A DNA stretch of 64,000 nt from Pseudobdellovibrionaceae bacterium (GCA_018663505.1 JABJQG010000052.1:1-64000), one strand, 5' to 3'. Positions 1 to 64,000 are shown, counted from the first letter of the stretch. Numbers and translations are program-made. Notes: generated from the sequence alone by a model not told the origin.

Positions 1-1
1 A

Positions 2-136
2 AAGAAGAAGGCCACTAAAAAGAAAGCTACTAAGAAGAAAGTCGCAAAGAAGAAGGCCACTAAAAAGAAAGCTACTAAGAAAAAAGTCGCAAAGAAGAAG
101 GCCACTAAAAAGAAAGCTACTAAGAAAAAAGTCGCC
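2..136 (+). repeat. Three tandem 45-nt coding repeats
   Basis: Three nearly identical 45-nt units (2-46, 47-91, 92-136) each encode 15 residues built from KKKAT, KKKAT and KKVA blocks. They differ only at third codon positions. Because they start at the window edge, more copies may lie upstream. They make the basic DNA-binding tail and are liable to copy-number change by slippage. Confidence 0.9.
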
Positions 137-517
137 AAGAAGAAAATCGCTAAGACTAAGGCTGCCCCTAAGAAGAAGGCCGCTAAAAAGGCTAAACCTA
201 AGTCCAAGAAGCCAGCAGTGCGTGACATTAATCAGATTACTAGCTCTGACCAACCGGCTCCCGTAATATCTTCTTCAATATTTAAGGCTGATGATATTCG
301 AGATAAAAAGCGCCCTACAAACTCTGACCTTCTTGATGAAGTTCCAAGCGGTAGTTCAAGTTTCTCTAGTGCTAACAATGACAGTGGATCAAACACCAGT
401 TCAACTGAGTTTGTTGATGATTTGGATGCAGACTTCGAAGAAGATGATATGAACTCAGATTTAGATTTAGATTCTTACGATGACTTAAATGATGACGATG
501 ACGGTGGTTATTTCTAA
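2..517 (+). CDS. Histone H1-like lysine-rich protein with acidic tail (5' partial)
   Basis: The frame is open from the first bases of the window and ends at 517, so the true start lies outside. The first ~70 visible codons are almost only Lys, Ala, Thr and Val in KKKATKKK / KKVAKK blocks. They resemble the C-terminal tails of bacterial histone H1-like DNA-binding proteins (AlgP/Hc1-type). From about position 218 the composition flips: a Ser/Asn-rich linker is followed by an Asp/Glu-rich tail (DDLDADFEEDD, then a run of Asp) ending GGYF. The GTG at 218 could be misread as a start, but the frame is continuous upstream. The expected role is nucleoid binding or compaction; the acidic tail might modulate this by binding the basic part (inference). 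A strong terminator follows. Confidence 0.8.
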   Translation, partial: KKKATKKKATKKKVAKKKATKKKATKKKVAKKKATKKKATKKKVAKKKIAKTKAAPKKKAAKKAKPKSKKPAVRDINQITSSDQPAPVISSSIFKADDIRDKKRPTNSDLLDEVPSGSSSFSSANNDSGSNTSSTEFVDDLDADFEEDDMNSDLDLDSYDDLNDDDDGGYF

Positions 518-556
518 AATCAACCGGTACTGTTTTACAGTTTCAGTCTGCAAATA

Positions 557-585
557 AAAAAAGGAGCCAACAAGGCTCCTTTTTC
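557..585 (+). terminator. Rho-independent terminator after the H1-like gene
   Basis: A perfect 10-bp stem (559-568 with 574-583, core AAAAGGAGCC) closes a 5-nt loop and is preceded by an A-run and followed by T-rich sequence. It sits 40 nt after the H1-like stop. Since the next gene is convergent and ends at 609, the A-run/T-run symmetry lets it serve both strands. Confidence 0.85.
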
Positions 586-608
586 ATTTTCCAATGACTC
601 TATTTATA

Positions 609-1655
609 TTAGCTTGATTTCGGTCTTGAATGTACAGCGTACTTTTCAAACTCACCATACTCATGAAGTTTATTATATAATGTCTTAATAGTGATTCCTA
701 AGGCGTTTGCTGCCTGAGTCTTGTTACCGTCAAAGTAATTAAGAGCTTTTAAAATATATCTCTTTTCAAACTCGTGTAAAGGCATTGTTGCATCATAGTC
801 ATCTAATATCACTTTTTGATCTGGCTCAACAATCTGCTGTGGAAGATCTGACATAGCAATGGTTTCTCCATCAGCTAAAATCTGTAATCTCTCACAAACG
901 TTTTGCAGTTCACGAATATTTCCCGGCCAGTCATATTTGGTTAATGCAGCTAAAGCTTCATCATCAATACGTCGTCCACGGTTTAAATGAACATTTTCAC
1001 CTGTGTTTAAAAAATGTTGTACCAAAAGGGGTACGTCTTCTCTTCTTCTTCTTAAAGGTGGAGCTGATAACATAATTGTATTTACACGGTAAAAAAGATC
1101 TTCTCTAAAGTTCCCTGCAATCACTTCTTTATCTAACTCTTTATTTGTAGCTGATACTAATCGAATATCTACTTTAATTGGCTCTTTTCCACCAACTCTA
1201 TAGATCTCTCCTTCTTGCAAAAATCGTAAGAGCTTAGATTGAATACCTGGGCTCATTTCACCGATTTCATCAAGAAACAGAGTTCCACCGTTAGCTACTT
1301 CAGCTAAACCAACTTTTCTAGAGTATGCACCTGTAAATGCACCTTTTTCGTGACCAAAAAGCTCACTCTCCAATAAAGTCTCTCTTAAAGCTCCACAGTT
1401 GATAGCAACAAAGGGCTTGTGTGAACGATTTCCTCTTTGATGAATGGCATGAGCTAGTAATTCTTTACCCGTTCCACTTTCACCTAATATTAGAACAGTA
1501 GCTTTTGAAGGCGCTACTCGATCTAGCATTCCCATTACCTGATGCATGGCCTCAGATTTGTAAATTATCTGATTTTGATTTAGCATAGGATGTGTTTGTG
1601 ATGCTCCTAGGATTTGAAAATCGCTGGGAGGCAAAATTTGATTTGAATCTGACAT
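609..1655 (-). CDS. Sigma-54 interaction AAA+ transcriptional activator (Fis-type HTH), no receiver domain
   Basis: An NtrC-class enhancer-binding protein that remodels sigma-54 RNA polymerase using ATP. Visible features: Walker A GESGTGKE (residues 58-65), the sigma-54 contact loop GAFTGA (105-110), Walker [13 protein letters not shown] (123-134), [10 protein letters not shown] in the sensor/arginine-finger region, and a C-terminal Fis-like helix-turn-helix (about 300-340, [20 protein letters not shown]). Only about 30 residues precede the AAA+ domain, so there is no phosphoacceptor or ligand domain. Activity is probably set by expression level or a partner protein (inference). The ATG at 1655 has an AAAGGGG ribosome site. 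It is divergent from the recombinase gene at 1806. Confidence 0.93.
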
Positions 1656-1703
1656 TACGTTCGACCCCTTTAGTTAAGGTTTAAGATTCAATGGATCAAA
1701 ATG

Positions 1704-1728
1704 ATACATTGCGTTTGACGCATTGTAT
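1704..1728. promoter_or_regulatory. Imperfect 25-bp palindrome, possible operator
   Basis: The arms ATACATTGCG (1704-1713) and CGCATTGTAT (1719-1728) are inverted with one mismatch around a 5-nt centre. The site lies 49 bp from the start of the sigma-54 activator gene and 78 bp from the recombinase gene. Its size suits a dimeric regulator, perhaps the Fis-type activator itself acting on its own promoter. No function is demonstrated. Confidence 0.4.
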
Positions 1729-1805
1729 TAAATTCTGGAAAAAATTGCAAGAACTTTTTTCCAGAGAACGTATTTTTTTTAAAAACACGAAAGGAGTAAC
1801 AAAAA

Positions 1806-2771
1806 TTGTCACCAAAAACTCCTTTAAAGATCCACAAAGTTTGCTTTAACTATATAAAATCACTCAAGGCAATTGAGAACTTCTCTGAACACACTATTTC
1901 AGCATATAGCACGGATTTAGTGCAATTTTTACATGGTTTTACTGTTGAAATTTCTATAAAAGAACTAAAACAATTACTAAACCAAGCTCAAATTCACCCT
2001 TTTTTTGAAAAAATGGCCCCACTTTCTAGTGCTGAAGAGATACAAATATCTCATGAAATCAAGAAAACTTTAAAGTCTTGGTCTTCTTTATCAGCCAGTT
2101 CTCGAAACAGAAAATTTTCATGCTTAAAGAGCTTATTTAATTGGTGTTTTCAAAACGAGCTGAGTTCGCAAAACCTTGGAGACTCTATTCATACGCCAAA
2201 ATCTCCCAGAAAGATTCCGCACTACATAAGTGTGGATGAGGCTATTTTATTACTTTCTCAGCTACGAAAAGTTGCTGATGAAAATCAAACTCAAAAGCTC
2301 TACGAGCAATCCGCCTTTATCCACCTACTGTATGGAGGAGGTTTAAGACTTTCAGAAGCCTGCAACATTAAGTGGGAGGATATTAACCTAAAAAATGGGC
2401 GTCTTAAAGTTCTCGGCAAAGGTGGCAAAGAACGTATGATCTACCTACCTCTTCAATGTGTATCCACAGTTAAGAAGATTTTGAAAAACCACATGTTTAT
2501 TTTTGGCCAAAGCCCTTTACCCACTCACCGTGGGTATAGCTGGGTGAAGCAGTGGGGTAAAAATATTGGACTTTTAAAGCCACTAAATCCCCATGCCCTT
2601 CGCCATAGCTATGCCACACACCTGCTAACCAGTGGTGCCAACCTCAGATCTCTACAGGAGCTATTAGGACACAGCTCCTTAACTGCCACTGAGCGCTATA
2701 CCCATCTTAGCGTAGACCACCTGGCCCTAACCTTAGAAAACAAACACCCCCTCGGAGATAAAAATAAATGA
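1806..2771 (+). CDS. xerC: Tyrosine recombinase, XerC/XerD family
   Basis: A site-specific recombinase of the kind that resolves chromosome dimers at dif. The catalytic set is complete: R181 in GGLRLSEA, K205 in LGKGGKER, H263 and R266 in HALRHSYATHLL, H289 in LLGHSSL, and the nucleophile Y298 in ERYTHL. The N-terminal SAM-like core-binding domain (about 12-120) is somewhat longer than in E. coli XerC because of extra residues around 45-95. Translation starts at TTG 1806, supported by AAAGGAG about 10 nt upstream. The stop overlaps the next gene by 4 bases. XerC versus XerD cannot be decided from the sequence alone. No phage or integron context surrounds it, which favours a housekeeping role. 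Confidence 0.9.
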   Translation: MSPKTPLKIHKVCFNYIKSLKAIENFSEHTISAYSTDLVQFLHGFTVEISIKELKQLLNQAQIHPFFEKMAPLSSAEEIQISHEIKKTLKSWSSLSASSRNRKFSCLKSLFNWCFQNELSSQNLGDSIHTPKSPRKIPHYISVDEAILLLSQLRKVADENQTQKLYEQSAFIHLLYGGGLRLSEACNIKWEDINLKNGRLKVLGKGGKERMIYLPLQCVSTVKKILKNHMFIFGQSPLPTHRGYSWVKQWGKNIGLLKPLNPHALRHSYATHLLTSGANLRSLQELLGHSSLTATERYTHLSVDHLALTLENKHPLGDKNK

Positions 2772-3298
2772 AAAAAGCCGTTTTTTTTGATCGCGATGCC
2801 ACCCTTATTGTAGATAAAGTTTACCTAAATGACCCCAATGACATAGAATATCTCCCAGGTGCTGTACCCGCCCTAACGCTCCTTACTGAACACAACTTTG
2901 ACCTATTTATTGTTACCAACCAGTCCGGTATTGCCAGAGGTCTAGTTGAACCCAATAGCCTAGAGCTTATTCACCAAAATATTCTTGCTTACTTTGGAAG
3001 TCATAAAATTAGCTTTAAAGAGATTATTTCTGCACCATATATGTCTAATAGTAAGCATTATTACAGAAAGCCAAATCCCGGTATGTTAGAAGAACTTATT
3101 CACGCCCATGCCTACGACCCTACTCATTGTTGGATGGTTGGGGATAAAATGATCGACGTAGAGGCTGGCCACAGAGCCCGGACGAAATCAATTTTACTAG
3201 GTTCAAAAGCTCAATTAAAACACTCTCAATTTACTGCTCCAGAATATATTACCGATTCTCTAATAGATGTGGCAGAATTTATAATAGGTCATCAATAA
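2768..3298 (+). CDS. HAD-superfamily phosphatase, GmhB/HisB-N-like
   Basis: A small HAD-IIIA hydrolase resembling D-glycero-D-manno-heptose-1,7-bisphosphate 7-phosphatase (LPS heptose pathway) and the histidinol-phosphatase domain. Motif I is FFDRDATLIVD (Asp nucleophile and acid/base Asp; the usual Gly before Thr is Ala), motif II is VTNQSGIARG, the motif III Lys lies in YRKPNPGM, and motif IV is MVGDKMIDVEAG. The Cys-rich zinc loop normally found between motifs II and III of GmhB is absent; the loop reads SAPYMSNSKHYY. The ATG overlaps the recombinase stop (ATGA), so the two are translationally coupled. The substrate is not certain. Confidence 0.82.
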   Translation: MKKAVFFDRDATLIVDKVYLNDPNDIEYLPGAVPALTLLTEHNFDLFIVTNQSGIARGLVEPNSLELIHQNILAYFGSHKISFKEIISAPYMSNSKHYYRKPNPGMLEELIHAHAYDPTHCWMVGDKMIDVEAGHRARTKSILLGSKAQLKHSQFTAPEYITDSLIDVAEFIIGHQ

Positions 3299-3383
3299 AA
3301 GCTAATCTCAGGAAACCATAATAAAACCTTGTGAGTATCTAATATTTTGACGATGACGTAACAAACTCAACAAAGAGGATCTT

Positions 3384-4355
3384 TTGCGATTAATAAATTC
3401 TGGTTTTTCACTCTTAGAGGTTATGGTCACATTAGGAATAATGAGTATTATTTCTTTGGGAACATTTAAACTCCTAGAGATACAACAAAAGGCACAAGTA
3501 GAAGCCTTTGCTAACTTTGAGATCATGCAGCTCACTAATGAAGTTAAACAGTACCTCTCTCAGCCAGAAGCATGTAAAAATACTCTGACTATTCCTGAGC
3601 CTATTCAAATTGGTGACTCAATGGAAGCCATTCGAAATTCAAATAACAAAGTGGTCTATGACCTTGACTACAATCAGAACTACGTAAAAATTAGAAGTAT
3701 AAACTTAAAAAAGCATAGCTCCTCTCCACTATTAGCAGCGCAAGAAAGTGGTTTAGCAATCTTATCCATTGCTTTTATCAAACGTGGATCCAGCATAGAC
3801 TCAGTTAAAGGCATTTCTCTTAATGTGAACTTAGATGAAAATGGGTATGTCACCGATTGCAGTAGTGAAAATTTTGCCCTAAATGATTTCAAAAAAAATA
3901 TCAAAAGTGAAATCTGTACTGAACTTGGTGGAGGTATTGTTGATGGAAGGTGCCAAGCTAACTCTGCAATTTTGTGTAGAAATGCCTTTGGCGAGAAAGG
4001 AGTAAAAAATACCATTTCTAAGTTATATAAAGGTAAAATTGAAACATATTATAGGTACGCTTCTCCTGAGAACATAGAACTATTTACTATAAAAAATTGT
4101 GGAATTGGAGATGTTGTCGATTCAAAATTTAAAGATTGTATTGGACATGCCTGGTCTTTATGTGGAAGTCCTGCAAGCGCAGAGGATTGGGGCCTTAAAA
4201 TAGAAAATGGTCTTACTTGTACAAAGATTAGCTTTGGAAACAATCTTGAATGGTGCCCCAACCAAGGATCCGATGGAAGCTGGGCTAAATATCTTTGTGC
4301 AAATAAAGCTGAGAGCTTTATTTTCAACCGACATTGTGATGTAGGAGCTAACTAA
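3384..4355 (+). CDS. Prepilin-like exported protein with class III (type IV pilin) signal
   Basis: The N terminus carries a prepilin-peptidase motif GFSLLEVMV (G7/F8 cleavage with Glu at +5) followed by a single hydrophobic helix to about residue 30, as in type IV pilins and type II secretion pseudopilins. The remaining ~290 residues match nothing I recognise. They contain about a dozen Cys, mostly after residue 150, suggesting disulfide-linked folding outside the membrane. The start is TTG 3384 with AAAGAGG at 3372-3378. No pilus assembly, peptidase or secretion genes are adjacent, so it is an orphan minor pilin or pseudopilin candidate. Its length (323 aa) is large for a major pilin. Confidence 0.75.
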   Translation: MRLINSGFSLLEVMVTLGIMSIISLGTFKLLEIQQKAQVEAFANFEIMQLTNEVKQYLSQPEACKNTLTIPEPIQIGDSMEAIRNSNNKVVYDLDYNQNYVKIRSINLKKHSSSPLLAAQESGLAILSIAFIKRGSSIDSVKGISLNVNLDENGYVTDCSSENFALNDFKKNIKSEICTELGGGIVDGRCQANSAILCRNAFGEKGVKNTISKLYKGKIETYYRYASPENIELFTIKNCGIGDVVDSKFKDCIGHAWSLCGSPASAEDWGLKIENGLTCTKISFGNNLEWCPNQGSDGSWAKYLCANKAESFIFNRHCDVGAN

Positions 4356-4634
4356 AATCATAATTGATTTGAAAGGCTTCATTTATTGATCAACTTGGCT
4401 TTTTAAAATACTAAGGTTTAATACAGTAGGTTCAGTCTAAAATCTTTTCGTTCGTTCCAATTCTGAGATTTCAATCCATGAATTTGATCTATTTTGAGAA
4501 CAATTTTGAGTTTTACTCAAGAAATGAATGAACACTCGTCTTTTTATTAAAATAAACATGAAGGGTATCAAGTCCATGGTCGAGGACTCCGATATAGTTT
4601 ATATCATTAATTTCTAGTAGTTCTAGGGGGACTC

Positions 4635-6065
4635 ATGAAACATATTTTTTTAAGCTTGATCTTAGCGGTTGCCTTTTTATACGTACCCAGTACATTTGCT
4701 GCAAAAGTACATGGAGTGTTTCGAGTAGTAAAAGGTAAGGTCAAAGTAAAATCTGGTAAAAATGGAAAAATAAAACGAGCAAAACTCGGGCAAAAAGTTT
4801 ACCCCAAAGATACTATCATTACAGAAAAGAATTCGAGAGCAAAAATAATTATGTCAGATAAAAACGTAATCAATGTTTCTCCTGACACTCAAGTTGTATT
4901 TCAAAAGTATGAATTCAGCCCAAAACAAAATAAAAAGAATGTTTTAATCAATGTCCTTTACGGAAAAGTAAGGTCTAAAGTGAATCAAAAGTACAATGGA
5001 AAAACTTCTAAGTTCCAAGTAAAAACACCATCTGCCGTGGCCGGAGTAAGAGGTACTGACTTTCTTGCATCCTACAGCCAATCCAGTAAAACCTCACAGA
5101 TTGTTACCTTTGAAGGACGAGTTTCTTTCGGACTTCCTGGTGTGAATGGAAGTATTAAAAATCCTGTGAGTATCGGTGCTGGGCAAGTTGCTAAAAATAT
5201 TTCTGGAAACTTACCATCTACTCCTAGAGTTGTCCCTCCACAACAACTGGCAAAAATGGATAACTCATCTAATGCCGATAAAGCTGTAAAACAAGAAGAC
5301 CGTCAGCCCAGCAATGAGGGGAAAAAAGAAAAAAAGGAAAAGAAGAAGAAAGAGCTAAAAAAAGAAAAAGCAGTGAAAAATAATGACAAAAATACTGAGG
5401 AACCCAAGGGTGAGCAAGCAGGTAATATGGATCAAGAAGGAGAGAAAGCACCTGAAGCTGGTGCTGAGGCTCCAGATGAAGGAAGTAAAGATAAACAGGC
5501 GCGAAAATCACCTGGAGATAATGGCCCCAAAGGTAATGAGGGACCAGATGGTGGTGGTCCAGCTATGATGAATCCTGATGACACTGCATCTGGTCCTGGC
5601 TCGGAAAATGTAGCTGGTGATGGTCCCAATGGACCTCCACTAGGCCCAAATGGTGAAGCTGTTGGTCCAGACGGAACTGCTCCACCAATGGGTGGCAATG
5701 CTGCGAACGAAGGAAACTTTGATCCTGGTGCTGGACCTGAAGGCCCCGCACCACCAATGGGAACTATGGACCCAAATGGGAGAGATGTGGCCTCAATGCC
5801 TCCTTCTGGTGATATGGTGGCCGCCCCACCCATGGACTCTCCAGGAGGTTTTATGCCCATGCCTGGTATGGGTGACATGATGATGACGGATGACTTATTA
5901 CCTCCTCCTCCAAGTATGGGATTCCTTCCAGATATGGGAGTGCCAATGATGCCAAATATGGGCCATGTTCCAAACCTGGAGCCCATATACAACTGTGATT
6001 TTTGTACAGAGACCATCGGTGCAAACAACACTCATGTTATCATTCAGATTCAAAATGGAAATTAA
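4635..6065 (+). CDS. FecR-domain exported protein with Lys/Glu and Gly/Pro/Met-rich C-terminal region
   Basis: A Sec signal peptide (residues 1-22, ending TFAA) leads into a FecR-type domain (about 27-150) with the family hallmarks GKV.VK, LGQKV.., T..NSRA and TPSAVAGVRGTDF. In other bacteria this domain is periplasmic or surface-exposed and linked to sensing or envelope anchoring. Residues about 200-270 are highly charged (KKEKKEKKKKELKKEK). Residues about 275-445 are low-complexity Gly/Pro/Asp/Met. The last ~25 residues hold a CxxC pair (CDFC) and a short hydrophobic end. SD AGGGGGACTC precedes the ATG. It lies before, and on the same strand as, the TPR/barrel gene, separated by a terminator. 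No sigma factor gene is nearby, so a classical FecI/FecR role is unlikely. Confidence 0.8.
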   Translation: MKHIFLSLILAVAFLYVPSTFAAKVHGVFRVVKGKVKVKSGKNGKIKRAKLGQKVYPKDTIITEKNSRAKIIMSDKNVINVSPDTQVVFQKYEFSPKQNKKNVLINVLYGKVRSKVNQKYNGKTSKFQVKTPSAVAGVRGTDFLASYSQSSKTSQIVTFEGRVSFGLPGVNGSIKNPVSIGAGQVAKNISGNLPSTPRVVPPQQLAKMDNSSNADKAVKQEDRQPSNEGKKEKKEKKKKELKKEKAVKNNDKNTEEPKGEQAGNMDQEGEKAPEAGAEAPDEGSKDKQARKSPGDNGPKGNEGPDGGGPAMMNPDDTASGPGSENVAGDGPNGPPLGPNGEAVGPDGTAPPMGGNAANEGNFDPGAGPEGPAPPMGTMDPNGRDVASMPPSGDMVAAPPMDSPGGFMPMPGMGDMMMTDDLLPPPPSMGFLPDMGVPMMPNMGHVPNLEPIYNCDFCTETIGANNTHVIIQIQNGN

Positions 6066-6109
6066 TTTTTAGAAACAAAGGCTTATAAGATTTAATTCTT
6101 ACAGACTTT

Positions 6110-6139
6110 AAAAGGGGATTTGAACAACTCCCCTTTTTT
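6110..6139 (+). terminator. Rho-independent terminator after the FecR gene
   Basis: The stem AAAAGGGGA (6110-6118) pairs perfectly with TCCCCTTTT (6129-6137) around a 10-nt loop and runs into a T-tract. It stands about 45 nt after the FecR stop and 75 nt before the next start, so the two genes are probably separate transcripts or are joined only by read-through. Confidence 0.85.
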
Positions 6140-6211
6140 CATTCTCAATCCACTATAAATTGTCTATCCTATTGAAATATATAGAATTTTTATTTCATAG
6201 GAGATTGAAAT

Positions 6212-8335
6212 ATGCAACTGGCTTTAACCTTAATTCTCGTGACATTGCTTACATCCTTTCCACAGAGCTCCTTTGCTAAAGCAAAAGTTAAGGGCAAAAA
6301 AAAGAAAGCAAAATTTACCACATCTAAACAAATGGAAATTGTTTATGGCTCAGGCTCTTGGAATAAAGAAAGTACAAAAATAGATTCTGCTTTTATATTT
6401 ATGAAAGATAAAACCTCTGGGCGAGTAGTAAAAATATCTTTAGAGGAAACTGAACCTGATTCCTCCATCTTTTCTGGGAATTTTTTAATAAATTGGGGTG
6501 CTGGTACTAAAGTTTCTCCTGAAATCTATATTCCCCCTCAAGACTTAAGATCTAATCAAAGTGGAATCGAAAACTTCAATCGCCTTCTGCGCAGTAAAAA
6601 AATAAAAAGACAGCCTATTGTATTTAAAAAATCTAAGTCTGGAAAAAGAACACTTGATGTTTACGACACTAGAAAACAAGCTATCACTGCGCTAAAAGCA
6701 TATAGAAATAAAAAACAAAAAGAAGATGAACTGGAAAAGCAAAAAAAGTCTCTTATCAAACCCATTCCCTCTGAATCAGAATTAGAAGCTGCACGAATGG
6801 CAAAAAAACAAGCTGAATTAGCCAAGCTTGCACTGGAAGCCGCAAATCGTGAGCAAGAACGCATACGCCAAGAACAACTAGAAAAACAAAAAATTGAAGA
6901 AGAAAAAAAGCAAGCCCGATTGTTAAAAGCGGATGAAAGAAAAAGAAGAAAAGAGGAGGCTGTTAAAGTCGCTGAATTAGCACTGCAAATGTACAAGCAA
7001 AGCAAATTTCAAAAATCTGAAACTTTGTTTAGAAAAAGCATGCAATTAGATCCAGAAAATACTTCATACTATTTTAAATACGCTATCACATTGTATCGAA
7101 ACAAAAAGCCTAATGAAGCTCTAGTTATTTTTAATATCAATAAATCCAAAGGTGTAGAGGCCATTGAAAAGGCTTTTTATGAGGGTTTAATTCATTACAG
7201 TTTAAAAGAAGTGGAAACCTCACTCACACGATTTAAATTTGTAATGCAGAGTAAGCACAAACTACTATCTCCTTCCGCAGCTTTTTATATAGGGATAATT
7301 AATTTTGGAAAAGAACAGTACAAACTCGCAAAACCAGCCTTTGAGTATGTGCTAGATAACTCATCTGACCCCAAACTCGATCAAAAAGCTGATGACTATA
7401 TTGAGAAGATTATCCAACTAGAGCAGTTCAAAAAAAATCAAGCTAAGAAAAATGTAGTCACAGCGTCTGTTGGTCTGAGTTATGACTCTAACATCTTACT
7501 TTCACCCGACTCCACTGAAAGTGGTAGTACCACAACCAACATTGCCGGCGGTAGGGCCTTACTCACTGGGGGCTATGAATACCGTTTACTATACGAGAAA
7601 ATCCATCAATTATCAGCAAAGCTAGATACACTATATATGTATAGTTTTGATAGTACCGCTGCTACAGCTGATCCTATGAGTGTTTCCGTAACAACACCTT
7701 ATAACTATACCGGCAAACTCTTTGGCAAGGTCATCAAAACAACTTTTAAACCTGGTTACGAAATGCTGTATATGGATGCCGAGGACACTGGGACTCGAAG
7801 TGCTATCCTTAATACGATTATTCTTAACTCTAGTACAACATTCATTATGAAAGACAATTGGTTTGCTGCTTACACTCTTGATGTGAGACAAGATGATTCT
7901 TTGTTAGAAGTCACTGATACTGATGATGATTCAGATTCTTTAAAAATAACTCTTAGTACTTCACAAAGTTATTTTTTAGATAAAAATAAAAAAACGGCAG
8001 TTATCAGTAATTTTGGTTATGTTTTAAATAACTCCACAGGTAAAAATAAAAAATATAATCGAATTGACTATGGCGTCACTTATATGGCCCCTATGGAGAA
8101 ATGGAAAGCTACTTGGACTGCAGGATTAAGTGGCTATTCCATGACTTATACAGAAATCACAGATAGTCGCAAAGATAATAATTTAAAATTAGCTTTAACC
8201 TTGTCTAAGCCCATAAAAGAGTGGGTTACAGGAACGCTCACAGCAGACTACGCCAGTAACACGTCCACTGTGAGTACAAATACATACTCAAAATATACAG
8301 TTATGGCTATAGCCTCTTTTAATCAAGCTTTCTAA
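6212..8335 (+). CDS. TPR protein with predicted C-terminal outer-membrane beta-barrel
   Basis: A signal peptide (1-22, ...QSSFA) is followed by a basic N-terminal region. Next come a Lys/Glu/Gln-rich coiled coil (about 165-250), TPR-like helical repeats (about 250-405, for example YKQSKFQKSETLFRKSMQL), and about 290 residues rich in alternating hydrophobic/polar stretches that end ASFNQAF. A terminal aromatic residue is typical of barrels. The order TPR then barrel is known for Slam (DUF560) and PgaA-type export proteins, so a role in moving a surface protein or polymer across the outer membrane is plausible but inferred. SD AGGAGATTGAA precedes the ATG. It follows the FecR-domain gene, a possible substrate or partner. 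Confidence 0.75.
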   Translation: MQLALTLILVTLLTSFPQSSFAKAKVKGKKKKAKFTTSKQMEIVYGSGSWNKESTKIDSAFIFMKDKTSGRVVKISLEETEPDSSIFSGNFLINWGAGTKVSPEIYIPPQDLRSNQSGIENFNRLLRSKKIKRQPIVFKKSKSGKRTLDVYDTRKQAITALKAYRNKKQKEDELEKQKKSLIKPIPSESELEAARMAKKQAELAKLALEAANREQERIRQEQLEKQKIEEEKKQARLLKADERKRRKEEAVKVAELALQMYKQSKFQKSETLFRKSMQLDPENTSYYFKYAITLYRNKKPNEALVIFNINKSKGVEAIEKAFYEGLIHYSLKEVETSLTRFKFVMQSKHKLLSPSAAFYIGIINFGKEQYKLAKPAFEYVLDNSSDPKLDQKADDYIEKIIQLEQFKKNQAKKNVVTASVGLSYDSNILLSPDSTESGSTTTNIAGGRALLTGGYEYRLLYEKIHQLSAKLDTLYMYSFDSTAATADPMSVSVTTPYNYTGKLFGKVIKTTFKPGYEMLYMDAEDTGTRSAILNTIILNSSTTFIMKDNWFAAYTLDVRQDDSLLEVTDTDDDSDSLKITLSTSQSYFLDKNKKTAVISNFGYVLNNSTGKNKKYNRIDYGVTYMAPMEKWKATWTAGLSGYSMTYTEITDSRKDNNLKLALTLSKPIKEWVTGTLTADYASNTSTVSTNTYSKYTVMAIASFNQAF

Positions 8336-8341
8336 AATGAG

Positions 8342-8364
8342 ATAAGGGGTCTGCTACCCCTTAT
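8342..8364. terminator. Convergent-gene hairpin
   Basis: A perfect 9-bp inverted repeat, ATAAGGGGT (8342-8350) and ACCCCTTAT (8356-8364), has a 5-nt loop. It lies between the TPR/barrel stop and the convergent TetR gene and overlaps the last codons of the latter. There is no long T-run, so termination may be partial. Confidence 0.6.
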
Positions 8365-8959
8365 ACCCAAGAATATTTTTCAAAATAATTCGATTACGTC
8401 GTATATCTACTTTACTAATTTTAGTACTTTTGGAAGAGGAAATTGATTTAGTGTATGCTCCTAGAATGTAACTATGTATTACTGAAGATACATCCTCTGG
8501 GGTATCTGAAAAGCTAAAAATACTTTCACGTAAGCCCGAATAGACATAACTTAATATACGCTCTTCAGCCATTTCAACAATTTCTTTTACCACCTCTTTG
8601 CTCATCTCATCATAACAACCGTGATAATATGACAATATGACAATTTGACCGGACTCTTTATATTTTAGTCCCCATTCAATTGTGCCATCAAAATGTTTGC
8701 ATAGTCTTTCAAAAGCATTATCTTTTGTTTTCATTTGAGAATCTACATACTGATAATTATCTGCTCTGACAAATTTTCTTACTTCTGAAAATAATGTTTG
8801 CTTATTTTTAAAGTGATTCAATACGGCTGTTTGTGAAATCCCACAGTTGTTTGCAATGGATTGAATACTTACATTATTAAAGCCATCAGAGCCAATGAGC
8901 TTAAGAGTATTTTCAATGATTAAGTGTTGGGTTCGCTGTCCCTTTGTGAGTTTTTCCAT
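8354..8959 (-). CDS. TetR/AcrR-family transcriptional regulator
   Basis: A typical one-domain repressor of 201 residues. The N-terminal helix-turn-helix (about 25-55) reads VSIQSIANNCGISQTAVLNHFKNKQTLF, with the recognition helix and the family YxHFxxK-type ending (LNHFKNKQTLF). The C-terminal ligand/dimer part is divergent and the inducer cannot be predicted. It is transcribed away from the three-gene envelope set at 9315-11138 across a 355-bp gap, the usual arrangement for a TetR repressor controlling its neighbour. Its 3' end overlaps the convergent hairpin at 8342-8364. Confidence 0.88.
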   Translation of the reverse strand: MEKLTKGQRTQHLIIENTLKLIGSDGFNNVSIQSIANNCGISQTAVLNHFKNKQTLFSEVRKFVRADNYQYVDSQMKTKDNAFERLCKHFDGTIEWGLKYKESGQIVILSYYHGCYDEMSKEVVKEIVEMAEERILSYVYSGLRESIFSFSDTPEDVSSVIHSYILGAYTKSISSSKSTKISKVDIRRNRIILKNILGYKG

Positions 8960-9314
8960 TGGTACAAAATATAGCAGACTTCATTAGAACTGAGGAGGAC
9001 CTTTTGTTTTTCATGAAAAATTAAAAACTATAATGAATATATTTTATACTCCCCAGACTTCAATTTATTTTCACTTTAAATCATCGAAACTAATCCAGCA
9101 CACAAAAATAAAATTAGAATTACAAAAGGAATATGATGATACATAGTGTAACGCAACTTTGAGCCTACATATAACATATTGAAAATACACATTATTTTAT
9201 AAATATGTGTTCGTTACATACGTTAAATATGAGCAATACTCTCTAATAAATTGACACATACTCACTTAATGAGAGACAAATAGTTTTCATAGATAAATCA
9301 TTAAAGGAGAGGTC
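8960..9314. promoter_or_regulatory. 355-bp divergent control region between TetR gene and envelope operon
   Basis: No gene was found in this very AT-rich stretch. It holds two candidate operator pairs: TGTAACG (9147-9153) opposite CGTTACA (9212-9218), and ACACAT (9187-9192) opposite ATGTGT (9205-9210). These are loose signals. They are noted because a TetR gene faces the region and the following gene has AAAGGAG immediately before its ATG. Confidence 0.4.
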
Positions 9315-9983
9315 ATGAAAAAATTAATTCTAATTACGCTCATTTTAACAGCAGGTGGCATAGGCTGCACAAGTCTGTCTACACTTCAAGGAGCACGAAC
9401 AACTAAAAAAGGAGAGCTCACACATACATTTGCTGCTGGTTCTTATGCAACGGAAGTCACAGCATCTGGATCATCGGGAGCTGAAGGTACCGTGGGCGAA
9501 GCCATACAGCTACCCATGTTAGAATATATGCTTCGTTATGGGGTTACTGATAGTTTTGACTTCGGTCTAAAGTCCTCCGGCACCTCCAATGGTGCAGATA
9601 TAAAATATAATCTTATGGATGGCAGTTTTGCTTTAGCACTAGGTCTCGGAGTTAATATGGTTGAGTTTACTACCACTGTATCAGTATCAGGCTCAGGCTC
9701 AGCTGAATCATCTACAAAAATCACAGATTATATTGTTCCTGTTTACATGAATTTTGATATGGGCGGAGGAAGCATGTATTTAGTGCCAAAATTAATTGCC
9801 AAAACCATATCTAAAAATGGTGTTGATGAAAACTTATCACAAAAAGGCATAACCCTAGGTTACCAGTTCAATAAGGAAAAAGGATTTTTTCTAGAATACA
9901 ATATGGTCACCTGGTCTGAAGATGTAAGCGGAACATCAAAAAGCTATACCATCGCACAACCTGCATTGGGCTATGTTTGGTAA
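9315..9983 (+). CDS. Predicted outer-membrane beta-barrel lipoprotein
   Basis: MKKLILITLILTAGG is a lipoprotein-type signal ending at a Cys (GIGC, residue 18; the lipobox is slightly atypical). The mature part is rich in Gly/Ser/Thr with alternating beta-strand pattern (YMLRYGVTDSFDFGLK, IVPVYMNFDMGG, LGYQFNKEKGFFLEY) and ends with an aromatic residue (GYVW), all consistent with a small outer-membrane barrel. I recognise no specific family. It is first in a three-gene set (9315, 10037, 10716) divergent from TetR. SD AAAGGAG. Function unknown. Confidence 0.75.
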   Translation: MKKLILITLILTAGGIGCTSLSTLQGARTTKKGELTHTFAAGSYATEVTASGSSGAEGTVGEAIQLPMLEYMLRYGVTDSFDFGLKSSGTSNGADIKYNLMDGSFALALGLGVNMVEFTTTVSVSGSGSAESSTKITDYIVPVYMNFDMGGGSMYLVPKLIAKTISKNGVDENLSQKGITLGYQFNKEKGFFLEYNMVTWSEDVSGTSKSYTIAQPALGYVW

Positions 9984-10036
9984 TCTAAAAAAAATAAAAT
10001 ATTTAAACACAACAAACAAAATAACAGGGGATATAA

Positions 10037-10705
10037 ATGAAAAATACAATAATTGCACTAACTATAGTGTTCACCAGCTTTACAGGGGTTCAAGCTGAAA
10101 CCGAAGAAGCTAATCAAAACAAAGAGTCAGTGACTCAAAACCAAAGCTACAAAATTATTCCGTATATTGGGTCTTCAAGCCTAACATTATCAGGGTCTGG
10201 TTTAGATGGTACTTCTGGTGATGGTAATGTATTAGGAGTCACCGTTTCTAATAGTTTTGATGTGGCTGACACAGAGTTTGAAGCCGGCTTGTTGCTTATT
10301 GAGTCCGAGTCATACAACTACAAGTTTGTTAATTTTAACTTTCTTAAAGAATCAAACACCATGAAACACATAGCTATTCCTCTAACTGCAAAATATAATT
10401 TTTGGCAGTATGACGAATCATCTAAGGTTTATGCTAAGGGAGGATTAACACCTATGATCCTTACAAGTGCTAAAAGTGAAGTTACTAACTGGGGAAAACC
10501 AGTACAATCTTCAGACTTAAAAAGCTCCATGAACACAGTGGATGCTCATTTAAATATGGGGCTTGGATACACCTATCAATATAATGAGAGTCTAGAATTT
10601 ATTGCAGAAGGTATCTACAACCAAGGTTTATTAAATGTATTAAAAAACGGAAGTGCAAAGGTCAGTGGAATGACCTGGAATGCTGCTGTAAGTGTTAAAC
10701 TATAA
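10037..10705 (+). CDS. Predicted outer-membrane beta-barrel protein
   Basis: A cleavable signal peptide (1-20, ending VQA) is followed by a Glu/Gln/Asn-rich segment and then about 190 residues with the alternating pattern of an 8-stranded OmpA/OmpW-like barrel (YKIIPYIGSSSLTLSG, LTAKYNFWQYDESSKVYAKGGLTPM, LNMGLGYTYQYNESLEFIAEG, ending AAVSVKL). SD AGGGGATATAA. It sits 53 nt after the previous gene with no terminator between, so co-transcription is likely. The exact family is not recognised. Confidence 0.78.
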   Translation: MKNTIIALTIVFTSFTGVQAETEEANQNKESVTQNQSYKIIPYIGSSSLTLSGSGLDGTSGDGNVLGVTVSNSFDVADTEFEAGLLLIESESYNYKFVNFNFLKESNTMKHIAIPLTAKYNFWQYDESSKVYAKGGLTPMILTSAKSEVTNWGKPVQSSDLKSSMNTVDAHLNMGLGYTYQYNESLEFIAEGIYNQGLLNVLKNGSAKVSGMTWNAAVSVKL

Positions 10706-10715
10706 GGGGAAATCA

Positions 10716-11138
10716 ATGAAAAAAATAATATTATTTGTTAGTGCTACCAGCTTACTCATAGGTTGCCAAGCTATGCCCTACAAACCATATGCCAGAAATG
10801 TAAAACTAAGTCCCAAAAAAGGGGGCGTAGTGGCAATGAATACTGAATACCGCGACGAGGACAGAGATAAAGCTTCATCCATTATGAAACGTAATTGCCT
10901 AGGTGAATACGATATTCTTGAGGAAGGCGAAGTGATTACCGGTACAACAACATCATCTAACACTGATAATTATAAACGTAGTAACCACAAAGTGGGATCT
11001 ATTTTTGGATTACCAGTTGTTAATTCTGGTGGCCAAGGGTCAAACAGCCGCGCCACAACTGTACAAAACAAAGAATGGCAAATTAGATATAAATGTCTAA
11101 ATGTTGCAAAAGGTAAATCTAAAAAAAGAGTTCGATAA
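10716..11138 (+). CDS. Small exported lipoprotein
   Basis: The longest open frame starts at 10692, inside the previous gene. I choose ATG 10716 because AAGGGGA lies just before it and because the protein then begins with a textbook lipoprotein signal, MKKIILFVSATSLLIGC (Cys 17). The mature part is basic and Ser/Thr/Asn-rich (ITGTTTSSNTDNYKRSNHK) with an internal Cys pair (RNCLG and RYKCL). No family is recognised. Last gene of the three-gene envelope set and followed by a strong hairpin. Confidence 0.75.
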   Translation: MKKIILFVSATSLLIGCQAMPYKPYARNVKLSPKKGGVVAMNTEYRDEDRDKASSIMKRNCLGEYDILEEGEVITGTTTSSNTDNYKRSNHKVGSIFGLPVVNSGGQGSNSRATTVQNKEWQIRYKCLNVAKGKSKKRVR

Positions 11139-11145
11139 AATTCCC

Positions 11146-11198
11146 ATATTGGTAGTGCTGTTCTCCGTTACTTACACCCCCGCACTACCAATATTTTA
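11146..11198 (+). terminator. Long-stem terminator ending the envelope operon
   Basis: A perfect 13-bp stem, ATATTGGTAGTGC (11146-11158) with its complement at 11182-11194, encloses a 23-nt loop and is followed by TTTTAAAAA. It lies immediately after the small lipoprotein stop. Confidence 0.8.
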
Positions 11199-11336
11199 AA
11201 AACAATTTCAAATCTAGACATTGCTGTTTTTAAATTTATCAGTTACTTAATCCTTACAAATTACTAAAAAATATCAAACGGGAATAGGTGGAAGAAACAC
11301 ACTTTTAACCAGCATTAAATCTCATTTTTGCTCAAA

Positions 11337-11354
11337 CCTGGCACCCTCTATGCA
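11337..11354 (+). promoter_or_regulatory. Sigma-54-like -24/-12 promoter motif
   Basis: CCTGGCAC (GG at 11340-11341) and ATGCA (GC at 11352-11353) have the exact GG-N10-GC spacing of sigma-54 promoters. The motif overlaps the first ATG of the following gene, which would put the transcript start near 11365 and favour a later start codon (ATG 11368). A sigma-54 activator is encoded in this window. It is a single unverified match. Confidence 0.35.
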
Positions 11355-12828
11355 AGCTAAAACTAGGATGCTAACAAACAATAGACACAGACATTTTAAG
11401 ATTAAGTTCCTGACAAATATTGTCTCTTTGTTGAGTATTCTAACAGTAAATCCAAATAGCAAGGCGGGAGTACTTACCGCAATTATGCCTAAAATAGAAA
11501 AATATTCTCCAAACAAAAAGAAAAATTGTTATAACTTGTTTTCTCCAAGCATGAGTTTTGACGCCTACTCTTGGAGAGGTATAACAAATGAGAGTTCTAG
11601 TTATGGCGTCGATTCCATTGAGCTAAATGGCCTATCTAAGGCAAAAGAAATTACACATAAAATAATTAGGCGATGGGTAAGAGAGAGAAATTACAGTAAA
11701 GAGGAAACTGATCATCTTTTGAAAATCAATGATTCACTAGACCCCATGAGAACCAACTTCTTCTCATACGAAGACTCAAAAGGACATTTTAATGCAATCA
11801 GACTGTTTGATGGGTCCACTGTTCCCCTTCAATATGGGAACCGTTGGAACGCAGTCTCTAAACAAACGGCTAAGCTTCCTTTTGAGGATGATCTTATTTT
11901 ACAAGGTTACCGGTTTCCGGAACGAATTTTAGAAGAAAAAACTGGTGAAAATCAATACCTATTAACAATTGGCTCCTTAAATGTGGATCGTTTTTATGAG
12001 CATGGTTTTGACAACCTTCTTAGGCATATTTCCCATTTATATATAGATCGAAATTATAATTCCATGCAATATCAATTAAAAAAAAGTTTAAGCCTTATAG
12101 ATAAAGTGAATCCAACAGTATATCTAATTTGTAGTGGGTTACATGTAAAACTATATGAGAAGTACGGATTTCAAACTGTACATCATCATAATTCTGAGAA
12201 AAAAGTAACTACCTCTGAGCAACTTTATTTAATGAAAGCCACAGCAAAAGATATTCTCATAAATTATTTTCCTAAGCCCATTGCCCCGTCAAAAAGAGGC
12301 TCCACAACAAACTGGGACGAGAACACCTATATGCAGCAAGTGGGTCAAATGCGGGGCTACTTTGATGGACTTAAAAAAAGAAAACATGATTTTAGTAACC
12401 AAGATAATCATATTATTGAAAAGTTTAAACTGAGCAGCAAGCTCTTGCTTATCAAAGAAACTGAGAAGTTATTTGAAGATGGACCCATGGGAGGGCTTTT
12501 AAATGCATTTGGCCTAAAGGACACTATACAGAGTCAATTTTCACAATCAGTTTACAAAGAATTTTTTGAAAATCTATATGTTTTTATGGTTTCAGCTTAC
12601 AATGAGCTTCCAATTCAAACGAAAAATGAATTAAATATAGACCAAGCTCTTATATTTTATGAGCTATTATTAGTGATGGTAAATAACTCTTCTCATGAAT
12701 CTGCCATGGAGGCTTTTGAATATTCCAACCAAATGAAACCTAGCTTAAAGCTTTGGGATAAATACGAGCTCAGCGATGCTCTTAGACAATACAGCCACAT
12801 ACTCGGTAATTTAGATGGAAACCACTAG
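11350..12828 (+). CDS. Secreted protein of unknown function with GNAT-like segment
   Basis: 492 aa from the first ATG. ATG 11368 (residue 7) is an alternative and would fit the sigma-54-like motif. A signal peptide is likely (FLTNIVSLLSILTVNPNSKA). The mature start, AIMPKIEKYSPNKKKNCYNLF, resembles that of the 26205-27452 protein, as do LFDGST and the later PER..E.....SL block. Around residues 215-290 the pattern ILTIGSLNVD, then HVKLYEKYGFQTV, resembles the end of a GNAT N-acyltransferase fold (chain-neighbour LYEKYGF). No acetyl-CoA loop (Q/RxxGxG/A) is obvious. It overlaps the convergent recO stop by 4 bases. Function unknown. Confidence 0.7.
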   Translation: MQAKTRMLTNNRHRHFKIKFLTNIVSLLSILTVNPNSKAGVLTAIMPKIEKYSPNKKKNCYNLFSPSMSFDAYSWRGITNESSSYGVDSIELNGLSKAKEITHKIIRRWVRERNYSKEETDHLLKINDSLDPMRTNFFSYEDSKGHFNAIRLFDGSTVPLQYGNRWNAVSKQTAKLPFEDDLILQGYRFPERILEEKTGENQYLLTIGSLNVDRFYEHGFDNLLRHISHLYIDRNYNSMQYQLKKSLSLIDKVNPTVYLICSGLHVKLYEKYGFQTVHHHNSEKKVTTSEQLYLMKATAKDILINYFPKPIAPSKRGSTTNWDENTYMQQVGQMRGYFDGLKKRKHDFSNQDNHIIEKFKLSSKLLLIKETEKLFEDGPMGGLLNAFGLKDTIQSQFSQSVYKEFFENLYVFMVSAYNELPIQTKNELNIDQALIFYELLLVMVNNSSHESAMEAFEYSNQMKPSLKLWDKYELSDALRQYSHILGNLDGNH

Positions 12829-13394
12829 AGCTCGCTTAATAGAGTACCTACAGATAAACTGCTCTCAATCTTGAGCTCATCCACTTTTCGTATAGAGTGA
12901 GACAGTATTTGCTCATTATACAACTTTGGTGGAAGAACCCCTAGATGGTAAAGTAATTTCATTTCAAAAGATGATTTGAGCAACCTTAAATTTTTTACTT
13001 CTTCTGCAGCTAAAAGACTATTTCCCAGAAGTTTATACAATACATGTGAGTCCAAATTTCCTTCAAAGCTTACTTTATCTAACATTTTTAAAAAATAAAA
13101 AACTAAATCTAAACGATCATAATCTGTTCGTAGAGCATCGAAGCTTTTAAGTAAAGTGGCCTCGTTTAAAAAATAAAGTGTAGACTCATCCTGGCTCGTA
13201 TTTTTAAGTTTATATACAAATTGGATTAAATTAATAGGCTCTAACACTCCCCCACCAAAGCGCTTTTTACTATTTCTAGCCCCTTTAGCAATAAGAAACA
13301 ACTTCTGTCCATCTTCTGTGAGCACACTTAGGATTAAATCAGAATCCGAGTACTTACTCACTTTTAAAATAATGGCTTTTGTCTTTACCTGCAT
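12825..13394 (-). CDS. recO: DNA repair protein RecO
   Basis: Mediator of RecF-pathway recombination that anneals ssDNA and loads RecA together with RecR. The N-terminal OB-fold is clear: KAIILKVSKYSDSDLILSVLTEDG, then LFLIAKGARNSKKRFGG and LEPINLIQFVYK. The helical C-terminal domain follows (LLYHLGVLPP). At 189 aa it is shorter than the usual ~240, and the zinc-type Cys cluster seen in some RecO proteins is missing. Last gene of the nuo minus-strand group, after a 63-bp gap. It overlaps the convergent secreted-protein gene by 4 bases. Confidence 0.88.
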   Translation of the reverse strand: MQVKTKAIILKVSKYSDSDLILSVLTEDGQKLFLIAKGARNSKKRFGGGVLEPINLIQFVYKLKNTSQDESTLYFLNEATLLKSFDALRTDYDRLDLVFYFLKMLDKVSFEGNLDSHVLYKLLGNSLLAAEEVKNLRLLKSSFEMKLLYHLGVLPPKLYNEQILSHSIRKVDELKIESSLSVGTLLSEL

Positions 13395-13457
13395 AATTTA
13401 ATTCTTTATTACATCAATGTTAACGAGTTTATTAAATATTACAGATGTTTATAATAC

Positions 13458-14816
13458 CTAAAGTATATACATAAAGCAGACTATAACTAATATTAAGGCT
13501 GTAATTTCAGCTACCATATTAAAAACAGGAATTATATTCAGAGCAGCTTCTTTCCCCAGTGGATTCATTCCAAAAGGAATCACTCCACCTAAAACCGAAG
13601 ACAACATAACCTGTAGAAATAAAACCAAAGAAATAGATATGGTTAATTGAATGTCGCTAGAAGCCCAATAGCCCAATCCAAGGGTCATAAAAGATACCAG
13701 AGTGGAAACAATAAATGCTAAAATTAACTCCTTCAAAAAATATGTTTTAAATTGACCACGATTTAGCTTGGACCCAATAATTGCACTCACAATAATAGTT
13801 GAGGTTTGATTACCAACGGTGGCTCCAACTGAAAGCACCAAAGGTAAAAAGCCTATAACCCCCCAAAGACCTAGCCAAGATTCATTGGCACCAATATCAG
13901 CTTTAATGTAAGAAACTAAAGCCAAACTTAAGATGCCACCAAAATATGAAAATACTATCCAAGGTGCTCTTGCCTTAAAATGCTCAAGTACGGATGCTGA
14001 AACCTCAAGCCCGGCCTGACCCATTGCTAAAAGATCCTCTTCCGCTTCCTCTCTAATAACATCAATAACATCATCCACAGTAATCACACCTTCAAGATGA
14101 TTATTGCCATTAACAACTGGGATAGACAGAAAGTCATAGCGCTCAACAATTCTTGCCACCTCTGTTTGTGACATATCTAATGGTACTGATATTACATCCG
14201 AAGACATAATGTCTTTTAAAATTTCAGTTTTGCGAGATAAAAGGAGTTGCTTTAAGCTTAATACCCCTAAAAGGTTCTCATTTTCATTAATGATATAAAT
14301 ATAAAATAAAATCGGAACATCATCCTCTTCTACCTGAATAGCCTGAATTGCCTGTTCTACAGTGAGGTCCTCACCTAAGGGTAAAAAGTTTGTACCCATC
14401 AAACCCCCTGCAGAATCTTCGGGGTAACTTAACAAATCGGCAACTTCATCCGAATCTTCCAAATCCATCTGGGATAGAATTTTAGAAGACTCCTCCTCTG
14501 ATAGCTCGCCCAGAAGATCGGCAGCATCATCCGACTCCATTAATCCAACTAATTTTGATACCATTTCGTGATCAAGAGCAGAAAGTAATTTTTTCTGGGT
14601 TTCAGAATCAAAATGACTTAGTATTTCGGCCCTATTTTCTAAAGAGGGCTCCATTTCAAAAAGCTCAAGTTGTTGTTTACCAGAAAAAGCCTCCAGTATT
14701 AATGCAATATCTGCAGTATGTGTTTTTACAAAAATTTTCTGAATATTAGTTTTAGCACCACGGCTTGATAGTTTCTTTATAGTTGAAATTAATAAATTAA
14801 TACGTTCATCACTCAT
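13458..14816 (-). CDS. mgtE: MgtE-family divalent cation transporter/channel (divergent)
   Basis: Domain order is that of MgtE: N-terminal superhelical domain (about 1-125, DAADLLGELSEEESSKIL), two CBS domains (about 130-255, MSSDVISVPLDMSQTEVARI), then five membrane helices (about 275-450). Membrane motifs: GATVGNQTSTIIVSAIIG and IPFGMNPLGKEAALN. Family members normally have an acidic residue in this last motif (DPA) and another about 14 residues on in TM5. Here these positions read Asn and Phe/Asn, so ion handling may differ. The start was moved to ATG 14816, with GAGGAATT upstream, giving 452 aa and an 8-base overlap with the preceding flippase-like gene. Confidence 0.88.
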   Translation of the reverse strand: MSDERINLLISTIKKLSSRGAKTNIQKIFVKTHTADIALILEAFSGKQQLELFEMEPSLENRAEILSHFDSETQKKLLSALDHEMVSKLVGLMESDDAADLLGELSEEESSKILSQMDLEDSDEVADLLSYPEDSAGGLMGTNFLPLGEDLTVEQAIQAIQVEEDDVPILFYIYIINENENLLGVLSLKQLLLSRKTEILKDIMSSDVISVPLDMSQTEVARIVERYDFLSIPVVNGNNHLEGVITVDDVIDVIREEAEEDLLAMGQAGLEVSASVLEHFKARAPWIVFSYFGGILSLALVSYIKADIGANESWLGLWGVIGFLPLVLSVGATVGNQTSTIIVSAIIGSKLNRGQFKTYFLKELILAFIVSTLVSFMTLGLGYWASSDIQLTISISLVLFLQVMLSSVLGGVIPFGMNPLGKEAALNIIPVFNMVAEITALILVIVCFMYIL

Positions 14817-15807
14817 GCAGTAATTCCTCTTCCTTAGCCGTCGAGGACTTTCTTTGAATATAAAAAATCGCCCCAATGATTCCCCATAAAATCAGTGTTA
14901 ACTGATAAGCAGTAATTACTAACTGTCCAACACTTGTGTCCACTCCAGAGAAAGCATTAAACAAATAAGCAAATGCAAATTGGCCCACACCAATTCCTGC
15001 CGGGGCAATAGGCAATGACATTACAATTAATCCAATGGGAACTGCAAAAAAATAGGTTCCTAAAGATAAGTCATCACCTCCCACATAACTCCCCACTAAA
15101 ATCATGAAGTAAGTCATTAAAATCTGAGAAACTAAACTCAAGGCCAATCCCTTTAACAAAACCCGTTTATATTCTCCATAAGAATGAAAAGCCTCATAAA
15201 GAGACGCAATTTTATCTTTTAAAGGTAATTTTTGAAAAATCGAAAAATTCAAAAAATAGGCACGTACTTTTTTTGAAAAAGTTATTGTCAGAAAGCTAAT
15301 AAAGCCAAATGTGACCATCAAAACAGAGTAAAACACACTGGTTAAGTCACTATTTGAAAAAACAAGATCGGAATATATTAGCATGGTAACAAGAGCTAAA
15401 ATAAGCATACTACCCATACCGACCAACCTATCTGCTACAACAGAGAATACAGACTTCACTCTATTCCCACTATTCTCTTTTGAAATGTAAAATGAGCGCA
15501 TTACATCGCCACCAACAGAGCTAGGAAACATATAGTTAAAAAACAAACCAATTAAAGATATTTTAAATGTATCAACTGCACTACAAGCTATACCTTGGCT
15601 TCTTAGCAAGATGGTCCATCTAAAATTATTCACAAATATACAAAATAATAGAATCAATGCCCCCAAAATAATTATAGGCACAGGAACATTATTATATAAA
15701 AGGTCAAACTGAAGGTCGCCTTTACTGACCATATAAAAAATAAGCCCTCCAGCAAAGAGAGCTTTTAATAAATAAGTAATTAAACTTTTTGCTGTGATCC
15801 CACTCAT
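14809..15807 (-). CDS. Lysylphosphatidylglycerol synthase TM-region / UPF0104-type membrane protein
   Basis: 332 aa with about eight hydrophobic helices. It matches the LPG_synthase_TM (MprF flippase/AglD-like) family pattern: N-terminal FNNFRWTILLRSQGI, then LFFNYMFPSSVGGDVMRSFY, VVADRLVGM, and the terminal helices SLPIAPAGIGVGQFAF. There is no synthase (GNAT-like) domain, so a lipid or glycolipid flippase/transport role is more likely than aminoacylation. It abuts nuoI with no gap and is coupled to mgtE by an 8-base overlap, so it is transcribed with complex I genes without an obvious functional link. Confidence 0.85.
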   Translation of the reverse strand: MSGITAKSLITYLLKALFAGGLIFYMVSKGDLQFDLLYNNVPVPIIILGALILLFCIFVNNFRWTILLRSQGIACSAVDTFKISLIGLFFNYMFPSSVGGDVMRSFYISKENSGNRVKSVFSVVADRLVGMGSMLILALVTMLIYSDLVFSNSDLTSVFYSVLMVTFGFISFLTITFSKKVRAYFLNFSIFQKLPLKDKIASLYEAFHSYGEYKRVLLKGLALSLVSQILMTYFMILVGSYVGGDDLSLGTYFFAVPIGLIVMSLPIAPAGIGVGQFAFAYLFNAFSGVDTSVGQLVITAYQLTLILWGIIGAIFYIQRKSSTAKEEELLHE

Positions 15808-16347
15808 TTAGATCCCTGCTTCGTGTCTCTCTACATCATCAACTCTAGAGGGAATGCCTCCTTCAAGCTGTGCTCTATAGGCTAGTTTTTTAATATCATA
15901 GTCAAAATTTTCTGCGGCTAAACCAGGTGTCTGCCATTCTGGGCCCATACGAATGGCGTCTACCGGACAAGCCTCTTCACAAAAACCGCAAAATACACAC
16001 CTTAATATATTAATCTCATAACTAATAGGAAATTTCTCAACAGCCTTATCATCACTTTCTGAAGCTATAATCTTAATACAACTGGCTGGGCAATAGGTGG
16101 CACATAACATACAAGCCGTACACCTTAATGACCCATCTTTTTTAACCGTTAAAATATGGTTACCTTTAAAGCGAGGACTATACTCGTACTTCTCTTCAGG
16201 ATAGTTGTATGTGCGATGAGCTAATTTATCTTTAGGATCCGGACGAGTAAAAAGATTTTTTAACATTGTTTTAAATGTGAACCTCATCCCAGACAAAATC
16301 GCAGGCATATACCATAAATCATCACTCTGTTTTTTTACTAAGCTCAT
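15808..16347 (-). CDS. nuoI: NADH-quinone oxidoreductase subunit I
   Basis: The 2x[4Fe-4S] subunit linking the peripheral arm to the quinone site. Two ferredoxin motifs are intact: CTACMLCATYCPASC and CVFCGFCEEACP (clusters N6a/N6b). Length 179 aa is normal. The N-terminal amphipathic segment (ILSGMRFTFKTMLKNLF) should dock on NuoH in the membrane. It overlaps nuoG by 4 bases. nuoH, normally between G and I, is absent here. Confidence 0.96.
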   Translation of the reverse strand: MSLVKKQSDDLWYMPAILSGMRFTFKTMLKNLFTRPDPKDKLAHRTYNYPEEKYEYSPRFKGNHILTVKKDGSLRCTACMLCATYCPASCIKIIASESDDKAVEKFPISYEINILRCVFCGFCEEACPVDAIRMGPEWQTPGLAAENFDYDIKKLAYRAQLEGGIPSRVDDVERHEAGI

Positions 16348-17855
16348 ACCGTACCTCTATCATCCATAAAGAAGTTTGTTTTTACTTTAGGAAACTTCAC
16401 TCCTTGATCTTGCTGAACTTCTTGATTTTGCATTAATTGAACCCAGTCCGTAAGAGCTAGCGCCTGTTTATTTACAGTTTTAACCACAGTTACTTTTTGA
16501 TCCTGACCTGCATGATTAGTGAATGTACCCGTTTTCTCCAAATAAGTACGCAGTGGCATTTGTAATTTCACATGCGCCATTTCTTTCAGTTCTTCTACTA
16601 AAGCTGAACCCAACCAGATCACATTTTGTGACTGGATAAATTTTTCTAACTGAGCTTTAAGATCTTTAACATGTGTCATATTCTCTGGTCCTACAACAAC
16701 AAGGGTATCCACAGAGGATAGCTCAGATACATCCTTGCCTAACCCTTTTTCAGATAGGATTTTTTGCAGTCCCTTAGTATTAGGATTTTTATCGCCTCTC
16801 ATTAATAAACCATCAAACTCATCTTCTTTCCCTGGAGTTGTATGCCAATGATATATCTGCTCGGAATTCAGAGTTTCCTTAAAATAAGAAATTATGCTCT
16901 CATACTCTTCGTTGCTTTGCTGGCCTGTTACCACCAGAGCAGTGGTTACAGCTGAACTTATTAAATCTTGAGCTACTTTAAAGGCTTCTTCTTTACTGCA
17001 AGCGTCGCCATATTGAAGTTCGTAGCCCATTAAACGATTTTCTTTGTTTGTTGATTTATAAACTTTACGTCCCTCGTCACACATCCAATAACCGTTTATT
17101 TCTTGGTTTACCACTGGCTTAAATCTAAAATAGCCATCTTCATTAAAATAAGCTTTAACGTTACAACCTGTGGAACAGCCTGTACAAATAGACTTTTTAT
17201 TTTTCAAATACCAAACTCTCTGATTAAAACGAAAGTCTTTAGAAGTCAGGGCACCAACTGGACATATATCCACTGTGTTTACAGAATAGTTATTATTTAA
17301 GGGCTTACCCTTAAAAGTGCCAACCTCACTTCTGTCTCCTCGATTAAAAATCCCTAGCTCATTCGTCCTAGTAATTTCACTGGTAAACCTTACGCAGCGA
17401 GAACATAAAACACATCTCTCAGAGTCAAGTACAACTTCTTTACCCAAGTCTACTACTTTATTTTTTTTAACTTTTTTTTCAGCCATTTCTGAGTCGTAAC
17501 CACTACCAAATTTCATATATTGATTTTGCAGTTCGCATTCTCCAGCTTGATCACAAACAGGACAGTCTAATGGATGATTGATCAAATGAAAATCCAGTCC
17601 CCATTTCACTGTTTCTTTGATACTATCAGACTGATTCGTAGCACTCATACCTTCTGACACCATAGTATTGCAGGCAATTTGTGGTCTCGGGTTCCCCTCA
17701 ATATCCACCATACATAATCTGCAACAACCAGCCACAGAAAGTGCCGAATGATAACAGTAGTGTGCAATGTCTTGGTCTGCTAATTTAAAAGCTTCAATGA
17801 GCTTAGTGCCTTCTGGCACTTCAATTTCTTTATCATTAATCTTACATTTCAGCAT
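16344..17855 (-). CDS. nuoG: NADH-quinone oxidoreductase subunit G (short form)
   Basis: Electron-wire subunit of complex I. The N-terminal [2Fe-2S] ligands (CYHSALSVAGCCRLC, then C of IACNTM) are followed by the His/Cys [4Fe-4S] site N5 (HPLDCPVCDQAGEC) and by N4 (CVLCSRC with a later DICPVGAL). A further C-x2-C-x3-C plus YWMC set (CTGCSTGC) matches the extra N7 cluster found in a subset of bacterial NuoG. The molybdopterin-type C-terminal domain is cut down: the protein is 503 aa against about 800-900 in E. coli-type subunits. It overlaps nuoF by 14 bases. Confidence 0.94.
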   Translation of the reverse strand: MLKCKINDKEIEVPEGTKLIEAFKLADQDIAHYCYHSALSVAGCCRLCMVDIEGNPRPQIACNTMVSEGMSATNQSDSIKETVKWGLDFHLINHPLDCPVCDQAGECELQNQYMKFGSGYDSEMAEKKVKKNKVVDLGKEVVLDSERCVLCSRCVRFTSEITRTNELGIFNRGDRSEVGTFKGKPLNNNYSVNTVDICPVGALTSKDFRFNQRVWYLKNKKSICTGCSTGCNVKAYFNEDGYFRFKPVVNQEINGYWMCDEGRKVYKSTNKENRLMGYELQYGDACSKEEAFKVAQDLISSAVTTALVVTGQQSNEEYESIISYFKETLNSEQIYHWHTTPGKEDEFDGLLMRGDKNPNTKGLQKILSEKGLGKDVSELSSVDTLVVVGPENMTHVKDLKAQLEKFIQSQNVIWLGSALVEELKEMAHVKLQMPLRTYLEKTGTFTNHAGQDQKVTVVKTVNKQALALTDWVQLMQNQEVQQDQGVKFPKVKTNFFMDDRGTV

Positions 17856-19125
17856 TTAAAACTCCCTTAACCTTAGAGCGACCTTCTCTTACATAAAACT
17901 CAAACTCTTCTCTAAATTTAGTAATAAAACTGATAGCTGGAAAGGCAGCTGCATCAGATAATGCACATATAGTTTTTGACTTCATATTATTTGCTACCTG
18001 AAGTGCAAGTTCTATATCCTGCAACCTTCCATTACCAGAAAGAATACTACTTACTATTTTATGTAACCAGCCTGTTCCTTCTCTACATGGTGTACACTGC
18101 CCACAAGATTCATGATGATAAAAATGCATAAGCACTGTGAGTAAGTCCACCATACAATTTGAATCATCAATAACGATGACAGCTCCGGACCCCAACATAC
18201 TGCCCTTTTGCTGCATATTTTCATAGTCCATAGTGGCATCAGCACATTCTTCAGCTGTTAAAATTGGGGCAGAAGACCCACCTGGAATAACAGCTTTTAA
18301 TTTTCGACCCTCTTTAAGTCCACCACATTCAATATTAATTAAATCCATTAAAGGATAACCTAGTGGCACTTCGTAAACACCAGGCTTGACTACGTTGCCA
18401 CTGATAGAAAATAACTTTGTTCCAGAGGACTTCTCTGTACCATATTTGCGGTAAGCGTCCACACCGTCTCTCATTATGGGAACCACTGCTGCAAGGGTTT
18501 CTACGTTATTCACAATTGTGGGTTTATGCAAATAGCCCTCTATGGCTGGGAAAGGAGGCTTTAACTTTGGCTGCCCCTTCTCTCCTTCTAAGGAAGATAT
18601 TAGAGCCGTTTCTTCTCCACAAATATATGCACCTGCTCCAGAGTAAACATCCATATGATGAGTAAAGCCAGAACCTAAAATATTCTCACCTAAATATCCC
18701 GCTTTGTACGCTTCATCTATGGCTTGCTCCATGATTTTTAAAATATGCGCATACTCCCCACGAATATAAATATAAGACTTTAAGGATTTAACTGCAAAAG
18801 CAGATATGATCATGCCCTCAATTAATTGATGGGGTGCACGCTCCATCATCAAACGATCTTTAAATGTCCCGGGTTCGCCCTCATCCGCATTACAAAGTAA
18901 ATATCTTGGTTCATCATTTTTTGGAAGAAAGCCCCACTTCACACCAGCGGGAAAGCCAGCACCACCACGGCCTCTTACGCCAGCAGCTTTAACTTGATCA
19001 ATAATTTCCTGAGGTTGTTTTTTTAAGGATGCCGCCAAGGTTTCATACCCACCATACTGCTTATAACCATCCAGAGTTTTAAAGTTTTCTTTATCATAAT
19101 GTTCGGATAAAATTTTTGCTTCCAT
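17842..19125 (-). CDS. nuoF: NADH-quinone oxidoreductase subunit F
   Basis: The NADH-oxidising flavoprotein. NADH/FMN loop GRGGAGFPAGVKWGF, FMN/NAD motif CGEETALISSLEG, and the N3 [4Fe-4S] ligands ESCGQCTPCREG with a later Cys in TICALSD are all present. 427 aa, full length. It starts 9 nt after nuoE and has a 14-base overlap with nuoG. No unusual features. Confidence 0.97.
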   Translation of the reverse strand: MEAKILSEHYDKENFKTLDGYKQYGGYETLAASLKKQPQEIIDQVKAAGVRGRGGAGFPAGVKWGFLPKNDEPRYLLCNADEGEPGTFKDRLMMERAPHQLIEGMIISAFAVKSLKSYIYIRGEYAHILKIMEQAIDEAYKAGYLGENILGSGFTHHMDVYSGAGAYICGEETALISSLEGEKGQPKLKPPFPAIEGYLHKPTIVNNVETLAAVVPIMRDGVDAYRKYGTEKSSGTKLFSISGNVVKPGVYEVPLGYPLMDLINIECGGLKEGRKLKAVIPGGSSAPILTAEECADATMDYENMQQKGSMLGSGAVIVIDDSNCMVDLLTVLMHFYHHESCGQCTPCREGTGWLHKIVSSILSGNGRLQDIELALQVANNMKSKTICALSDAAAFPAISFITKFREEFEFYVREGRSKVKGVLNAEM

Positions 19126-19134
19126 ACCTTTAAC

Positions 19135-19611
19135 CTACTTCGCTAACTTATTAAGGGTTTCCACAGCGGAATCCTGGGTGAGATTTTCATAATACTGATC
19201 ATTAACCTGCATCATTGGTGCTGTGCCACATGAGCCAAGACACTCCACCTGTATCACACTTAATTGACCATCTGCACTCACTTCACCTGGCTTTACGCCA
19301 TATGTATTTCGAATATGATCGGCAATTTCCCGTCCGCCATTCATGGCACAAGAAATATTACAACATACCTGAATATGAAACTGACCCACTGGTTTTTTAT
19401 TAAACATGGTATAAAAATGAAAGACTTCATTAATCTTAGATTCTGGAATGTCCATCACTTCTGCAAGATGGGAAATGCAATCATCAGAAATCCAATTGTC
19501 ATTTTCTTTTTGCACTTGAAAAAGACAAGGGATAATTGCTGAGTTTTTAATTTCATAACGAGTTAATTCTTTTTTTACAAAGGCTAAGCCTTCTTCTGAT
19601 AACTTAAACAT
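19135..19611 (-). CDS. nuoE: NADH-quinone oxidoreductase subunit E
   Basis: The [2Fe-2S] (N1a) thioredoxin-fold subunit that pairs with NuoF. Ligands: CCNISC (C-x4-C type) and CLGSC (C-x3-C) in VECLGSCGTAPMMQ. The N-terminal helix bundle carries VMDIPESKINEVFHFYTMF, a strong family signature. 158 aa, normal length. It begins one base after the nuoCD stop. Confidence 0.96.
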   Translation of the reverse strand: MFKLSEEGLAFVKKELTRYEIKNSAIIPCLFQVQKENDNWISDDCISHLAEVMDIPESKINEVFHFYTMFNKKPVGQFHIQVCCNISCAMNGGREIADHIRNTYGVKPGEVSADGQLSVIQVECLGSCGTAPMMQVNDQYYENLTQDSAVETLNKLAK

Positions 19612-19612
19612 A

Positions 19613-21292
19613 TTATCTATCCAACTCTCCGGCTATAAGGTTCATACTTCCTAATACTGAAATAACATCTGCCAATAACCCACCAGTAACTTGTTCTGGA
19701 AAGGATTGGTATATTGCAAAACAAGGTGGGCGTACTTTTAAACGATAAGGTGCACCTGTGCCATCACTGATTAAATGAAATCCAAGCTCCCCATTTGCAG
19801 CTTCCGTAGCATCATAAATCTCACCCTTTGGAGGTCTTAAACCATTGATAACCAACATAAAGTGATTCATCAAGCCTTCGATATTTCCGTAAACATCTTT
19901 TTTCTCTGGAAGCACAATATTTTTATCTCTAATGGTATAATCTCCACCTGGAATATTTTTAGCTACCTGATCAATAATATTACAGGACTGCTTCATCTCT
20001 TCAATCCTTACCAGGTAACGGTCATAACAGTCACCTGTAGTCCCAATGGGAATATCAAAATCTAAGGATTCATAGCCGTAATAAGGGGCCGCTTTTCTTA
20101 AATCTAAACTCACACCTGCTGCTCTTAACAAAGGACCTGTATATCCCCATTCAATGGCTTCTTCAGCAGAGATGGCTCCTACACCTTTAGTTCTCTGAAT
20201 CCAAATTTTATTATCAGTTAGTAAACCTTCAACATCAGAAATTCCTTTGCGAATCAGTTTTACTGTTCCAAGTACTTCATCATACCAACCATCAGGAGCA
20301 TCCTGTGCCATACCACCAATACGTGTGAGAGAAACTGTTAATCGAGCTCCACAAAGTTTTTCAAAAAGGTTATATACCATTTCACGATATGTAAATAAAT
20401 GGAAGAAACCTGTGAGCGCACCTAAATCCACAGCATTTGCCCCAACGCAAACAAGGTGATCAATAATACGAGAAAGCTCACACAAAATAATTCGCATGGC
20501 CTGTGCTTTGGGTGGAATCTCAACACCTAGCATTTTCTCCACGGCTTTACAGTAGCCCACATTGTTCATTGGTGCGGAACAATAATTTAATCGGTCAGTA
20601 AAGGGAATCACTTGATTGTAATTATGAGTTTCTGCCATTTTTTCAAAACAACGATGAAGAAAACCAAGCTCTACATTAGCGCGAACCACTTTTTCACCAT
20701 CAAGTTCTGCCATGACTCTTAATGTACCATGGGTTGCTGGATGTGACGGTCCAATATTGATGGGAACCAAGTTTTTATTTGGGTCAGGCTCATAATCTGG
20801 CTCATCATCAAAATGAATAGGCTTAACTGTTGTGCAATGTTGCTGATGATCAGCATCATAATCTTTTCTTAAGGGGTGCCCCTCAAACTCATGATGCACT
20901 AAAATTCTGGACAAGTTAGGATGGTTTTTAAATTGAATGCCAAACATATCATAGGCTTCACGTTCAAACCAATTTGCCGCGCGCCAAACAGCTGTGGCTG
21001 AATCCACAGATTCCTTTTCACCAACAGAAGTTTTTATACGCATACGATGTATAGTGGATACAGAAAACAATTCATAAACCAGCTCAAAACGTTTTTCAGA
21101 TTCAGGGTAATCCACTGCACTTAAATTCATAAATACATTAAACTGCCCAGAAGTTTTTAGATAAAGAAGAACTTCTAATAGACTCTCCTTAGGAACCGTT
21201 ACAACATTTGCACCAAAGCTTTGCTCAAATACAAACTGGTTGCCTGGAAATTTTTCATTTAGATTTTTTTGGTAACTACCCAATCCGTTCAT
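19613..21292 (-). CDS. nuoCD: Fused NADH-quinone oxidoreductase subunits C and D
   Basis: A single 559-aa chain. NuoC makes up residues about 1-150 (ANWFEREAYDMFGIQFKNHPNL, LRKDY). NuoD follows from about 180 (NIGPSHPATHGTLRV, ELGFLHRCFEKMAE, CSAPMNNVGYCKAVE, ending LGSMNLIAGELDR). The quinone-site His and Tyr regions of NuoD are preserved. C-D fusion is known from E. coli and many other bacteria. It lies 32 nt after nuoB. Any Shine-Dalgarno is weak, but the start agrees with the expected NuoC N terminus. Confidence 0.96.
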   Translation of the reverse strand: MNGLGSYQKNLNEKFPGNQFVFEQSFGANVVTVPKESLLEVLLYLKTSGQFNVFMNLSAVDYPESEKRFELVYELFSVSTIHRMRIKTSVGEKESVDSATAVWRAANWFEREAYDMFGIQFKNHPNLSRILVHHEFEGHPLRKDYDADHQQHCTTVKPIHFDDEPDYEPDPNKNLVPINIGPSHPATHGTLRVMAELDGEKVVRANVELGFLHRCFEKMAETHNYNQVIPFTDRLNYCSAPMNNVGYCKAVEKMLGVEIPPKAQAMRIILCELSRIIDHLVCVGANAVDLGALTGFFHLFTYREMVYNLFEKLCGARLTVSLTRIGGMAQDAPDGWYDEVLGTVKLIRKGISDVEGLLTDNKIWIQRTKGVGAISAEEAIEWGYTGPLLRAAGVSLDLRKAAPYYGYESLDFDIPIGTTGDCYDRYLVRIEEMKQSCNIIDQVAKNIPGGDYTIRDKNIVLPEKKDVYGNIEGLMNHFMLVINGLRPPKGEIYDATEAANGELGFHLISDGTGAPYRLKVRPPCFAIYQSFPEQVTGGLLADVISVLGSMNLIAGELDR

Positions 21293-21324
21293 AATCCTAT
21301 TTACTCCAAGTTCATTGTTTAAAA

Positions 21325-21951
21325 TTAATGGGCGTCAGATTTAAATTCGCCCGCAACCCAGCCATCACACCAGGGACGGGGATGATGATCCTGAATCATT
21401 TTTTGCAAAGTCATCACCCCATCTAAAACAGCCTCAGGGGTAGGAGGACAACCCGGAACATAAACATCCACAGGAATTATCTTATCCACTCCTTGTAAAA
21501 CATGATAAGCACGGTAAAAACCACCCGAGCTTGCACAGGCTCCCATGGCAATAACATATTTAGGTTCTAACATTTGCTCATAGACTCTTAAAATAACTGG
21601 AGCCATTTTTTCTGTAATTGTACCAGCCACAAGCAGTAAATCGGCCTGTCTGGGTGAAAAGCGCACAACCTCTGCTCCAAATCTCGCTAAATCATATTTA
21701 GGACCCATCACCGACATTAACTCAATACCACAGCATGCTGTGCCATAGGGCATGGGCCAGAGAGAGTTTTTACGACCCCAAGCAATGAGGTCATCCAGCT
21801 TAGTGGTTAGAGCTATGGAGTTGGATTCTGCCATAATATTCATATCTTCAGCCGATAAGGCCGGCTTTTTGTTACCATGAACATCAGTATCCACGTGTCC
21901 TGGAACACCTACATGCGCAGCTGCATTTTGAGCGTTGCCTTTTTCAGACAT
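21325..21951 (-). CDS. nuoB: NADH-quinone oxidoreductase subunit B
   Basis: Carries cluster N2, which reduces quinone. All four ligands are seen: the tandem Cys pair in [10 protein letters not shown], Cys in GACASSGG and Cys in [11 protein letters not shown]. The N-terminal ~40 residues form a His/Ala/Gly-rich extension beyond the usual start. First gene of the minus-strand operon. Upstream (21952-22129) is a 178-bp divergent promoter region, with AGGAGGGCTGA directly before the ATG. nuoA, normally just upstream, is missing; a lipoprotein gene diverges instead. Confidence 0.96.
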
Positions 21952-22129
21952 TCAGCCCTCCTAAGTCATAAAGAATAGTCAACTTTATACCTTTTTTCTC
22001 TTATATGCCACGCTTTGACAAGGCGTATTTAAAGCCGGCTAATTTATCCACTTTGCATCATTTCTTTTAGGCTCAACTCGACATTCCTGTTCCTGCCAGA
22101 TACGCTTAAACAATCATCAAGGAGGATGC

Positions 22130-23032
22130 ATGAAACACACACTAATTGCTTTGTTTTTAAGCGTAATTATTACGGGCTGCACTGGCTCTACGTCAAAAGT
22201 TGATATCACAGGCGGCAAAAAAACTAACAAAAATGGTTTTACAGCCCCAACAACTGAATTAATCAACTCAGCTCTGCATACTATGGATCAAAAAGATAAC
22301 TTCCTATTGCTTAATGAAGTTACAAAAGGAAATGCCAGAAAAAAAGGTTTAATATTAAGCACTAGAGATCAATTAGATCAAGCTACCAAAAAATGCCAAT
22401 TACTGGGAAAGCCTCCAGAGTACGGCAAGCCTGGGCGAACAGAAAACAATTATGGTTATGGCGGTGAAGACTGTCCCGTAATATTTGAAATAGGAGAAGA
22501 TAACAACTCTCAGCAAAAACCTGGGCAAGATGATGCCAGCTATAAAACATCCATTCGTGGAGGAGTAAACTCATACCCACTTAGTAAAATTCTCACCTTC
22601 AGTACTTTCCATTTAGAACGTGAAGATTCAGAGTCCGTTGACAAAAACAACAAAGAAATAACATACAACTACAGTCGAGTTTATAGCTTTATGGATACTA
22701 AAGATTCTCCTCTTGCTACCAACAGCTTACCTATAAATCGAGTGGCCGAAACTGTTTTATACACTGCTGATCCCATTTATCAAAAGCTTACTAAGGTATT
22801 TACTTTAGATTCAAAAAAGTTTAGCGCCACCTTAGAACTCATGAATTTTGACAATCAAGGGAAGCCCAGAAGTACTCCTACTTTCATTAATGGCTTAGCC
22901 GTTTCTCCTGAGGAATTCCTAAAACATTTTGAACACATATTTTTTCGCAAAAAATCTATAGATAATAGTGATGCCAAAACTCTTCAGGAACTCATAGCTC
23001 TAAATTTAAGTCACCCCAGAGAAATACAGTAA
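22130..23032 (+). CDS. Exported lipoprotein of unknown function
   Basis: A clear lipoprotein signal (MKHTLIALFLSVIITGC, Cys 17) with AGGAGGATGC directly upstream. The mature 280 residues are hydrophilic and contain a Cys pair that may form a disulfide (KKCQLLG and EDCPVIFEIG). A central beta-rich part includes YPLSKILTFSTFHLERED and ETVLYTADPIY. No domain is recognised. It is transcribed away from nuoB, with which it shares a 178-bp intergenic region. It resembles the many unassigned lipoproteins of Bdellovibrio-type genomes. Confidence 0.78.
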   Translation: MKHTLIALFLSVIITGCTGSTSKVDITGGKKTNKNGFTAPTTELINSALHTMDQKDNFLLLNEVTKGNARKKGLILSTRDQLDQATKKCQLLGKPPEYGKPGRTENNYGYGGEDCPVIFEIGEDNNSQQKPGQDDASYKTSIRGGVNSYPLSKILTFSTFHLEREDSESVDKNNKEITYNYSRVYSFMDTKDSPLATNSLPINRVAETVLYTADPIYQKLTKVFTLDSKKFSATLELMNFDNQGKPRSTPTFINGLAVSPEEFLKHFEHIFFRKKSIDNSDAKTLQELIALNLSHPREIQ

Positions 23033-23344
23033 GCGAGACCTCTTTTAAACGAACAAAAGAAAAATAACAGAACACACAGCAAATTCTAATTCTTGATATT
23101 TTAGACTTTGCTTGGATCACTTGAGTGTTCATACCCTTAGGCAGGCTAAAAACACCTGTTTTTGTGAACACAGCTTCTGCATTATATGTATCTTTTCAAG
23201 TAGTTATGATTAATATAAAATCATTCTCAAATTAAAACAATGAACCCCTTCAGAAGCCCTGTTAATCGCCGATAACTACTATAGGTTCAATTTTTTGAGT
23301 ACAAACACTCATTTGTGAACAAACTGTACGTAATCGGAGATCAA
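23033..23344. other. 312-bp intergenic region
   Basis: No gene seen. It contains a weak hairpin with a T-run near 23142-23163 (CAGG ... CCTG then TTTTT) that may end the 22130 transcript. A spaced inverted repeat GTGTTCA ... TGAACAC surrounds it. The promoter of the following lipoprotein should lie in the AT-rich 3' half. Confidence 0.4.
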
Positions 23345-26182
23345 ATGAAAAGGGTAGCTTTTACAATTATTTTAATTTCAATTATTTTAATTGGAAGCGT
23401 ATCATGTCGTCTTGATGATAATGCCATTAAAGGCGACTCACATTTAGATTTAAAATCTGTCGTTATTAGCACTGATAATTTAAAAATTGAAACTGATTCT
23501 AATGGGACAGGAACAGAAATAGTTAATTTAACTATTGTGGAGGGAGAGACCCTTACTCTTCATGCTATTGCACGAAATTCTGAGGGTAATTTTATTTCCA
23601 CAGTACCAAGTAACTGGGAAATCGTTGGAAACACTGGAAGTGTAACTGTACTCAATGGAGGGATCGCCGCAGAATTCCAACCAGTCTCCGCAGGAATATT
23701 TGAGCTACACATAACTTATAATAACATTATTCAGTCGGCATTTATTACAGTTAATATGGCACCAGCAGCTGTAACACCAACTTTAACAATACTAAATGCA
23801 TCTGCTATAAATGAAGACGCTGGTTTAACAGTTGTAAAAGCTGATGCTGAAGTAGCTGCAAGTGGTGAAGGCTCTGGGGTTTACTCCGTAATTACTTCCT
23901 CATCCAGTGACTGTCAAAGCCAGGGAACAGTAAGCGTTGACGCAACTAATGGTGCCGTTAGTTACACCCCAACCCTTAATTATAATGGAAGCTGCAATAT
24001 AAATATTCAATTTGATAACCAAATGCCATCTAACAACACTGTGGCCAGCGAGTTCAGCATTATTGTTAATGCACAAAATGATGCTCCCACAATTACAGAA
24101 AATTGTGGAGCCACTGTAGCTCAGGGGTCAGCTTACAGTTGCACTCCAAGTGTTTCAGATGTGGACGCAGGAGATTCTCATACCTGGGCTTTAGCTCCGG
24201 CAAATACATGTGCTTGGGCAGCTATAGTTCCAGCTACTGGTGCTTTATCCGGAACTGCAAATGATAATCAAGTGGGAAATTGTACTTTAGCATTTTTAGT
24301 AAATGACACCTCCGTGGATTCAGCAGTAACAAGTTTAACTGTGGGTGTGACAAATGTGACTCCAACTCTTTCAATAACCAATGCTTCTACAATTAACGAA
24401 GATGCCTCATTAACAGTTATTAGAACTGACGGCAATGTGGCATCCAGTGAAGAGGGCTTTGGAGTTTATTCTGTTGTGACGGCGTCCTCTAATGATTGCC
24501 AAGGTCAGGGTACAGTGAGTGTGAATACCTCAAATGGAGCTGTAAGCTATACCCCTAGTTTAAACTACAATGGAAGTTGTAATATAAATATTCAGTTTGA
24601 TGACCAAAATAGTTCAAACAACACTGTGACAAGTGAGTTTTCTATTGCAGTGAGTGCTCAAAATGACGCACCCGTGGTTTCAGGGAGTTGTGCCGCATCT
24701 GTAAATCAGTCCGTAGCTTATAGCTGTAGTCCTGGAGTCGTTGACCCTGAAGCCGGAGACACACAAGCATGGAGTTTTGGTGCCAGTCACGATTGTGGAG
24801 CATGGATGTCTATAGCCGCTGGAACAGGAGCTTTATCTGGAACACCTGGAGGCGGAGACAGCTCATGTACGGTAGGTGTAAAAAGCAATGATGGCATGGT
24901 GGACTCCAATGAATATACCTTTTCATTAACAATTGTTGATCCTAGCGCAGTAGGAAGCGTTGTGTTTGTCACTGAAAATAGATACCAGATAGGCACAGAT
25001 TTCACAGGGATAACTGGTATGAATAGTGTCTGTAGCTCCATAGCTACTGCAAAATCTTATCCGGGAGTGTGGAAAGCAGTGCCTGATGGTAATTCCTTAA
25101 GTTTAGTTTACCCTATAAAGGGACTTCGTGGAGACCTTGTAGAGTCTTCAAATATTTGGACAGGAACTCTTGATGGAGCAATAGGTATTACTGAGGATAA
25201 TAATTCTGTTTCCAGTTGGGTCTTTGCTGGGACCTCTGCCGATGGATCAGCCTCAGCAGGTTATGACTGCTCTGCTTTTACCAATGGCGGTCATATTTAT
25301 TCACATAGGGCTGGGTATTCTGACAGTGCCAGTACCAACTGGCTGTCACAAGGTGTTATTTACTGTGATTCGCTTGCACATATTTACTGTATTTCTGATG
25401 GAACAGTTGTGACCGCTAATGCTGCTCCACCAGAGGTTACTAGCCCTAACTACGCATCACCTTTTGGGGATCATATTACTGTAGATTGGACCAGTGGCGG
25501 CGGAACAACCACAGATTTTCTTGTGGCCTACAAATCTGGAGCAACACTACCTGCTGTGAACTGTATTCCCGAAACTGGAACAAAGTTTGTAAATACGTCC
25601 ACTCTTTCCACAGTCATTACTGGGTTAAATGGAAGCACTCAATATAGCATTCGAATATGTTCAGCAAATGGTGATTTTCCTAAAGAATACTCAACAGGAA
25701 TAACAGCTTCTTTCACCACTAGTGCCTCTTATAATAGAATTTTTGTAACAGATTCAGTATTTGATGGAGAAAATCTAGGCGGTGTAACTTGTGATGATGA
25801 AGCAGCTGCAGCAGGCTTTTACGGTAGCAGCTGGGAAAAAGTAATGTCAACTTCATCCTCTGATGCAAACTCATTGTTCCTAGGTTATCCAATAAAAAAT
25901 ACTAATGGCCAAACCGTTGCCGCTACAGATTTGTGGAGCGGGACAATATCAGCTTCTATTCTAGGTCCTGATGGGACTGATCCTGGGGCACCTTATTCTG
26001 TATTCACAGGTTCTGATGCTAGCGGAAACTATGTGGGGGGCTCAACTTGCTCGGATTGGGGTTCTTCAGGGGGTAATGCCACAATAGGCACTTTCAATCT
26101 CTTAACATCGGGCTGGTTAAGCAATGGTACTGCAGCTTGTAATTCAGAAATTAGATTTTATTGTGTGGACACTAAATACTAA
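23345..26182 (+). CDS. Large surface lipoprotein with Ig-like repeats and two DUF1554/lectin-like domains
   Basis: I choose ATG 23345 (CGGAGA five bases upstream) over GTG 23315. The protein then begins with a lipoprotein signal, MKRVAFTIILISIILIGSVSC. Domains: a bacterial Ig-like region (about 30-140), two 195-residue direct repeats (about 145-339 and 340-534) each with an NEDA...V motif, SYTP.LNYNGSCNINIQFD, and a putative-Ig half with paired Cys. A DUF1554-like domain follows (about 539-690), then an FN3-like domain (about 696-796) and a second DUF1554-like domain (about 798-945, YPIK, W.G, CSDW, WLSNG...C...FYC). DUF1554 occurs in Leptospira Len surface proteins. A cell-surface adhesion or ligand-binding role is inferred. 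Confidence 0.8.
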   Translation: MKRVAFTIILISIILIGSVSCRLDDNAIKGDSHLDLKSVVISTDNLKIETDSNGTGTEIVNLTIVEGETLTLHAIARNSEGNFISTVPSNWEIVGNTGSVTVLNGGIAAEFQPVSAGIFELHITYNNIIQSAFITVNMAPAAVTPTLTILNASAINEDAGLTVVKADAEVAASGEGSGVYSVITSSSSDCQSQGTVSVDATNGAVSYTPTLNYNGSCNINIQFDNQMPSNNTVASEFSIIVNAQNDAPTITENCGATVAQGSAYSCTPSVSDVDAGDSHTWALAPANTCAWAAIVPATGALSGTANDNQVGNCTLAFLVNDTSVDSAVTSLTVGVTNVTPTLSITNASTINEDASLTVIRTDGNVASSEEGFGVYSVVTASSNDCQGQGTVSVNTSNGAVSYTPSLNYNGSCNINIQFDDQNSSNNTVTSEFSIAVSAQNDAPVVSGSCAASVNQSVAYSCSPGVVDPEAGDTQAWSFGASHDCGAWMSIAAGTGALSGTPGGGDSSCTVGVKSNDGMVDSNEYTFSLTIVDPSAVGSVVFVTENRYQIGTDFTGITGMNSVCSSIATAKSYPGVWKAVPDGNSLSLVYPIKGLRGDLVESSNIWTGTLDGAIGITEDNNSVSSWVFAGTSADGSASAGYDCSAFTNGGHIYSHRAGYSDSASTNWLSQGVIYCDSLAHIYCISDGTVVTANAAPPEVTSPNYASPFGDHITVDWTSGGGTTTDFLVAYKSGATLPAVNCIPETGTKFVNTSTLSTVITGLNGSTQYSIRICSANGDFPKEYSTGITASFTTSASYNRIFVTDSVFDGENLGGVTCDDEAAAAGFYGSSWEKVMSTSSSDANSLFLGYPIKNTNGQTVAATDLWSGTISASILGPDGTDPGAPYSVFTGSDASGNYVGGSTCSDWGSSGGNATIGTFNLLTSGWLSNGTAACNSEIRFYCVDTKY
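23777..24946 (+). repeat. Two 585-bp direct repeats inside the lipoprotein gene
   Basis: Copies 23777-24361 and 24362-24946 encode repeats about 60% alike by eye (TPTLTI.NAS..NEDA, TPSLNYNGSCNINIQFD), offset by exactly 195 codons. They indicate internal domain duplication rather than a mobile element. Third-position divergence shows that the duplication is not recent. Confidence 0.8.
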
Positions 26183-26204
26183 AACGAATGGACCCAATCA
26201 ATAA

Positions 26205-27452
26205 TTAACCTATTGCATTCTTCAACCGCCTTGCTTTCTCTCGTCCCCTCTGGAGTACATTGTTTAGCCTAAGCTCCTCTATCCTCTGTTTTAGAATTTG
26301 ATCACGAGTTAATTCCCCTTTAAACTGTACGTCGTTATCAACATTGGAGTTCCTAGTGTAGTAACGCATGATCAGTTCCTGAGCATCAAAGTAGATCAAT
26401 TTAACATTTCTATTTTCCTCTAAGGAGGACTGCACTTCATTTAATTTCCACCCCGCCTTTTGATGATACCTTAAAATCGAGCCTTCAACAGTACTTGCAT
26501 AAATTCGAACTCCAGCCAATCTCTCATAGGCATCTTGAAGTTGATCATCAGGAAGTTCTAAAACACGGTTTCTTTTAATTTCAATGGGGGCCGGTTCTGC
26601 AAATATTAGTGCACTATCTTGTGCTTGCCTGTTCCAAGACTGTATCTCTAACGACATGTCTTCTTTATTAAAATATTCCATTTTCGACTCTAGTAAGTCT
26701 GGGTTTACTTTAAACAAAATATACTTTGCCACATGCCTATACAAAGAGGAGTTTTTATCCACCACGTCTGGCAAAGCAGTTAAGGAAGAAATAAAAAATA
26801 CATTCACATCTTCCCCGGCCTGTTCAATTTGCCTTTCTGGTAGAGCAATATCTCTCATTTCTTCTTCCAAATAATGTTTAGAATTAGTGGTCCCTTTGTT
26901 CAAAGTCATTTTGCCATCTTCGTGAAAATCAAATAATTTTGTGGATCCATCAAAAAGTACAAGGCCACTATAAAACTGCTCCCCCAACCCATACCCTATA
27001 AAAATTTTTCTTTGAAATGCTAGCTTCTTATTTTCACTAATAAATCCATCTACAACTGAAGCGTCATGTTTGTACTGATCAACTCTCTGTTGTAATAAAT
27101 CTCCAACAACAGGGTCTAACTTACGTTCTTTTTCAATTTTTTCGCCAGCAGCAATCCACCACCAGAATTTAGCATCATACTGGGCAGGTATTATCTTCCC
27201 CCCCCTTCTTCTCTGCCGCGACTTATGAGGAGTGTAAAAACCCTCCTCAAGAGTCATTTTCTTTTTGTTCGTAATTTCAATAATGGATTCCACATAGCCG
27301 GAATATTTATTATTAAAAAAATCCACGCATTTATATCTATACATACTTGGCCTTACATTCATTATTGCCATTGGTACTAACCCCACACTAAAAACTAACT
27401 GCGGGAAAATACAGTATATAAACACAATGTAACGTAAAAAAGCCTTCTGCAT
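26205..27452 (-). CDS. Secreted protein of unknown function, paralogue of the 11350-12828 protein
   Basis: A signal peptide (MQKAFLRYIVFIYCIFPQLVFS) is followed by AIMNVRPSMYRYKCVDFF. It shares with the 11350 protein the AIM...Y.K..C..F start, LFDGST, and a PER.IE.....FISSL block followed by LYRHVAKYI. Near the C terminus, EGSILRYHQKAGWKL resembles the last helix/strand of a GNAT acyltransferase fold. An acyl-CoA pocket motif is not evident. It is isolated: convergent with the lipoprotein at 26182 and 227 bp from the gliding cluster. Function unknown; the shared pattern suggests a lineage-specific exported family. Confidence 0.68.
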   Translation of the reverse strand: MQKAFLRYIVFIYCIFPQLVFSVGLVPMAIMNVRPSMYRYKCVDFFNNKYSGYVESIIEITNKKKMTLEEGFYTPHKSRQRRRGGKIIPAQYDAKFWWWIAAGEKIEKERKLDPVVGDLLQQRVDQYKHDASVVDGFISENKKLAFQRKIFIGYGLGEQFYSGLVLFDGSTKLFDFHEDGKMTLNKGTTNSKHYLEEEMRDIALPERQIEQAGEDVNVFFISSLTALPDVVDKNSSLYRHVAKYILFKVNPDLLESKMEYFNKEDMSLEIQSWNRQAQDSALIFAEPAPIEIKRNRVLELPDDQLQDAYERLAGVRIYASTVEGSILRYHQKAGWKLNEVQSSLEENRNVKLIYFDAQELIMRYYTRNSNVDNDVQFKGELTRDQILKQRIEELRLNNVLQRGREKARRLKNAIG

Positions 27453-27679
27453 TTTACGATTTTACCATATATCTATTGCAGTATTTCTTCTAAGTAAAAA
27501 GATGTAAACTTTACAGAAGAGCTTGTAGAGTTAGACAGTTTTCTCAATGGAAATAATAAAACTTTATAAACGTAAACCTCATCACTAATGAAGCACTTAT
27601 CTGTGCAACTTTCCTTGGACACCAGCCGCCTCTGAATTAGCACCTAATATCAATGGCTTAGGGAAACTGAACACATTAA

Positions 27680-28315
27680 TTAATTCGCTAGTTTTTTGTA
27701 TTTAGCGTGTCTTTGTCTGGCTACTTTCGATTCTGACTTCCACTTCTTCATCTGCTTTCTGTAGTCATTCTTTTTAGCAACCCAAGATTTATGTTCATCT
27801 TTTGCTGTGATCTCTTTATCTTCAATATTTCTTCGTAGCACAACTAAATCTTGGTTTTGCTCACCCCATTCAAGTTTTTCTGTATCTATTTCTACAATCT
27901 TCTTGTCATACTCTTGAATATTTAAATTTCTCAGGTTTATATTAGCCTCAAGTTTTATAAGTAAAGCTTTTAGTTTCTCCATTTCCTGAGTTTCTTTCAT
28001 GAGCTTCTTATTTTCTTTGGCCTTATAAGCAATGACTTTTAACTTCATTTTATCTAACGCTTTTTTATTTTTTTCTATATTTCTATCATTTTTACTCACT
28101 GCTCTTTTCTGAGCTCTTAAAGTGGTAATAGATTTTTTTAGTTCCACAATATTTTTCTTAGAAATTTCGTAATTCACTTTATACTGTTCGTAATTAGATA
28201 AGCTGTTATCCTTATTCTGTTCAAGCCGGTCTAAATCAACCTGCACCTCTACCTTGGCAAAAACCGGAGAAACCAACAAACTCAATGTGGATATAATTAA
28301 TATTTGCTTTCTCAT
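27680..28315 (-). CDS. Periplasmic coiled-coil protein at the end of the gliding-type cluster
   Basis: A signal peptide (1-20, ending VFA) is followed by about 190 residues of almost uninterrupted Lys/Glu/Leu heptads (for example KKIVEIDTEKLEWGEQNQDL). This predicts a long coiled coil in the periplasm. No family is recognised. Its start overlaps the stop of the preceding GltI-like gene by 4 bases (ATGA), so it is translated with the cluster and is a good candidate for an extra structural part of the machine. Confidence 0.75.
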   Translation of the reverse strand: MRKQILIISTLSLLVSPVFAKVEVQVDLDRLEQNKDNSLSNYEQYKVNYEISKKNIVELKKSITTLRAQKRAVSKNDRNIEKNKKALDKMKLKVIAYKAKENKKLMKETQEMEKLKALLIKLEANINLRNLNIQEYDKKIVEIDTEKLEWGEQNQDLVVLRRNIEDKEITAKDEHKSWVAKKNDYRKQMKKWKSESKVARQRHAKYKKLAN

Positions 28316-30918
28316 AAACTCCCCTTTTTCTCTTCACCAGATTTAACTGCATGATTTTTAAAATTAATTTTTTTATTCTTAAACTCTGGGCAATTATTTT
28401 TTAATGCTGATCTATAATTACCAATTTCATCTTCCCAGTATTCACCAGTAACACTCCAACTTAATGTTTTTTGTGGCTGCATACTCGCTGGTATCCTAGT
28501 TGCCTTTTTCTTGGTAACCTTGCCACCGGCAACTTGAAATCTAATATTTTGCCCACTACCTGCATAAGCTTCGTATCGAAGAAGCTCATTATTATTTATA
28601 AGGTGTTTCAATTGAGCGTGAATCAACTTAGTTCGTCTTTTAAGAACTCTTCCTGCTTTAAGCTTAAGTATATTCTTTTCCTTTGCAATTCTTCTAAAAG
28701 CTTTCTTTTTTAACCTAAAAAATCCTTGTCGCCCCTCTTCATAAACCTGTAATTGAAATCGCATGGCGGCAATTAAGTCTTTTTCCAAACGAACTTTTGC
28801 TTTGTATACGTTGACGTTGGCTAATAGCTCTTTTTTAACTTTGGCCTTTTTAATTAACCCACGGTATTTAGCCAAACGTTTTTTTGCTTTTTTCCCTCGC
28901 CATCTTAATTTCGCCTTGTCCTTAATGATAAGAGAATTAATAAATCTATATTGGTCCAGTTCATCTTCTTTTTGATTCAAAGAAGACTGTAGAGATAAAA
29001 AGTCACGGTGCCTCGCCATCTCACGAATCAATTGATAAGGTAAACCTTCAATATTCTTAGTGCTTTTTCCTGTAAGATACTTTTTTACCAAATTATAATA
29101 AGCCAAGTTCTTCTTTTTCTTGTTTAGATAATTACCAATTTTAGGCACCCAAGGCTTATAACGCTCCTCCATTAGTTTTAATGTTTGATAAGCATCACCA
29201 TATTGACAAATATTTAAGTAACCAATAGTTCTAACAACATAAGAATCAGGTTTATAAACAGCCTTAAAGTATGGGGAGTGCAGAGAGTACATATTACCAA
29301 TAGCACCAGAGGCATCCTGAGCCATAAGTTGTGACCAACCCTGTTCCACAAGTGCTTGTACCCAGTATGGACTATTTTTATCCACTTTTAAAAACTCAGC
29401 AGATGATTGTTTAAATTTCTTTTGACGAAAATAAATACGTCCCATATTTAGAGCTATCAATGAACTTAATTTTGAATCATCAATTTTTTTTGTAAGCATA
29501 TATTTCCTTAAACCCACAAATCGAGCAATGGACTGATCATGTCGCTCTAAAGCATAGTCGGACACACCTAATATAAATTGTGCCTTATGGTAATACTTGC
29601 TTTTCTTACTTACTTTTTCTGAAAATGATTTTGCAATTTTAAATTGCAAATCAATGGAGTATGCTCGTGAAAGGACATAATTAGCTCCATCTCTAGCCTC
29701 ATCAGGAATTAATGCTTTGTTCTTAATCTTCATTAATACACGCGCAACAGTGAGCTCATATTGTACAGGCAGATCTTTAATCAATACTTTAATAGCTATT
29801 GGAGATAACTCGGGATCCTCGGCCTTTACCACTTTAAGCAATCTTGTTGTAGATTCCGAGTAAAATCCCATCTCATGAGAGCATAAACCTAAATAATAAT
29901 TAGACTCCCTCTTATACTCTTTTATATTGGAAATATCATGAAATAACCCAGAAACAACATGACAATTATTCCCTCTTTTATATAAAATCGTTGCACTTAA
30001 CATTTTTAAATGATTTTTCGAATATTTAAAATATTCTTTTTCTGCATCTAAAGGCAAAGTTTCAATTTTGGCTAAGGCCTTTGCAATGCGTTTTTCATTT
30101 ACCAGAAGATCTAAGCCAAAATCTTTTCTTTTTGCTTGCCTAGCCGGACCAATCTTAGCCTGCTTAAACCTTTTCCATAATCTCACTTCATCTTTATATA
30201 ATCGCCCTGGTCCCTTAAGGGGTTTTGCCAACTTATAATTCGGCTTTAAACTCTCAAAATTTTGCACGATAAAGTCTTGCGAAGACAGCTCTGCTGGTCT
30301 ACCTGGATTCAACTTAGGTAGAGAAGTGACTTTTATTTTTTTAATTCTTACTTTTCCAGCCTTATTAGTGGTCTTTTTCTTATTATATAGATTAAAATAG
30401 GCCACTCCAGATTTAGTTAAAGGTAACGCTACATCAGGTTTTACTGCAGGTCTTTTAAGTGATGTAAAATTCTTATTCTTAATGGTATTTGAACTTTCTT
30501 TAATCTGAGACTGGCTTTCCTTCTTATTATTGGAAACAAAAGCTGGAATCATGGGGATCAAAACCTGACCATTATCATCTAGTACCTGAGGCAAAGGTGC
30601 TTTTTGTGGTACTTCTTCTTTCACAACTTTCTGAGGGGATGCATTAGACTTCTTAATATTTTTAGCATTATTAACAGCAGGAGAGGATTCATTAGTCTTT
30701 GTTTTATCCTCAAGAAAGTCTTTCTTGGCTTTTTGCCAAAAACTTAAAGCTTTTGACTTATAAAAGGAATATGCATCTTTCACATCTTTTTTAGCCTTGG
30801 CAATTTGAGCTTTATATGTGGATTCCTCTTGAACCGAAGAGTATTCCATAAACCTTGCGTTTGAACTCAAGGTAAACAAAATTGATAATACAAATATAAA
30901 ACTTTTTAACTTCTTCAC
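28312..30918 (-). CDS. gltI: Large periplasmic TPR-like protein, GltI-position
   Basis: 868 aa with a signal peptide (about 1-21). A Lys/Ser/Pro-rich low-complexity region (about 60-210) is followed by helical repeats of TPR type (about 270-600: YYLGLCSHEMGFYSESTTRLL, IALNMGRIYFRQKKFKQSS, ALVEQGWSQLMAQDASGAI). A basic coiled-coil C-terminal third comes next, and the end holds AYAGSGQNIRFQVAGG. By position after the GltH-like barrel it corresponds to gltI (AgmK-like, TPR) of the Myxococcus G1 cluster. The assignment rests on order and architecture, not on recognised identity. It begins 12 nt after gltH and overlaps the next gene by 4. Confidence 0.65.
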   Translation of the reverse strand: MKKLKSFIFVLSILFTLSSNARFMEYSSVQEESTYKAQIAKAKKDVKDAYSFYKSKALSFWQKAKKDFLEDKTKTNESSPAVNNAKNIKKSNASPQKVVKEEVPQKAPLPQVLDDNGQVLIPMIPAFVSNNKKESQSQIKESSNTIKNKNFTSLKRPAVKPDVALPLTKSGVAYFNLYNKKKTTNKAGKVRIKKIKVTSLPKLNPGRPAELSSQDFIVQNFESLKPNYKLAKPLKGPGRLYKDEVRLWKRFKQAKIGPARQAKRKDFGLDLLVNEKRIAKALAKIETLPLDAEKEYFKYSKNHLKMLSATILYKRGNNCHVVSGLFHDISNIKEYKRESNYYLGLCSHEMGFYSESTTRLLKVVKAEDPELSPIAIKVLIKDLPVQYELTVARVLMKIKNKALIPDEARDGANYVLSRAYSIDLQFKIAKSFSEKVSKKSKYYHKAQFILGVSDYALERHDQSIARFVGLRKYMLTKKIDDSKLSSLIALNMGRIYFRQKKFKQSSAEFLKVDKNSPYWVQALVEQGWSQLMAQDASGAIGNMYSLHSPYFKAVYKPDSYVVRTIGYLNICQYGDAYQTLKLMEERYKPWVPKIGNYLNKKKKNLAYYNLVKKYLTGKSTKNIEGLPYQLIREMARHRDFLSLQSSLNQKEDELDQYRFINSLIIKDKAKLRWRGKKAKKRLAKYRGLIKKAKVKKELLANVNVYKAKVRLEKDLIAAMRFQLQVYEEGRQGFFRLKKKAFRRIAKEKNILKLKAGRVLKRRTKLIHAQLKHLINNNELLRYEAYAGSGQNIRFQVAGGKVTKKKATRIPASMQPQKTLSWSVTGEYWEDEIGNYRSALKNNCPEFKNKKINFKNHAVKSGEEKKGSL

Positions 30919-30930
30919 ATGAATCCTTTA

Positions 30931-31749
30931 TTAAAAATAAAAAGTAGCTCCCAACAAAAATGTTGTAGCGTTAGTTGTGTCGTCACGAATCTTTTCACCA
31001 GAGTTATAATTTAGTACTTCCTCTTTGAACCAACGGTTTCTTAAATCCGCCCGCACAGCAAAGTTCTTATGAATGAAAAAATATTGTGAAACATCAAATC
31101 CAATGGCTAGAGATGACTTGCTTCTATCACCAGCCCTTATCTTTTGATCGTAGCTTGTAAGCCCAATATTTGGGGTAAAGGCCATATCAAAATATATAAT
31201 TTTTTTATTCAAAAGACTAACTTTAGCGTAAAAAGGAACCCAGTTGTAACCCACTGCTAAATGATTTTGTATTTTACCATGATCTGGATAAATTCCAGTT
31301 TCATTTGCAGCATCATTCACAAAAGCATCCACAGTTTTATTGTCAGCAGCATTAGATTTAATATAACTGACTTCAATACCATGGCGTTCGGAGAAAAAAT
31401 AATTACCTGTAAGGGCTAGATCAAATCCGCTAGAGTAAGCATCGTTAACCATAGGTCCCGTTTGTAGAGTAACAGCATACCTTTTCACTTTAGTATAAGT
31501 TCTATTTTGCACAACACTAAAATCAGTGTCCTTTGGTGCCCAGTATTTCTTCTCTAAACCAGAAATATCTAGTTTATCTGTTTTTGCAGTTGCCTTTGCC
31601 TTAGTACTCTTAGCAGTCTTAGCTACTACAGGTTTAGGTGCTACTTTTTTTCTCTTGTATTGCGTGCTTTGAGCAACGCTATTTAATGAAAACAATAGTA
31701 TAATTAAATGAACTAAACTGATTTTCAACACCACTGAATTTTTAATCAT
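30931..31749 (-). CDS. gltH: Outer-membrane beta-barrel protein of the gliding cluster, GltH-like
   Basis: A signal peptide (1-26, SVAQ) leads into a Lys/Ala/Pro linker (about 30-60). The conserved entry LEKKYWAPKDTDFSVVQNRTY then opens a barrel with SSGFDLALTGNYFFSERHG and terminal TFLLGATFYF. This is the 'outer membrane beta-barrel domain' family met in myxobacterial gliding loci (GltA/B/H). Predicted role: the outer-membrane contact of the trans-envelope complex. GGAGGAG precedes the ATG. A 151-bp gap separates it from gltG upstream, the longest gap within the cluster. Confidence 0.78.
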   Translation of the reverse strand: MIKNSVVLKISLVHLIILLFSLNSVAQSTQYKRKKVAPKPVVAKTAKSTKAKATAKTDKLDISGLEKKYWAPKDTDFSVVQNRTYTKVKRYAVTLQTGPMVNDAYSSGFDLALTGNYFFSERHGIEVSYIKSNAADNKTVDAFVNDAANETGIYPDHGKIQNHLAVGYNWVPFYAKVSLLNKKIIYFDMAFTPNIGLTSYDQKIRAGDRSKSSLAIGFDVSQYFFIHKNFAVRADLRNRWFKEEVLNYNSGEKIRDDTTNATTFLLGATFYF

Positions 31750-31900
31750 AACTCCTCCAACACCTAGTCTTAAAGGCTATCGGAACATCCACTGAAATAT
31801 TTAAAAGGGTAATATTATGAATAAATTTTAAACAGTGTCTCAAATAAGTACGTATCTCACTGATACAAACTAAAACCATTTTATTTATCCCAAATTCATT

Positions 31901-33397
31901 TCAGTTTGTACTCTTAAATAGAAAAGGGTACGACACCCTGACGTTAGTACCACCGTCTGGCTTGGGAAACTTCCATTTAGCTATACGACGCAGTATACAG
32001 CCCTCTACCATTGCGCTGTTCATTGTGGATGTGCCAATTTGCTGTGAAGCAACTTGTCCATTTGGGCCAATTACAAACTTTACTAAAAGCTTCCCATAGA
32101 GCTCAGGGTTAGCACTTAACTGTCTTTCATAACAATATCTAATCTGACCTAAGTTTTCTCGTATTGTTCGAGCTATAATTTCGCGTGCAAGTCCACCCTG
32201 CACATCAGTGTCTTCTTCTATGATTCCCACATTAGCTTGTCCAACACTACCTGAAGCTAAACCGTCCAATCCTTTTAATTTAGCAGCCGACCCTGCCCCA
32301 ATGGTACTCACTGAATTCAACTTAAAACTTTTAAGATTAGACTTCACTTTACTGTTTTTTAATTTAGATTTAGAAACTGAAGAAAATGCCCGACCTGCTC
32401 GACTTGAATTACTAGGTTTCACACCTTGAGATTTTACAATTGTAGCCGTCTTCGATGCTCGTTGAGCAATCTTACCTATAAGTTGACTGAGTCCAGACTT
32501 TTTAAACTTCTTACTAAAATTCACAACCTTAGGCGGCTTATTCGTCTTTACTGGTTTAACTGTTTTTGATGTTTTCGTTTTTTTTGTGGTTTTAGATACA
32601 AATTTATTTTTTAATTTTTGTGTTTTTTCACGATGCTTTTTAGTTGATTTGGCGTCGTATATCATACGTGTGTATTTATTCTTTAAAGGCTTCAACTGTT
32701 TTAATTCGGAATTCTCCATTTGTGGATAAAAAGCTATTAAGCCAAATATGATCATCAATGAAACTGTCGAAATTATTGCCGGCATTTTAAAGTTTGGGTC
32801 CCATAGGTTAAATATTTTTTCTTTAAAGTTGTCTTCTATTCTACTTGTTCTTACCAATCGTTGCTGTATTTCAATATCTGCAAATGAACTTTTCACCCAA
32901 ATATGATCATTTGGTGCTTTTAATACTATTTTCTCTCTATTTTGTAAAAATATAAAAGGATCGTTCTCTTTTAGCAAATGAGTCGCAATTATATGATCAT
33001 TCTTTCTTAAAATTACTTGATGAAACAGATCACCAATTTTATTTTCATCGGCGCCAGGTCTTGACTCAATTTTAAAAAGTTCACTTTTTATTTCAATGGG
33101 TTTAATTTTTAATAAGTGTCCACCAATATTACAGATTGTCTCGTGGTGTATAGGAGTTTCTAGTACAGGATTCTTACGTACCCAAGTCCCAGAGTCGGAG
33201 CATAAATCTAACAATGTCCAACCATCCTCACTGTATTCTAACATGGCATGTATTCCTGCCACTTCATCACCTAGAAGACGAACATGGGCATCTCTGGACG
33301 AACCAAATATAATCTGCTTGTTCTTAGACTTAAAGTTATAAGAACCTACAAATTTATTATCATAATTGTGCTCAATTTCAACTTCAAACCGTCGCAT
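31901..33397 (-). CDS. gltG: FHA domain, single TM and AgmX/PglI-type (TonB-like) C-terminal domain protein, GltG-like
   Basis: 498 aa. An N-terminal cytoplasmic FHA domain (about 28-98) has IFGSSRDAHVRL, GIHAMLEY and DSGTWV. A second FHA-like or linker part runs to about 200, and one membrane helix spans about 205-225 (AIISTVSLMIIFGLIAF). A Lys/Thr/Ser-rich periplasmic arm (about 230-370) follows. The C terminus is the AgmX/PglI domain (about 400-498, EIIARTIRENLGQIRYCYE, GKLLVKFVIGPNGQV, IAKWKFPKP), a TonB-C relative. GltG of Myxococcus has the same make-up. It should carry motor force from the stator across the periplasm and read a phospho-signal through FHA. It is followed by a 151-bp gap. 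Confidence 0.85.
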   Translation of the reverse strand: MRRFEVEIEHNYDNKFVGSYNFKSKNKQIIFGSSRDAHVRLLGDEVAGIHAMLEYSEDGWTLLDLCSDSGTWVRKNPVLETPIHHETICNIGGHLLKIKPIEIKSELFKIESRPGADENKIGDLFHQVILRKNDHIIATHLLKENDPFIFLQNREKIVLKAPNDHIWVKSSFADIEIQQRLVRTSRIEDNFKEKIFNLWDPNFKMPAIISTVSLMIIFGLIAFYPQMENSELKQLKPLKNKYTRMIYDAKSTKKHREKTQKLKNKFVSKTTKKTKTSKTVKPVKTNKPPKVVNFSKKFKKSGLSQLIGKIAQRASKTATIVKSQGVKPSNSSRAGRAFSSVSKSKLKNSKVKSNLKSFKLNSVSTIGAGSAAKLKGLDGLASGSVGQANVGIIEEDTDVQGGLAREIIARTIRENLGQIRYCYERQLSANPELYGKLLVKFVIGPNGQVASQQIGTSTMNSAMVEGCILRRIAKWKFPKPDGGTNVRVSYPFLFKSTN

Positions 33398-33400
33398 TGT

Positions 33401-33637
33401 TTACTCCAAATATCTCACAGAATTTTTGATCTCTTTGTCAAATTTCTTTCTTACTTTATATAGAGGCATAAATTTAAGACCACGCTTTTGCAACAAGTAT
33501 GCTCCATCTGGGCTTCTAGACATCCCATCAACCTCAGATCCATCGAAACTCACATCCTGAGTTTTTCTATACTTAACACTCTTAGCAATGGCCGAATATG
33601 ATACAACCAAGATTGTTAAAATAACTAATAATCTCAT
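33401..33637 (-). CDS. gltF: Small exported protein, GltF/CglF-position
   Basis: 78 aa: a signal peptide (MRLLVILTILVVSYSAIA) and a short mature chain with FDGSEVDGMSRSPDGAYLL and a basic end (KVRKKFDKEIKNSVRYLE). It starts on the last base of the gltE-like stop codon and ends 3 bp before gltG, so it is embedded in the operon and is real despite its size. In Myxococcus a small gliding protein, CglF/GltF, sits in the same slot between GltE and GltG. The name is proposed from synteny and size. Confidence 0.65.
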   Translation of the reverse strand: MRLLVILTILVVSYSAIAKSVKYRKTQDVSFDGSEVDGMSRSPDGAYLLQKRGLKFMPLYKVRKKFDKEIKNSVRYLE

Positions 33638-34554
33638 TAGTTCACTCCTTTGTTTTTCAAGCTACTCACTGATCTTTTTTTGTTGTTTAGCTTTGAAACA
33701 ACAGTTTCTAGTTCTCTAATTTTTTGATTCAGATTAAATGATGTTTTTTTATTGAGTTTATTAGACTTCATTAAAATTCTTATTTTTTTATACAGTGAAA
33801 GTGCAACCGAACTGTTATTCATCTTTTTTTCATAAATGGAGGCCCTTCTTAGGCGTATATCAAGATTTCGATGATCTACTTTAATAGCCTTATCAAAAAA
33901 CAATATAGCGTCCTTAAACTTACCTAAAAAATAATAATTATCTGCAATACCTGCTAATGCCTCTTTATGGACAGCATTATTCTTGTAGATAAGGTTATAG
34001 TGTTTTAAAGATTGCTTAAACTGTAGTGAATTAATATATGATCTTGCTAAATAAAGATGAGCCGCTTCTAAATTGGGATCTTTCTCAATAGATCGCTGCA
34101 TGTCTGCCATAGCACCATGCAAATCATTATTTTTTAACTTAATACGCGCTCTTTGATAATGAAAGAGTCCTGAACTAGGCTGTTTATCTTGAGCATTTTC
34201 GATCATCCAAATTGCTAAAGGATAATTCTTTTCATACTCAGCGACAACACTTAAGTAATAGTAACCCCAAGGCGATTTTTTGTAATTTGACAGTATCACA
34301 CGACTATACGAAGTCGCTCTGTCAAGTTTTGACTGTTTAATACAAATATTTGAATATTCCTTAAGTCTTTTTAATGTCAAATCATTATGCTTTTTTTCTT
34401 GATATTTAGGGCAAATCCCTTTGATTTCATATGCTTTAGATTTTAAACCAATAAAACTATTTGTTTTATAAACATCACTGGGACTTACTTCAGTTTTTTT
34501 AACAGTAGCACAGGAGACACTAAATAAAATTACTAATAATAAACTATATTTCAT
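33637..34554 (-). CDS. gltE: TPR lipoprotein, GltE/AglT-like
   Basis: 305 aa. A lipoprotein signal (MKYSLLLVILFSVSC) is followed by TPR repeats from about 95 to 250 (PWGYYYLSVVAEYEKNYPLAI, AHLYLARSYINSLQFKQSLKHY, AGIADNYYFLGKFKDAILFFDKAI). A basic coiled-coil end (LNQKIRELETVVSKLNNKKR) closes the chain. It corresponds in position and domain content to AglT/GltE. It overlaps gltD by 11 bases and gltF by 1. Predicted to sit on the periplasmic face of a membrane as a scaffold of the complex. Confidence 0.7.
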   Translation of the reverse strand: MKYSLLLVILFSVSCATVKKTEVSPSDVYKTNSFIGLKSKAYEIKGICPKYQEKKHNDLTLKRLKEYSNICIKQSKLDRATSYSRVILSNYKKSPWGYYYLSVVAEYEKNYPLAIWMIENAQDKQPSSGLFHYQRARIKLKNNDLHGAMADMQRSIEKDPNLEAAHLYLARSYINSLQFKQSLKHYNLIYKNNAVHKEALAGIADNYYFLGKFKDAILFFDKAIKVDHRNLDIRLRRASIYEKKMNNSSVALSLYKKIRILMKSNKLNKKTSFNLNQKIRELETVVSKLNNKKRSVSSLKNKGVN

Positions 34555-37500
34555 GACGTACCTCCTTATGTATAGGTAAAATCACTTCAGGACTTACCAT
34601 TTGTACTATTGGATTTTCTGGAGCCTTCATATTCTTCCTATCTAATTTTTTCTGAAGATTTTTAGCAATGTCACCATACACGTTATATGTCTTTACCTGC
34701 TTAATGGCATTCACAAGTGTATCAATACTGTTATCTTCCATAGGCATTGCCAAGTTCTCAATCTCAGACCTAAACGCTACCTGACTATTTTCAGGTAAGT
34801 CTTTAGGATAAGGCATAGATCTTAATTGTTCGGAATATACTGCATAGAGATCAGAAAGATCACTCAATGCTTCAATGGAGATCATTGCATCACCATATTT
34901 AATGGTGGAACGATAAGCTTTCTGTGCTTTTTCAAGCTTTCCTGTTTTTAACTGTAATACCATTGTAAGCCTACTTAAACTAGTTTTAAGACTCTGTTGA
35001 ATAAATTCTTGTTTCAGAATTTTTGCCTGAATCAAACGAGCCTTAGCCATTGCGTAAGAGCTAGTATCACCTTTCATTTTTAAAACTTTTTTTGCCTCTG
35101 CAAACGCAAGCGGAAAGTCATTATTTAAGTAGTATTTTTCCACATTTTTAAGCAACAACAAACTGGATTCTGGTTGAATATTTTGAACTATTATTTGATC
35201 AATAACTTCAGTATGTTTTTTAGAATTAAGTTTACCATGGCCTCTTAAAGAATATATTTTTTCTAAGTTAACTAAACTAAGAGTTCTAATCTCTTTGTTT
35301 GTACTTGAAACAAGTTGCAGATAAATTTTTGCAGCATTTTCCATATCACCAGAAAGGTACTCATAATCAGCAGCTAGCTTTTTCCAGCCTTCTTGTTGGG
35401 TAACAAACTTTTTTCCAATTGTATTTATATTAGAAAGATCAAGGAGGATTGAAGATGCCTTCCCTAATAAAGCTAAACCTTCATAAACCTTAGCTGATCT
35501 TAATAAATATTCAATTCTATTATTTTCTTTTGGAAATAATTGGGCATATTTTTTTGAAGATTGAGCAGCAATAACAGGTCTTTTCATTTTGTACTCTAAC
35601 TCAATGGCATTTACCCATGCTTTAGGAGCTAAATCTGATTTTAAGTTACTTAATGCAAAATTCTTATAGTTTTTAATAGAGTTTTTTAACTCCTGTTTAT
35701 CTTCACTTTGTTGAATTGTTAAAAATGATGATTGTTGGAAAACTAATTGTAGCTTTCTATATCTCAGTTTACTTCCTTTTGACTTTTTCATAAGATTTTT
35801 ACTATACTTGATCATTAAGGAATAATCTTTGTCTTTATTGAGAATATCTAAATATAGATCCTGTGACTTTACGCCCTTATCTTTATTTGCAAACTTATCA
35901 CCAAGTTGTTTAAATAGTTTTTTGGCTGGTTTAAATTGATTATTATTATAGTATATAAGTGCTAACTTAAACTGAATATCTAGTTTATATTTAGGGTTTT
36001 TATGTCGACCGACATAGTATTCAGCTAATTTTTTAAAAAGTTTTTCATCTTTTCTATTAAAATGGGGAATTTTAGCTTTAACTTTTTGTTTTTCTAAACT
36101 CAATAATGCAGCATAATCAGCATCGTGTGCCATCATCTTATCAAACTTAATCTTTTGTAAATCAGCAACAACCTCTTTACGGTATTTTTTATCTAAGTTT
36201 TTCTTTTTTAAGATTTTTTTAATCTTAAAAATTCTTTGTTTATTTATATTAAGGTATCCTCCAACGATAGCGTATTGTTGGCTAGACTTATAGAATTTTT
36301 GTTGATTAAAAAGTAATTCAGCTAATACATATCTAACTTTAGTTTTTTCAAAGGATTTTTCTTTACTTTCTAAATATAACCAAAATGATTTCTCCGCTAC
36401 CTTTGCGAAAATTGGATATTTTTTATTTTTACCCCACATTCTTAACCATTTATTGGCAAAATGTAATGCTGTCTTCTGTAATTCTTTATGACAGTTAGAT
36501 ATTAAATCAATTTGTTTACTTTTGTCCCAGGAATGAGAGTTATGGCAAAAATCAGACATTATAGCTAATTGTTTTACAGCAGCTTTACGATCCTTTAATG
36601 TTTCGTATGCACTTATCAATCTAGAATATAACATAGGTACAAGATCTGAATTTCTCTCATGTTTTAAATAATCATTATAAATAACAAGTTCATCTTTAAC
36701 TTTATTATGTCTTCCATATAAATTTGCAAGTTTAAGGAGATATAAGGTAACATCAATATCTCCACTTTGCTTTTTAAAATAGTCATATGCATATTTAGAA
36801 GAATGAACATCCTCAAAAAATAATGTCATATCTGACAATGCTTCTTTACGTAGATCTAATCTAGCGTCCACATTATTTTTAGATGCAAAAACGCCATATG
36901 CCACAACTTTTTCAAGTTGCAATAAACCAGACCTAGAATCTCTTAAGTTATAAAGTGACCAACCTGCTTTATACAAACCATATGGATACACTCTAGAGTT
37001 TGGATATGCTTTAATTGCATTAAAGTGATTTAATGCTTTATTAAACTTTTTTCTAGAAAAATTAATCTCACCAATTGCTAAATGAGCATCAGCAACAAGA
37101 GGCGAATATTTAAAGTTCTTTATTAACTTCCAATAAAGCTTTTCAGATTTTTGATTTAAAGCAATTTGTTGACAGGCCATAGCCTCATTAAAAATAACTA
37201 AATCTAAATTTGAAGATTTTGGATACTTTAATTGAATATAATCATAAATGGCGATGGCTTTTTTTATCCAATATTTTGAAGATTTATCTTTAATTTCCTT
37301 GGGCATGAATCTAACTACAGTCTCTGATTCTCTATTTAACTCAAAAAACTGCGCTGTTTTTGATCGTCGCATATATAACTCTGCAAGACGTAATTGCATA
37401 TCTGCTTCTAGTTCTGTACCTTTATATTTTTTAATTAATTTTTTAATTTGTTTAATAGCTTTTTTTTCTGTTTTTTGAATTAAAAGCTCTGCCTTTAATG

Positions 37501-37621
37501 ACTTCTCTTCATTTTTTTTAAAGTTTTTATTTAATTTTAAATCATTAAGCACATTTTCTGCATGTCCTTGCCATGCAAAGCTTAAAATTAAAATATATAA
37601 AATGTTTTTAAATAAATTCAA
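34544..37621 (-). CDS. gltD: Giant periplasmic TPR protein, GltD/AgmU-like
   Basis: 1025 aa: a signal peptide (1-21, GHA) and about 900 residues of helical repeats with TPR or Sel1-like periodicity (AHLAIGEINFSRKKFNKALNHF, LYKAGWSLYNLRDSRSGLLQL, KLALIYYNNNQFKPAKKLFKQL). Its place directly after the stator genes and before the GltE-like lipoprotein matches AgmU/GltD, a periplasmic TPR protein of the gliding complex. Very Lys-rich and AT-rich. It starts 15 bp after the second ExbD gene. Confidence 0.7.
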   Translation of the reverse strand: MNLFKNILYILILSFAWQGHAENVLNDLKLNKNFKKNEEKSLKAELLIQKTEKKAIKQIKKLIKKYKGTELEADMQLRLAELYMRRSKTAQFFELNRESETVVRFMPKEIKDKSSKYWIKKAIAIYDYIQLKYPKSSNLDLVIFNEAMACQQIALNQKSEKLYWKLIKNFKYSPLVADAHLAIGEINFSRKKFNKALNHFNAIKAYPNSRVYPYGLYKAGWSLYNLRDSRSGLLQLEKVVAYGVFASKNNVDARLDLRKEALSDMTLFFEDVHSSKYAYDYFKKQSGDIDVTLYLLKLANLYGRHNKVKDELVIYNDYLKHERNSDLVPMLYSRLISAYETLKDRKAAVKQLAIMSDFCHNSHSWDKSKQIDLISNCHKELQKTALHFANKWLRMWGKNKKYPIFAKVAEKSFWLYLESKEKSFEKTKVRYVLAELLFNQQKFYKSSQQYAIVGGYLNINKQRIFKIKKILKKKNLDKKYRKEVVADLQKIKFDKMMAHDADYAALLSLEKQKVKAKIPHFNRKDEKLFKKLAEYYVGRHKNPKYKLDIQFKLALIYYNNNQFKPAKKLFKQLGDKFANKDKGVKSQDLYLDILNKDKDYSLMIKYSKNLMKKSKGSKLRYRKLQLVFQQSSFLTIQQSEDKQELKNSIKNYKNFALSNLKSDLAPKAWVNAIELEYKMKRPVIAAQSSKKYAQLFPKENNRIEYLLRSAKVYEGLALLGKASSILLDLSNINTIGKKFVTQQEGWKKLAADYEYLSGDMENAAKIYLQLVSSTNKEIRTLSLVNLEKIYSLRGHGKLNSKKHTEVIDQIIVQNIQPESSLLLLKNVEKYYLNNDFPLAFAEAKKVLKMKGDTSSYAMAKARLIQAKILKQEFIQQSLKTSLSRLTMVLQLKTGKLEKAQKAYRSTIKYGDAMISIEALSDLSDLYAVYSEQLRSMPYPKDLPENSQVAFRSEIENLAMPMEDNSIDTLVNAIKQVKTYNVYGDIAKNLQKKLDRKNMKAPENPIVQMVSPEVILPIHKEVRHEI

Positions 37622-37636
37622 TTTAATTCCTTTTTT

Positions 37637-38149
37637 TTATTCTAAGCTTAAGGTCGCCATTTTTAAATCAGCATAACCTGCTAATGAAGATGTATACATT
37701 ACCTTCTTTAATAATTTATAATTCAATTTTTTATCTGCCTGCATAACAATCTTACCCTCAAATTGAAACTCTTTATTTTCTTTTTGAATATCCATAGATT
37801 TTTGAGCATGTGAATCCAACTCTTTAAACAGCTTCTTTATAAAATCTCTATCTTGTGCTTCAGTTTCAGTAAAATCAATCTTACCATCAATTAAAGTAAC
37901 CACTTTTTTATCTTCTACAAAGATACCTTCAAGGCTAACAACCATCTTAATTCCTTCAACTGGATGTACAATTGAAACTGATTCAGGCAGACTTAGACCT
38001 TTTTGTGGAGTTATATTCACAGCACTTGTTGAATAACTCTTTAGTAGAAACACAATAATTATTGTAAACATATCAACCATAGCAGTAAGCTGAAGTACAA
38101 ATGTAGACCTCTTATTATTCGCTTTCATTTTTTCTACTGCTCTTCTCAT
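37637..38149 (-). CDS. ExbD/TolR-family stator protein (AglQ/AglS-like), Asp retained
   Basis: 170 aa with a short cytoplasmic N terminus, one membrane helix (about 18-36, LQLTAMVDMFTIIIVFLL) and a periplasmic domain. D26 lies at the position of the proton-carrying Asp of ExbD/TolR. The periplasmic part ends with LDIQKEN... and an ExbD-like VMQADKKLNYKLLKKVM block. Together with the TolQ-like gene and a second ExbD-like gene it makes the three-part stator AglR-Q-S. It is separated from the second ExbD gene by one base. Confidence 0.85.
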   Translation of the reverse strand: MRRAVEKMKANNKRSTFVLQLTAMVDMFTIIIVFLLKSYSTSAVNITPQKGLSLPESVSIVHPVEGIKMVVSLEGIFVEDKKVVTLIDGKIDFTETEAQDRDFIKKLFKELDSHAQKSMDIQKENKEFQFEGKIVMQADKKLNYKLLKKVMYTSSLAGYADLKMATLSLE

Positions 38150-38150
38150 A

Positions 38151-38711
38151 TTACCCTTCTAGTAAATTTTTAAAAATTAAATCAGGAAACATTACCTTTA
38201 ACTCAACTGGTTTATTTTGCTCAGAATTCTCTAAAAATATAGGTTCATCATTTGCTTTAATCTTCCTTGCTTCATCCATAACTTTAACAATGTCTTCGTA
38301 AGCCACTTCTTCTGACGGTAAGAATTGTATTTGAAATATTTTAGGATGCTGTTTTTTAACCTGAACTAAATGCTTATGTAGTTGATTAAGATTTTCTTTA
38401 AAATTCTTGCCTGCAACTTGTTTTCTATACTTTGTACTCGCACCATATTTAACAATAAGATCAAACTCCTTACTGTTAGACATTTTTAATTCAATCACAA
38501 TTTCTCTTTTCTTCTTCTTTCTGTCTTTTTCAATAGCTTGTTTTACAGCTTGTGGTAATGGCGTTTCTACAATACTCACTTTTACAAATACTGTAGCTAA
38601 AAGCATCATAGGAATAAGAGTCACCATTAAAGCCAATAATGGAGATAAATCTATCTCAAAATTTGGTTCTTCAGGTGCTTCCATATTCATTCTGTTTCTT
38701 TTACGAGCCAT
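38151..38711 (-). CDS. ExbD/TolR-family stator protein with Ala in place of the membrane Asp
   Basis: 186 aa. The helix entry EIDLSPLLALMVTLIPMMLLA aligns with the ExbD/TolR pattern (INVTPLVDVxLVLL), but the usual Asp position is A27. D21, six residues earlier, lies before the helix where family members have Asn. The rest is ExbD-like: periplasmic REIVIELKMS, FQIQFLPSEEVAYEDIVKVMDEA. It is therefore probably the non-proton-carrying member of the pair, or uses another acidic residue. It follows the TolQ-like gene by 24 bp. Confidence 0.83.
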   Translation of the reverse strand: MARKRNRMNMEAPEEPNFEIDLSPLLALMVTLIPMMLLATVFVKVSIVETPLPQAVKQAIEKDRKKKKREIVIELKMSNSKEFDLIVKYGASTKYRKQVAGKNFKENLNQLHKHLVQVKKQHPKIFQIQFLPSEEVAYEDIVKVMDEARKIKANDEPIFLENSEQNKPVELKVMFPDLIFKNLLEG

Positions 38712-38735
38712 AATAGTCCTCAGTTATCCTTATAT

Positions 38736-39461
38736 TTATGATACTTTTGCAGGAGGTGGTGGTACTGCCCCTGATTGTCGTTGTAACTCTTTTTCAGCTA
38801 AAGCTCTTGGAAACGCCGCCTGTTGTGAAAAGGGTTGATAATGTCTTGTGGTTAACAAATCCACAACCTTACTGGAATGTTCAGATATTTCCTCTAATAA
38901 GAAATTTTGACGAGCATGTAAAAATGCATAACCAATCATCACAGGTATAGCTACACTTAAACCAAGGGCCGTAGTGTTCATGGCCATTGATATCCCTTGT
39001 GATAACACCAACTGTTTTTGTGCTGGATCTGCCGCGCCTACTGCTTCAAATGACATAATAAGACCTGTAATAGTCCCTAAAAGTCCTACTAAAGTGGAAA
39101 CATTGGCTATCATTGATAAATAACCTAATCTTTTTCCTAAATTAGGAATCACCTCAGAAAGAGCAATATCTAGACCTTGATCTATACCTTCATCATCACG
39201 ATCTGCTCTTTCCAAAACTCCTTTAACTACATGAGCAAGTGGAGCCTTGTTGTTAGCATTACAAAAAGTGATAGCCTCTTCAATCTTATCACCCATAATT
39301 AAACTCTTAACCTGATTCATAAAATCTTGAGTTTTAATGGAGTAATCAATATAAAGAACTTTTGCTCGCTCAATGGTAAGTGCTAAACCACATATACCCA
39401 TTATGACAATCACATAAGCTGGTATACCACCATCTGTAATAACCTTGATTAAATTTTCCAT
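38736..39461 (-). CDS. aglR: TolQ/ExbB/MotA-family proton channel protein, AglR-like
   Basis: 241 aa with three membrane helices (about 11-31, 115-140, 158-182). Family motifs: LGKRLGYLSMIANVSTLVGLLGTITGLI (Thr-lined helices that contact ExbD) and ISMAMNTTALGLSVAIPVMIGY. A Gln/Pro-rich C-terminal tail (VPPPPAKVS) is unusual. I choose ATG 39461 over GTG 39467 because AAGGGAG then lies 8 nt upstream. With the two ExbD-type proteins it forms a proton-driven motor. Clustering with glt-type genes favours AglR over TolQ or ExbB of TonB systems; no tolA, tolB or pal is nearby. Confidence 0.88.
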   Translation of the reverse strand: MENLIKVITDGGIPAYVIVIMGICGLALTIERAKVLYIDYSIKTQDFMNQVKSLIMGDKIEEAITFCNANNKAPLAHVVKGVLERADRDDEGIDQGLDIALSEVIPNLGKRLGYLSMIANVSTLVGLLGTITGLIMSFEAVGAADPAQKQLVLSQGISMAMNTTALGLSVAIPVMIGYAFLHARQNFLLEEISEHSSKVVDLLTTRHYQPFSQQAAFPRALAEKELQRQSGAVPPPPAKVS

Positions 39462-39482
39462 CTTCACATCTCCCTTTAATCC

Positions 39483-40076
39483 TTACGCAGCCTCTTGAAA
39501 AACAGAGAACTGAGCTATCATTTTTTTAGTTTCTTCATTAATTTTAATAAATTTTAATCCATATCTAATAGGAGCCTCACTTTGGTTCACCCCTTTAACA
39601 TATTTCTTACTTACAACTTCGCAAACAGCATTAAATGAATTACAAACAACTGTAGGTTTGAAGTGCAAATATATAATGTCACCAGGAACACACATGGAGT
39701 TTTCCATAATGACACCAGCACCACCCTCACTTAACTCCACACTTGTTCCATTCCAAATACTTTGGTTATCATGAATTAAAACAGGAGCTTCAAATTGAGC
39801 TCTTCTATGATGTCGGCGAAAAAAGGTATCAGCAATTTCCGGAGATTCCTTCTGCAACTCTTTTAGTTTATCCTGAGAAAAAGCATCTAAATCTGCGATT
39901 CTTTTCCAGTCCGAAAAGCTAGCTTTCCATACAAAATCAAATTCAAAAATTAATTTTTGTTGTAATAGTTTAACCATATCCACATAGCCATAAGGTCCAA
40001 ACTGGCTCTCACCTTTTAGAACAAACCACTCCTCAGAAGGGTCAAAACTTTGCGAATTTGAATTCTTACTATCCAT
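39483..40076 (-). CDS. GYF_2 and PilZ two-domain protein heading the gliding-type cluster
   Basis: 197 aa, cytoplasmic. N-terminal GYF_2-like domain (about 16-64): WFVLKGESQFGPYGYVDMV, then FVWKASFSDWKRIADL. C-terminal PilZ domain (about 86-190): FFRRHHRRAQFEAPV (RxxxR arginines for c-di-GMP) and VELSEGGAGV (near DxSxxG; Glu replaces Asp/Asn), ending IRYGLKFI. PilZ suggests control of the motor by cyclic-di-GMP. GYF domains bind Pro-rich peptides, and the adjacent AglR-like protein has a PPPP tail. It starts the operon 21 bp before aglR. In Myxococcus a GYF domain is instead part of GltJ (recalled). Confidence 0.85.
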   Translation of the reverse strand: MDSKNSNSQSFDPSEEWFVLKGESQFGPYGYVDMVKLLQQKLIFEFDFVWKASFSDWKRIADLDAFSQDKLKELQKESPEIADTFFRRHHRRAQFEAPVLIHDNQSIWNGTSVELSEGGAGVIMENSMCVPGDIIYLHFKPTVVCNSFNAVCEVVSKKYVKGVNQSEAPIRYGLKFIKINEETKKMIAQFSVFQEAA

Positions 40077-40509
40077 AAATAACTTCTTACTTTTAGTATT
40101 CCATTTTTATTATAAACAGCCACAACAGCTGCTTTTCTAATAGTTATCAATCGGATACATAGACCATAGACTTAAAAAAAACTTACATATTTCAATGCCT
40201 TGTCCTAATTCGGTGCAACATATTTTGAATGTTTATTTTAATGTCTAACTATTTTTCAGTAATGTTAGATTTTTAGATGAACTTTTTTACAGTTACATTA
40301 TGAACTCAATTTTCATTTAGTATTCTGAGATATGGTTATTTTTGGTATACGTATATATGGCTTAATGGTTGGAGGTATAGATATGAAGTTAAGAGTTTCA
40401 AAGAAACACTGAGCCTTCCTGGCTCTCATTATTTAAAACTCGAAATCCTGCCTTCGCTCTTTCAGAGTGCTTCGCGTTTTAAAAAATCTTATAAAATTAA
40501 AGATTAACC
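40077..40509. promoter_or_regulatory. 433-bp region: promoter side of the gliding cluster and a small hairpin
   Basis: No full gene. A -10-like TATAAT on the minus strand (40109-40114) lies 33 bp from the first codon of the GYF-PilZ gene; the -35 is weak. Further in, a tiny plus-strand ORF with a strong SD (40383-40412) runs into a 5-bp GAGCC/GGCTC hairpin (40411-40425). The 3' end of the 40510 gene follows. Otherwise very AT-rich, with nothing recognisable. Confidence 0.45.
40383..40412 (+). other. Nine-codon ORF with strong Shine-Dalgarno, leader peptide or gene-start remnant
   Basis: TTGGAGGT stands 8 nt before an ATG that opens MKLRVSKKH then TGA. Past the stop, the frame reads AFLALII before a second stop. 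If TGA were TGG the start would look like a signal peptide (basic then hydrophobic). This may be the relic 5' end of an exported-protein gene or a short leader peptide ahead of the GAGCC/GGCTC hairpin. Too short to judge. Confidence 0.3.
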
Positions 40510-42711
40510 TTAAGGCCTCACTAAAAAATCTTCTGCTTTAAATAATTTTTCAATATTTAATTCGCCTTTTGCAATATCACTAGGTGAAATAAAATTATTT
40601 TCTATACTTTTTTTCCAAACACTATTTAAACCGCTTTCACTAGAGAGCGACTTTAAATCATTTTCAATCCATTTTTTTAAGAAAATATACTGTGCTGTTT
40701 CTAGCCCAGAAAACTTATATAAAAATGCATTTTCTTGTAAGGTTCGACTGTGGCCAAATATATTTACTAGGTCATCAATTAGCGCTGCTGACCTTTTATT
40801 CAATGGTACCCAGTCTAAGTTGATTTGCCGACCTTCCTCAATGACAAGCTTAGGAGTATGAAGTTCCAGTTCCTTATTACCTAAGTGATATTCATTTTGT
40901 AAAAGAGCTGACATCACTTTTTTGATGCTAGTGGGAATTGCTATTGCAAATCGATCTAAATTTTTAGGATTGGCGATATAGCTCATCTTTACCATAAGCT
41001 CTTTTGTGGATGGATCTCTTTTTATATAAATTTCAGGTGAACCAAGTTTTGCAGGCTGATTATGTTGACCCATGTCATACTGGCTTCTATAAAATCTAAG
41101 AAATTTAGATTTCTCCCAGTTATTTTGCGAATCTGTGACAAATTCATTCTCATTTCTAAATTCATTTGCTGTAGTTAACTCAACATGATCAAATTTAGAA
41201 AATAGAAAACCATATTTTTTAAAGTCCCTTTTATAAGTTTTTCTTAAAAGTGGCATATTAAACATTTTGTTTTTTAGTATATTACCAATTTCAACATTCA
41301 TTTCTTTTACGTCTGCAAATATAAACTCATTGGGTTTAAAAATATTAAGTGGATCATGAAATAATGTGTTTAAAAAACTATTGGCTTCAATATAGAAATT
41401 ATCCGGGTCTCTCATGGCATCTTTACTTAAAATTAACACAATAACTTGAGGTATTTCTACACCCTCTATACGCCCTTCTTTAACCAAATTATCAACATCT
41501 TTTTCCCGCATCCTGGACACATGTTCATCCACTATGTAAAGCATGGGCTTATCACTATCTTTAACATATAACGTTTTATTATTACCCAGCATATTCCTAT
41601 CATGGGCTAAGCCGTTATATATTTGCGTGAGTTTCATCACCATAAGCTCAGTCATTGGAGTTGTGGGTGCTGCTATCTGTGTATTAATCTTTACTTTTAC
41701 ATACTCATTGCTAACTATTTCAATAGTTGTGTGTCCCCAGTGAGTTACTCCCTCACCCTTTGCCTCATGACGCCTTGAAACTCCATCCCTCAACTTTGTC
41801 CATGAAATATTTATTATTTTTTTCACACCATGCAGAAAACCAGGTAACCGACGCAACCAGTGAGCTCCTATGCTGAGTAAATTCATTGCATTTCCAGTAG
41901 GAGTATCTTGTGACTTTATTCCAGACGTTTGTACTTTAAATGCTCTTGTTTGATCAATGGTAGTGTGATTCAAATTTGGATTAACAGTTTGAGTACTGTC
42001 ATGTTTCTTCACATGATTTTCTTCTCTCGCAGTTTTCTCCACAGCAGGTAAACTATCTAAATTTGTATTTAAATCTTTTCCATTACCAAACCTAGCCGTA
42101 TGAGACGAAGGGGATTGGGCTAGTAGATCATTTGCCCCAAATGCATTAGCAAAAAACTCAACCCTGCCAAATTTATTTAATAGTTGTAATTTAAGTCCAT
42201 AAAAACCAGATATACTACTTTTAAGAAGTTGTATGTCTTGAGAAACCTGTTTGACTATTTTCTTTTTAGTGGAGCGCCACTTAAAATAATTGCGTCTTTC
42301 AGCCCCATCTTCCATATTATCTGGTTGTTCTAAATTAAATTTCTTTATTAGGCGATTGAGTTCTAGATAATTGGCATTCGTCTCATATTCTACTTTTAAA
42401 ATAGGATACTCATCATCTCGCTTAACCCAAGAGAGTAGTTCCACAAACTCTGCAGAAACCTCTTTAAGAAGGTTTTCTTTTTCTTTTATTATCTGACTTC
42501 TCACTTCTTCTTCTGAGGTCTTAAGTAAGTTATCAAGTTGCTCTTGGTAATCTCTCGCTTCAACTCTGGTAAATTGAGTTTCAACTTTTACGTGACCAAA
42601 ATTTGACATGTCTTCAAAGTAACGAATGCATTGATTTGCCGCTAAAAGGTCAATATGGGCAATAAGGACAAATAAGGCTGACACATAGACAAAAATTGTC
42701 TTCTGAAACAT
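40510..42711 (-). CDS. Large secreted protein of unknown function
   Basis: 733 aa with a signal peptide (MFQKTIFVYVSALFVLIAHIDLLA) and a mature start NQCIRYFEDM. Residues about 45-190 are charged and helical. A Ser/Thr/Asn-rich stretch (about 195-265) is followed by a mixed alpha/beta region with conserved-looking segments (GHTTIEIVSNEYVKVKI, VIVLILSKDAMRDPDNF, LRKTYKRDFKKYGFLF). I cannot place it in a family. It may be distantly related to the other two exported unknowns (11350, 26205), but no shared motif is firm. It stands alone on the minus strand between the gliding cluster and the repeat-bearing region after phnE. Confidence 0.72.
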   Translation of the reverse strand: MFQKTIFVYVSALFVLIAHIDLLAANQCIRYFEDMSNFGHVKVETQFTRVEARDYQEQLDNLLKTSEEEVRSQIIKEKENLLKEVSAEFVELLSWVKRDDEYPILKVEYETNANYLELNRLIKKFNLEQPDNMEDGAERRNYFKWRSTKKKIVKQVSQDIQLLKSSISGFYGLKLQLLNKFGRVEFFANAFGANDLLAQSPSSHTARFGNGKDLNTNLDSLPAVEKTAREENHVKKHDSTQTVNPNLNHTTIDQTRAFKVQTSGIKSQDTPTGNAMNLLSIGAHWLRRLPGFLHGVKKIINISWTKLRDGVSRRHEAKGEGVTHWGHTTIEIVSNEYVKVKINTQIAAPTTPMTELMVMKLTQIYNGLAHDRNMLGNNKTLYVKDSDKPMLYIVDEHVSRMREKDVDNLVKEGRIEGVEIPQVIVLILSKDAMRDPDNFYIEANSFLNTLFHDPLNIFKPNEFIFADVKEMNVEIGNILKNKMFNMPLLRKTYKRDFKKYGFLFSKFDHVELTTANEFRNENEFVTDSQNNWEKSKFLRFYRSQYDMGQHNQPAKLGSPEIYIKRDPSTKELMVKMSYIANPKNLDRFAIAIPTSIKKVMSALLQNEYHLGNKELELHTPKLVIEEGRQINLDWVPLNKRSAALIDDLVNIFGHSRTLQENAFLYKFSGLETAQYIFLKKWIENDLKSLSSESGLNSVWKKSIENNFISPSDIAKGELNIEKLFKAEDFLVRP

Positions 42712-42814
42712 AAGCAGACTCCATATAAGCGGTTAACAATCAATGTAATGCAAATATAGTTCCTAAAAAAGGCTAAACCCACGCAATCATGGTTTTTTTA
42801 CATATTTACAAAAC

Positions 42815-42860
42815 CAGAGAAAGTGCCAGCTCACCTTCAGAGAAAGTGCCAGCTCACCTT
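42815..42860 (+). repeat. Two perfect tandem 23-bp repeats
   Basis: 42815-42837 and 42838-42860 are identical (core AAGTGCCAGCTCACCTT). The second copy continues into TGGGACTC. The same core, inverted, is found at 43150-43176. Confidence 0.9.
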
Positions 42861-43149
42861 TGGGACTCAAAGCATCATTGTTTGTGCCAATTATGAGTAG
42901 TCCTTTATGTAAAGCTATAAATTGTGACCTAAGAGGTTTCTAAATTGCTTTAAAGCAACAATACCTAAATAATCTTAAATGTAAATTATTGAGTTGTCCC
43001 AAATCAATAAGCTATGCTTTTCACGACAAAGACTTTCCTATTCATAACAACTGAGGTTGTAAGACTATCACTAACATTAAGGCCACCCTGTTTAGTGCAA
43101 AATATTTAAGTAAATTGATTTTAGAAGCATGTAGCTAACTAACGCGGCC

Positions 43150-43191
43150 AGTCCCAAAAGTGAGCTGGCACCTTTTTAAGCTGGCACCTTT
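43150..43191 (-). repeat. Inverted, doubled copy of the 42815 repeat
   Basis: Read on the minus strand, 43191-43150 contains AAAAAGGTGCCAGCT, a second AAAAAGGTGCCAGCTCAC, then TTTTGGGACT. It matches the left repeat GTGCCAGCTCAC(C)TTTGGGACT in inverse orientation with one or two differences. It touches the phnE stop codon at 43192-43194. Confidence 0.85.
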
Positions 43192-44235
43192 TTATTTGAT
43201 GGCTTCGCGGATGTATGCCGAACCCGTATCCATAACCCAAACTACAACGGCAATAACAAGGACTAAACAGCCCACTTCGTTCCAAAGGGCCTGCCCTTGA
43301 TATTGGATAAGCATAGTACCAATACCACCGCCACCAACAAGACCAATAATTGTGGCCATTCTTACGTTAATATCCCAACGGTAAATAGTAAACGCTGTAT
43401 AAGGCAAAACAATCTGTGGAACCATGGCAAACCAAACCACCTGTAAGCTTGAAGCTCCAGTGGCTTTAATAGCTTCCACTGGGCCTTCAGAAATACACTC
43501 CACAAGCTCAGAATAGTTTTTTGCTAAGGAGGCCACTGAATGCAGTAGTAAAGCTAACATACCTGCGAATGGTCCAATCCCCACCCATACAGAAAATATA
43601 ATAGCCCAAATTAATGGCTCAATGGAGCGAGTGACGTTAAGCAAGGTTCTGATTGTGCCATAAATTGCAAATAAAACCTTATGCCCACTCATTACGTTCT
43701 TTGCACAAAGGAAACTAAGCACAAATGCAATGGGAACAGCAAGTACTGTGGCCATAAAAGCCATAAAAATAGTTTCAATAATTGCTAAAATCGCTCTGGG
43801 TAGTATTTCAAAATTTGGATTCAATAAACTGGAAAAAATTCTTTGTGCGCCTAGAAATCCACTTTCAGAAAAAAGTTCATAAAAGCTAAATTCTGTTACA
43901 ACAAAGCTAGCGTAAAAAGCGATTATAAATGCTACTATAAGTTCAATTCCCCAAAACTTTTTAAACCAAGGCACATCTTCTTGAACGGCTTCACTTAATT
44001 GTGGTTCTGCAAATAGGATATGCCCTATTGTGTGAATACCCTTTGAATTTAACAAAAAAACAACCACACCGCTGAAAGCAAAAACCCCTAAGCTTAAAAA
44101 AGTATTTCGACTAAGCATTAGCAATTGGTCTTCAGAAGGATTTACAAAGTAAACCAACAGGCTTAAAACTACGAAAGTAAAAATTAACCCATCTAACAAC
44201 ACACTCTGAAATATAACTTGTTTGTTTTTATTCAT
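43192..44235 (-). CDS. phnE: Phosphonate/phosphate-analogue ABC transporter permease
   Basis: Inner-membrane permease of a PhnCDE-type importer. The C-terminal ~230 residues form the transport domain with MAFMATVLAVPIAFVLSFL, SVASLAKNYSELVECISEGPVEAIKATGAS (EAA loop contacting PhnC) and the terminal IGLVGGGGIG motif. About 100 extra N-terminal residues with two more hydrophobic helices (about 10-32 and 42-62) precede it, giving 347 aa against ~260-290 for the usual PhnE. It starts 15 bp after phnC. No C-P lyase genes are present, so the substrate could be phosphonate, phosphite or a phosphate ester. Confidence 0.9.
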   Translation of the reverse strand: MNKNKQVIFQSVLLDGLIFTFVVLSLLVYFVNPSEDQLLMLSRNTFLSLGVFAFSGVVVFLLNSKGIHTIGHILFAEPQLSEAVQEDVPWFKKFWGIELIVAFIIAFYASFVVTEFSFYELFSESGFLGAQRIFSSLLNPNFEILPRAILAIIETIFMAFMATVLAVPIAFVLSFLCAKNVMSGHKVLFAIYGTIRTLLNVTRSIEPLIWAIIFSVWVGIGPFAGMLALLLHSVASLAKNYSELVECISEGPVEAIKATGASSLQVVWFAMVPQIVLPYTAFTIYRWDINVRMATIIGLVGGGGIGTMLIQYQGQALWNEVGCLVLVIAVVVWVMDTGSAYIREAIK

Positions 44236-44250
44236 TAAATTCTGCCCCTC

Positions 44251-45021
44251 TTAGTTGATATGAACTTCTTTAGCTGCATCTCCATAAATAGTTTCAAACC
44301 ACTCTTCATCAATGTTTTCAGGGCTTCCTTCAAACACCAATTCACCGTCTTTGAGTGCAATCACACGGTCTGCATACTCACGAACTAAACTTAAAAAATG
44401 TAAATTACAAACTACGGTTAGGCCTAACTCTCTGTTTACTTTACGTAAGTAATCCATCACCACATGACAAGTGGCCGGATCCAAAGAGGCCACTGGCTCG
44501 TCCGCTAATAAAATTTCTGGAGATTGAGTGAGCGCTCTCGCTATGGCAACACGTTGTTGCTGGCCTCCGGAAAGCTGATCTGCACGAATATAAGCTTTTT
44601 CCTTAATCCCCACTAAATCTAGATACTCTAACGCTTTTTCCTTATCCTTTTTACTAAATGAGCCAAAGATACTTTTAAATGTGGATGTTCTAGACATAGC
44701 ACCAGACAAAGCATTTTTATAAACAGAGTATCGTGGAATTAAATTGAAATGTTGAAAAATCATTCCAATTTTAGAACGAACTTTTTTAGCCTTTGCTCCA
44801 TCAATACGAGTGATGTCTTCACCCTTAAATACTATGGAGCCGCCGGTAGGTTGATGCAAATTATTTATACACCTTAATAAGGTAGATTTACCTGAACCAC
44901 TTAAGCCGATAACAACAAGAAATTCTCCTTGTTTTACATCAAAGCTCACGCCCTTCAGTGCTTGTACTCCGTTGGAGTAAGTTTTTGTAAGGTTTTTTAC
45001 TTCTAAAATTGGTTCTGACAT
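44251..45021 (-). CDS. phnC: Phosphonate ABC transporter ATP-binding protein
   Basis: 256 aa ATPase with Walker A GLSGSGKST, Q-loop FQHFNLIPRYSVYKN, signature LSGGQQQR, Walker B ILLADEPVASLDP and the H-switch His in VVCNLHFLSLV, where PhnC proteins typically read NLH. The phosphonate subfamily is supported by this NLH and by the flanking phnD and phnE. A 94-bp gap separates it from phnD. Confidence 0.93.
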   Translation of the reverse strand: MSEPILEVKNLTKTYSNGVQALKGVSFDVKQGEFLVVIGLSGSGKSTLLRCINNLHQPTGGSIVFKGEDITRIDGAKAKKVRSKIGMIFQHFNLIPRYSVYKNALSGAMSRTSTFKSIFGSFSKKDKEKALEYLDLVGIKEKAYIRADQLSGGQQQRVAIARALTQSPEILLADEPVASLDPATCHVVMDYLRKVNRELGLTVVCNLHFLSLVREYADRVIALKDGELVFEGSPENIDEEWFETIYGDAAKEVHIN

Positions 45022-45115
45022 ATGACTCTCTTAATTTATAAGTGCATTTAACTTACGTTTTCAGTTTTTCAATAAGTACTGTGCTCATAATGTTATATAA
45101 ATAAAAATACTCATT

Positions 45116-46033
45116 TTATTTTTTCTTTTTTATTAAGTCCGAAGCTGATCGTCCTAAGGCTGTTAAGATCGCTCGCACCCCATCATAATCCTTATCGGTA
45201 GACTTCTTTAGCCCAGTCACTCCGTAGAGTTCATGAAAAATTGCCTTACCCTCTTTGGAATTTAAATAATTGAGCAGTGCCGCTTGTACATCTTTTTTAA
45301 TGGCATCCGGCATTCCTTTTCTAAAAACAATAGGGTCGTTTGGGATAGGGTCTGTTAAATGAATAATCTTAACTTCTTTTTCGATCTCTGGATATTGAGT
45401 TAAAACCAAGCGACGTGCATCCTGTAACTTACCATCTTCCTTAGGTGAATAAAATGTCGCACCCACATCCACTTGTTTTTGACGTACCATTGTTACAACA
45501 TTGTCGTGTCTTTGAGCAAAAACCTTTTGAGAGGGCTTTATCTTTCTCTCTTTCAGTAACGTTGCGGGCAGCATATAACCTGACGTTGAAGCGGGGTCCA
45601 CATAAGCTATTTTTTTTCCTTGAATGTCCTCAATTTTATTAATTCCACTATCTGTACGAGCAATGATTTGCCCTTTATAATCGTAATGACCAAATCGTTC
45701 TACAGTCAGCAAAGCTTCTGTTTTATATTTTTGATTCGCTAATATATAGCCAAAGGTATTTAGTGAGGCAATATCGGCTCGATTAGTTCCAAATGCTTCT
45801 ACAACCGCCACATAAGATGTGGGCACTGAAATTTTAAATTTATAGGGGGTGTGTTTCTCTAAATATTTATGAATAAACTTTGTTTTTTCAACCAGTAATT
45901 TTGCATCCACTGACGGAACAAAAAAGAATTTTACTGGATTCTCAGCTGTGCCTAAGGCTGCTTTATTTTTAGTACAACCCATAGCTATTAATAGGGGTAA
46001 GGCTAATAAAATTTTGAGCATAAAATTTTTCAC
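45116..46033 (-). CDS. phnD: Phosphonate ABC transporter substrate-binding lipoprotein
   Basis: I choose GTG 46033, with TTAGGAGGAGC 6 nt upstream, over the longer frame from 46063. The protein then begins with a lipoprotein signal (VKNFMLKILLALPLLIAMGC). The mature part is a PhnD-type periplasmic binding protein: FFVPSVDAKLLVEKT, YVAVVEAFGTNRADIASLNTFGY, KIAYVDPASTSGYMLPATLL, VGATFYSP. The ligand-binding Ser/Thr loop (PASTSGY) is intact. First gene of phnDCE; a hairpin and the start of a divergent HAD gene lie upstream. Confidence 0.92.
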   Translation of the reverse strand: MKNFMLKILLALPLLIAMGCTKNKAALGTAENPVKFFFVPSVDAKLLVEKTKFIHKYLEKHTPYKFKISVPTSYVAVVEAFGTNRADIASLNTFGYILANQKYKTEALLTVERFGHYDYKGQIIARTDSGINKIEDIQGKKIAYVDPASTSGYMLPATLLKERKIKPSQKVFAQRHDNVVTMVRQKQVDVGATFYSPKEDGKLQDARRLVLTQYPEIEKEVKIIHLTDPIPNDPIVFRKGMPDAIKKDVQAALLNYLNSKEGKAIFHELYGVTGLKKSTDKDYDGVRAILTALGRSASDLIKKKK

Positions 46034-46096
46034 TGAGCTCCTCCTAAGGATATTTAGGCACATTTGTCACACCCCAGCTAAAAAGTGTCAAGAGCT

Positions 46097-46135
46097 TGTG
46101 GCTATTGAATTGTGGGTCATTTCACAATAGCCACA
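46097..46135. promoter_or_regulatory. 11-bp palindrome upstream of phnD
   Basis: TGTGGCTATTG (46097-46107) and CAATAGCCACA (46125-46135) are exact inverted copies around 17 nt. They lie between the divergent phnD (start 46033) and the HAD gene (46189), next to a TTGACA-like hexamer on the minus strand. This could be a regulator site for the importer or a leader hairpin. Confidence 0.5.
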
Positions 46136-46188
46136 CTGCCATGCGTAATGGCTAATATAACCCTAACATATGTGTTCTTAAATAGAGC

Positions 46189-46890
46189 ATGTATGGCCCA
46201 GAGCTCTTTCAGCTTATTTCTAAGACAGCACCTAAAGACACACTTGTTGTTTTAGATTTGGATTCCACCTTGTTTAATGTGGGAGCCCGCACTCAAGCCT
46301 TAGCTGTGGATTTTGCCAATAACTCCAGCAATCAGTTTAAATTCCCTGAAGAATGTGAATTACTAAAGAATATTCAGGTAAATGCACGCCATTGGGGCAT
46401 TGCTGAGCCCATTGCCGAGCTAAAAATTAGATCCGAAATTCTATTCTTTGATGCTGTTATCACTCACTGGCAAAAGTACTTCTTTTCTAATAAATTTTTA
46501 AAACACGATATTCTCTCTAAAGGTTCTCAAAACTTTATCAGTTCTTTGCTCAACAGAGGAAATACAATCCATTACCTCACTGGTCGCGATACGGTTCGCA
46601 TGGGAGAGGGCACTGTGGAAAGTCTAAAGCTAAATAAGCTACCCTTAGACAGTACTCACAAATTATTTATGAAACCAATTAAGGGCATAAACGATGTGGA
46701 ACACAAAAGAGAACAAATCAAAGAGTTTGCAAAGTCATTTTCTAATATTTGGATGATAGATAACGAACCCACTATTTTACTTGATCTAGAGAAAACCTGC
46801 CCAGATGTAAACTTAGTTTTTATGAACACAGTACACTCTAAAAAAGCTGAATCTCCCTTACACATGTATACCCTAGATGGCCATTTTTAG
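46189..46890 (+). CDS. HAD-like hydrolase of unknown substrate
   Basis: 233 aa cytoplasmic protein with HAD motif I VVLDLDSTLFN (D23, D25), motif II HYLTGRD, a Lys/Arg-containing middle and motif IV IWMIDNEPTILLDL. A cap-like insertion (about 30-110) separates motifs I and II. DLDSTL and LTGRD are common in phosphatases that act on small phosphorylated molecules. No SD is evident at ATG 46189. It is divergent from phnD, but there is no strong reason to link them. Confidence 0.78.
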   Translation: MYGPELFQLISKTAPKDTLVVLDLDSTLFNVGARTQALAVDFANNSSNQFKFPEECELLKNIQVNARHWGIAEPIAELKIRSEILFFDAVITHWQKYFFSNKFLKHDILSKGSQNFISSLLNRGNTIHYLTGRDTVRMGEGTVESLKLNKLPLDSTHKLFMKPIKGINDVEHKREQIKEFAKSFSNIWMIDNEPTILLDLEKTCPDVNLVFMNTVHSKKAESPLHMYTLDGHF

Positions 46891-47065
46891 AAACATTAGA
46901 GGTACTAGCAGAACAATGAACTTAGTGACGATATCCTCAGTAAAAAGAAACAAAAAATGAACTTGAAAGAATCTATACGTCAGAACAAAAATGAAATTAC
47001 TACCTTAAGTATGTCGTAGAACTATGGGTTTATGAGTGGGGGTTCTGGGCTTCCCATAGGCACCC

Positions 47066-47118
47066 TTTCCGTCCGTGGGAGATCGGGCGGCTAGCCCCTG
47101 ATCTCCCACGGATGGAAA
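47066..47118. repeat. 53-nt GC-rich hairpin between convergent genes
   Basis: A 19-bp stem with one mismatch (47066-47084 with 47100-47118, core CCGTGGGAGATC) closes over an inner GGGC/GCCC pair. It is much more GC-rich than its surroundings and lies 25 bp from the NUDIX stop, between that gene and the convergent HAD gene. There is no T-run, so it could be a mobile REP-like hairpin or an mRNA-stabilising structure rather than a classical terminator. Confidence 0.75.
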
Positions 47119-47142
47119 ACTCTCAACTTTGCACCAAGAGTT

Positions 47143-47697
47143 TCACGCTTCTTTCTCATAACTAACAAACTGCTTAGCAATAAGGAGAGAACTATTCATT
47201 AAAGAGTGCTTGAAGCCCCCTTTATCTAATTTTTTCAGAGCTTCTCCATATGGCATAAGTGTGACAGTAAGGTCTTCGAAGGGATCCAAATCTTGTTCGG
47301 CTACTTTTTTACAATCCGTTGCAAGAAATACTCTTACTGCGTTCGACTGTAATGCCGGGTTCGGGTAATGCTCTCCCACTTCTTTAATATTACCAGCAGA
47401 ATAACCCGTTTCTTCTAAAAGTTCCCTTTTTGCTGAATCCACTAAACTTTCATTAGGCTCTAGATTTCCACCAGGAAGCTCTAAATAACGCTCCTGTTTT
47501 GCATGGCGGTATTGATCTACTAAAACGAGTTCCATATTCTGCGTCAGTGCCACAACATGTACCCAGTCAGTAAACTCCATGACGTAGTATTTTGGCATAA
47601 CTCGACCGTCTGGAAGCTCACACTTGTCCACTCGCATTTTAAAGGTTCTAGATTGAAATAAATATTCTGAAGAGAGTGTTTTCCATTTTATTTTCAT
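47143..47697 (-). CDS. NUDIX hydrolase, ADP-ribose pyrophosphatase-like
   Basis: 184 aa with a perfect Nudix box (GGNLEPNESLVDSAKR then ELLEETGY; GX5EX7REUXEEXGU). The ADP-ribose pyrophosphatase (NudF-like) pattern is suggested by VDQYRHAKQERYLELPGG and EHYPNPALQSNAVRVFLA. It would cleave ADP-ribose or a related nucleotide diphosphate. It is the last gene of a long operon, 8 bp after the HD-domain nuclease gene. SD weak. Confidence 0.88.
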   Translation of the reverse strand: MKIKWKTLSSEYLFQSRTFKMRVDKCELPDGRVMPKYYVMEFTDWVHVVALTQNMELVLVDQYRHAKQERYLELPGGNLEPNESLVDSAKRELLEETGYSAGNIKEVGEHYPNPALQSNAVRVFLATDCKKVAEQDLDPFEDLTVTLMPYGEALKKLDKGGFKHSLMNSSLLIAKQFVSYEKEA

Positions 47698-47705
47698 GAC
47701 TGTGA

Positions 47706-48674
47706 TCAGTCCTCGTTTTGTTTTTTTGCAAAAATATCTAAATATAAATAGCGATCAAAATTCTTTTGAAAGGAACTCCACTCATTGCCATCTTGCACTT
47801 CACTAAGCATGGCTTGTGTTGCCGTATTAATTTTGCTATCCAGCTCGTCTACCATAGCAACCACCATTGCTTCTAAAAATTTTGGTCTTTTTGGTGATCC
47901 ATATTCATATTTTCCATGATGTGATAATATAATATGCTTCAATTCGTACCTTAATTTATCAGGGAAACCTAAGATTTTCTGAGAAAATTTATCAACAAGT
48001 TCACAGCCTATTTGAATATGACCCACAAGGCGGCCAGCAGTGGTATAATTAATGCCATTCTCTATACTCAGCTCCCAGAGCTTCCCAATGTCATGAAATA
48101 TGGCACCAAATATTAAATAGTCATAGTTCAAATGTTTATGAATTTCAGATAAATATTTAAGAGTTTTGGAGATACCTACCATATGTTCAATTAAACCACC
48201 AAAGTAGGCGTGGTGAATAGATCGTGCCGCGGGATATTTTAAAAGCCTCTCCTGAACTTCCTTGTCATTGAGTACATTTGTCACAAGCTGTTTAATATTA
48301 TCATCTGTAATATCTGCAACCATACGCAATAACTCGTCCATATATTCGCTAGAACTTCTATCTGCACTTTTTACCAATAGGCGCATATCATATTCATTAT
48401 TTTCAGCCGGTCGAAGCTGATGAATCACAAACTGTAGCTTATTTTGGTAACTCTGCACATGTCCCTTAATATGCACAACATCTCCAGAATCAAACTCCTT
48501 AGAAAGCTCTTCTGCATTATCCCATACACGCGCATTAATTGCCCCTGTCTTGTCATTCAAATTAAAGGACAAATATGGTTTAGAATTTTTATCCATCAAC
48601 ATGGATTTTTGGGTGATATAATAACAACCTTGAACTTTATCTTGTGCTATAAATGATTTAATTTGTTTATTCAC
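47706..48674 (-). CDS. HD-domain 3'-5' exoribonuclease, YhaM-like
   Basis: The longest frame starts at 48704, but GTG 48674 makes a 4-base GTGA overlap with the preceding stop and follows an AAGGTG, so I choose it (322 aa). N-terminal OB-fold (about 8-95: KPYLSFNLNDKTGAINARVWD, VVHIKGHVQSYQNKLQF). The C-terminal HD phosphohydrolase domain carries HHAYFGGLIEHM, IFGAIFHDIGKLWEL and HHGKYEYGSPKRPKF. This is the YhaM/CBF1 architecture, which trims RNA or ssDNA from the 3' end. It is coupled to its neighbours in an operon with purH. Confidence 0.88.
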   Translation of the reverse strand: MNKQIKSFIAQDKVQGCYYITQKSMLMDKNSKPYLSFNLNDKTGAINARVWDNAEELSKEFDSGDVVHIKGHVQSYQNKLQFVIHQLRPAENNEYDMRLLVKSADRSSSEYMDELLRMVADITDDNIKQLVTNVLNDKEVQERLLKYPAARSIHHAYFGGLIEHMVGISKTLKYLSEIHKHLNYDYLIFGAIFHDIGKLWELSIENGINYTTAGRLVGHIQIGCELVDKFSQKILGFPDKLRYELKHIILSHHGKYEYGSPKRPKFLEAMVVAMVDELDSKINTATQAMLSEVQDGNEWSSFQKNFDRYLYLDIFAKKQNED

Positions 48675-49450
48675 TTTTTCACCTTGGCTTTTTTCTCTTT
48701 GCAAAACATATATGGGTAACGACTGTCTATAAATGTTAGGCTTCCTAAATACAAAGAATCTAACTCGGAATAAAAGAAAAAGAATGTGCCACCAACAATA
48801 GAAACATATCTTTGATAAGCCGAGTTCAATATAACTCCATCCCTACTAATTACATTGTGATAATACTTAGTTAAATCCATATATTTGAAACAACCTGCGC
48901 CAATGTTTTCACCCAAGATAGACCTCTTTTTAGCCATACTCAAGAAATACACTTTTAAATTTCCAATTTCTTCTTCTGTTGAAATAAATTCTTTAGTATC
49001 AAATTGAATTTTTAAGTTAAAACGTCCACGTTTCTCGGATACGTAATCAGCTAAGTCAATTACGCCCCCTCCTCGAGTAAAAGAAAACTTATAATTAGAT
49101 TTAAGAGCCTTATGCTGATCAGCGGTTAGAACAACGTCAAAATCAACATACTTGCGAATCAGTTTATTTACAAGATCCACTCTAGAACTAAAACCGGCTC
49201 TCACAGAATCCTTTGCTCTAAATCTCTTTAAATAATACTCCTCGATAATAGTTACTAAGGTTGATGGAATAGTTGTATTTTTATCTGTGGATAATGCTCT
49301 GCCCACCTTAAATGTTTTTTTATGTTCATCAGAAGTAACGCCATGACTATCATGAGAGCTCCCCTCTTGTTTAGGTTTTGAAGAATCAGCAGACTCCCCT
49401 ACTGCCAATTGAAATACAAATAAAATTATAACAAAGCCAATCAGTTTCAC
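48671..49450 (-). CDS. Secreted protein of unknown function
   Basis: 259 aa with a signal peptide (MKLIGFVIILFVFQLAVG), a hydrophilic Ser/Lys/His linker (about 20-60) and a compact alpha/beta part (LVTIIEEYYLKRFRAKDS, RGGGVIDLADYVSEKRGRF). Two Cys (AGCFKYMD and MFCKEKK). No family is recognised. Its ATG overlaps the stop of the GYF-TPR gene by 4 bases and its stop overlaps the exoribonuclease start by 4, so it is tightly coupled. The GYF-TPR protein upstream is a likely partner because both reach the periplasm. Confidence 0.75.
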   Translation of the reverse strand: MKLIGFVIILFVFQLAVGESADSSKPKQEGSSHDSHGVTSDEHKKTFKVGRALSTDKNTTIPSTLVTIIEEYYLKRFRAKDSVRAGFSSRVDLVNKLIRKYVDFDVVLTADQHKALKSNYKFSFTRGGGVIDLADYVSEKRGRFNLKIQFDTKEFISTEEEIGNLKVYFLSMAKKRSILGENIGAGCFKYMDLTKYYHNVISRDGVILNSAYQRYVSIVGGTFFFFYSELDSLYLGSLTFIDSRYPYMFCKEKKAKVKK

Positions 49451-51147
49451 TGAATCTCCATTGCTGTCTTCAACAAAGGCATATAGTCTTTAGAAATTTT
49501 TAACGCCTTTTTATAATACATAAATGCCTGATTGCGATCTCCAGACTTTAAATAAGATTGTGCTAATCCCGTTATTGCTTCGAGGCTTTGCTGGTCATTT
49601 TTATAAATAGTTGCCCAGTTAGCTTGCATACAATCTGTGTTTTTTTGTGATTCACAAAACTTTAATTTCATTATGTACTTTAAATTTGAGAATGAATTAT
49701 TTTCTAACTTTTTGCCATCTTCAGTTTTTTCAGCTCTGCTTAAAGCTACCTTTGCCTCTGATTGCCTACCACTCTTATAGAGTCCATAAGAATACAATGC
49801 TAAAAATAGTGGGTTATTTGGGTCCTTAAGAGTGGAGCGTTCCAGTTGCGACAAACCCTTTCTAAAATCTCCAGATCTTAACTCACAGTAGCCCAGCAAG
49901 GCTCTATGGTAGTTACCTCTACCTCTTTGAGACAAAGTCTTGCACCAATCATAAAAAGCCTCCCAATCCAGCAAACTTCTGTCTATAAAAATGTTTTTTC
50001 TATGAGCTAATGTTAGATCAGGGTTAACATTTAATATTTTTTCTAACTCCAAATTCTTTACATCCCTATCCCCTAGTATTGATTCAATATAAGTTTGAAT
50101 CAACAAAGATTCCTGGTAATAAGCTGCATGAATTTCAGTATTTTTTAAAATCGATTTCTGAGCCTCAACTAAATAAAATAACTGTGGATCCACTTCCCAT
50201 TTTTTTAAATAAGCCATGGATAGCAGTAATCTAGCTGCGGCATCTTTTTCACCATCTTCAACTGCTGCCTTCAAATATTCAATGGCTTCTCTGTGTTTTT
50301 CTTCTAACAACTTAATCACACCAATATTTACATAAGCCGGGGTGTAGGTTCTATCTATACTCAATGAATTTTGGAAATGTTTTTCTGCTAACTTAAATTC
50401 TGATTCTTGCAAGTAAGATAGTCCCACTCCTGTTTCTGCTAATTTAATATATGGGCCGTGTTGAGTAATTATATTTTTCAATAGCCTTCTGCCAAGTAAA
50501 TAGCTTTGGTCAACCTGAATCAGCAAGGACCCCAGGTAAAGGTGAATAGATAGGTTTCCTTGGTCTATTTCATAAGCCTCTTTATAGTTGCCTAAGGCCT
50601 GATTATACAGACCTAGTCTGAGTTGACGATTAGCTAGCTCTATATATTTTTCAGCACTAATTATTTGTTTTTCTTTATCCAAGTAATTTATTTTTACAAA
50701 AACCCCTGTTCCACCTAATATCAACAGGAGAACCAAAGTTCTCCATAAGTTTAAACCTGATTTTTTAGCTCCAAGTATAGCTTCTTCTGATGGCTTCGTT
50801 CCATAGGCTTTTACTTTTTCGTTAAAATCTTTATGATATTCTGTTGATGTGTCCTCTTCCACTACTAAATCTTCATCATCACCAAGGTTCATGGTCATAG
50901 AATCATCCAAGCCAAATTCTGCGCCTCCCTCATGAGCTTCAATGGTTTTGATTCTTAGGATTTCAACAATTTTAGCAAACTCATTTTTATCGCGAATAGG
51001 GCGCCAAAAGCCCATGGGTTCACAAACTTCATCAATTACCACTAATTCTCTTGAAGAGAGCAGCTCTTCTATTTCTATTTTTAAATATGGCCCTTTTATT
51101 ACACCTGAACTTCTTATTAGCCATTTGGTTTGAACATCCATGCTCAT
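49447..51147 (-). CDS. GYF_2-like, single-TM, TPR-repeat membrane protein
   Basis: 566 aa. The N-terminal cytoplasmic GYF_2-like domain (about 7-58) has KWLIRSSGVIKGPYLKIEIE and MGFWRPIRD. An acidic linker (about 75-115) is followed by one membrane helix (about 134-152, LNLWRTLVLLLILGGTGVF) and about 400 residues of TPR repeats outside (GLYNQALGNYKEAYEIDQGN, GVGLSYLQESEFKLAEKHFQ, GLAQSYLKSGDRNQAFMYYKKA). This layout puts a peptide-binding domain inside and a protein scaffold in the periplasm. It begins 15 bp after purH. Function unknown; the GYF_2 likeness links it to the GYF-PilZ protein at 39483. Confidence 0.78.
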   Translation of the reverse strand: MSMDVQTKWLIRSSGVIKGPYLKIEIEELLSSRELVVIDEVCEPMGFWRPIRDKNEFAKIVEILRIKTIEAHEGGAEFGLDDSMTMNLGDDEDLVVEEDTSTEYHKDFNEKVKAYGTKPSEEAILGAKKSGLNLWRTLVLLLILGGTGVFVKINYLDKEKQIISAEKYIELANRQLRLGLYNQALGNYKEAYEIDQGNLSIHLYLGSLLIQVDQSYLLGRRLLKNIITQHGPYIKLAETGVGLSYLQESEFKLAEKHFQNSLSIDRTYTPAYVNIGVIKLLEEKHREAIEYLKAAVEDGEKDAAARLLLSMAYLKKWEVDPQLFYLVEAQKSILKNTEIHAAYYQESLLIQTYIESILGDRDVKNLELEKILNVNPDLTLAHRKNIFIDRSLLDWEAFYDWCKTLSQRGRGNYHRALLGYCELRSGDFRKGLSQLERSTLKDPNNPLFLALYSYGLYKSGRQSEAKVALSRAEKTEDGKKLENNSFSNLKYIMKLKFCESQKNTDCMQANWATIYKNDQQSLEAITGLAQSYLKSGDRNQAFMYYKKALKISKDYMPLLKTAMEIQ

Positions 51148-51162
51148 TACCCATCCTTATAT

Positions 51163-52689
51163 TTAGTGATTAAAATGCCTTTTTCCCGTCAATATTAAAG
51201 TTATATTTAATTTTTTTGCAGCAGCGAGAACCTCATCATCTTTAATGGACCCTCCTGGCTGAACCACCCATTTCACTCCACTTTTTGCAATGCGTTCAAT
51301 GGAATCAGCAAAGGGGAAAAAAGCATCACTAGCTAGTACAATATTATTTGCCTCAGGGTGGAATCCCTCATATCTAGAAATTGCTTGTTCAACAGCATCT
51401 ACACGATTCACCTGGCCCATACCTAATCCTAAGGTATGTACGTCAGAACTAATGGCTATTGCATTACTCTTTAAATGAGCGCAAACCTTCCAAGCTAGAG
51501 CTATGGATTTCTTAACTGCATCACTCGGCTCTTCTCCAATTATTTTCCAACTCGGTGACCAAACTTCCGTCTGATCTTCATTTTGTACTAAAAACCCACC
51601 ATCAATATTTTTAAATTTAAAAGAAGGATCTGCATTTAATATCTCAGGCCACTCTAATACTCTTAAATTTTTTTTCGCTTTAAATTTCTCTTTAGCCTGA
51701 TCTGTAAAACTAGTAGCAATTACACATTCTAAAAATAAAGCACAAAGTTTTTCTGCACCAAACTCATCTACTTGGCCATTAACTGCAACTATACCACCAA
51801 AAACACTTTTAGGATCTGCTTTTAAGCTATGTTCAATAGCCTCAGTGGTATTATTTCCTAGCCCAACTCCACATGGATTTAGATGTTTTACCGAAACACA
51901 AGAAGGTTCGCTAGAGAATTCCCGAAGGGTTGTAACTGCTGCATCTAAATCCAATAAGTTATTATAAGACAACGCCTTACCCTGAAGCAGATTAGCTTCA
52001 TGAAGTCCATTAACAGCACCACTCATTTGAAACCATGTAGCTTTTTGTGATGGATTTTCTCCATAACGAAGTTGAGATTTATTTTTTCCACCTACAGAGA
52101 ACTCTATATTATCAAAATCAATACCTAAACTTTTAGATATCATTGAGTCATATACAGATGTATGACTGAACACTTTTGCTGCTAAGGCTTTATTTTGATC
52201 TAAACTCATTTTTTCAGATTGTAATACTTTTTCATAATCATTAGGATCACAAATTGTTGTAATTCTAGTAAAATTTTTAGCCGCAGATCTTAAAAATGAA
52301 GGACCACCTATATCTATATTTTCAATTTTATCCTCTTCAGAAGCACTTTTATTTTTAAGAACTTCTTCAAAGGGGTACAGATTACCTACAACAAGATCAA
52401 ACATCTCAACTTCAAACTCATTTAGAGTTTGTTCATCACCTTGATGACCAGCACGCGCCAATAGACCCATATGTATTTTTGGGTGCAGAGTTTTCACTCG
52501 TCCATTCATCACCTCTGGGAACCCTGTAACACTACTCACATCCTGAACCTCAACACCCTGATCTCTTAAATACTTAGCTGTACCACCGGTAGATACAATT
52601 TCAGTGCCCTCACTATGTAACTGCTTGATGAACTCACCAAGACCGGATTTATTTGAAACACTCACTAACGCTCTATTAAACTTTTTCAT
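51163..52689 (-). CDS. purH: Bifunctional AICAR transformylase / IMP cyclohydrolase
   Basis: 508 aa catalysing the last two steps of IMP synthesis. The N-terminal MGS-like cyclohydrolase domain (about 1-150) has SVSNKSGLGEF, STGGTAKYL, GFPEVMNGRVKTLHPKIHMG and NLYPFE. The C-terminal AICAR transformylase domain carries LRYGENPSQKATW, SVKHLNPCGVG, KSVFGGIVAVN, ASDAFFPFADS and TGKRHFNH at the end. Complete and ordinary. It lies 15 bp after mlaD and 15 bp before the GYF-TPR gene, so it is part of the long operon. Confidence 0.97.
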   Translation of the reverse strand: MKKFNRALVSVSNKSGLGEFIKQLHSEGTEIVSTGGTAKYLRDQGVEVQDVSSVTGFPEVMNGRVKTLHPKIHMGLLARAGHQGDEQTLNEFEVEMFDLVVGNLYPFEEVLKNKSASEEDKIENIDIGGPSFLRSAAKNFTRITTICDPNDYEKVLQSEKMSLDQNKALAAKVFSHTSVYDSMISKSLGIDFDNIEFSVGGKNKSQLRYGENPSQKATWFQMSGAVNGLHEANLLQGKALSYNNLLDLDAAVTTLREFSSEPSCVSVKHLNPCGVGLGNNTTEAIEHSLKADPKSVFGGIVAVNGQVDEFGAEKLCALFLECVIATSFTDQAKEKFKAKKNLRVLEWPEILNADPSFKFKNIDGGFLVQNEDQTEVWSPSWKIIGEEPSDAVKKSIALAWKVCAHLKSNAIAISSDVHTLGLGMGQVNRVDAVEQAISRYEGFHPEANNIVLASDAFFPFADSIERIAKSGVKWVVQPGGSIKDDEVLAAAKKLNITLILTGKRHFNH

Positions 52690-52704
52690 TAATACTTAAC
52701 TCCA

Positions 52705-54072
52705 TTAAAATGATACTTTTGACGCAAATATCTTTAGATCATCATTTGTTAAAAATAAACCAGCACCTAAGAAACCACCAGCCTTTGCACTATTCGTCAG
52801 ATGGTCTCCACCACCCATTATATAAACACCTTTAAAGAAACTATATTTCACATAGGACTTCACATTGAGGTCTTCAAAATTAAAAACATCCATGCTTAAC
52901 TGTAGTTTTTTATTTAAAAAATGATAATCAAACCCTAAACCACCAGCGTTTTCCATTATCCCGCCTTTAACAGTAAAATCATAAAAGTTTTTTGCAAACA
53001 AAACTGTAAACTTAAGCTCACTCTTATCCGTTATTCTTTCTGTATTGGAGGAATCTGTAGTTCCAGTAATATCTATGTCTCGTTCACTAATCACACCCGT
53101 AGGGTCATCTATAATTTGTATGTCATAATACCTATCTTTTCCAGGTTGTATTCTCACTCCTAAGTAAGACTTCGTAACACCTGGCTGACTCATATACTCT
53201 GAGTGATAATCAATGCTAGTTTGCATATCCGTTGCTCCACCCAGAAAATCATTCACATTATCAACCGTTGAATTCAACTTCTCCACTGTTTCCTCATCAT
53301 TTATCAAACGACCAATGGTTCCTTCCCCGTTATTAATTTTATCAGTGATTTCCTCAATATTACGCAGTGAAGTGTCGAATCGGTTTAAACCTCTCACTGC
53401 ACTTCCCCAGGCTGCTTTTAGCCCCTGATCAGACTCATCTGTCACTAGCTCATCAATAGTTTTACTTATTGATGCTACACGATTTACAATATCAGTAATT
53501 TGATCTTTATTTGTAGAGGAAACCTCCGCCAAATCTGCAGTGAGCTTCTCCAGGTTAAGCACAATTCTACCTATGGAGGAATTCTGGTCTCCATGTGTGG
53601 CCTGTAACAAAGTGTCTGCCAGCTTACTTACACTTTTTGTGATATCGCTCACATCTTCTAAAACTTTATCAATGGATCCTTTAATTCTAACATTGGCAAT
53701 TTTGTCACCGTCTTTCAAAGGCTCTTGCCCCACAAAACCTGGCACTAACTCAACATGTTTATCACCTAAAATACCATCAGATCGAACTTCCACAATGGCT
53801 GATGTTGACACTGGCACTTCACTATCGATTTGAACCGTTACTCTAGCTTTACCAAGCACTAATTGGATTTTATGAATTTTACCAATTTTTATGCCAGCCA
53901 TGCGTACAGCACTTTCTGGAACAAGACCACTGGCATCCTCTAACTCAAACCAATGCTTTTTATTATTGGAAAATAATCCAGAACCATCAGTAACCTTCAT
54001 AGACAAGGTGGCAATTACAGCCGAAACCATAACTACCAATACCCCAACTTTAAATTCTGGTGTGGAAATCAT
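52705..54072 (-). CDS. mlaD: MCE-domain lipid-transport protein MlaD with extended C-terminal region
   Basis: 455 aa. An N-terminal membrane anchor (about 8-27, VGVLVVMVSAVIATLSM) is followed by one MCE domain (about 40-118: LEDASGLVPESAVRMAGIKIG, VRSDGILGDKHVELVPG). A long helical region follows (about 130-255, resembling MCE needle or coiled-coil parts). The last ~170 residues are beta-rich (YDIQIIDDPTG, LKFTVLFAKNFYDFTVKGG, FDYHFLNKKLQLSMDVFNF) and end FASKVSF, like an outer-membrane barrel or beta-sandwich. E. coli MlaD is only about 180 aa. It overlaps mlaF by 4 bases. Confidence 0.9.
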   Translation of the reverse strand: MISTPEFKVGVLVVMVSAVIATLSMKVTDGSGLFSNNKKHWFELEDASGLVPESAVRMAGIKIGKIHKIQLVLGKARVTVQIDSEVPVSTSAIVEVRSDGILGDKHVELVPGFVGQEPLKDGDKIANVRIKGSIDKVLEDVSDITKSVSKLADTLLQATHGDQNSSIGRIVLNLEKLTADLAEVSSTNKDQITDIVNRVASISKTIDELVTDESDQGLKAAWGSAVRGLNRFDTSLRNIEEITDKINNGEGTIGRLINDEETVEKLNSTVDNVNDFLGGATDMQTSIDYHSEYMSQPGVTKSYLGVRIQPGKDRYYDIQIIDDPTGVISERDIDITGTTDSSNTERITDKSELKFTVLFAKNFYDFTVKGGIMENAGGLGFDYHFLNKKLQLSMDVFNFEDLNVKSYVKYSFFKGVYIMGGGDHLTNSAKAGGFLGAGLFLTNDDLKIFASKVSF

Positions 54073-54842
54073 TTTTTTCTCCCCATCCCTTTATCAACGA
54101 ACCTTTTCACTAGGTCTAATTCGGCATTTAAAAAGTCATCCGGTGTACCTTGAAACAAAACTTTGCCTTTGTCTAGCATGACAATATTATCTCCAATTCT
54201 AAATGCTGCATGTAGATCATGGGAGACAACCACACTTGTTGATCCCTCATGGCTTCTGTGCGTCCTATTAATTAAATCATCAACCATTTCAGTCAAAATA
54301 GGGTCCAAACCTGTGGTTGGCTCATCATAAAGTAGAATATCAGGGTCTAGAGCTAATGCTCTTGCCAAGCCCACTCGCTTTTTCATTCCACCACTCAACT
54401 CTGAGGGCATTTTACTATAATGTTCAGGGTCCAGCCCAGAAATCTTCAACTTGTGAAAAGCCATATCCTCTCTTTGTTTTTTAGACAAATCAGGTCTGTG
54501 TTCCTTTAAGGGAAAACAGGCGTTTTCAAGAACTGTCATATCATCAAAAAGAGCTGCATGCTGAAAAAGAACTCCCATTTTTTTTCTTAATGCAATGATT
54601 TCTTCCCGGTTCATATTCTTGAGTTCTCTACCTAGTACATGAATAGATCCATCAGTGGGCTGATGAAGACCTAAAATATGTTTAAGTAAAACACTCTTAC
54701 CAGTACCACTAAAGCCAATAATTACTGTTATCATGCCCTTAGGGATCTCTAGATCCATACCCTTAAGCACAAAACTCTTACCATTATCAAATGATTTTTT
54801 TAAGCCTTTTATATCAATAGCAATGGGAGCTTGAGTTTCCAT
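54069..54842 (-). CDS. mlaF: ABC-type phospholipid transport ATPase MlaF
   Basis: 257 aa. Walker A GFSGTGKSVLLKHI (Val after Ser, usual for MlaF), Q-loop FQHAALFDDMTVLEN, signature LSGGMKKRVGLARA, Walker B ILLYDEPTTGLDP, and H-loop VVSHDLHAAF. It powers lipid movement between inner and outer membranes together with MlaE and MlaD. It starts 2 bp after mlaE. Confidence 0.95.
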   Translation of the reverse strand: METQAPIAIDIKGLKKSFDNGKSFVLKGMDLEIPKGMITVIIGFSGTGKSVLLKHILGLHQPTDGSIHVLGRELKNMNREEIIALRKKMGVLFQHAALFDDMTVLENACFPLKEHRPDLSKKQREDMAFHKLKISGLDPEHYSKMPSELSGGMKKRVGLARALALDPDILLYDEPTTGLDPILTEMVDDLINRTHRSHEGSTSVVVSHDLHAAFRIGDNIVMLDKGKVLFQGTPDDFLNAELDLVKRFVDKGMGRKK

Positions 54843-54844
54843 AC

Positions 54845-55681
54845 CTAATCCACCACCGAAAAGTACACTCGAATAATATTCGAGATAAAAAAGTTTAAAA
54901 TTATAATCATCACCATAGAGTTCACAACACCTTTGTTAGTTGCTCTTCCAACTCCTCGAGCCCCACCCCTAGCATAGAAGCCAGCATGAGTACTAATTAT
55001 GGCAAAATTTAAACCAAAAAAAGCAGACTTAATTAAACCCTCAGCAACTGATCTAGGTTTTAACCAAAGGTTGATTTTATCCCAAAAAATTGCTGCATCA
55101 AGATTGAGAACATTTACACAAAGTATTTCTGCACTGTAAATGGCAATAAAATCAAAAATTGCACAAAGCATCGGCATAGCAATAAATGCGGCCACTACTC
55201 TAGGTGAAACTAAGTATTGAACTGGGTCCACACCCATAACCTCTAGAGCATCTATTTGTTCGGACACTCTCATTGTTCCCAACTGTGCCGCCATGGCCCC
55301 ACCCGCACGAGCAGCAACAATTAAACCTGTTAACACTGGTGCCAATTCTTTAAAAATACCTAAAGCCACAGTAGGCCCCACAAGGTTTGTAGCATTGACC
55401 AATTTAAAACCCATGTAAATCTGATAGGACAAAGCTAGGCCAGTAAAGCTACCTGTAAGTAAAATAATAAGAACACTTTTGTTACCAATGAATTCTAACT
55501 GTTGAATGAAATCTGGGAACCTAGAGGGCTTAGTAAAAAATAACTGAATGGATTTTTTTAGAAAAAAAATAATATCGCCAAGGACGCAAAAATTTTTATA
55601 AACCCACACTTTGATCAACTGAACGCGCATCGCAAACCAAGATGGTTTTAAATCTACGTTTTCGATCAAGGTGTTATTCAC
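54845..55681 (-). CDS. mlaE: ABC-type phospholipid transport permease MlaE
   Basis: I choose GTG 55681, which overlaps the alr stop by 4 bases (GTGA) and follows GAAGGAGC, over the longer frame from 55726 (278 aa remain). Family motifs: SFTGLALSYQIYMGF, LGIFKELAPVLTGLIVAARAGGAMAAQLGTMRVSEQIDALEVMG (the EQIDAL coupling loop), and VVAAFIAMPMLCAI with about five membrane helices. N-terminal amphipathic segment present. Complete. Confidence 0.94.
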   Translation of the reverse strand: MNNTLIENVDLKPSWFAMRVQLIKVWVYKNFCVLGDIIFFLKKSIQLFFTKPSRFPDFIQQLEFIGNKSVLIILLTGSFTGLALSYQIYMGFKLVNATNLVGPTVALGIFKELAPVLTGLIVAARAGGAMAAQLGTMRVSEQIDALEVMGVDPVQYLVSPRVVAAFIAMPMLCAIFDFIAIYSAEILCVNVLNLDAAIFWDKINLWLKPRSVAEGLIKSAFFGLNFAIISTHAGFYARGGARGVGRATNKGVVNSMVMIIILNFFISNIIRVYFSVVD

Positions 55682-56889
55682 TGGTGCTCCTTCAAATACT
55701 GTCTGGGTACTCTTTTGCCAATACATGCCAAGAGTTCATAAGCAATTGTACCCGCTTTTTTTGCAAGCTCTTCAACAGGATAATAATCTCCTGTCTTAGA
55801 CTCTCCAAAAAGAGTTAACTCTTTACCTACAGCCTCTTGACTAGACTTAATAATACCCTGTGCCAATAACTTTGTTAAATCCACCAAAGTGTAATCCATA
55901 CAAACTATGCCTATGACAGGGATTTTTTTGCCGCCCAAAATCAATACCCCCTTATTTGACAAATGTCGAGTATATCCATCGGCATAACCCACTGGCATCA
56001 CACCAATTACTGACTTTTGTTGAGCCACCCACTCATTGCCGTAAGATACACTTTCGCCTGGCTCCAGCTCGTGAACCTGAATCACTTCCGACTTAAGGCA
56101 CATTACAGGCTTTAGTTTCAACTTTTTTATGACCTCAGAGTTCACCTTCTCAGACTTAAAACTGGGTAAAACACCGTACAAGGCTATACCTGGACGCACT
56201 CCCACTGGCCAATAACGCTGCCATGGCTCCTGCTGACTTAAAGTAAATAAACCAAGAAGTCCTGAGCTATTAAGAACATGTGTCACTAAATTATTTTGAG
56301 GGAATTGGTTTGTAATTTTTTCAAATTCTTGCAGCTGTTTTAAAGAAAAGGAACCTTCACAACCCATATCTTCGCCTTTAGACAGATGGGTACATAATCC
56401 GCGTAATTTTATTCTAGGAAACTCATTTAGAAATTGTTTGATTTCAGGGATTTCCATGGAAGAAAAACCTAAGCGATTCATGCCTGTGTTCATTTTTAAA
56501 TGAATTTCTATTTGCTGTTCACTTAAAATAGATTGTTGCAAAAATCGGAGTTGTCGAAAATCAGAAATCATTGGGGTGAGTTCATATTTGAATAAAGTTT
56601 TAGCTCCCTCTAGATCAAACGGACCAAAAACATTAATATTGATTTTTTTAAATCCAGCCTCTCTTAAACGCACCCCTTCTTCTAGAAGCGCTACCCCAAC
56701 ATCAGTGACCCCTTCTTCAATTAAAGCGGAGACCACCTGAAGGTCTCCATGACCGTAAGCATAGGACTTGACCATAGGGCAAAAAAAAGTGCCCTCCGGT
56801 ACTAAATTTCTAAGTTGTCTTAGATTATGTTTTAAATGAGAAATATTAATTTCAGCAAATGTATGTCTAAAGTTCAATGATGGTCTCAT
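55678..56889 (-). CDS. alr: Alanine racemase
   Basis: PLP enzyme making D-alanine for peptidoglycan. The longest frame runs from 56985 deep inside the kinase gene. ATG 56889 gives 402 aa, the usual size, and a 23-base overlap with the kinase stop. PLP lysine K41 lies in FCPMVKSYAYGHGDLQ; the usual Ala-Asp before Ala-Tyr is Ser-Tyr here. Other motifs: GMNRLGFSSME, CTHLSKGED, VRPGIALYGVLPS, catalytic Tyr in VSYGNEWVAQ, MPVGYADGYTRHLSN, CMDYTLVDLT. No strong SD, so translation probably depends on coupling. Confidence 0.93.
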   Translation of the reverse strand: MRPSLNFRHTFAEINISHLKHNLRQLRNLVPEGTFFCPMVKSYAYGHGDLQVVSALIEEGVTDVGVALLEEGVRLREAGFKKININVFGPFDLEGAKTLFKYELTPMISDFRQLRFLQQSILSEQQIEIHLKMNTGMNRLGFSSMEIPEIKQFLNEFPRIKLRGLCTHLSKGEDMGCEGSFSLKQLQEFEKITNQFPQNNLVTHVLNSSGLLGLFTLSQQEPWQRYWPVGVRPGIALYGVLPSFKSEKVNSEVIKKLKLKPVMCLKSEVIQVHELEPGESVSYGNEWVAQQKSVIGVMPVGYADGYTRHLSNKGVLILGGKKIPVIGIVCMDYTLVDLTKLLAQGIIKSSQEAVGKELTLFGESKTGDYYPVEELAKKAGTIAYELLACIGKRVPRQYLKEHQ

Positions 56890-58723
56890 CTTTTTTGTCA
56901 GTTTTTCTATCTGTTTTCTTACCTGTGGAGTCAATACTGTTTTCACAAGTTGATACCATATTGTCACTGGTATTTTCAAATTCAAAAATTAAATCTGTGC
57001 CAATGTTTTCTTGAGAGGAAATTTTCAGCTTCATGTTCATAACTTGGGAAGCCTTAAGGCAATAAGATAAGCCTAGGCCGTCGTGATCATCAAAGTCCTT
57101 CGTCGTATAAAAAGGGTCAAATACATTTTTTAAATCTGTAGGGCTAATCCCCTTGCCTGTATCTCTAATTATCAATCGAGCCCCAGAGACTAAATTAGAA
57201 TAAATAAAATAAATATGTTTATCAGATTTTACCTCTAAGGCATCAATACAATTTTCAATAAGGTTTTCAAAAATGTGTTTCAACAGTACTGGAGATGCTT
57301 TTACCAACAGATCTGATTGCATATCTTTATGAATATATATGCCTTCCATTTCTAATTTCATTTTATGTTCTACAATAAGTCCATCAATAAATTCAGACAT
57401 ATTGATTTCATTATTATATTCCCGAGGGTTTTGAATGGAGGAATATCGTTCTAAGTTATTTAACAATGATTTGATTCTTCTGGCTTCCTTTTCTATTGAG
57501 AACATATTGTTTTCAAATTCGTCATGCTGAGAATGAATTTGACCTTCAAAACGAGTTCTTACGATTTGCGCATTTCCTAAAATAGCAGACACTGGAGTTT
57601 GTAAGGAATGAGATATACCATCGCCAATTTTCCTTAAGAACTTATCCTGTTTATTCATAAATTCTTTAAGTAATAAGTCCTTAGCTGCTTCACTTTGCTC
57701 AGCAACAGCCTCTAGCTTTTCTTCACTCTCTTTGATTTTACTCTCACTGATTTCTGTCACTTCCTTTTTGGCTTGGCTATTTATCTCAACTTGCCTTTGG
57801 TATCTAGCCTCAAGCTCAACAATACTCTGATTCAAGTCACTAACAATATGATCCACATCCTGTTTTTCCTTATTCAGGGGAAAATAGAAAATTCCTACTA
57901 AAACAAAAAATAAAGTAACAACAAAAATAAGTCCAATCTTATAAATTAAAGGAGCATAGTAAGCACTTAGGCTTGGTACTTCACTTAAAAAAATGAGATT
58001 AAGGTTAGTATTGGCCAGTTTTTCATAACTGCCAAAGTAGTTAGTGGACTTATTCTGTACAAATTCACCCGAAGCAAATATTTTTTCAGTGTTTACATAC
58101 TTCTTAATAAAAGGGTGATCATTAAAACTTTCAGCCGAGTAGCCTATTTGTGAGTAGCTAAGGGCATAGTTCTGAGTATCAACAATTAATGTTTCTGCAT
58201 TTTTGACTTTGTTAGCTATAGTCAAGAATGCAAGTGCATCCTTTTTTAAAATCCCAACTAGTATTGTATTTACAGATGTGGCTGCGGACATAGACCAGTA
58301 GGCTTGACCATTTAAACTTTTTAATCTCTTCCAAAAAACATCACCTTGGCTCACAGAGTTTAAAGGTAATTTCTCAGCCAGTGAATTCACATAGGAAGCC
58401 GACCAATCTTCCTGTAACTTTAGCTTTTGTTGGAGACGCTTACGCTGCCATGTTTTATTCACTCTCTCAAAATGTAAAAAACCAGAAAACGAACTCTTAT
58501 AAAAACTATCTGCATGCAACTGAATTTCAGAGAGAGCATGAGTATATGTTTTTAGTTTCTCCCCCAGGCTGTCTTTTTTTAATTGCAGTTGTTTATAAGT
58601 ATTTTTTTTAACTTCCTGCTGAAGAGGAAGATCCAGGGTTTTAGCTATTTCTATATAAGATAATGAAAATAGCGAGACAATAACAAATGTGAAAACGAGG
58701 CTTAACAAGATTTTTTTGGACAC
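56867..58723 (-). CDS. Membrane sensor histidine kinase
   Basis: I choose GTG 58723 (AAGGAGGATAT directly upstream) over ATG 58741. One N-terminal helix (about 3-23), a ~240-residue extracytoplasmic sensing region of unknown type, a second helix (about 260-283, LIYKIGLIFVVTLFFVLVGI) and a coiled coil (about 290-370) lead to the kinase core. The His box is IGDGISHSLQTPVSAILG. The HATPase has LIENCIDALEV, IRDTGKGISPTDLKNVFDPF and the G2-box HDGLGLSYCLKASQ. The C-terminal tail is Lys/Asp-rich. No response regulator lies next to it. It heads the alr-mla-purH operon. Confidence 0.92.
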   Translation of the reverse strand: MSKKILLSLVFTFVIVSLFSLSYIEIAKTLDLPLQQEVKKNTYKQLQLKKDSLGEKLKTYTHALSEIQLHADSFYKSSFSGFLHFERVNKTWQRKRLQQKLKLQEDWSASYVNSLAEKLPLNSVSQGDVFWKRLKSLNGQAYWSMSAATSVNTILVGILKKDALAFLTIANKVKNAETLIVDTQNYALSYSQIGYSAESFNDHPFIKKYVNTEKIFASGEFVQNKSTNYFGSYEKLANTNLNLIFLSEVPSLSAYYAPLIYKIGLIFVVTLFFVLVGIFYFPLNKEKQDVDHIVSDLNQSIVELEARYQRQVEINSQAKKEVTEISESKIKESEEKLEAVAEQSEAAKDLLLKEFMNKQDKFLRKIGDGISHSLQTPVSAILGNAQIVRTRFEGQIHSQHDEFENNMFSIEKEARRIKSLLNNLERYSSIQNPREYNNEINMSEFIDGLIVEHKMKLEMEGIYIHKDMQSDLLVKASPVLLKHIFENLIENCIDALEVKSDKHIYFIYSNLVSGARLIIRDTGKGISPTDLKNVFDPFYTTKDFDDHDGLGLSYCLKASQVMNMKLKISSQENIGTDLIFEFENTSDNMVSTCENSIDSTGKKTDRKTDKKDETIIEL

Positions 58724-58759
58724 ATATCCTCCTTGATACATTCATATATTCTCTTAGAC

Positions 58760-58809
58760 CTACGACCTGAAGGCAAGATTATTCGGCGCGTCACACCTAG
58801 GGGTCGTAG
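58760..58809. promoter_or_regulatory. 8-bp inverted repeat ahead of the histidine kinase gene
   Basis: CTACGACC (58760-58767) and GGTCGTAG (58802-58809) are exact inverted copies 34 nt apart in a locally GC-rich stretch between the kinase start (58723, minus) and the small ORF at 58863 (plus). Possible hairpin or operator; otherwise unsupported. Confidence 0.35.
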
Positions 58810-58862
58810 AGCTCTGCATATATTGAAGCCAGTTATGCAAAGCAAAGTACAAATCATAGTAT

Positions 58863-59075
58863 GTGAGTTATATTCTTAATGTTAAAAAAGGGGCTGCAAT
58901 ACCCATTGAAAGCGAACTTCGAGTTTTCTTATCAAAAGACGGTTCTATGCGTGCAGTCAATGGAAACCAAGTAATTATTTCAGACTGGGTTTCATCTATT
59001 CATGCTCTCAATCAGATCATCAATAAAGTGGATCAAAAGGGCATGGGAAAGAAAAGAAAAAAAGGAAAAAGGTAA
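58863..59075 (+). CDS. Small basic protein of unknown function (start uncertain)
   Basis: 70 aa from GTG 58863, the only upstream start in frame because TAG precedes it at 58857. No clear Shine-Dalgarno. The sequence has a balanced, folded-looking core (ELRVFLSKDGSMRAV, QVIISDWVSSIHALNQII) and a Lys/Arg-rich tail (GKKRKKGKR) that may bind nucleic acid. Alternative: a start at the internal ATG (M29). Could be a chance frame, but the composition is protein-like. Confidence 0.45.
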   Translation: MSYILNVKKGAAIPIESELRVFLSKDGSMRAVNGNQVIISDWVSSIHALNQIINKVDQKGMGKKRKKGKR

Positions 59076-59516
59076 TACTAAGCTAATTTAAAGCAGGTTC
59101 ATAGAATTTGCTTTTCCTGTTCCCTGTTCTTATCTATGAATAGTTTAGCCTGTGAAGGTTGAGATATAACCATAAAGACCGTAATATGAACTTTTCTTTA
59201 GTCGAACAGTTTTTGGAATTATTAAAATTTATTCATCAAAATTGAAGACCTGTGCCTTGAGGTATTTTTTGCTTCAAAAAATAACTCAAACATACTTTGA
59301 ATTGCAATTTTTTAAAAAAGTTAGACATACTTTTAGTAACATCTTTTATACTTCAAGAAAATTTTACAACTTCTCTTAATTTTTCACTTTTGATGACTTA
59401 GCTACGGTAAGCTACAGGTTAACTAGTTAACTATGATTACACCAAAACCATTAGAAAAATGAGAACAACAATGTTCTTACAAAATATTAAGTTCAATATG
59501 TAGAACGGAGAAAAGT
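59076..59516. other. 441-bp intergenic region with small palindromes
   Basis: No gene seen. It contains a weak AAAGCA/TGCTTT stem with a T-run near 59095-59120 after the small ORF, a perfect 14-bp palindrome at 59418-59431, and an AGAACA-acaa-TGTTCT inverted repeat close to 59461-59476, just before the next gene. The last two suit operator sites of the 59517 promoter. Confidence 0.45.
59418..59431. promoter_or_regulatory. Perfect 14-bp palindrome GTTAACTAGTTAAC
   Basis: A self-complementary site about 86 bp before the ATG of the 59517 gene, in AT-rich surroundings. A regulator-binding role is plausible; AT-rich palindromes also occur by chance. Confidence 0.35.
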
Positions 59517-59957
59517 ATGAAAAACTTGATGTTGGTAATCTCATTTTGTACCTCTATGGCTTCTTACGCTAAAGCAGCATTTCCAACTACTGCGGATATT
59601 TATATTAGAGAAATAGCGAAAATTGGTCCAATCGTTGATATTGATATTCAAGAAGAAATTGAAACTAAATACCCTCAAGAAAAAATTTCCTCACTCCTGA
59701 AGGTTGGTTTTTTTGATAAAGAACTAAGCGAGTTATCAAAGGATCCTCTATGGGTTAAACTAGAGAAGTCAGCAGATTTATACGAGTATATGACAACTGT
59801 TTGCGGTATTTTCCCAAAAGATCTGCAAACTACCGTATCTTATTATTTACTAAAATTTAATTACGACACAAGTCTTCTTGCTAGAGTGAATAACGATCAA
59901 ACTGTCGCTGTCCCTAACTGTAAACCTCTTAGGAAAAAACTAGAAACTCTAAAGTAA
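59517..59957 (+). CDS. Small secreted protein of unknown function
   Basis: 146 aa with a signal peptide (MKNLMLVISFCTSMASYAKA) and a mainly helical mature part (DIQEEIETKYPQEKISSLL, DLYEYMTTVCGIFPKDL). Two mature Cys (TVCGIF and VPNCKP) could pair. ACGGAGAAAAGT precedes the ATG, a good ribosome site. No family is recognised. It stands alone between two gene-free regions. Confidence 0.72.
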   Translation: MKNLMLVISFCTSMASYAKAAFPTTADIYIREIAKIGPIVDIDIQEEIETKYPQEKISSLLKVGFFDKELSELSKDPLWVKLEKSADLYEYMTTVCGIFPKDLQTTVSYYLLKFNYDTSLLARVNNDQTVAVPNCKPLRKKLETLK

Positions 59958-59984
59958 AAAAGAACTACTCATAAAAGATTGCTG

Positions 59985-60223
59985 TTAAAAATAATACTCT
60001 GATGAAGAGTATGAGGTCAGTCTAGCATTATGACTTGTATTATGATTGGCCATTACTTCATATTGTTCGACACAACATAATTGCTTTTCGCCCCCTAAAT
60101 TTCTCTCTAAAGCGGGTCCTTCAATTATATAATATAATTCCCTAGATGTAGTTCAAAAAAATCAAAAGGATTATGTATTTGCCAAGTTGACCAAATTGAC
60201 TCCCTTTCAAAATAGGCTCTCAT
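59985..60223 (-). pseudogene. Possible frameshifted gene remnant
   Basis: On the minus strand, ATG 60223 opens MRAYFERESIWSTWQIHNPF and stops near 60130. A second frame takes over there with IIEGPALERNLGGEKQL and runs on to the TAA at 59985. The switch falls at an AT-repeat (ATTATATTATATAATT) where a slip would join LGNYII to IIEGP. The combined ~78 residues look protein-like but match nothing I know, so this is tentative. Confidence 0.3.
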
Positions 60224-60341
60224 TTTTTTTAGTACACTTTTTTCAAAGCTTTTGCAGACTCTTAACTACCTCCAAATTTATGGAAATCAAATAGAGAGGA
60301 GAAAATTCCAAACCGGCGCTTGTGAAGCTCTGTCTAACAAA

Positions 60342-60500
60342 TTATGTTATTGGCTTTTGAAAGCCTAAATCCTTATACAAATTCATTGCAGCATAATTTT
60401 CCACTGCAACAGTTAGCGCCACCTCCGTTTTATTAAATCTTCTAAGTTCATTCATGCTATTTAATTGACCTCTCCAGCAACTATAGCGTAAAAAACTAGC
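60342..60500 (-). pseudogene. C-terminal remnant of a GNAT acetyltransferase gene
   Basis: A minus-strand frame ending with TAA at 60342-60344 reads LRYSCWRGQLNSMNELRRF, then VALTVAVENYAAMNLYKDLG and FQKPIT. The LTV.VEN..A..LYK.LGF pattern is the signature end of GNAT N-acetyltransferases (last acetyl-CoA-binding helix and strand). The N-terminal two-thirds are missing: upstream, the frame meets a stop at the beginning of nadB (60514). So this is a truncated relic squeezed against nadB. Confidence 0.7.
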
Positions 60501-60513
60501 TTTAGGGGTAAAA

Positions 60514-62103
60514 ATGATTCAATTTTTAGTTATAGGGTCTGGCGTATCGGGTTTAAGTTTAGCGCTTAAATTAGCCTCCATTGGCAAAGTTGTGGTTATT
60601 GCTAAAACACAGTTGTCAGATGCTAACAGTCCTCTTGCCCAGGGTGGCATTGCCTCAGTAACACATGGGGGCGATTCTTTTGATAAACATATTCAAGATA
60701 CCCTAGTTGCTGGAAGTGGACTGTGTAATAAAGAAGTTGTGGTGGATGCTGTGGAACAAGCGCCTAGCCGCATTAAGGACCTTGTTCAGTGGGGGGTTAA
60801 CTTTGATACTTGTAATCTTGACACACTTTCTCTCACTAAAGAGGGGGGACATTCTAAAAGAAGAATTCTGCATGTGGCTGATAAAACCGGTTTGCATATT
60901 CACTCTCAGCTCTTAGCACGAGTACTAGAGCATTCAAATATTGAACTCAAAGAAAATCTTTTTGCCATGGACCTTTTAACCTCCTTGGAAACAAACCCCT
61001 TTGACCCTAGTGATGTACAATGTTTCGGAGCTAAATTTTTACATAGCCAAACTCAACAACAGATTACTCTATTAGCTCAGCACACTATTTTAGCTACTGG
61101 CGGCTCTGGTAAAACATACCTCTATACTTCTAACTGGAGTGGAGCCACCGGAGACGGCCTAGCCATGGCCCATCGATCTGGGGCTAAATTAGCCAATTTA
61201 GAATTTACCCAATTTCACCCCACATGCCTTTACCACCCACATGCACGTAATTTTTTAATCTCAGAGGCCATCAGAGGCGAAGGTGGCATTTTAATAAATT
61301 CTAAAGGCCAAGCCTTTATGAAAAATGAACACCCCCTAGAAGGCCTTGCTCCCAGAGATATTGTAGCAAGGGCCATCGATAAGGAAATGAAACGCTCTGG
61401 GCAAGACAATGTCTTCATAGATATCCGACATAAATCTAAATCCTATTTACAAGAACGCTTTCCACAGATTTTTATGAAGTGCTTAGAACACGGCATTGAT
61501 ATTTCTAAAGACCCAATCCCTGTGGTTCCTGCCGCTCACTACCAGTGTGGTGGCGTACTTACAGACAAATTTGGCAGAACTAGCATCCAACAGCTTTTTG
61601 CCGTGGGAGAAACCGCTTGCAACGGGCTGCACGGAGCAAACCGCCTTGCCTCAAACTCCCTATTAGACTGCCTCACTTCCTCTCATAATGTATACAAACA
61701 CATTGGTTCTAAAAGTAACAATATGGATATTTCTAAAGCTAAACTCCACACACCAAATAACGAAAAGCATGAAACCATAACGTCAGAAATTAACGATGAC
61801 GAACTCATTTTAGTCACTCACCTTTGGGAGGAAATTCGTCGTCTCATGTGGAACTATGTCGGCATAGTACGATCCACGCAGAGGCTACGCTTAGCACAAA
61901 GTCGCATTCAAAATATTCAAAATGAAATTGATCAACTCTATTCCCACTTTCATAAACACAAAAACATAGAGGAATTAAGAAACATCGCCCTTGTGGCAGA
62001 ACTCACCATTAAAGCAGCACTAAAAAGAAAAGAATCAAGAGGCATACACTTTCACATGGACTACCCTGAAAAAAACAAAACTGCTATAAACACCGTTCTG
62101 TAG
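60514..62103 (+). CDS. nadB: L-aspartate oxidase
   Basis: FAD enzyme that oxidises aspartate to iminoaspartate in de novo NAD synthesis. 529 aa with the FAD GxGxxG start FLVIGSGVSGLSLALKLA, then SPLAQGGIASV, HTILATGGSGKTYLYTSN, TGDGLAMAHRSGAKLANLEFTQFHPT, VPAAHYQCGGV (capping and active-site His/Arg region) and LHGANRLASNSLLDCL. The C-terminal helical domain (LWEEIRRLMWNYVGIVRS) is complete. AGGGGTAAAA precedes the ATG. nadA and nadC are not adjacent. Confidence 0.96.
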   Translation: MIQFLVIGSGVSGLSLALKLASIGKVVVIAKTQLSDANSPLAQGGIASVTHGGDSFDKHIQDTLVAGSGLCNKEVVVDAVEQAPSRIKDLVQWGVNFDTCNLDTLSLTKEGGHSKRRILHVADKTGLHIHSQLLARVLEHSNIELKENLFAMDLLTSLETNPFDPSDVQCFGAKFLHSQTQQQITLLAQHTILATGGSGKTYLYTSNWSGATGDGLAMAHRSGAKLANLEFTQFHPTCLYHPHARNFLISEAIRGEGGILINSKGQAFMKNEHPLEGLAPRDIVARAIDKEMKRSGQDNVFIDIRHKSKSYLQERFPQIFMKCLEHGIDISKDPIPVVPAAHYQCGGVLTDKFGRTSIQQLFAVGETACNGLHGANRLASNSLLDCLTSSHNVYKHIGSKSNNMDISKAKLHTPNNEKHETITSEINDDELILVTHLWEEIRRLMWNYVGIVRSTQRLRLAQSRIQNIQNEIDQLYSHFHKHKNIEELRNIALVAELTIKAALKRKESRGIHFHMDYPEKNKTAINTVL

Positions 62104-62123
62104 TGAGCAGTCATTCAATGAAA

Positions 62124-62630
62124 TTACCTAAATAACAAACCCACATTTATATATAAAGAAGTCCCAGGTGTAGCCATAAACTTCATGTCCACTCTTACCC
62201 AGGTAGAACGGCCAATTTGAGACATTACGCCTCCCCCAACATGACCACCACCATACACATTTGCACTTTGGCCAATGCCTTCATAACGAGTAACATCAGC
62301 GCCAACATAAATAATCCCAACTAAATCTTCAATTTTCATTTCAGTTCTCATGCTTAGTTCCAAGCCACTCCAGTTTACACCTTCACCACTACCAAGAATA
62401 ACTCCTGACTCCACAGTAGGACCTCCACCTGGCAAAGCATAACCCACTCTTAAACCCCAAAGCGGTAAAATTTCCGTAGCCCCATCCACCTGATTGGGCA
62501 ACAAACGCCCCATATGAAACCCATACTCTAAACCTTTTTCACCAGCCGCTTCATCCTGAGCAAAGACAGGCTGAACAAAAAGCATCATCACTAAACTTAA
62601 AACTACCTTATTGAATTTCATCATAAACAT
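62124..62630 (-). CDS. Small predicted outer-membrane beta-barrel protein
   Basis: 168 aa with a signal peptide (FNKVVLSLVMMLFVQPVFA, from M1 or M4) and a Gly-rich beta pattern: LEYGFHMGRLLPNQVDGA, WGLRVGYALPGGG, IIYVGADVTRYEG, and a closing LYINVGLLFR. No specific family is recognised. It is convergent with nadB, with 20 bp between the stops. Upstream (62631-63045) is a 415-bp region holding the MITE-like palindrome. Confidence 0.75.
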   Translation of the reverse strand: MFMMKFNKVVLSLVMMLFVQPVFAQDEAAGEKGLEYGFHMGRLLPNQVDGATEILPLWGLRVGYALPGGGPTVESGVILGSGEGVNWSGLELSMRTEMKIEDLVGIIYVGADVTRYEGIGQSANVYGGGHVGGGVMSQIGRSTWVRVDMKFMATPGTSLYINVGLLFR

Positions 62631-63045
62631 TATTCTAAAACTAAAGCAGTGAGGCGTCGAGCCCTACACTATGCCAATGTCTGTAAAATATTCATTTTTT
62701 TTTAAACCAATCCAATTAATTGAATTTAAAGGGTGTACTTCACTCAAAGAACAGACTTACATCTTGGCTAGTTAAAAAATTAGTCCTGGAATACACCTAA
62801 ATCATCTCATTAAAATCTAATCATTCCAGGTAAGCCTTTCGCATGGGGCTCTGACAAGCTGGAGGCGCTCACCCGCAGGGTGATGTCAGCAAGGCAGGAG
62901 CCGTGCCCTATGCGAAAGGCTTACCTGGAATGATTAGATTTAAATGAGATGATTTAGGATACATATGATCATAATTCTTAAAAAAGCCATGTCTTAAATT
63001 TCAGTTTTTGTTGAGTAAATCCATGAAACAGCATAGATTAGAAGA
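62631..63045. other. 415-bp intergenic region containing the MITE-like element
   Basis: Gene-free region between the divergent outer-membrane protein and hydrolase genes. Its main content is the 163-bp palindromic element at 62796-62958. The flanks are AT-rich and should hold both promoters. The hydrolase ATG has only a weak AGAAG ribosome site. Confidence 0.6.
62796..62958. mobile_element. MITE-like 163-bp inverted-repeat element with 5-bp target duplication
   Basis: The arms 62796-62849 and 62905-62958 are 54-bp inverted copies with only two mismatches, starting CCTAAATCATC. The 55-nt centre forms further stems (CTGACA with TGTCAG; CACCC with GGGTG). ATACA lies directly outside each end (62791-62795 and 62959-62963), as expected from a 5-bp target-site duplication. 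There is no coding sequence inside. As RNA it would fold into one very long hairpin. Likely a non-autonomous transposable element; the partner transposase is not in this window. Confidence 0.8.
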
Positions 63046-63906
63046 ATGACTGAACGATTCGAATCTCACTTTAAATCCTTTGATGACACTGAACTCTTTC
63101 TCCAGGCATGGACCACTAAAAATCCGGTGGGCTCCCTACTCATATGCCATGGAGTCTGTGAACACTCGGAACCTTATGCGGAACTCGCTCAATTTCTAAA
63201 TAAAAACCACTGGAATGTATATGCGGTTGATTTAAGAGGCCATGGCCGTTCCGATGGAAAACGTGGCTATGTTAAGCATTTTTCTGAATTTGAAAAAGAC
63301 CTGCATGCATTTATTAATGTTGTAGACAAAGAGTACCATAAAGCTGGTTTACCCTTAATCTTACTGGGACACTCTATGGGCGGCCTTGTATCTTTAAAAA
63401 GCTTAATATCTTTTGGTAATCAAAACCTCACAGCCTTGTGCCTAAGCGCGCCTGCTCTTGGTATTTCCACTCATGTTCCGCCATGGAAGCACAAAGCCGC
63501 AGAGGTTTTATCTGACTGGGCCCCAAAGGTAACCCTTCATAGTGAAATCAATTACGAAGATCTCTCTCGTGACCCAGAAGTTTTAGCATCATACCCAAAG
63601 GACGCTCTCAGGCATCAAAAAATATCACCTCGCCTGTACCTTGGAATGAACCAAGCTTTTTCAAGCTTCCCTCAATTTGCCAATGCCATCACTCTTCCTC
63701 TCTTTATTCAAATCCCTGAGAAAGACCCGGTGGTAGATTCCGAAGCCACACAAATGGTTTTTGAAATCCTAGGGTCTAAAAGTAAAAAAATTAAAGTCTA
63801 TAAGAATCGTAAACATGAAATATTTAATGACCTAGACAAAAACGAACCTCAACAAGACTTACTAGGCTTCATTAATCACTTTGCTCAACCCAAGGATACA
63901 AAATGA
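63046..63906 (+). CDS. Alpha/beta hydrolase, lysophospholipase / monoacylglycerol lipase type
   Basis: 286 aa serine hydrolase. Oxyanion region ICHGVCEHSEPYAELAQFL, VDLRGHGRSDGKRGYV, nucleophile elbow LGHSMGGLVS (Ser 110), then Asp in IPEKDPVVDS and His in YKNRKHEIFNDL: the complete triad in the hydrolase_4 (PldB/MGL) pattern. No signal peptide, so it is cytoplasmic or peripheral. It would release fatty acids from lysolipids or monoglycerides. Its stop overlaps the next lipoprotein ATG by 4 bases, so the two are coupled. Confidence 0.9.
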   Translation: MTERFESHFKSFDDTELFLQAWTTKNPVGSLLICHGVCEHSEPYAELAQFLNKNHWNVYAVDLRGHGRSDGKRGYVKHFSEFEKDLHAFINVVDKEYHKAGLPLILLGHSMGGLVSLKSLISFGNQNLTALCLSAPALGISTHVPPWKHKAAEVLSDWAPKVTLHSEINYEDLSRDPEVLASYPKDALRHQKISPRLYLGMNQAFSSFPQFANAITLPLFIQIPEKDPVVDSEATQMVFEILGSKSKKIKVYKNRKHEIFNDLDKNEPQQDLLGFINHFAQPKDTK

Positions 63907-64000
63907 AGCTAAAAGTACTTGTTATTTTTATGTCTATGGCCTTGTTAAGCGCTTGCTCTTCAAAACCCACTAAAAATACATCTGACATAAAACGTCCATC
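63903..64000 (+). CDS. Lipoprotein of unknown function (3' partial)
   Basis: The ATG at 63903 overlaps the hydrolase stop (ATGA) and opens MKLKVLVIFMSMALLSAC, a clear lipoprotein signal with lipobox LSAC (Cys 18), followed by SSKPTKNTSDIKRPS. The gene is cut by the window end, so the family cannot be judged. Confidence 0.8.
   Translation, partial: MKLKVLVIFMSMALLSACSSKPTKNTSDIKRP

Follow-up and report, generated by a model that had tools for sequence, protein, structure and literature searches.

The operon described here lies in a 64,000-nucleotide stretch of the genome of a Pseudobdellovibrionaceae bacterium (GCA_018663505.1 JABJQG010000052.1:1-64000; hereafter the window) and encodes a Glt-type envelope machine together with its own stator. 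Its main importance is that, in the pair of motor subunits, one member has naturally lost the presumed proton-carrying acidic residue. Judged from sequence, the operon is the orthologue of Bd1473-Bd1482 of the predator Bdellovibrio bacteriovorus HD100, with which it agrees in gene order, gene length, the best match of every gene and the clade of the stator. We propose, with a probability of roughly two in three, that it specifies the Bd1473-type Glt machine of the Bdellovibrionia and gives slow surface gliding. From the genomes, both a concrete machine and a candidate family of adhesins can be named.

Eleven intact open frames, all on the minus strand, run from 40076 to 27680, with intergenic gaps in transcription order of 15, 24, 1, 15, −11, −1, 3, 151, 12 and −4 bp, which bears out the original prediction of one tightly packed operon with a single 151-bp exception. 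Promoter-like sites were no commoner than in shuffled sequence. All of the proteins but the 78-residue one were scanned against Pfam and NCBIfam. The first gene (39483..40076, 197 aa, the orthologue of Bd1482) encodes a GYF_2 and PilZ protein (33 and 45 bits in Pfam). The stator follows, comprising an AglR-type pentamer subunit (38736..39467, 243 aa, the orthologue of Bd1481; MotA_ExbB 86 bits, with placement by tree) and two ExbD-type subunits, ExbD1 in the AglQ position (38151..38711, 186 aa, the orthologue of Bd1480; 56 bits) and ExbD2 in the AglS position (37637..38149, 170 aa; 42 bits). Downstream lie a GltD-type periplasmic TPR protein (34544..37621, 1025 aa, TTG start; profile match to the Myxococcus and HD100 GltD-type proteins), a GltE-type TPR lipoprotein (33637..34554, 305 aa; NCBIfam GltE 42 bits, below cut-off), and a GltF-type small exported protein (33401..33637, 78 aa), a real gene whose start resembles a signal peptide and whose profile matches Myxococcus GltF at 41 bits. 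The operon continues with a GltG-type FHA-TM-TonB_C protein (31901..33397, 498 aa; NCBIfam GltG 150 bits, cut-off 650), a GltA/GltB-type outer-membrane barrel (30931..31749, 272 aa; TIGR04565 75 bits, above cut-off) and a GltC-type TPR protein (28312..30918, 868 aa, GTG start; NCBIfam GltC 93 bits, cut-off 450), and ends with an exported coiled-coil protein (27680..28315, 211 aa) that matches no Pfam or NCBIfam family and is predicted to form a single long helix. Because the GltE-, GltG- and GltC-type scores all fall under the Myxococcus equivalog cut-offs, we regard the operon proteins as Glt homologues rather than strict Myxococcus equivalogs.

Profiles made from the operon orthologues were run against the G1 and G2 loci of Myxococcus sp. 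CA023; a scan of the genome collection with a single GltG protein had returned no match, and the Myxococcus genome was reached instead with M. xanthus MglA, a query verified against PDB 6hjh. The GltG-type protein is 48% identical to Myxococcus GltG across the last 110 residues, although the Myxococcus protein is longer (640 aa). At the G2 locus the profiles matched two barrels (60 and 54 bits) and GltC (137 bits), whereas the barrel profile found no match at G1, the locus of GltF, GltG and a 4132-residue GltI. The barrel is therefore of the GltA/GltB type and not GltH, the 868-residue TPR protein is GltC-type and not GltI, and the gene order reads D-E-F-G-(A/B)-C. The D-E-F-G half of the expected order D-E-F-G-H-I, including the GltE-, GltF- and GltG-type identities, thus stands, whereas its H and I do not, and the GltA-C set, thought to be missing, is represented by the GltC-type protein and the barrel. 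No GltH, GltI or GltJ equivalent was found in the operon, with nothing there corresponding to the 4132-residue GltI; the absence of a GltJ/AgmX-type protein had been foreseen, and a GltJ search of the whole genome returned partial matches only, mostly to the C-terminal domain. MglA, listed as missing, is encoded on contig C23 (60% identical); a search for MglB gave no Robl_LC7 match in this genome, as has been reported for HD100 and Bdellovibrio (PMC3983030).

The operon is not a chance assembly, since at least 22 further Bdellovibrionia genomes or loci share its gene order, some with a VWA insertion or a GltD-GltE fusion. In the genome taken to be that of HD100, partly from the positions of its MglA and glt genes, four glt clusters lie near 0.39, 0.79, 1.40 and 2.28 Mb, positions consistent with the published clusters Bd0412-0420, Bd0828-0838, Bd1473-1483 and Bd2368-2377 (PMC2797640), and the window operon matches the one at 1.40 Mb. 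Bd1482 is a PilZ gene at the 5′ end of a gliding operon (Hobley 2012, PMC3271064) and Bd1481 has been named aglR (Kadouri screen, PMC2277423); counting down from Bd1482, with GltD and GltE fused as in the Bdellovibrio family, gives exactly ten genes to Bd1473, so the operon was already known. Luciano 2011 (PMC3169522) had likewise discussed four Bdellovibrio sets of the 'expanded core complex' and describes the conserved core complex as arranged in a single locus with its stator. A Glt-type machine with its own stator in one operon is thus present as predicted, but the arrangement is not unusual. The genome, a draft of 72 contigs, carries three glt clusters with stators (on C25, on C49 and in the window), and the window operon is neither its only Glt machine nor its AglRQS-type machine but, by sequence comparison, a paralogue of the AglRQS-type cluster on C25.

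In a tree of 44 stator sequences, one clade holds all 29 Agl/Glt stators and separates them from Tol and Exb (100/100), a result that excludes the Tol-Pal or TonB membership that would have counted against the original prediction; of the other matches at stake there, that of the FHA protein to GltG holds, and that of the barrel is to GltA/GltB in place of GltH. The window AglR-type subunit and 19 orthologues, including Bd1481, form one clade (100/99), and T132 and T166 are invariant among the orthologues of this subunit. This clade joins the Myxococcus M2 and Sorangium b stators (96/87), whereas Myxococcus M1 AglR groups with the Bd0828 cluster and contig C25 (96/95), so that the window stator is not orthologous to M1 AglRQS; the M2 neighbourhood gave no hint of function. 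With a stator in the Agl/Glt clade and homologues of GltD, GltE, GltG and GltC at the same locus, the operon has the composition of the Glt core complex (AglRQS plus GltD, E, G and C; group B of Luciano 2011).

In TolR/ExbD-type proteins, protons are carried by a single aspartate of the membrane helix. The proton-binding site of AglQ is essential for gliding (PMC9120999). ExbD2 of the window keeps the membrane aspartate (D26), as do 51 of 51 ExbD2 sequences from all cluster types. In ExbD1 it is replaced by A27, with an aspartate, D21, six residues upstream, so the pair is not a two-aspartate stator of the AglQ/AglS kind. The residue is lost in 26 of 37 orthologous ExbD1 proteins from several families, HD100 Bd1480 among them (A in 23, S in 2, G in 1; D in the other 11), and the ExbD1 encoded on contig C49 has glycine there, whereas all 28 Bd0828-type ExbD1 proteins retain the aspartate. 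Only two ExbD1 columns, positions 27 and 21, separate the two forms: in all 37 orthologues, position 21 is Asn or Ser if the membrane aspartate is kept and Asp if it is gone. With both positions masked, the tree requires at least two changes and places orthologue L071 among the Asp-bearing orthologues (starred support), and for these reasons the linked change probably arose more than once. Our literature search found no published account of the loss, and the loss with its linked upstream aspartate appears to be a new point.

The PilZ-GYF protein retains the RxxxR motif (R88/R92), as do 21 of 21 orthologues; in the second motif, canonically (D/N)xSxxG in PilZ receptors of c-di-GMP, the window has Glu for Asp/Asn (E114-x-S116-x-x-G119), as do most orthologues, which mostly read ExSxGG. 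Bd1482 has been proposed as a receiver of gliding signals (Hobley 2012, PMC3271064). The built-in PilZ protein of the original prediction is present. GYF_2 also occurs in Myxococcus GltJ, in its N-terminal part (65 bits), and this shared domain may point to a common docking role. The coiled-coil protein, put forward as an added part, is indeed lineage-specific: it occurs in 87 of 99 genomes of the class, nearly always once, in 1 of 192 genomes outside it and in none of 97 Myxococcota genomes, in a search that had no positive control inside Myxococcota. Its AlphaFold2 model is a helix of about 190 residues (18-210; pLDDT 89, pTM 0.38), which if straight would be roughly 28 nm long by arithmetic, about the width of the periplasm.

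At 16 of 42 readable loci, which span seven of ten families, the operon contains or adjoins a gene for a MIDAS/VWA protein, nearly every copy of which has a lipobox. The gene takes one of three places, ahead of PilZ, between PilZ and AglR, or beyond the last gene. Given about 5 to 11 such genes per genome, roughly one or two chance adjacencies would be expected, a rough figure as the loci are not independent. MIDAS/VWA genes also adjoin Bd2368-type and Bd0412-type clusters, and in NCBIfam the family shows weak links to MIDASAdhsBdello and CglD. Beside the window operon there is no VWA gene; the nearest VWA relative in this genome (C60:112369) forms a clade with Bd1483 and the operon-linked relatives (100/99). 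A further HD100 VWA gene, at 3,007,917, may by its position be Bd3099. The lipoprotein as a recurrent member of the operon appears to be new.

We infer from these data a machine in which the AglR-type ring and its two ExbD-type partners would form a proton-driven stator in the inner membrane, acting through the FHA-TonB-like GltG upon an outer-membrane complex of GltD, GltE, GltF and GltC with the GltA/B barrel, which in turn would move surface adhesin complexes and so produce slow gliding. The adhesin would probably be the MIDAS/VWA lipoprotein, whose gene many relatives carry in the operon but this genome has on a different contig. Gating of the machine by cyclic-dinucleotide signals is probably the task of the PilZ-GYF protein, whose GYF domain perhaps takes a docking role like that of the GYF domain of Myxococcus GltJ; the long-helix protein is probably a periplasmic rod. 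A gliding role is likely because in HD100 expression of bd1480 is raised after 4 h of surface exposure and reduced in non-gliding Bd0367 mutants (PMC9140294). Biofilms are reduced less when a transposon interrupts Bd1481 or Bd1483 (PMC2277423). Counted against gliding are the assignment of the AglRQS-type cluster to another locus (Bd0828-0838; C25 here), the lack of GltH, GltI and GltJ equivalents in the operon and the unaffected invasion of a Bd1483 deletion strain (PMC11003981). In a screen, the gene required for prey attachment was the one for AglS Bd0838, of the AglRQS-type cluster (PMC6561027). The literature yielded no deletion of the Bd1473-1482 operon combined with a gliding assay.

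The strongest competing reading, although we consider it unlikely, is that the machine transports surface polymers or lipoproteins instead of moving the cell, in the manner of Nfs in Myxococcus sporulation and for envelope or biofilm use. The M2-side placement of the stator and the absence from the operon of the gliding-essential GltI and GltJ favour it, as do two points made by Luciano 2011 (PMC3169522): the gliding cluster cannot be replaced by duplicated ones, and core complexes are also found in bacteria not known to glide. Agl-Nfs is reported to rotate a spore-coat polymer (Wartel 2013). Against transport, bd1480 expression tracks surface exposure and gliding ability (PMC9140294), and GltF and GltA/B-type proteins, which the non-gliding core complexes lack, are present (Luciano 2011, PMC3169522).

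Decay of the stator in a degenerate, partly inactive copy could account for the lost membrane aspartate of ExbD1 and for relatives L053 and L054, whose operons have no stator, but is very improbable, as every frame is intact, the Asp-less form is kept across several families with position 21 linked to it, and the ExbD2 aspartate is invariant. Slightly less probable still is a Tol-Pal or TonB-ExbBD energy system serving envelope stability or uptake: the AglR-type protein does score with the TolQ and ExbB models (64 and 50 bits) and the FHA protein does end in a TonB_C domain, yet the scores lie far under the cut-offs (221 and 206), the tree refutes the family assignment, and separate Tol/Exb-branch stators are encoded in the same genome.

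Under the preferred gliding reading, one Asp-bearing subunit would be enough to drive the motor. A more specific picture, which we hold as speculative and doubtful rather than probable, is a functional rotary stator with a mixed-pair axle bearing a single proton-carrying aspartate, each Bdellovibrionota Glt machine driving a MIDAS/VWA adhesin of its own. If so, the stator would need about five protons for each turn instead of ten, and ExbD1 would have swapped its membrane aspartate for one at the cytoplasmic edge. A review of 5:2 motors leaves open whether AglQ pairs with AglS or each pairs with itself, and holds ten-fold symmetry to be almost certainly universal (PMC9389320); the natural loss of one membrane aspartate bears on both points. 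HD100 bd1480, published as 'aglQ' and a gliding marker, encodes the Asp-less subunit.

Among known systems, the closest is HD100 Bd1473-Bd1482(-1483), with the same genes and order, PilZ first, the coiled coil last and an Asp-less ExbD1; it differs in fusing GltD and GltE, separate genes in the window, into one protein of 1246 residues and in carrying Bd1483, a MIDAS/VWA gene, alongside PilZ. The Bd0828-Bd0838 cluster and its C25 counterpart belong to the same machine class and likewise have their own stator but, unlike the window, are nearest AglRQS (96/95), with two barrels and a GltG of 700 residues. Tol-Pal and TonB-ExbBD share the stator superfamily and a TonB_C-like domain, in a separate clade and with different partners. 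The Myxococcus Agl-Glt machine is spread over three loci (M1 aglRQS, G1 gltD-J and G2 gltA-C,K), whereas the window holds in one locus homologues of AglR, two ExbD-type subunits, GltD, E, F, G and C and the GltA/B barrel, and has the GYF domain in common with GltJ. Relative to that gliding machine, the window has a stator on the M2 side, lacks GltH, GltI and GltJ, has lost the aspartate in the AglQ position, and adds the PilZ-GYF and long-helix proteins.

The composition of the operon varies among the relatives whose loci were compared, including the presence and position of the stator genes AglR, ExbD1 and ExbD2. The trio is absent from the operon at four loci (L053, L054, L261 and L270), follows the last operon gene at L061 and precedes the PilZ gene at L064 and L265. 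The stator of the latter two loci falls with other families, and looks like a replacement. In family f9 (loci L059, L060, L264 and L273), the operon is cut down to PilZ-AglR-ExbD1-ExbD2-GltG, and the coiled-coil gene is located elsewhere in these genomes. GltD and GltE form a single fused protein of about 1200-1270 residues at L065, L066, L067, L069, L073, L277, L282, L284, L286 and L055, a distribution comprising the Bdellovibrio family and one member of the window's family; this fusion in relatives hints that the separate proteins are in mutual contact.

Within the window's genome (G000), a second PilZ protein (232 residues; PilZ match of 55 bits) is encoded convergently just after the AglRQS-type cluster on contig C25 (L046:14495-15193). 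Of the three glt clusters, two thus have a PilZ protein associated with them. Directly upstream of the operon in the window lies a minus-strand gene (40510-42711) for a 733-residue protein, for which no Pfam or NCBIfam match was found, and 43192-46063 encodes the permease, the ATPase and the binding protein of an ABC transporter of the phosphonate type. Close to the operon on the opposite, plus strand (23315-26182), an adhesin-like exported protein of 955 residues carries Ig-like, cadherin-like and Fn3 domains.

At locus L078 (BNCN01000011.1), in a record labelled Comamonas sp. KCTC 72670, the MglA is 99% identical to that of M. xanthus; the record probably bears the wrong name.
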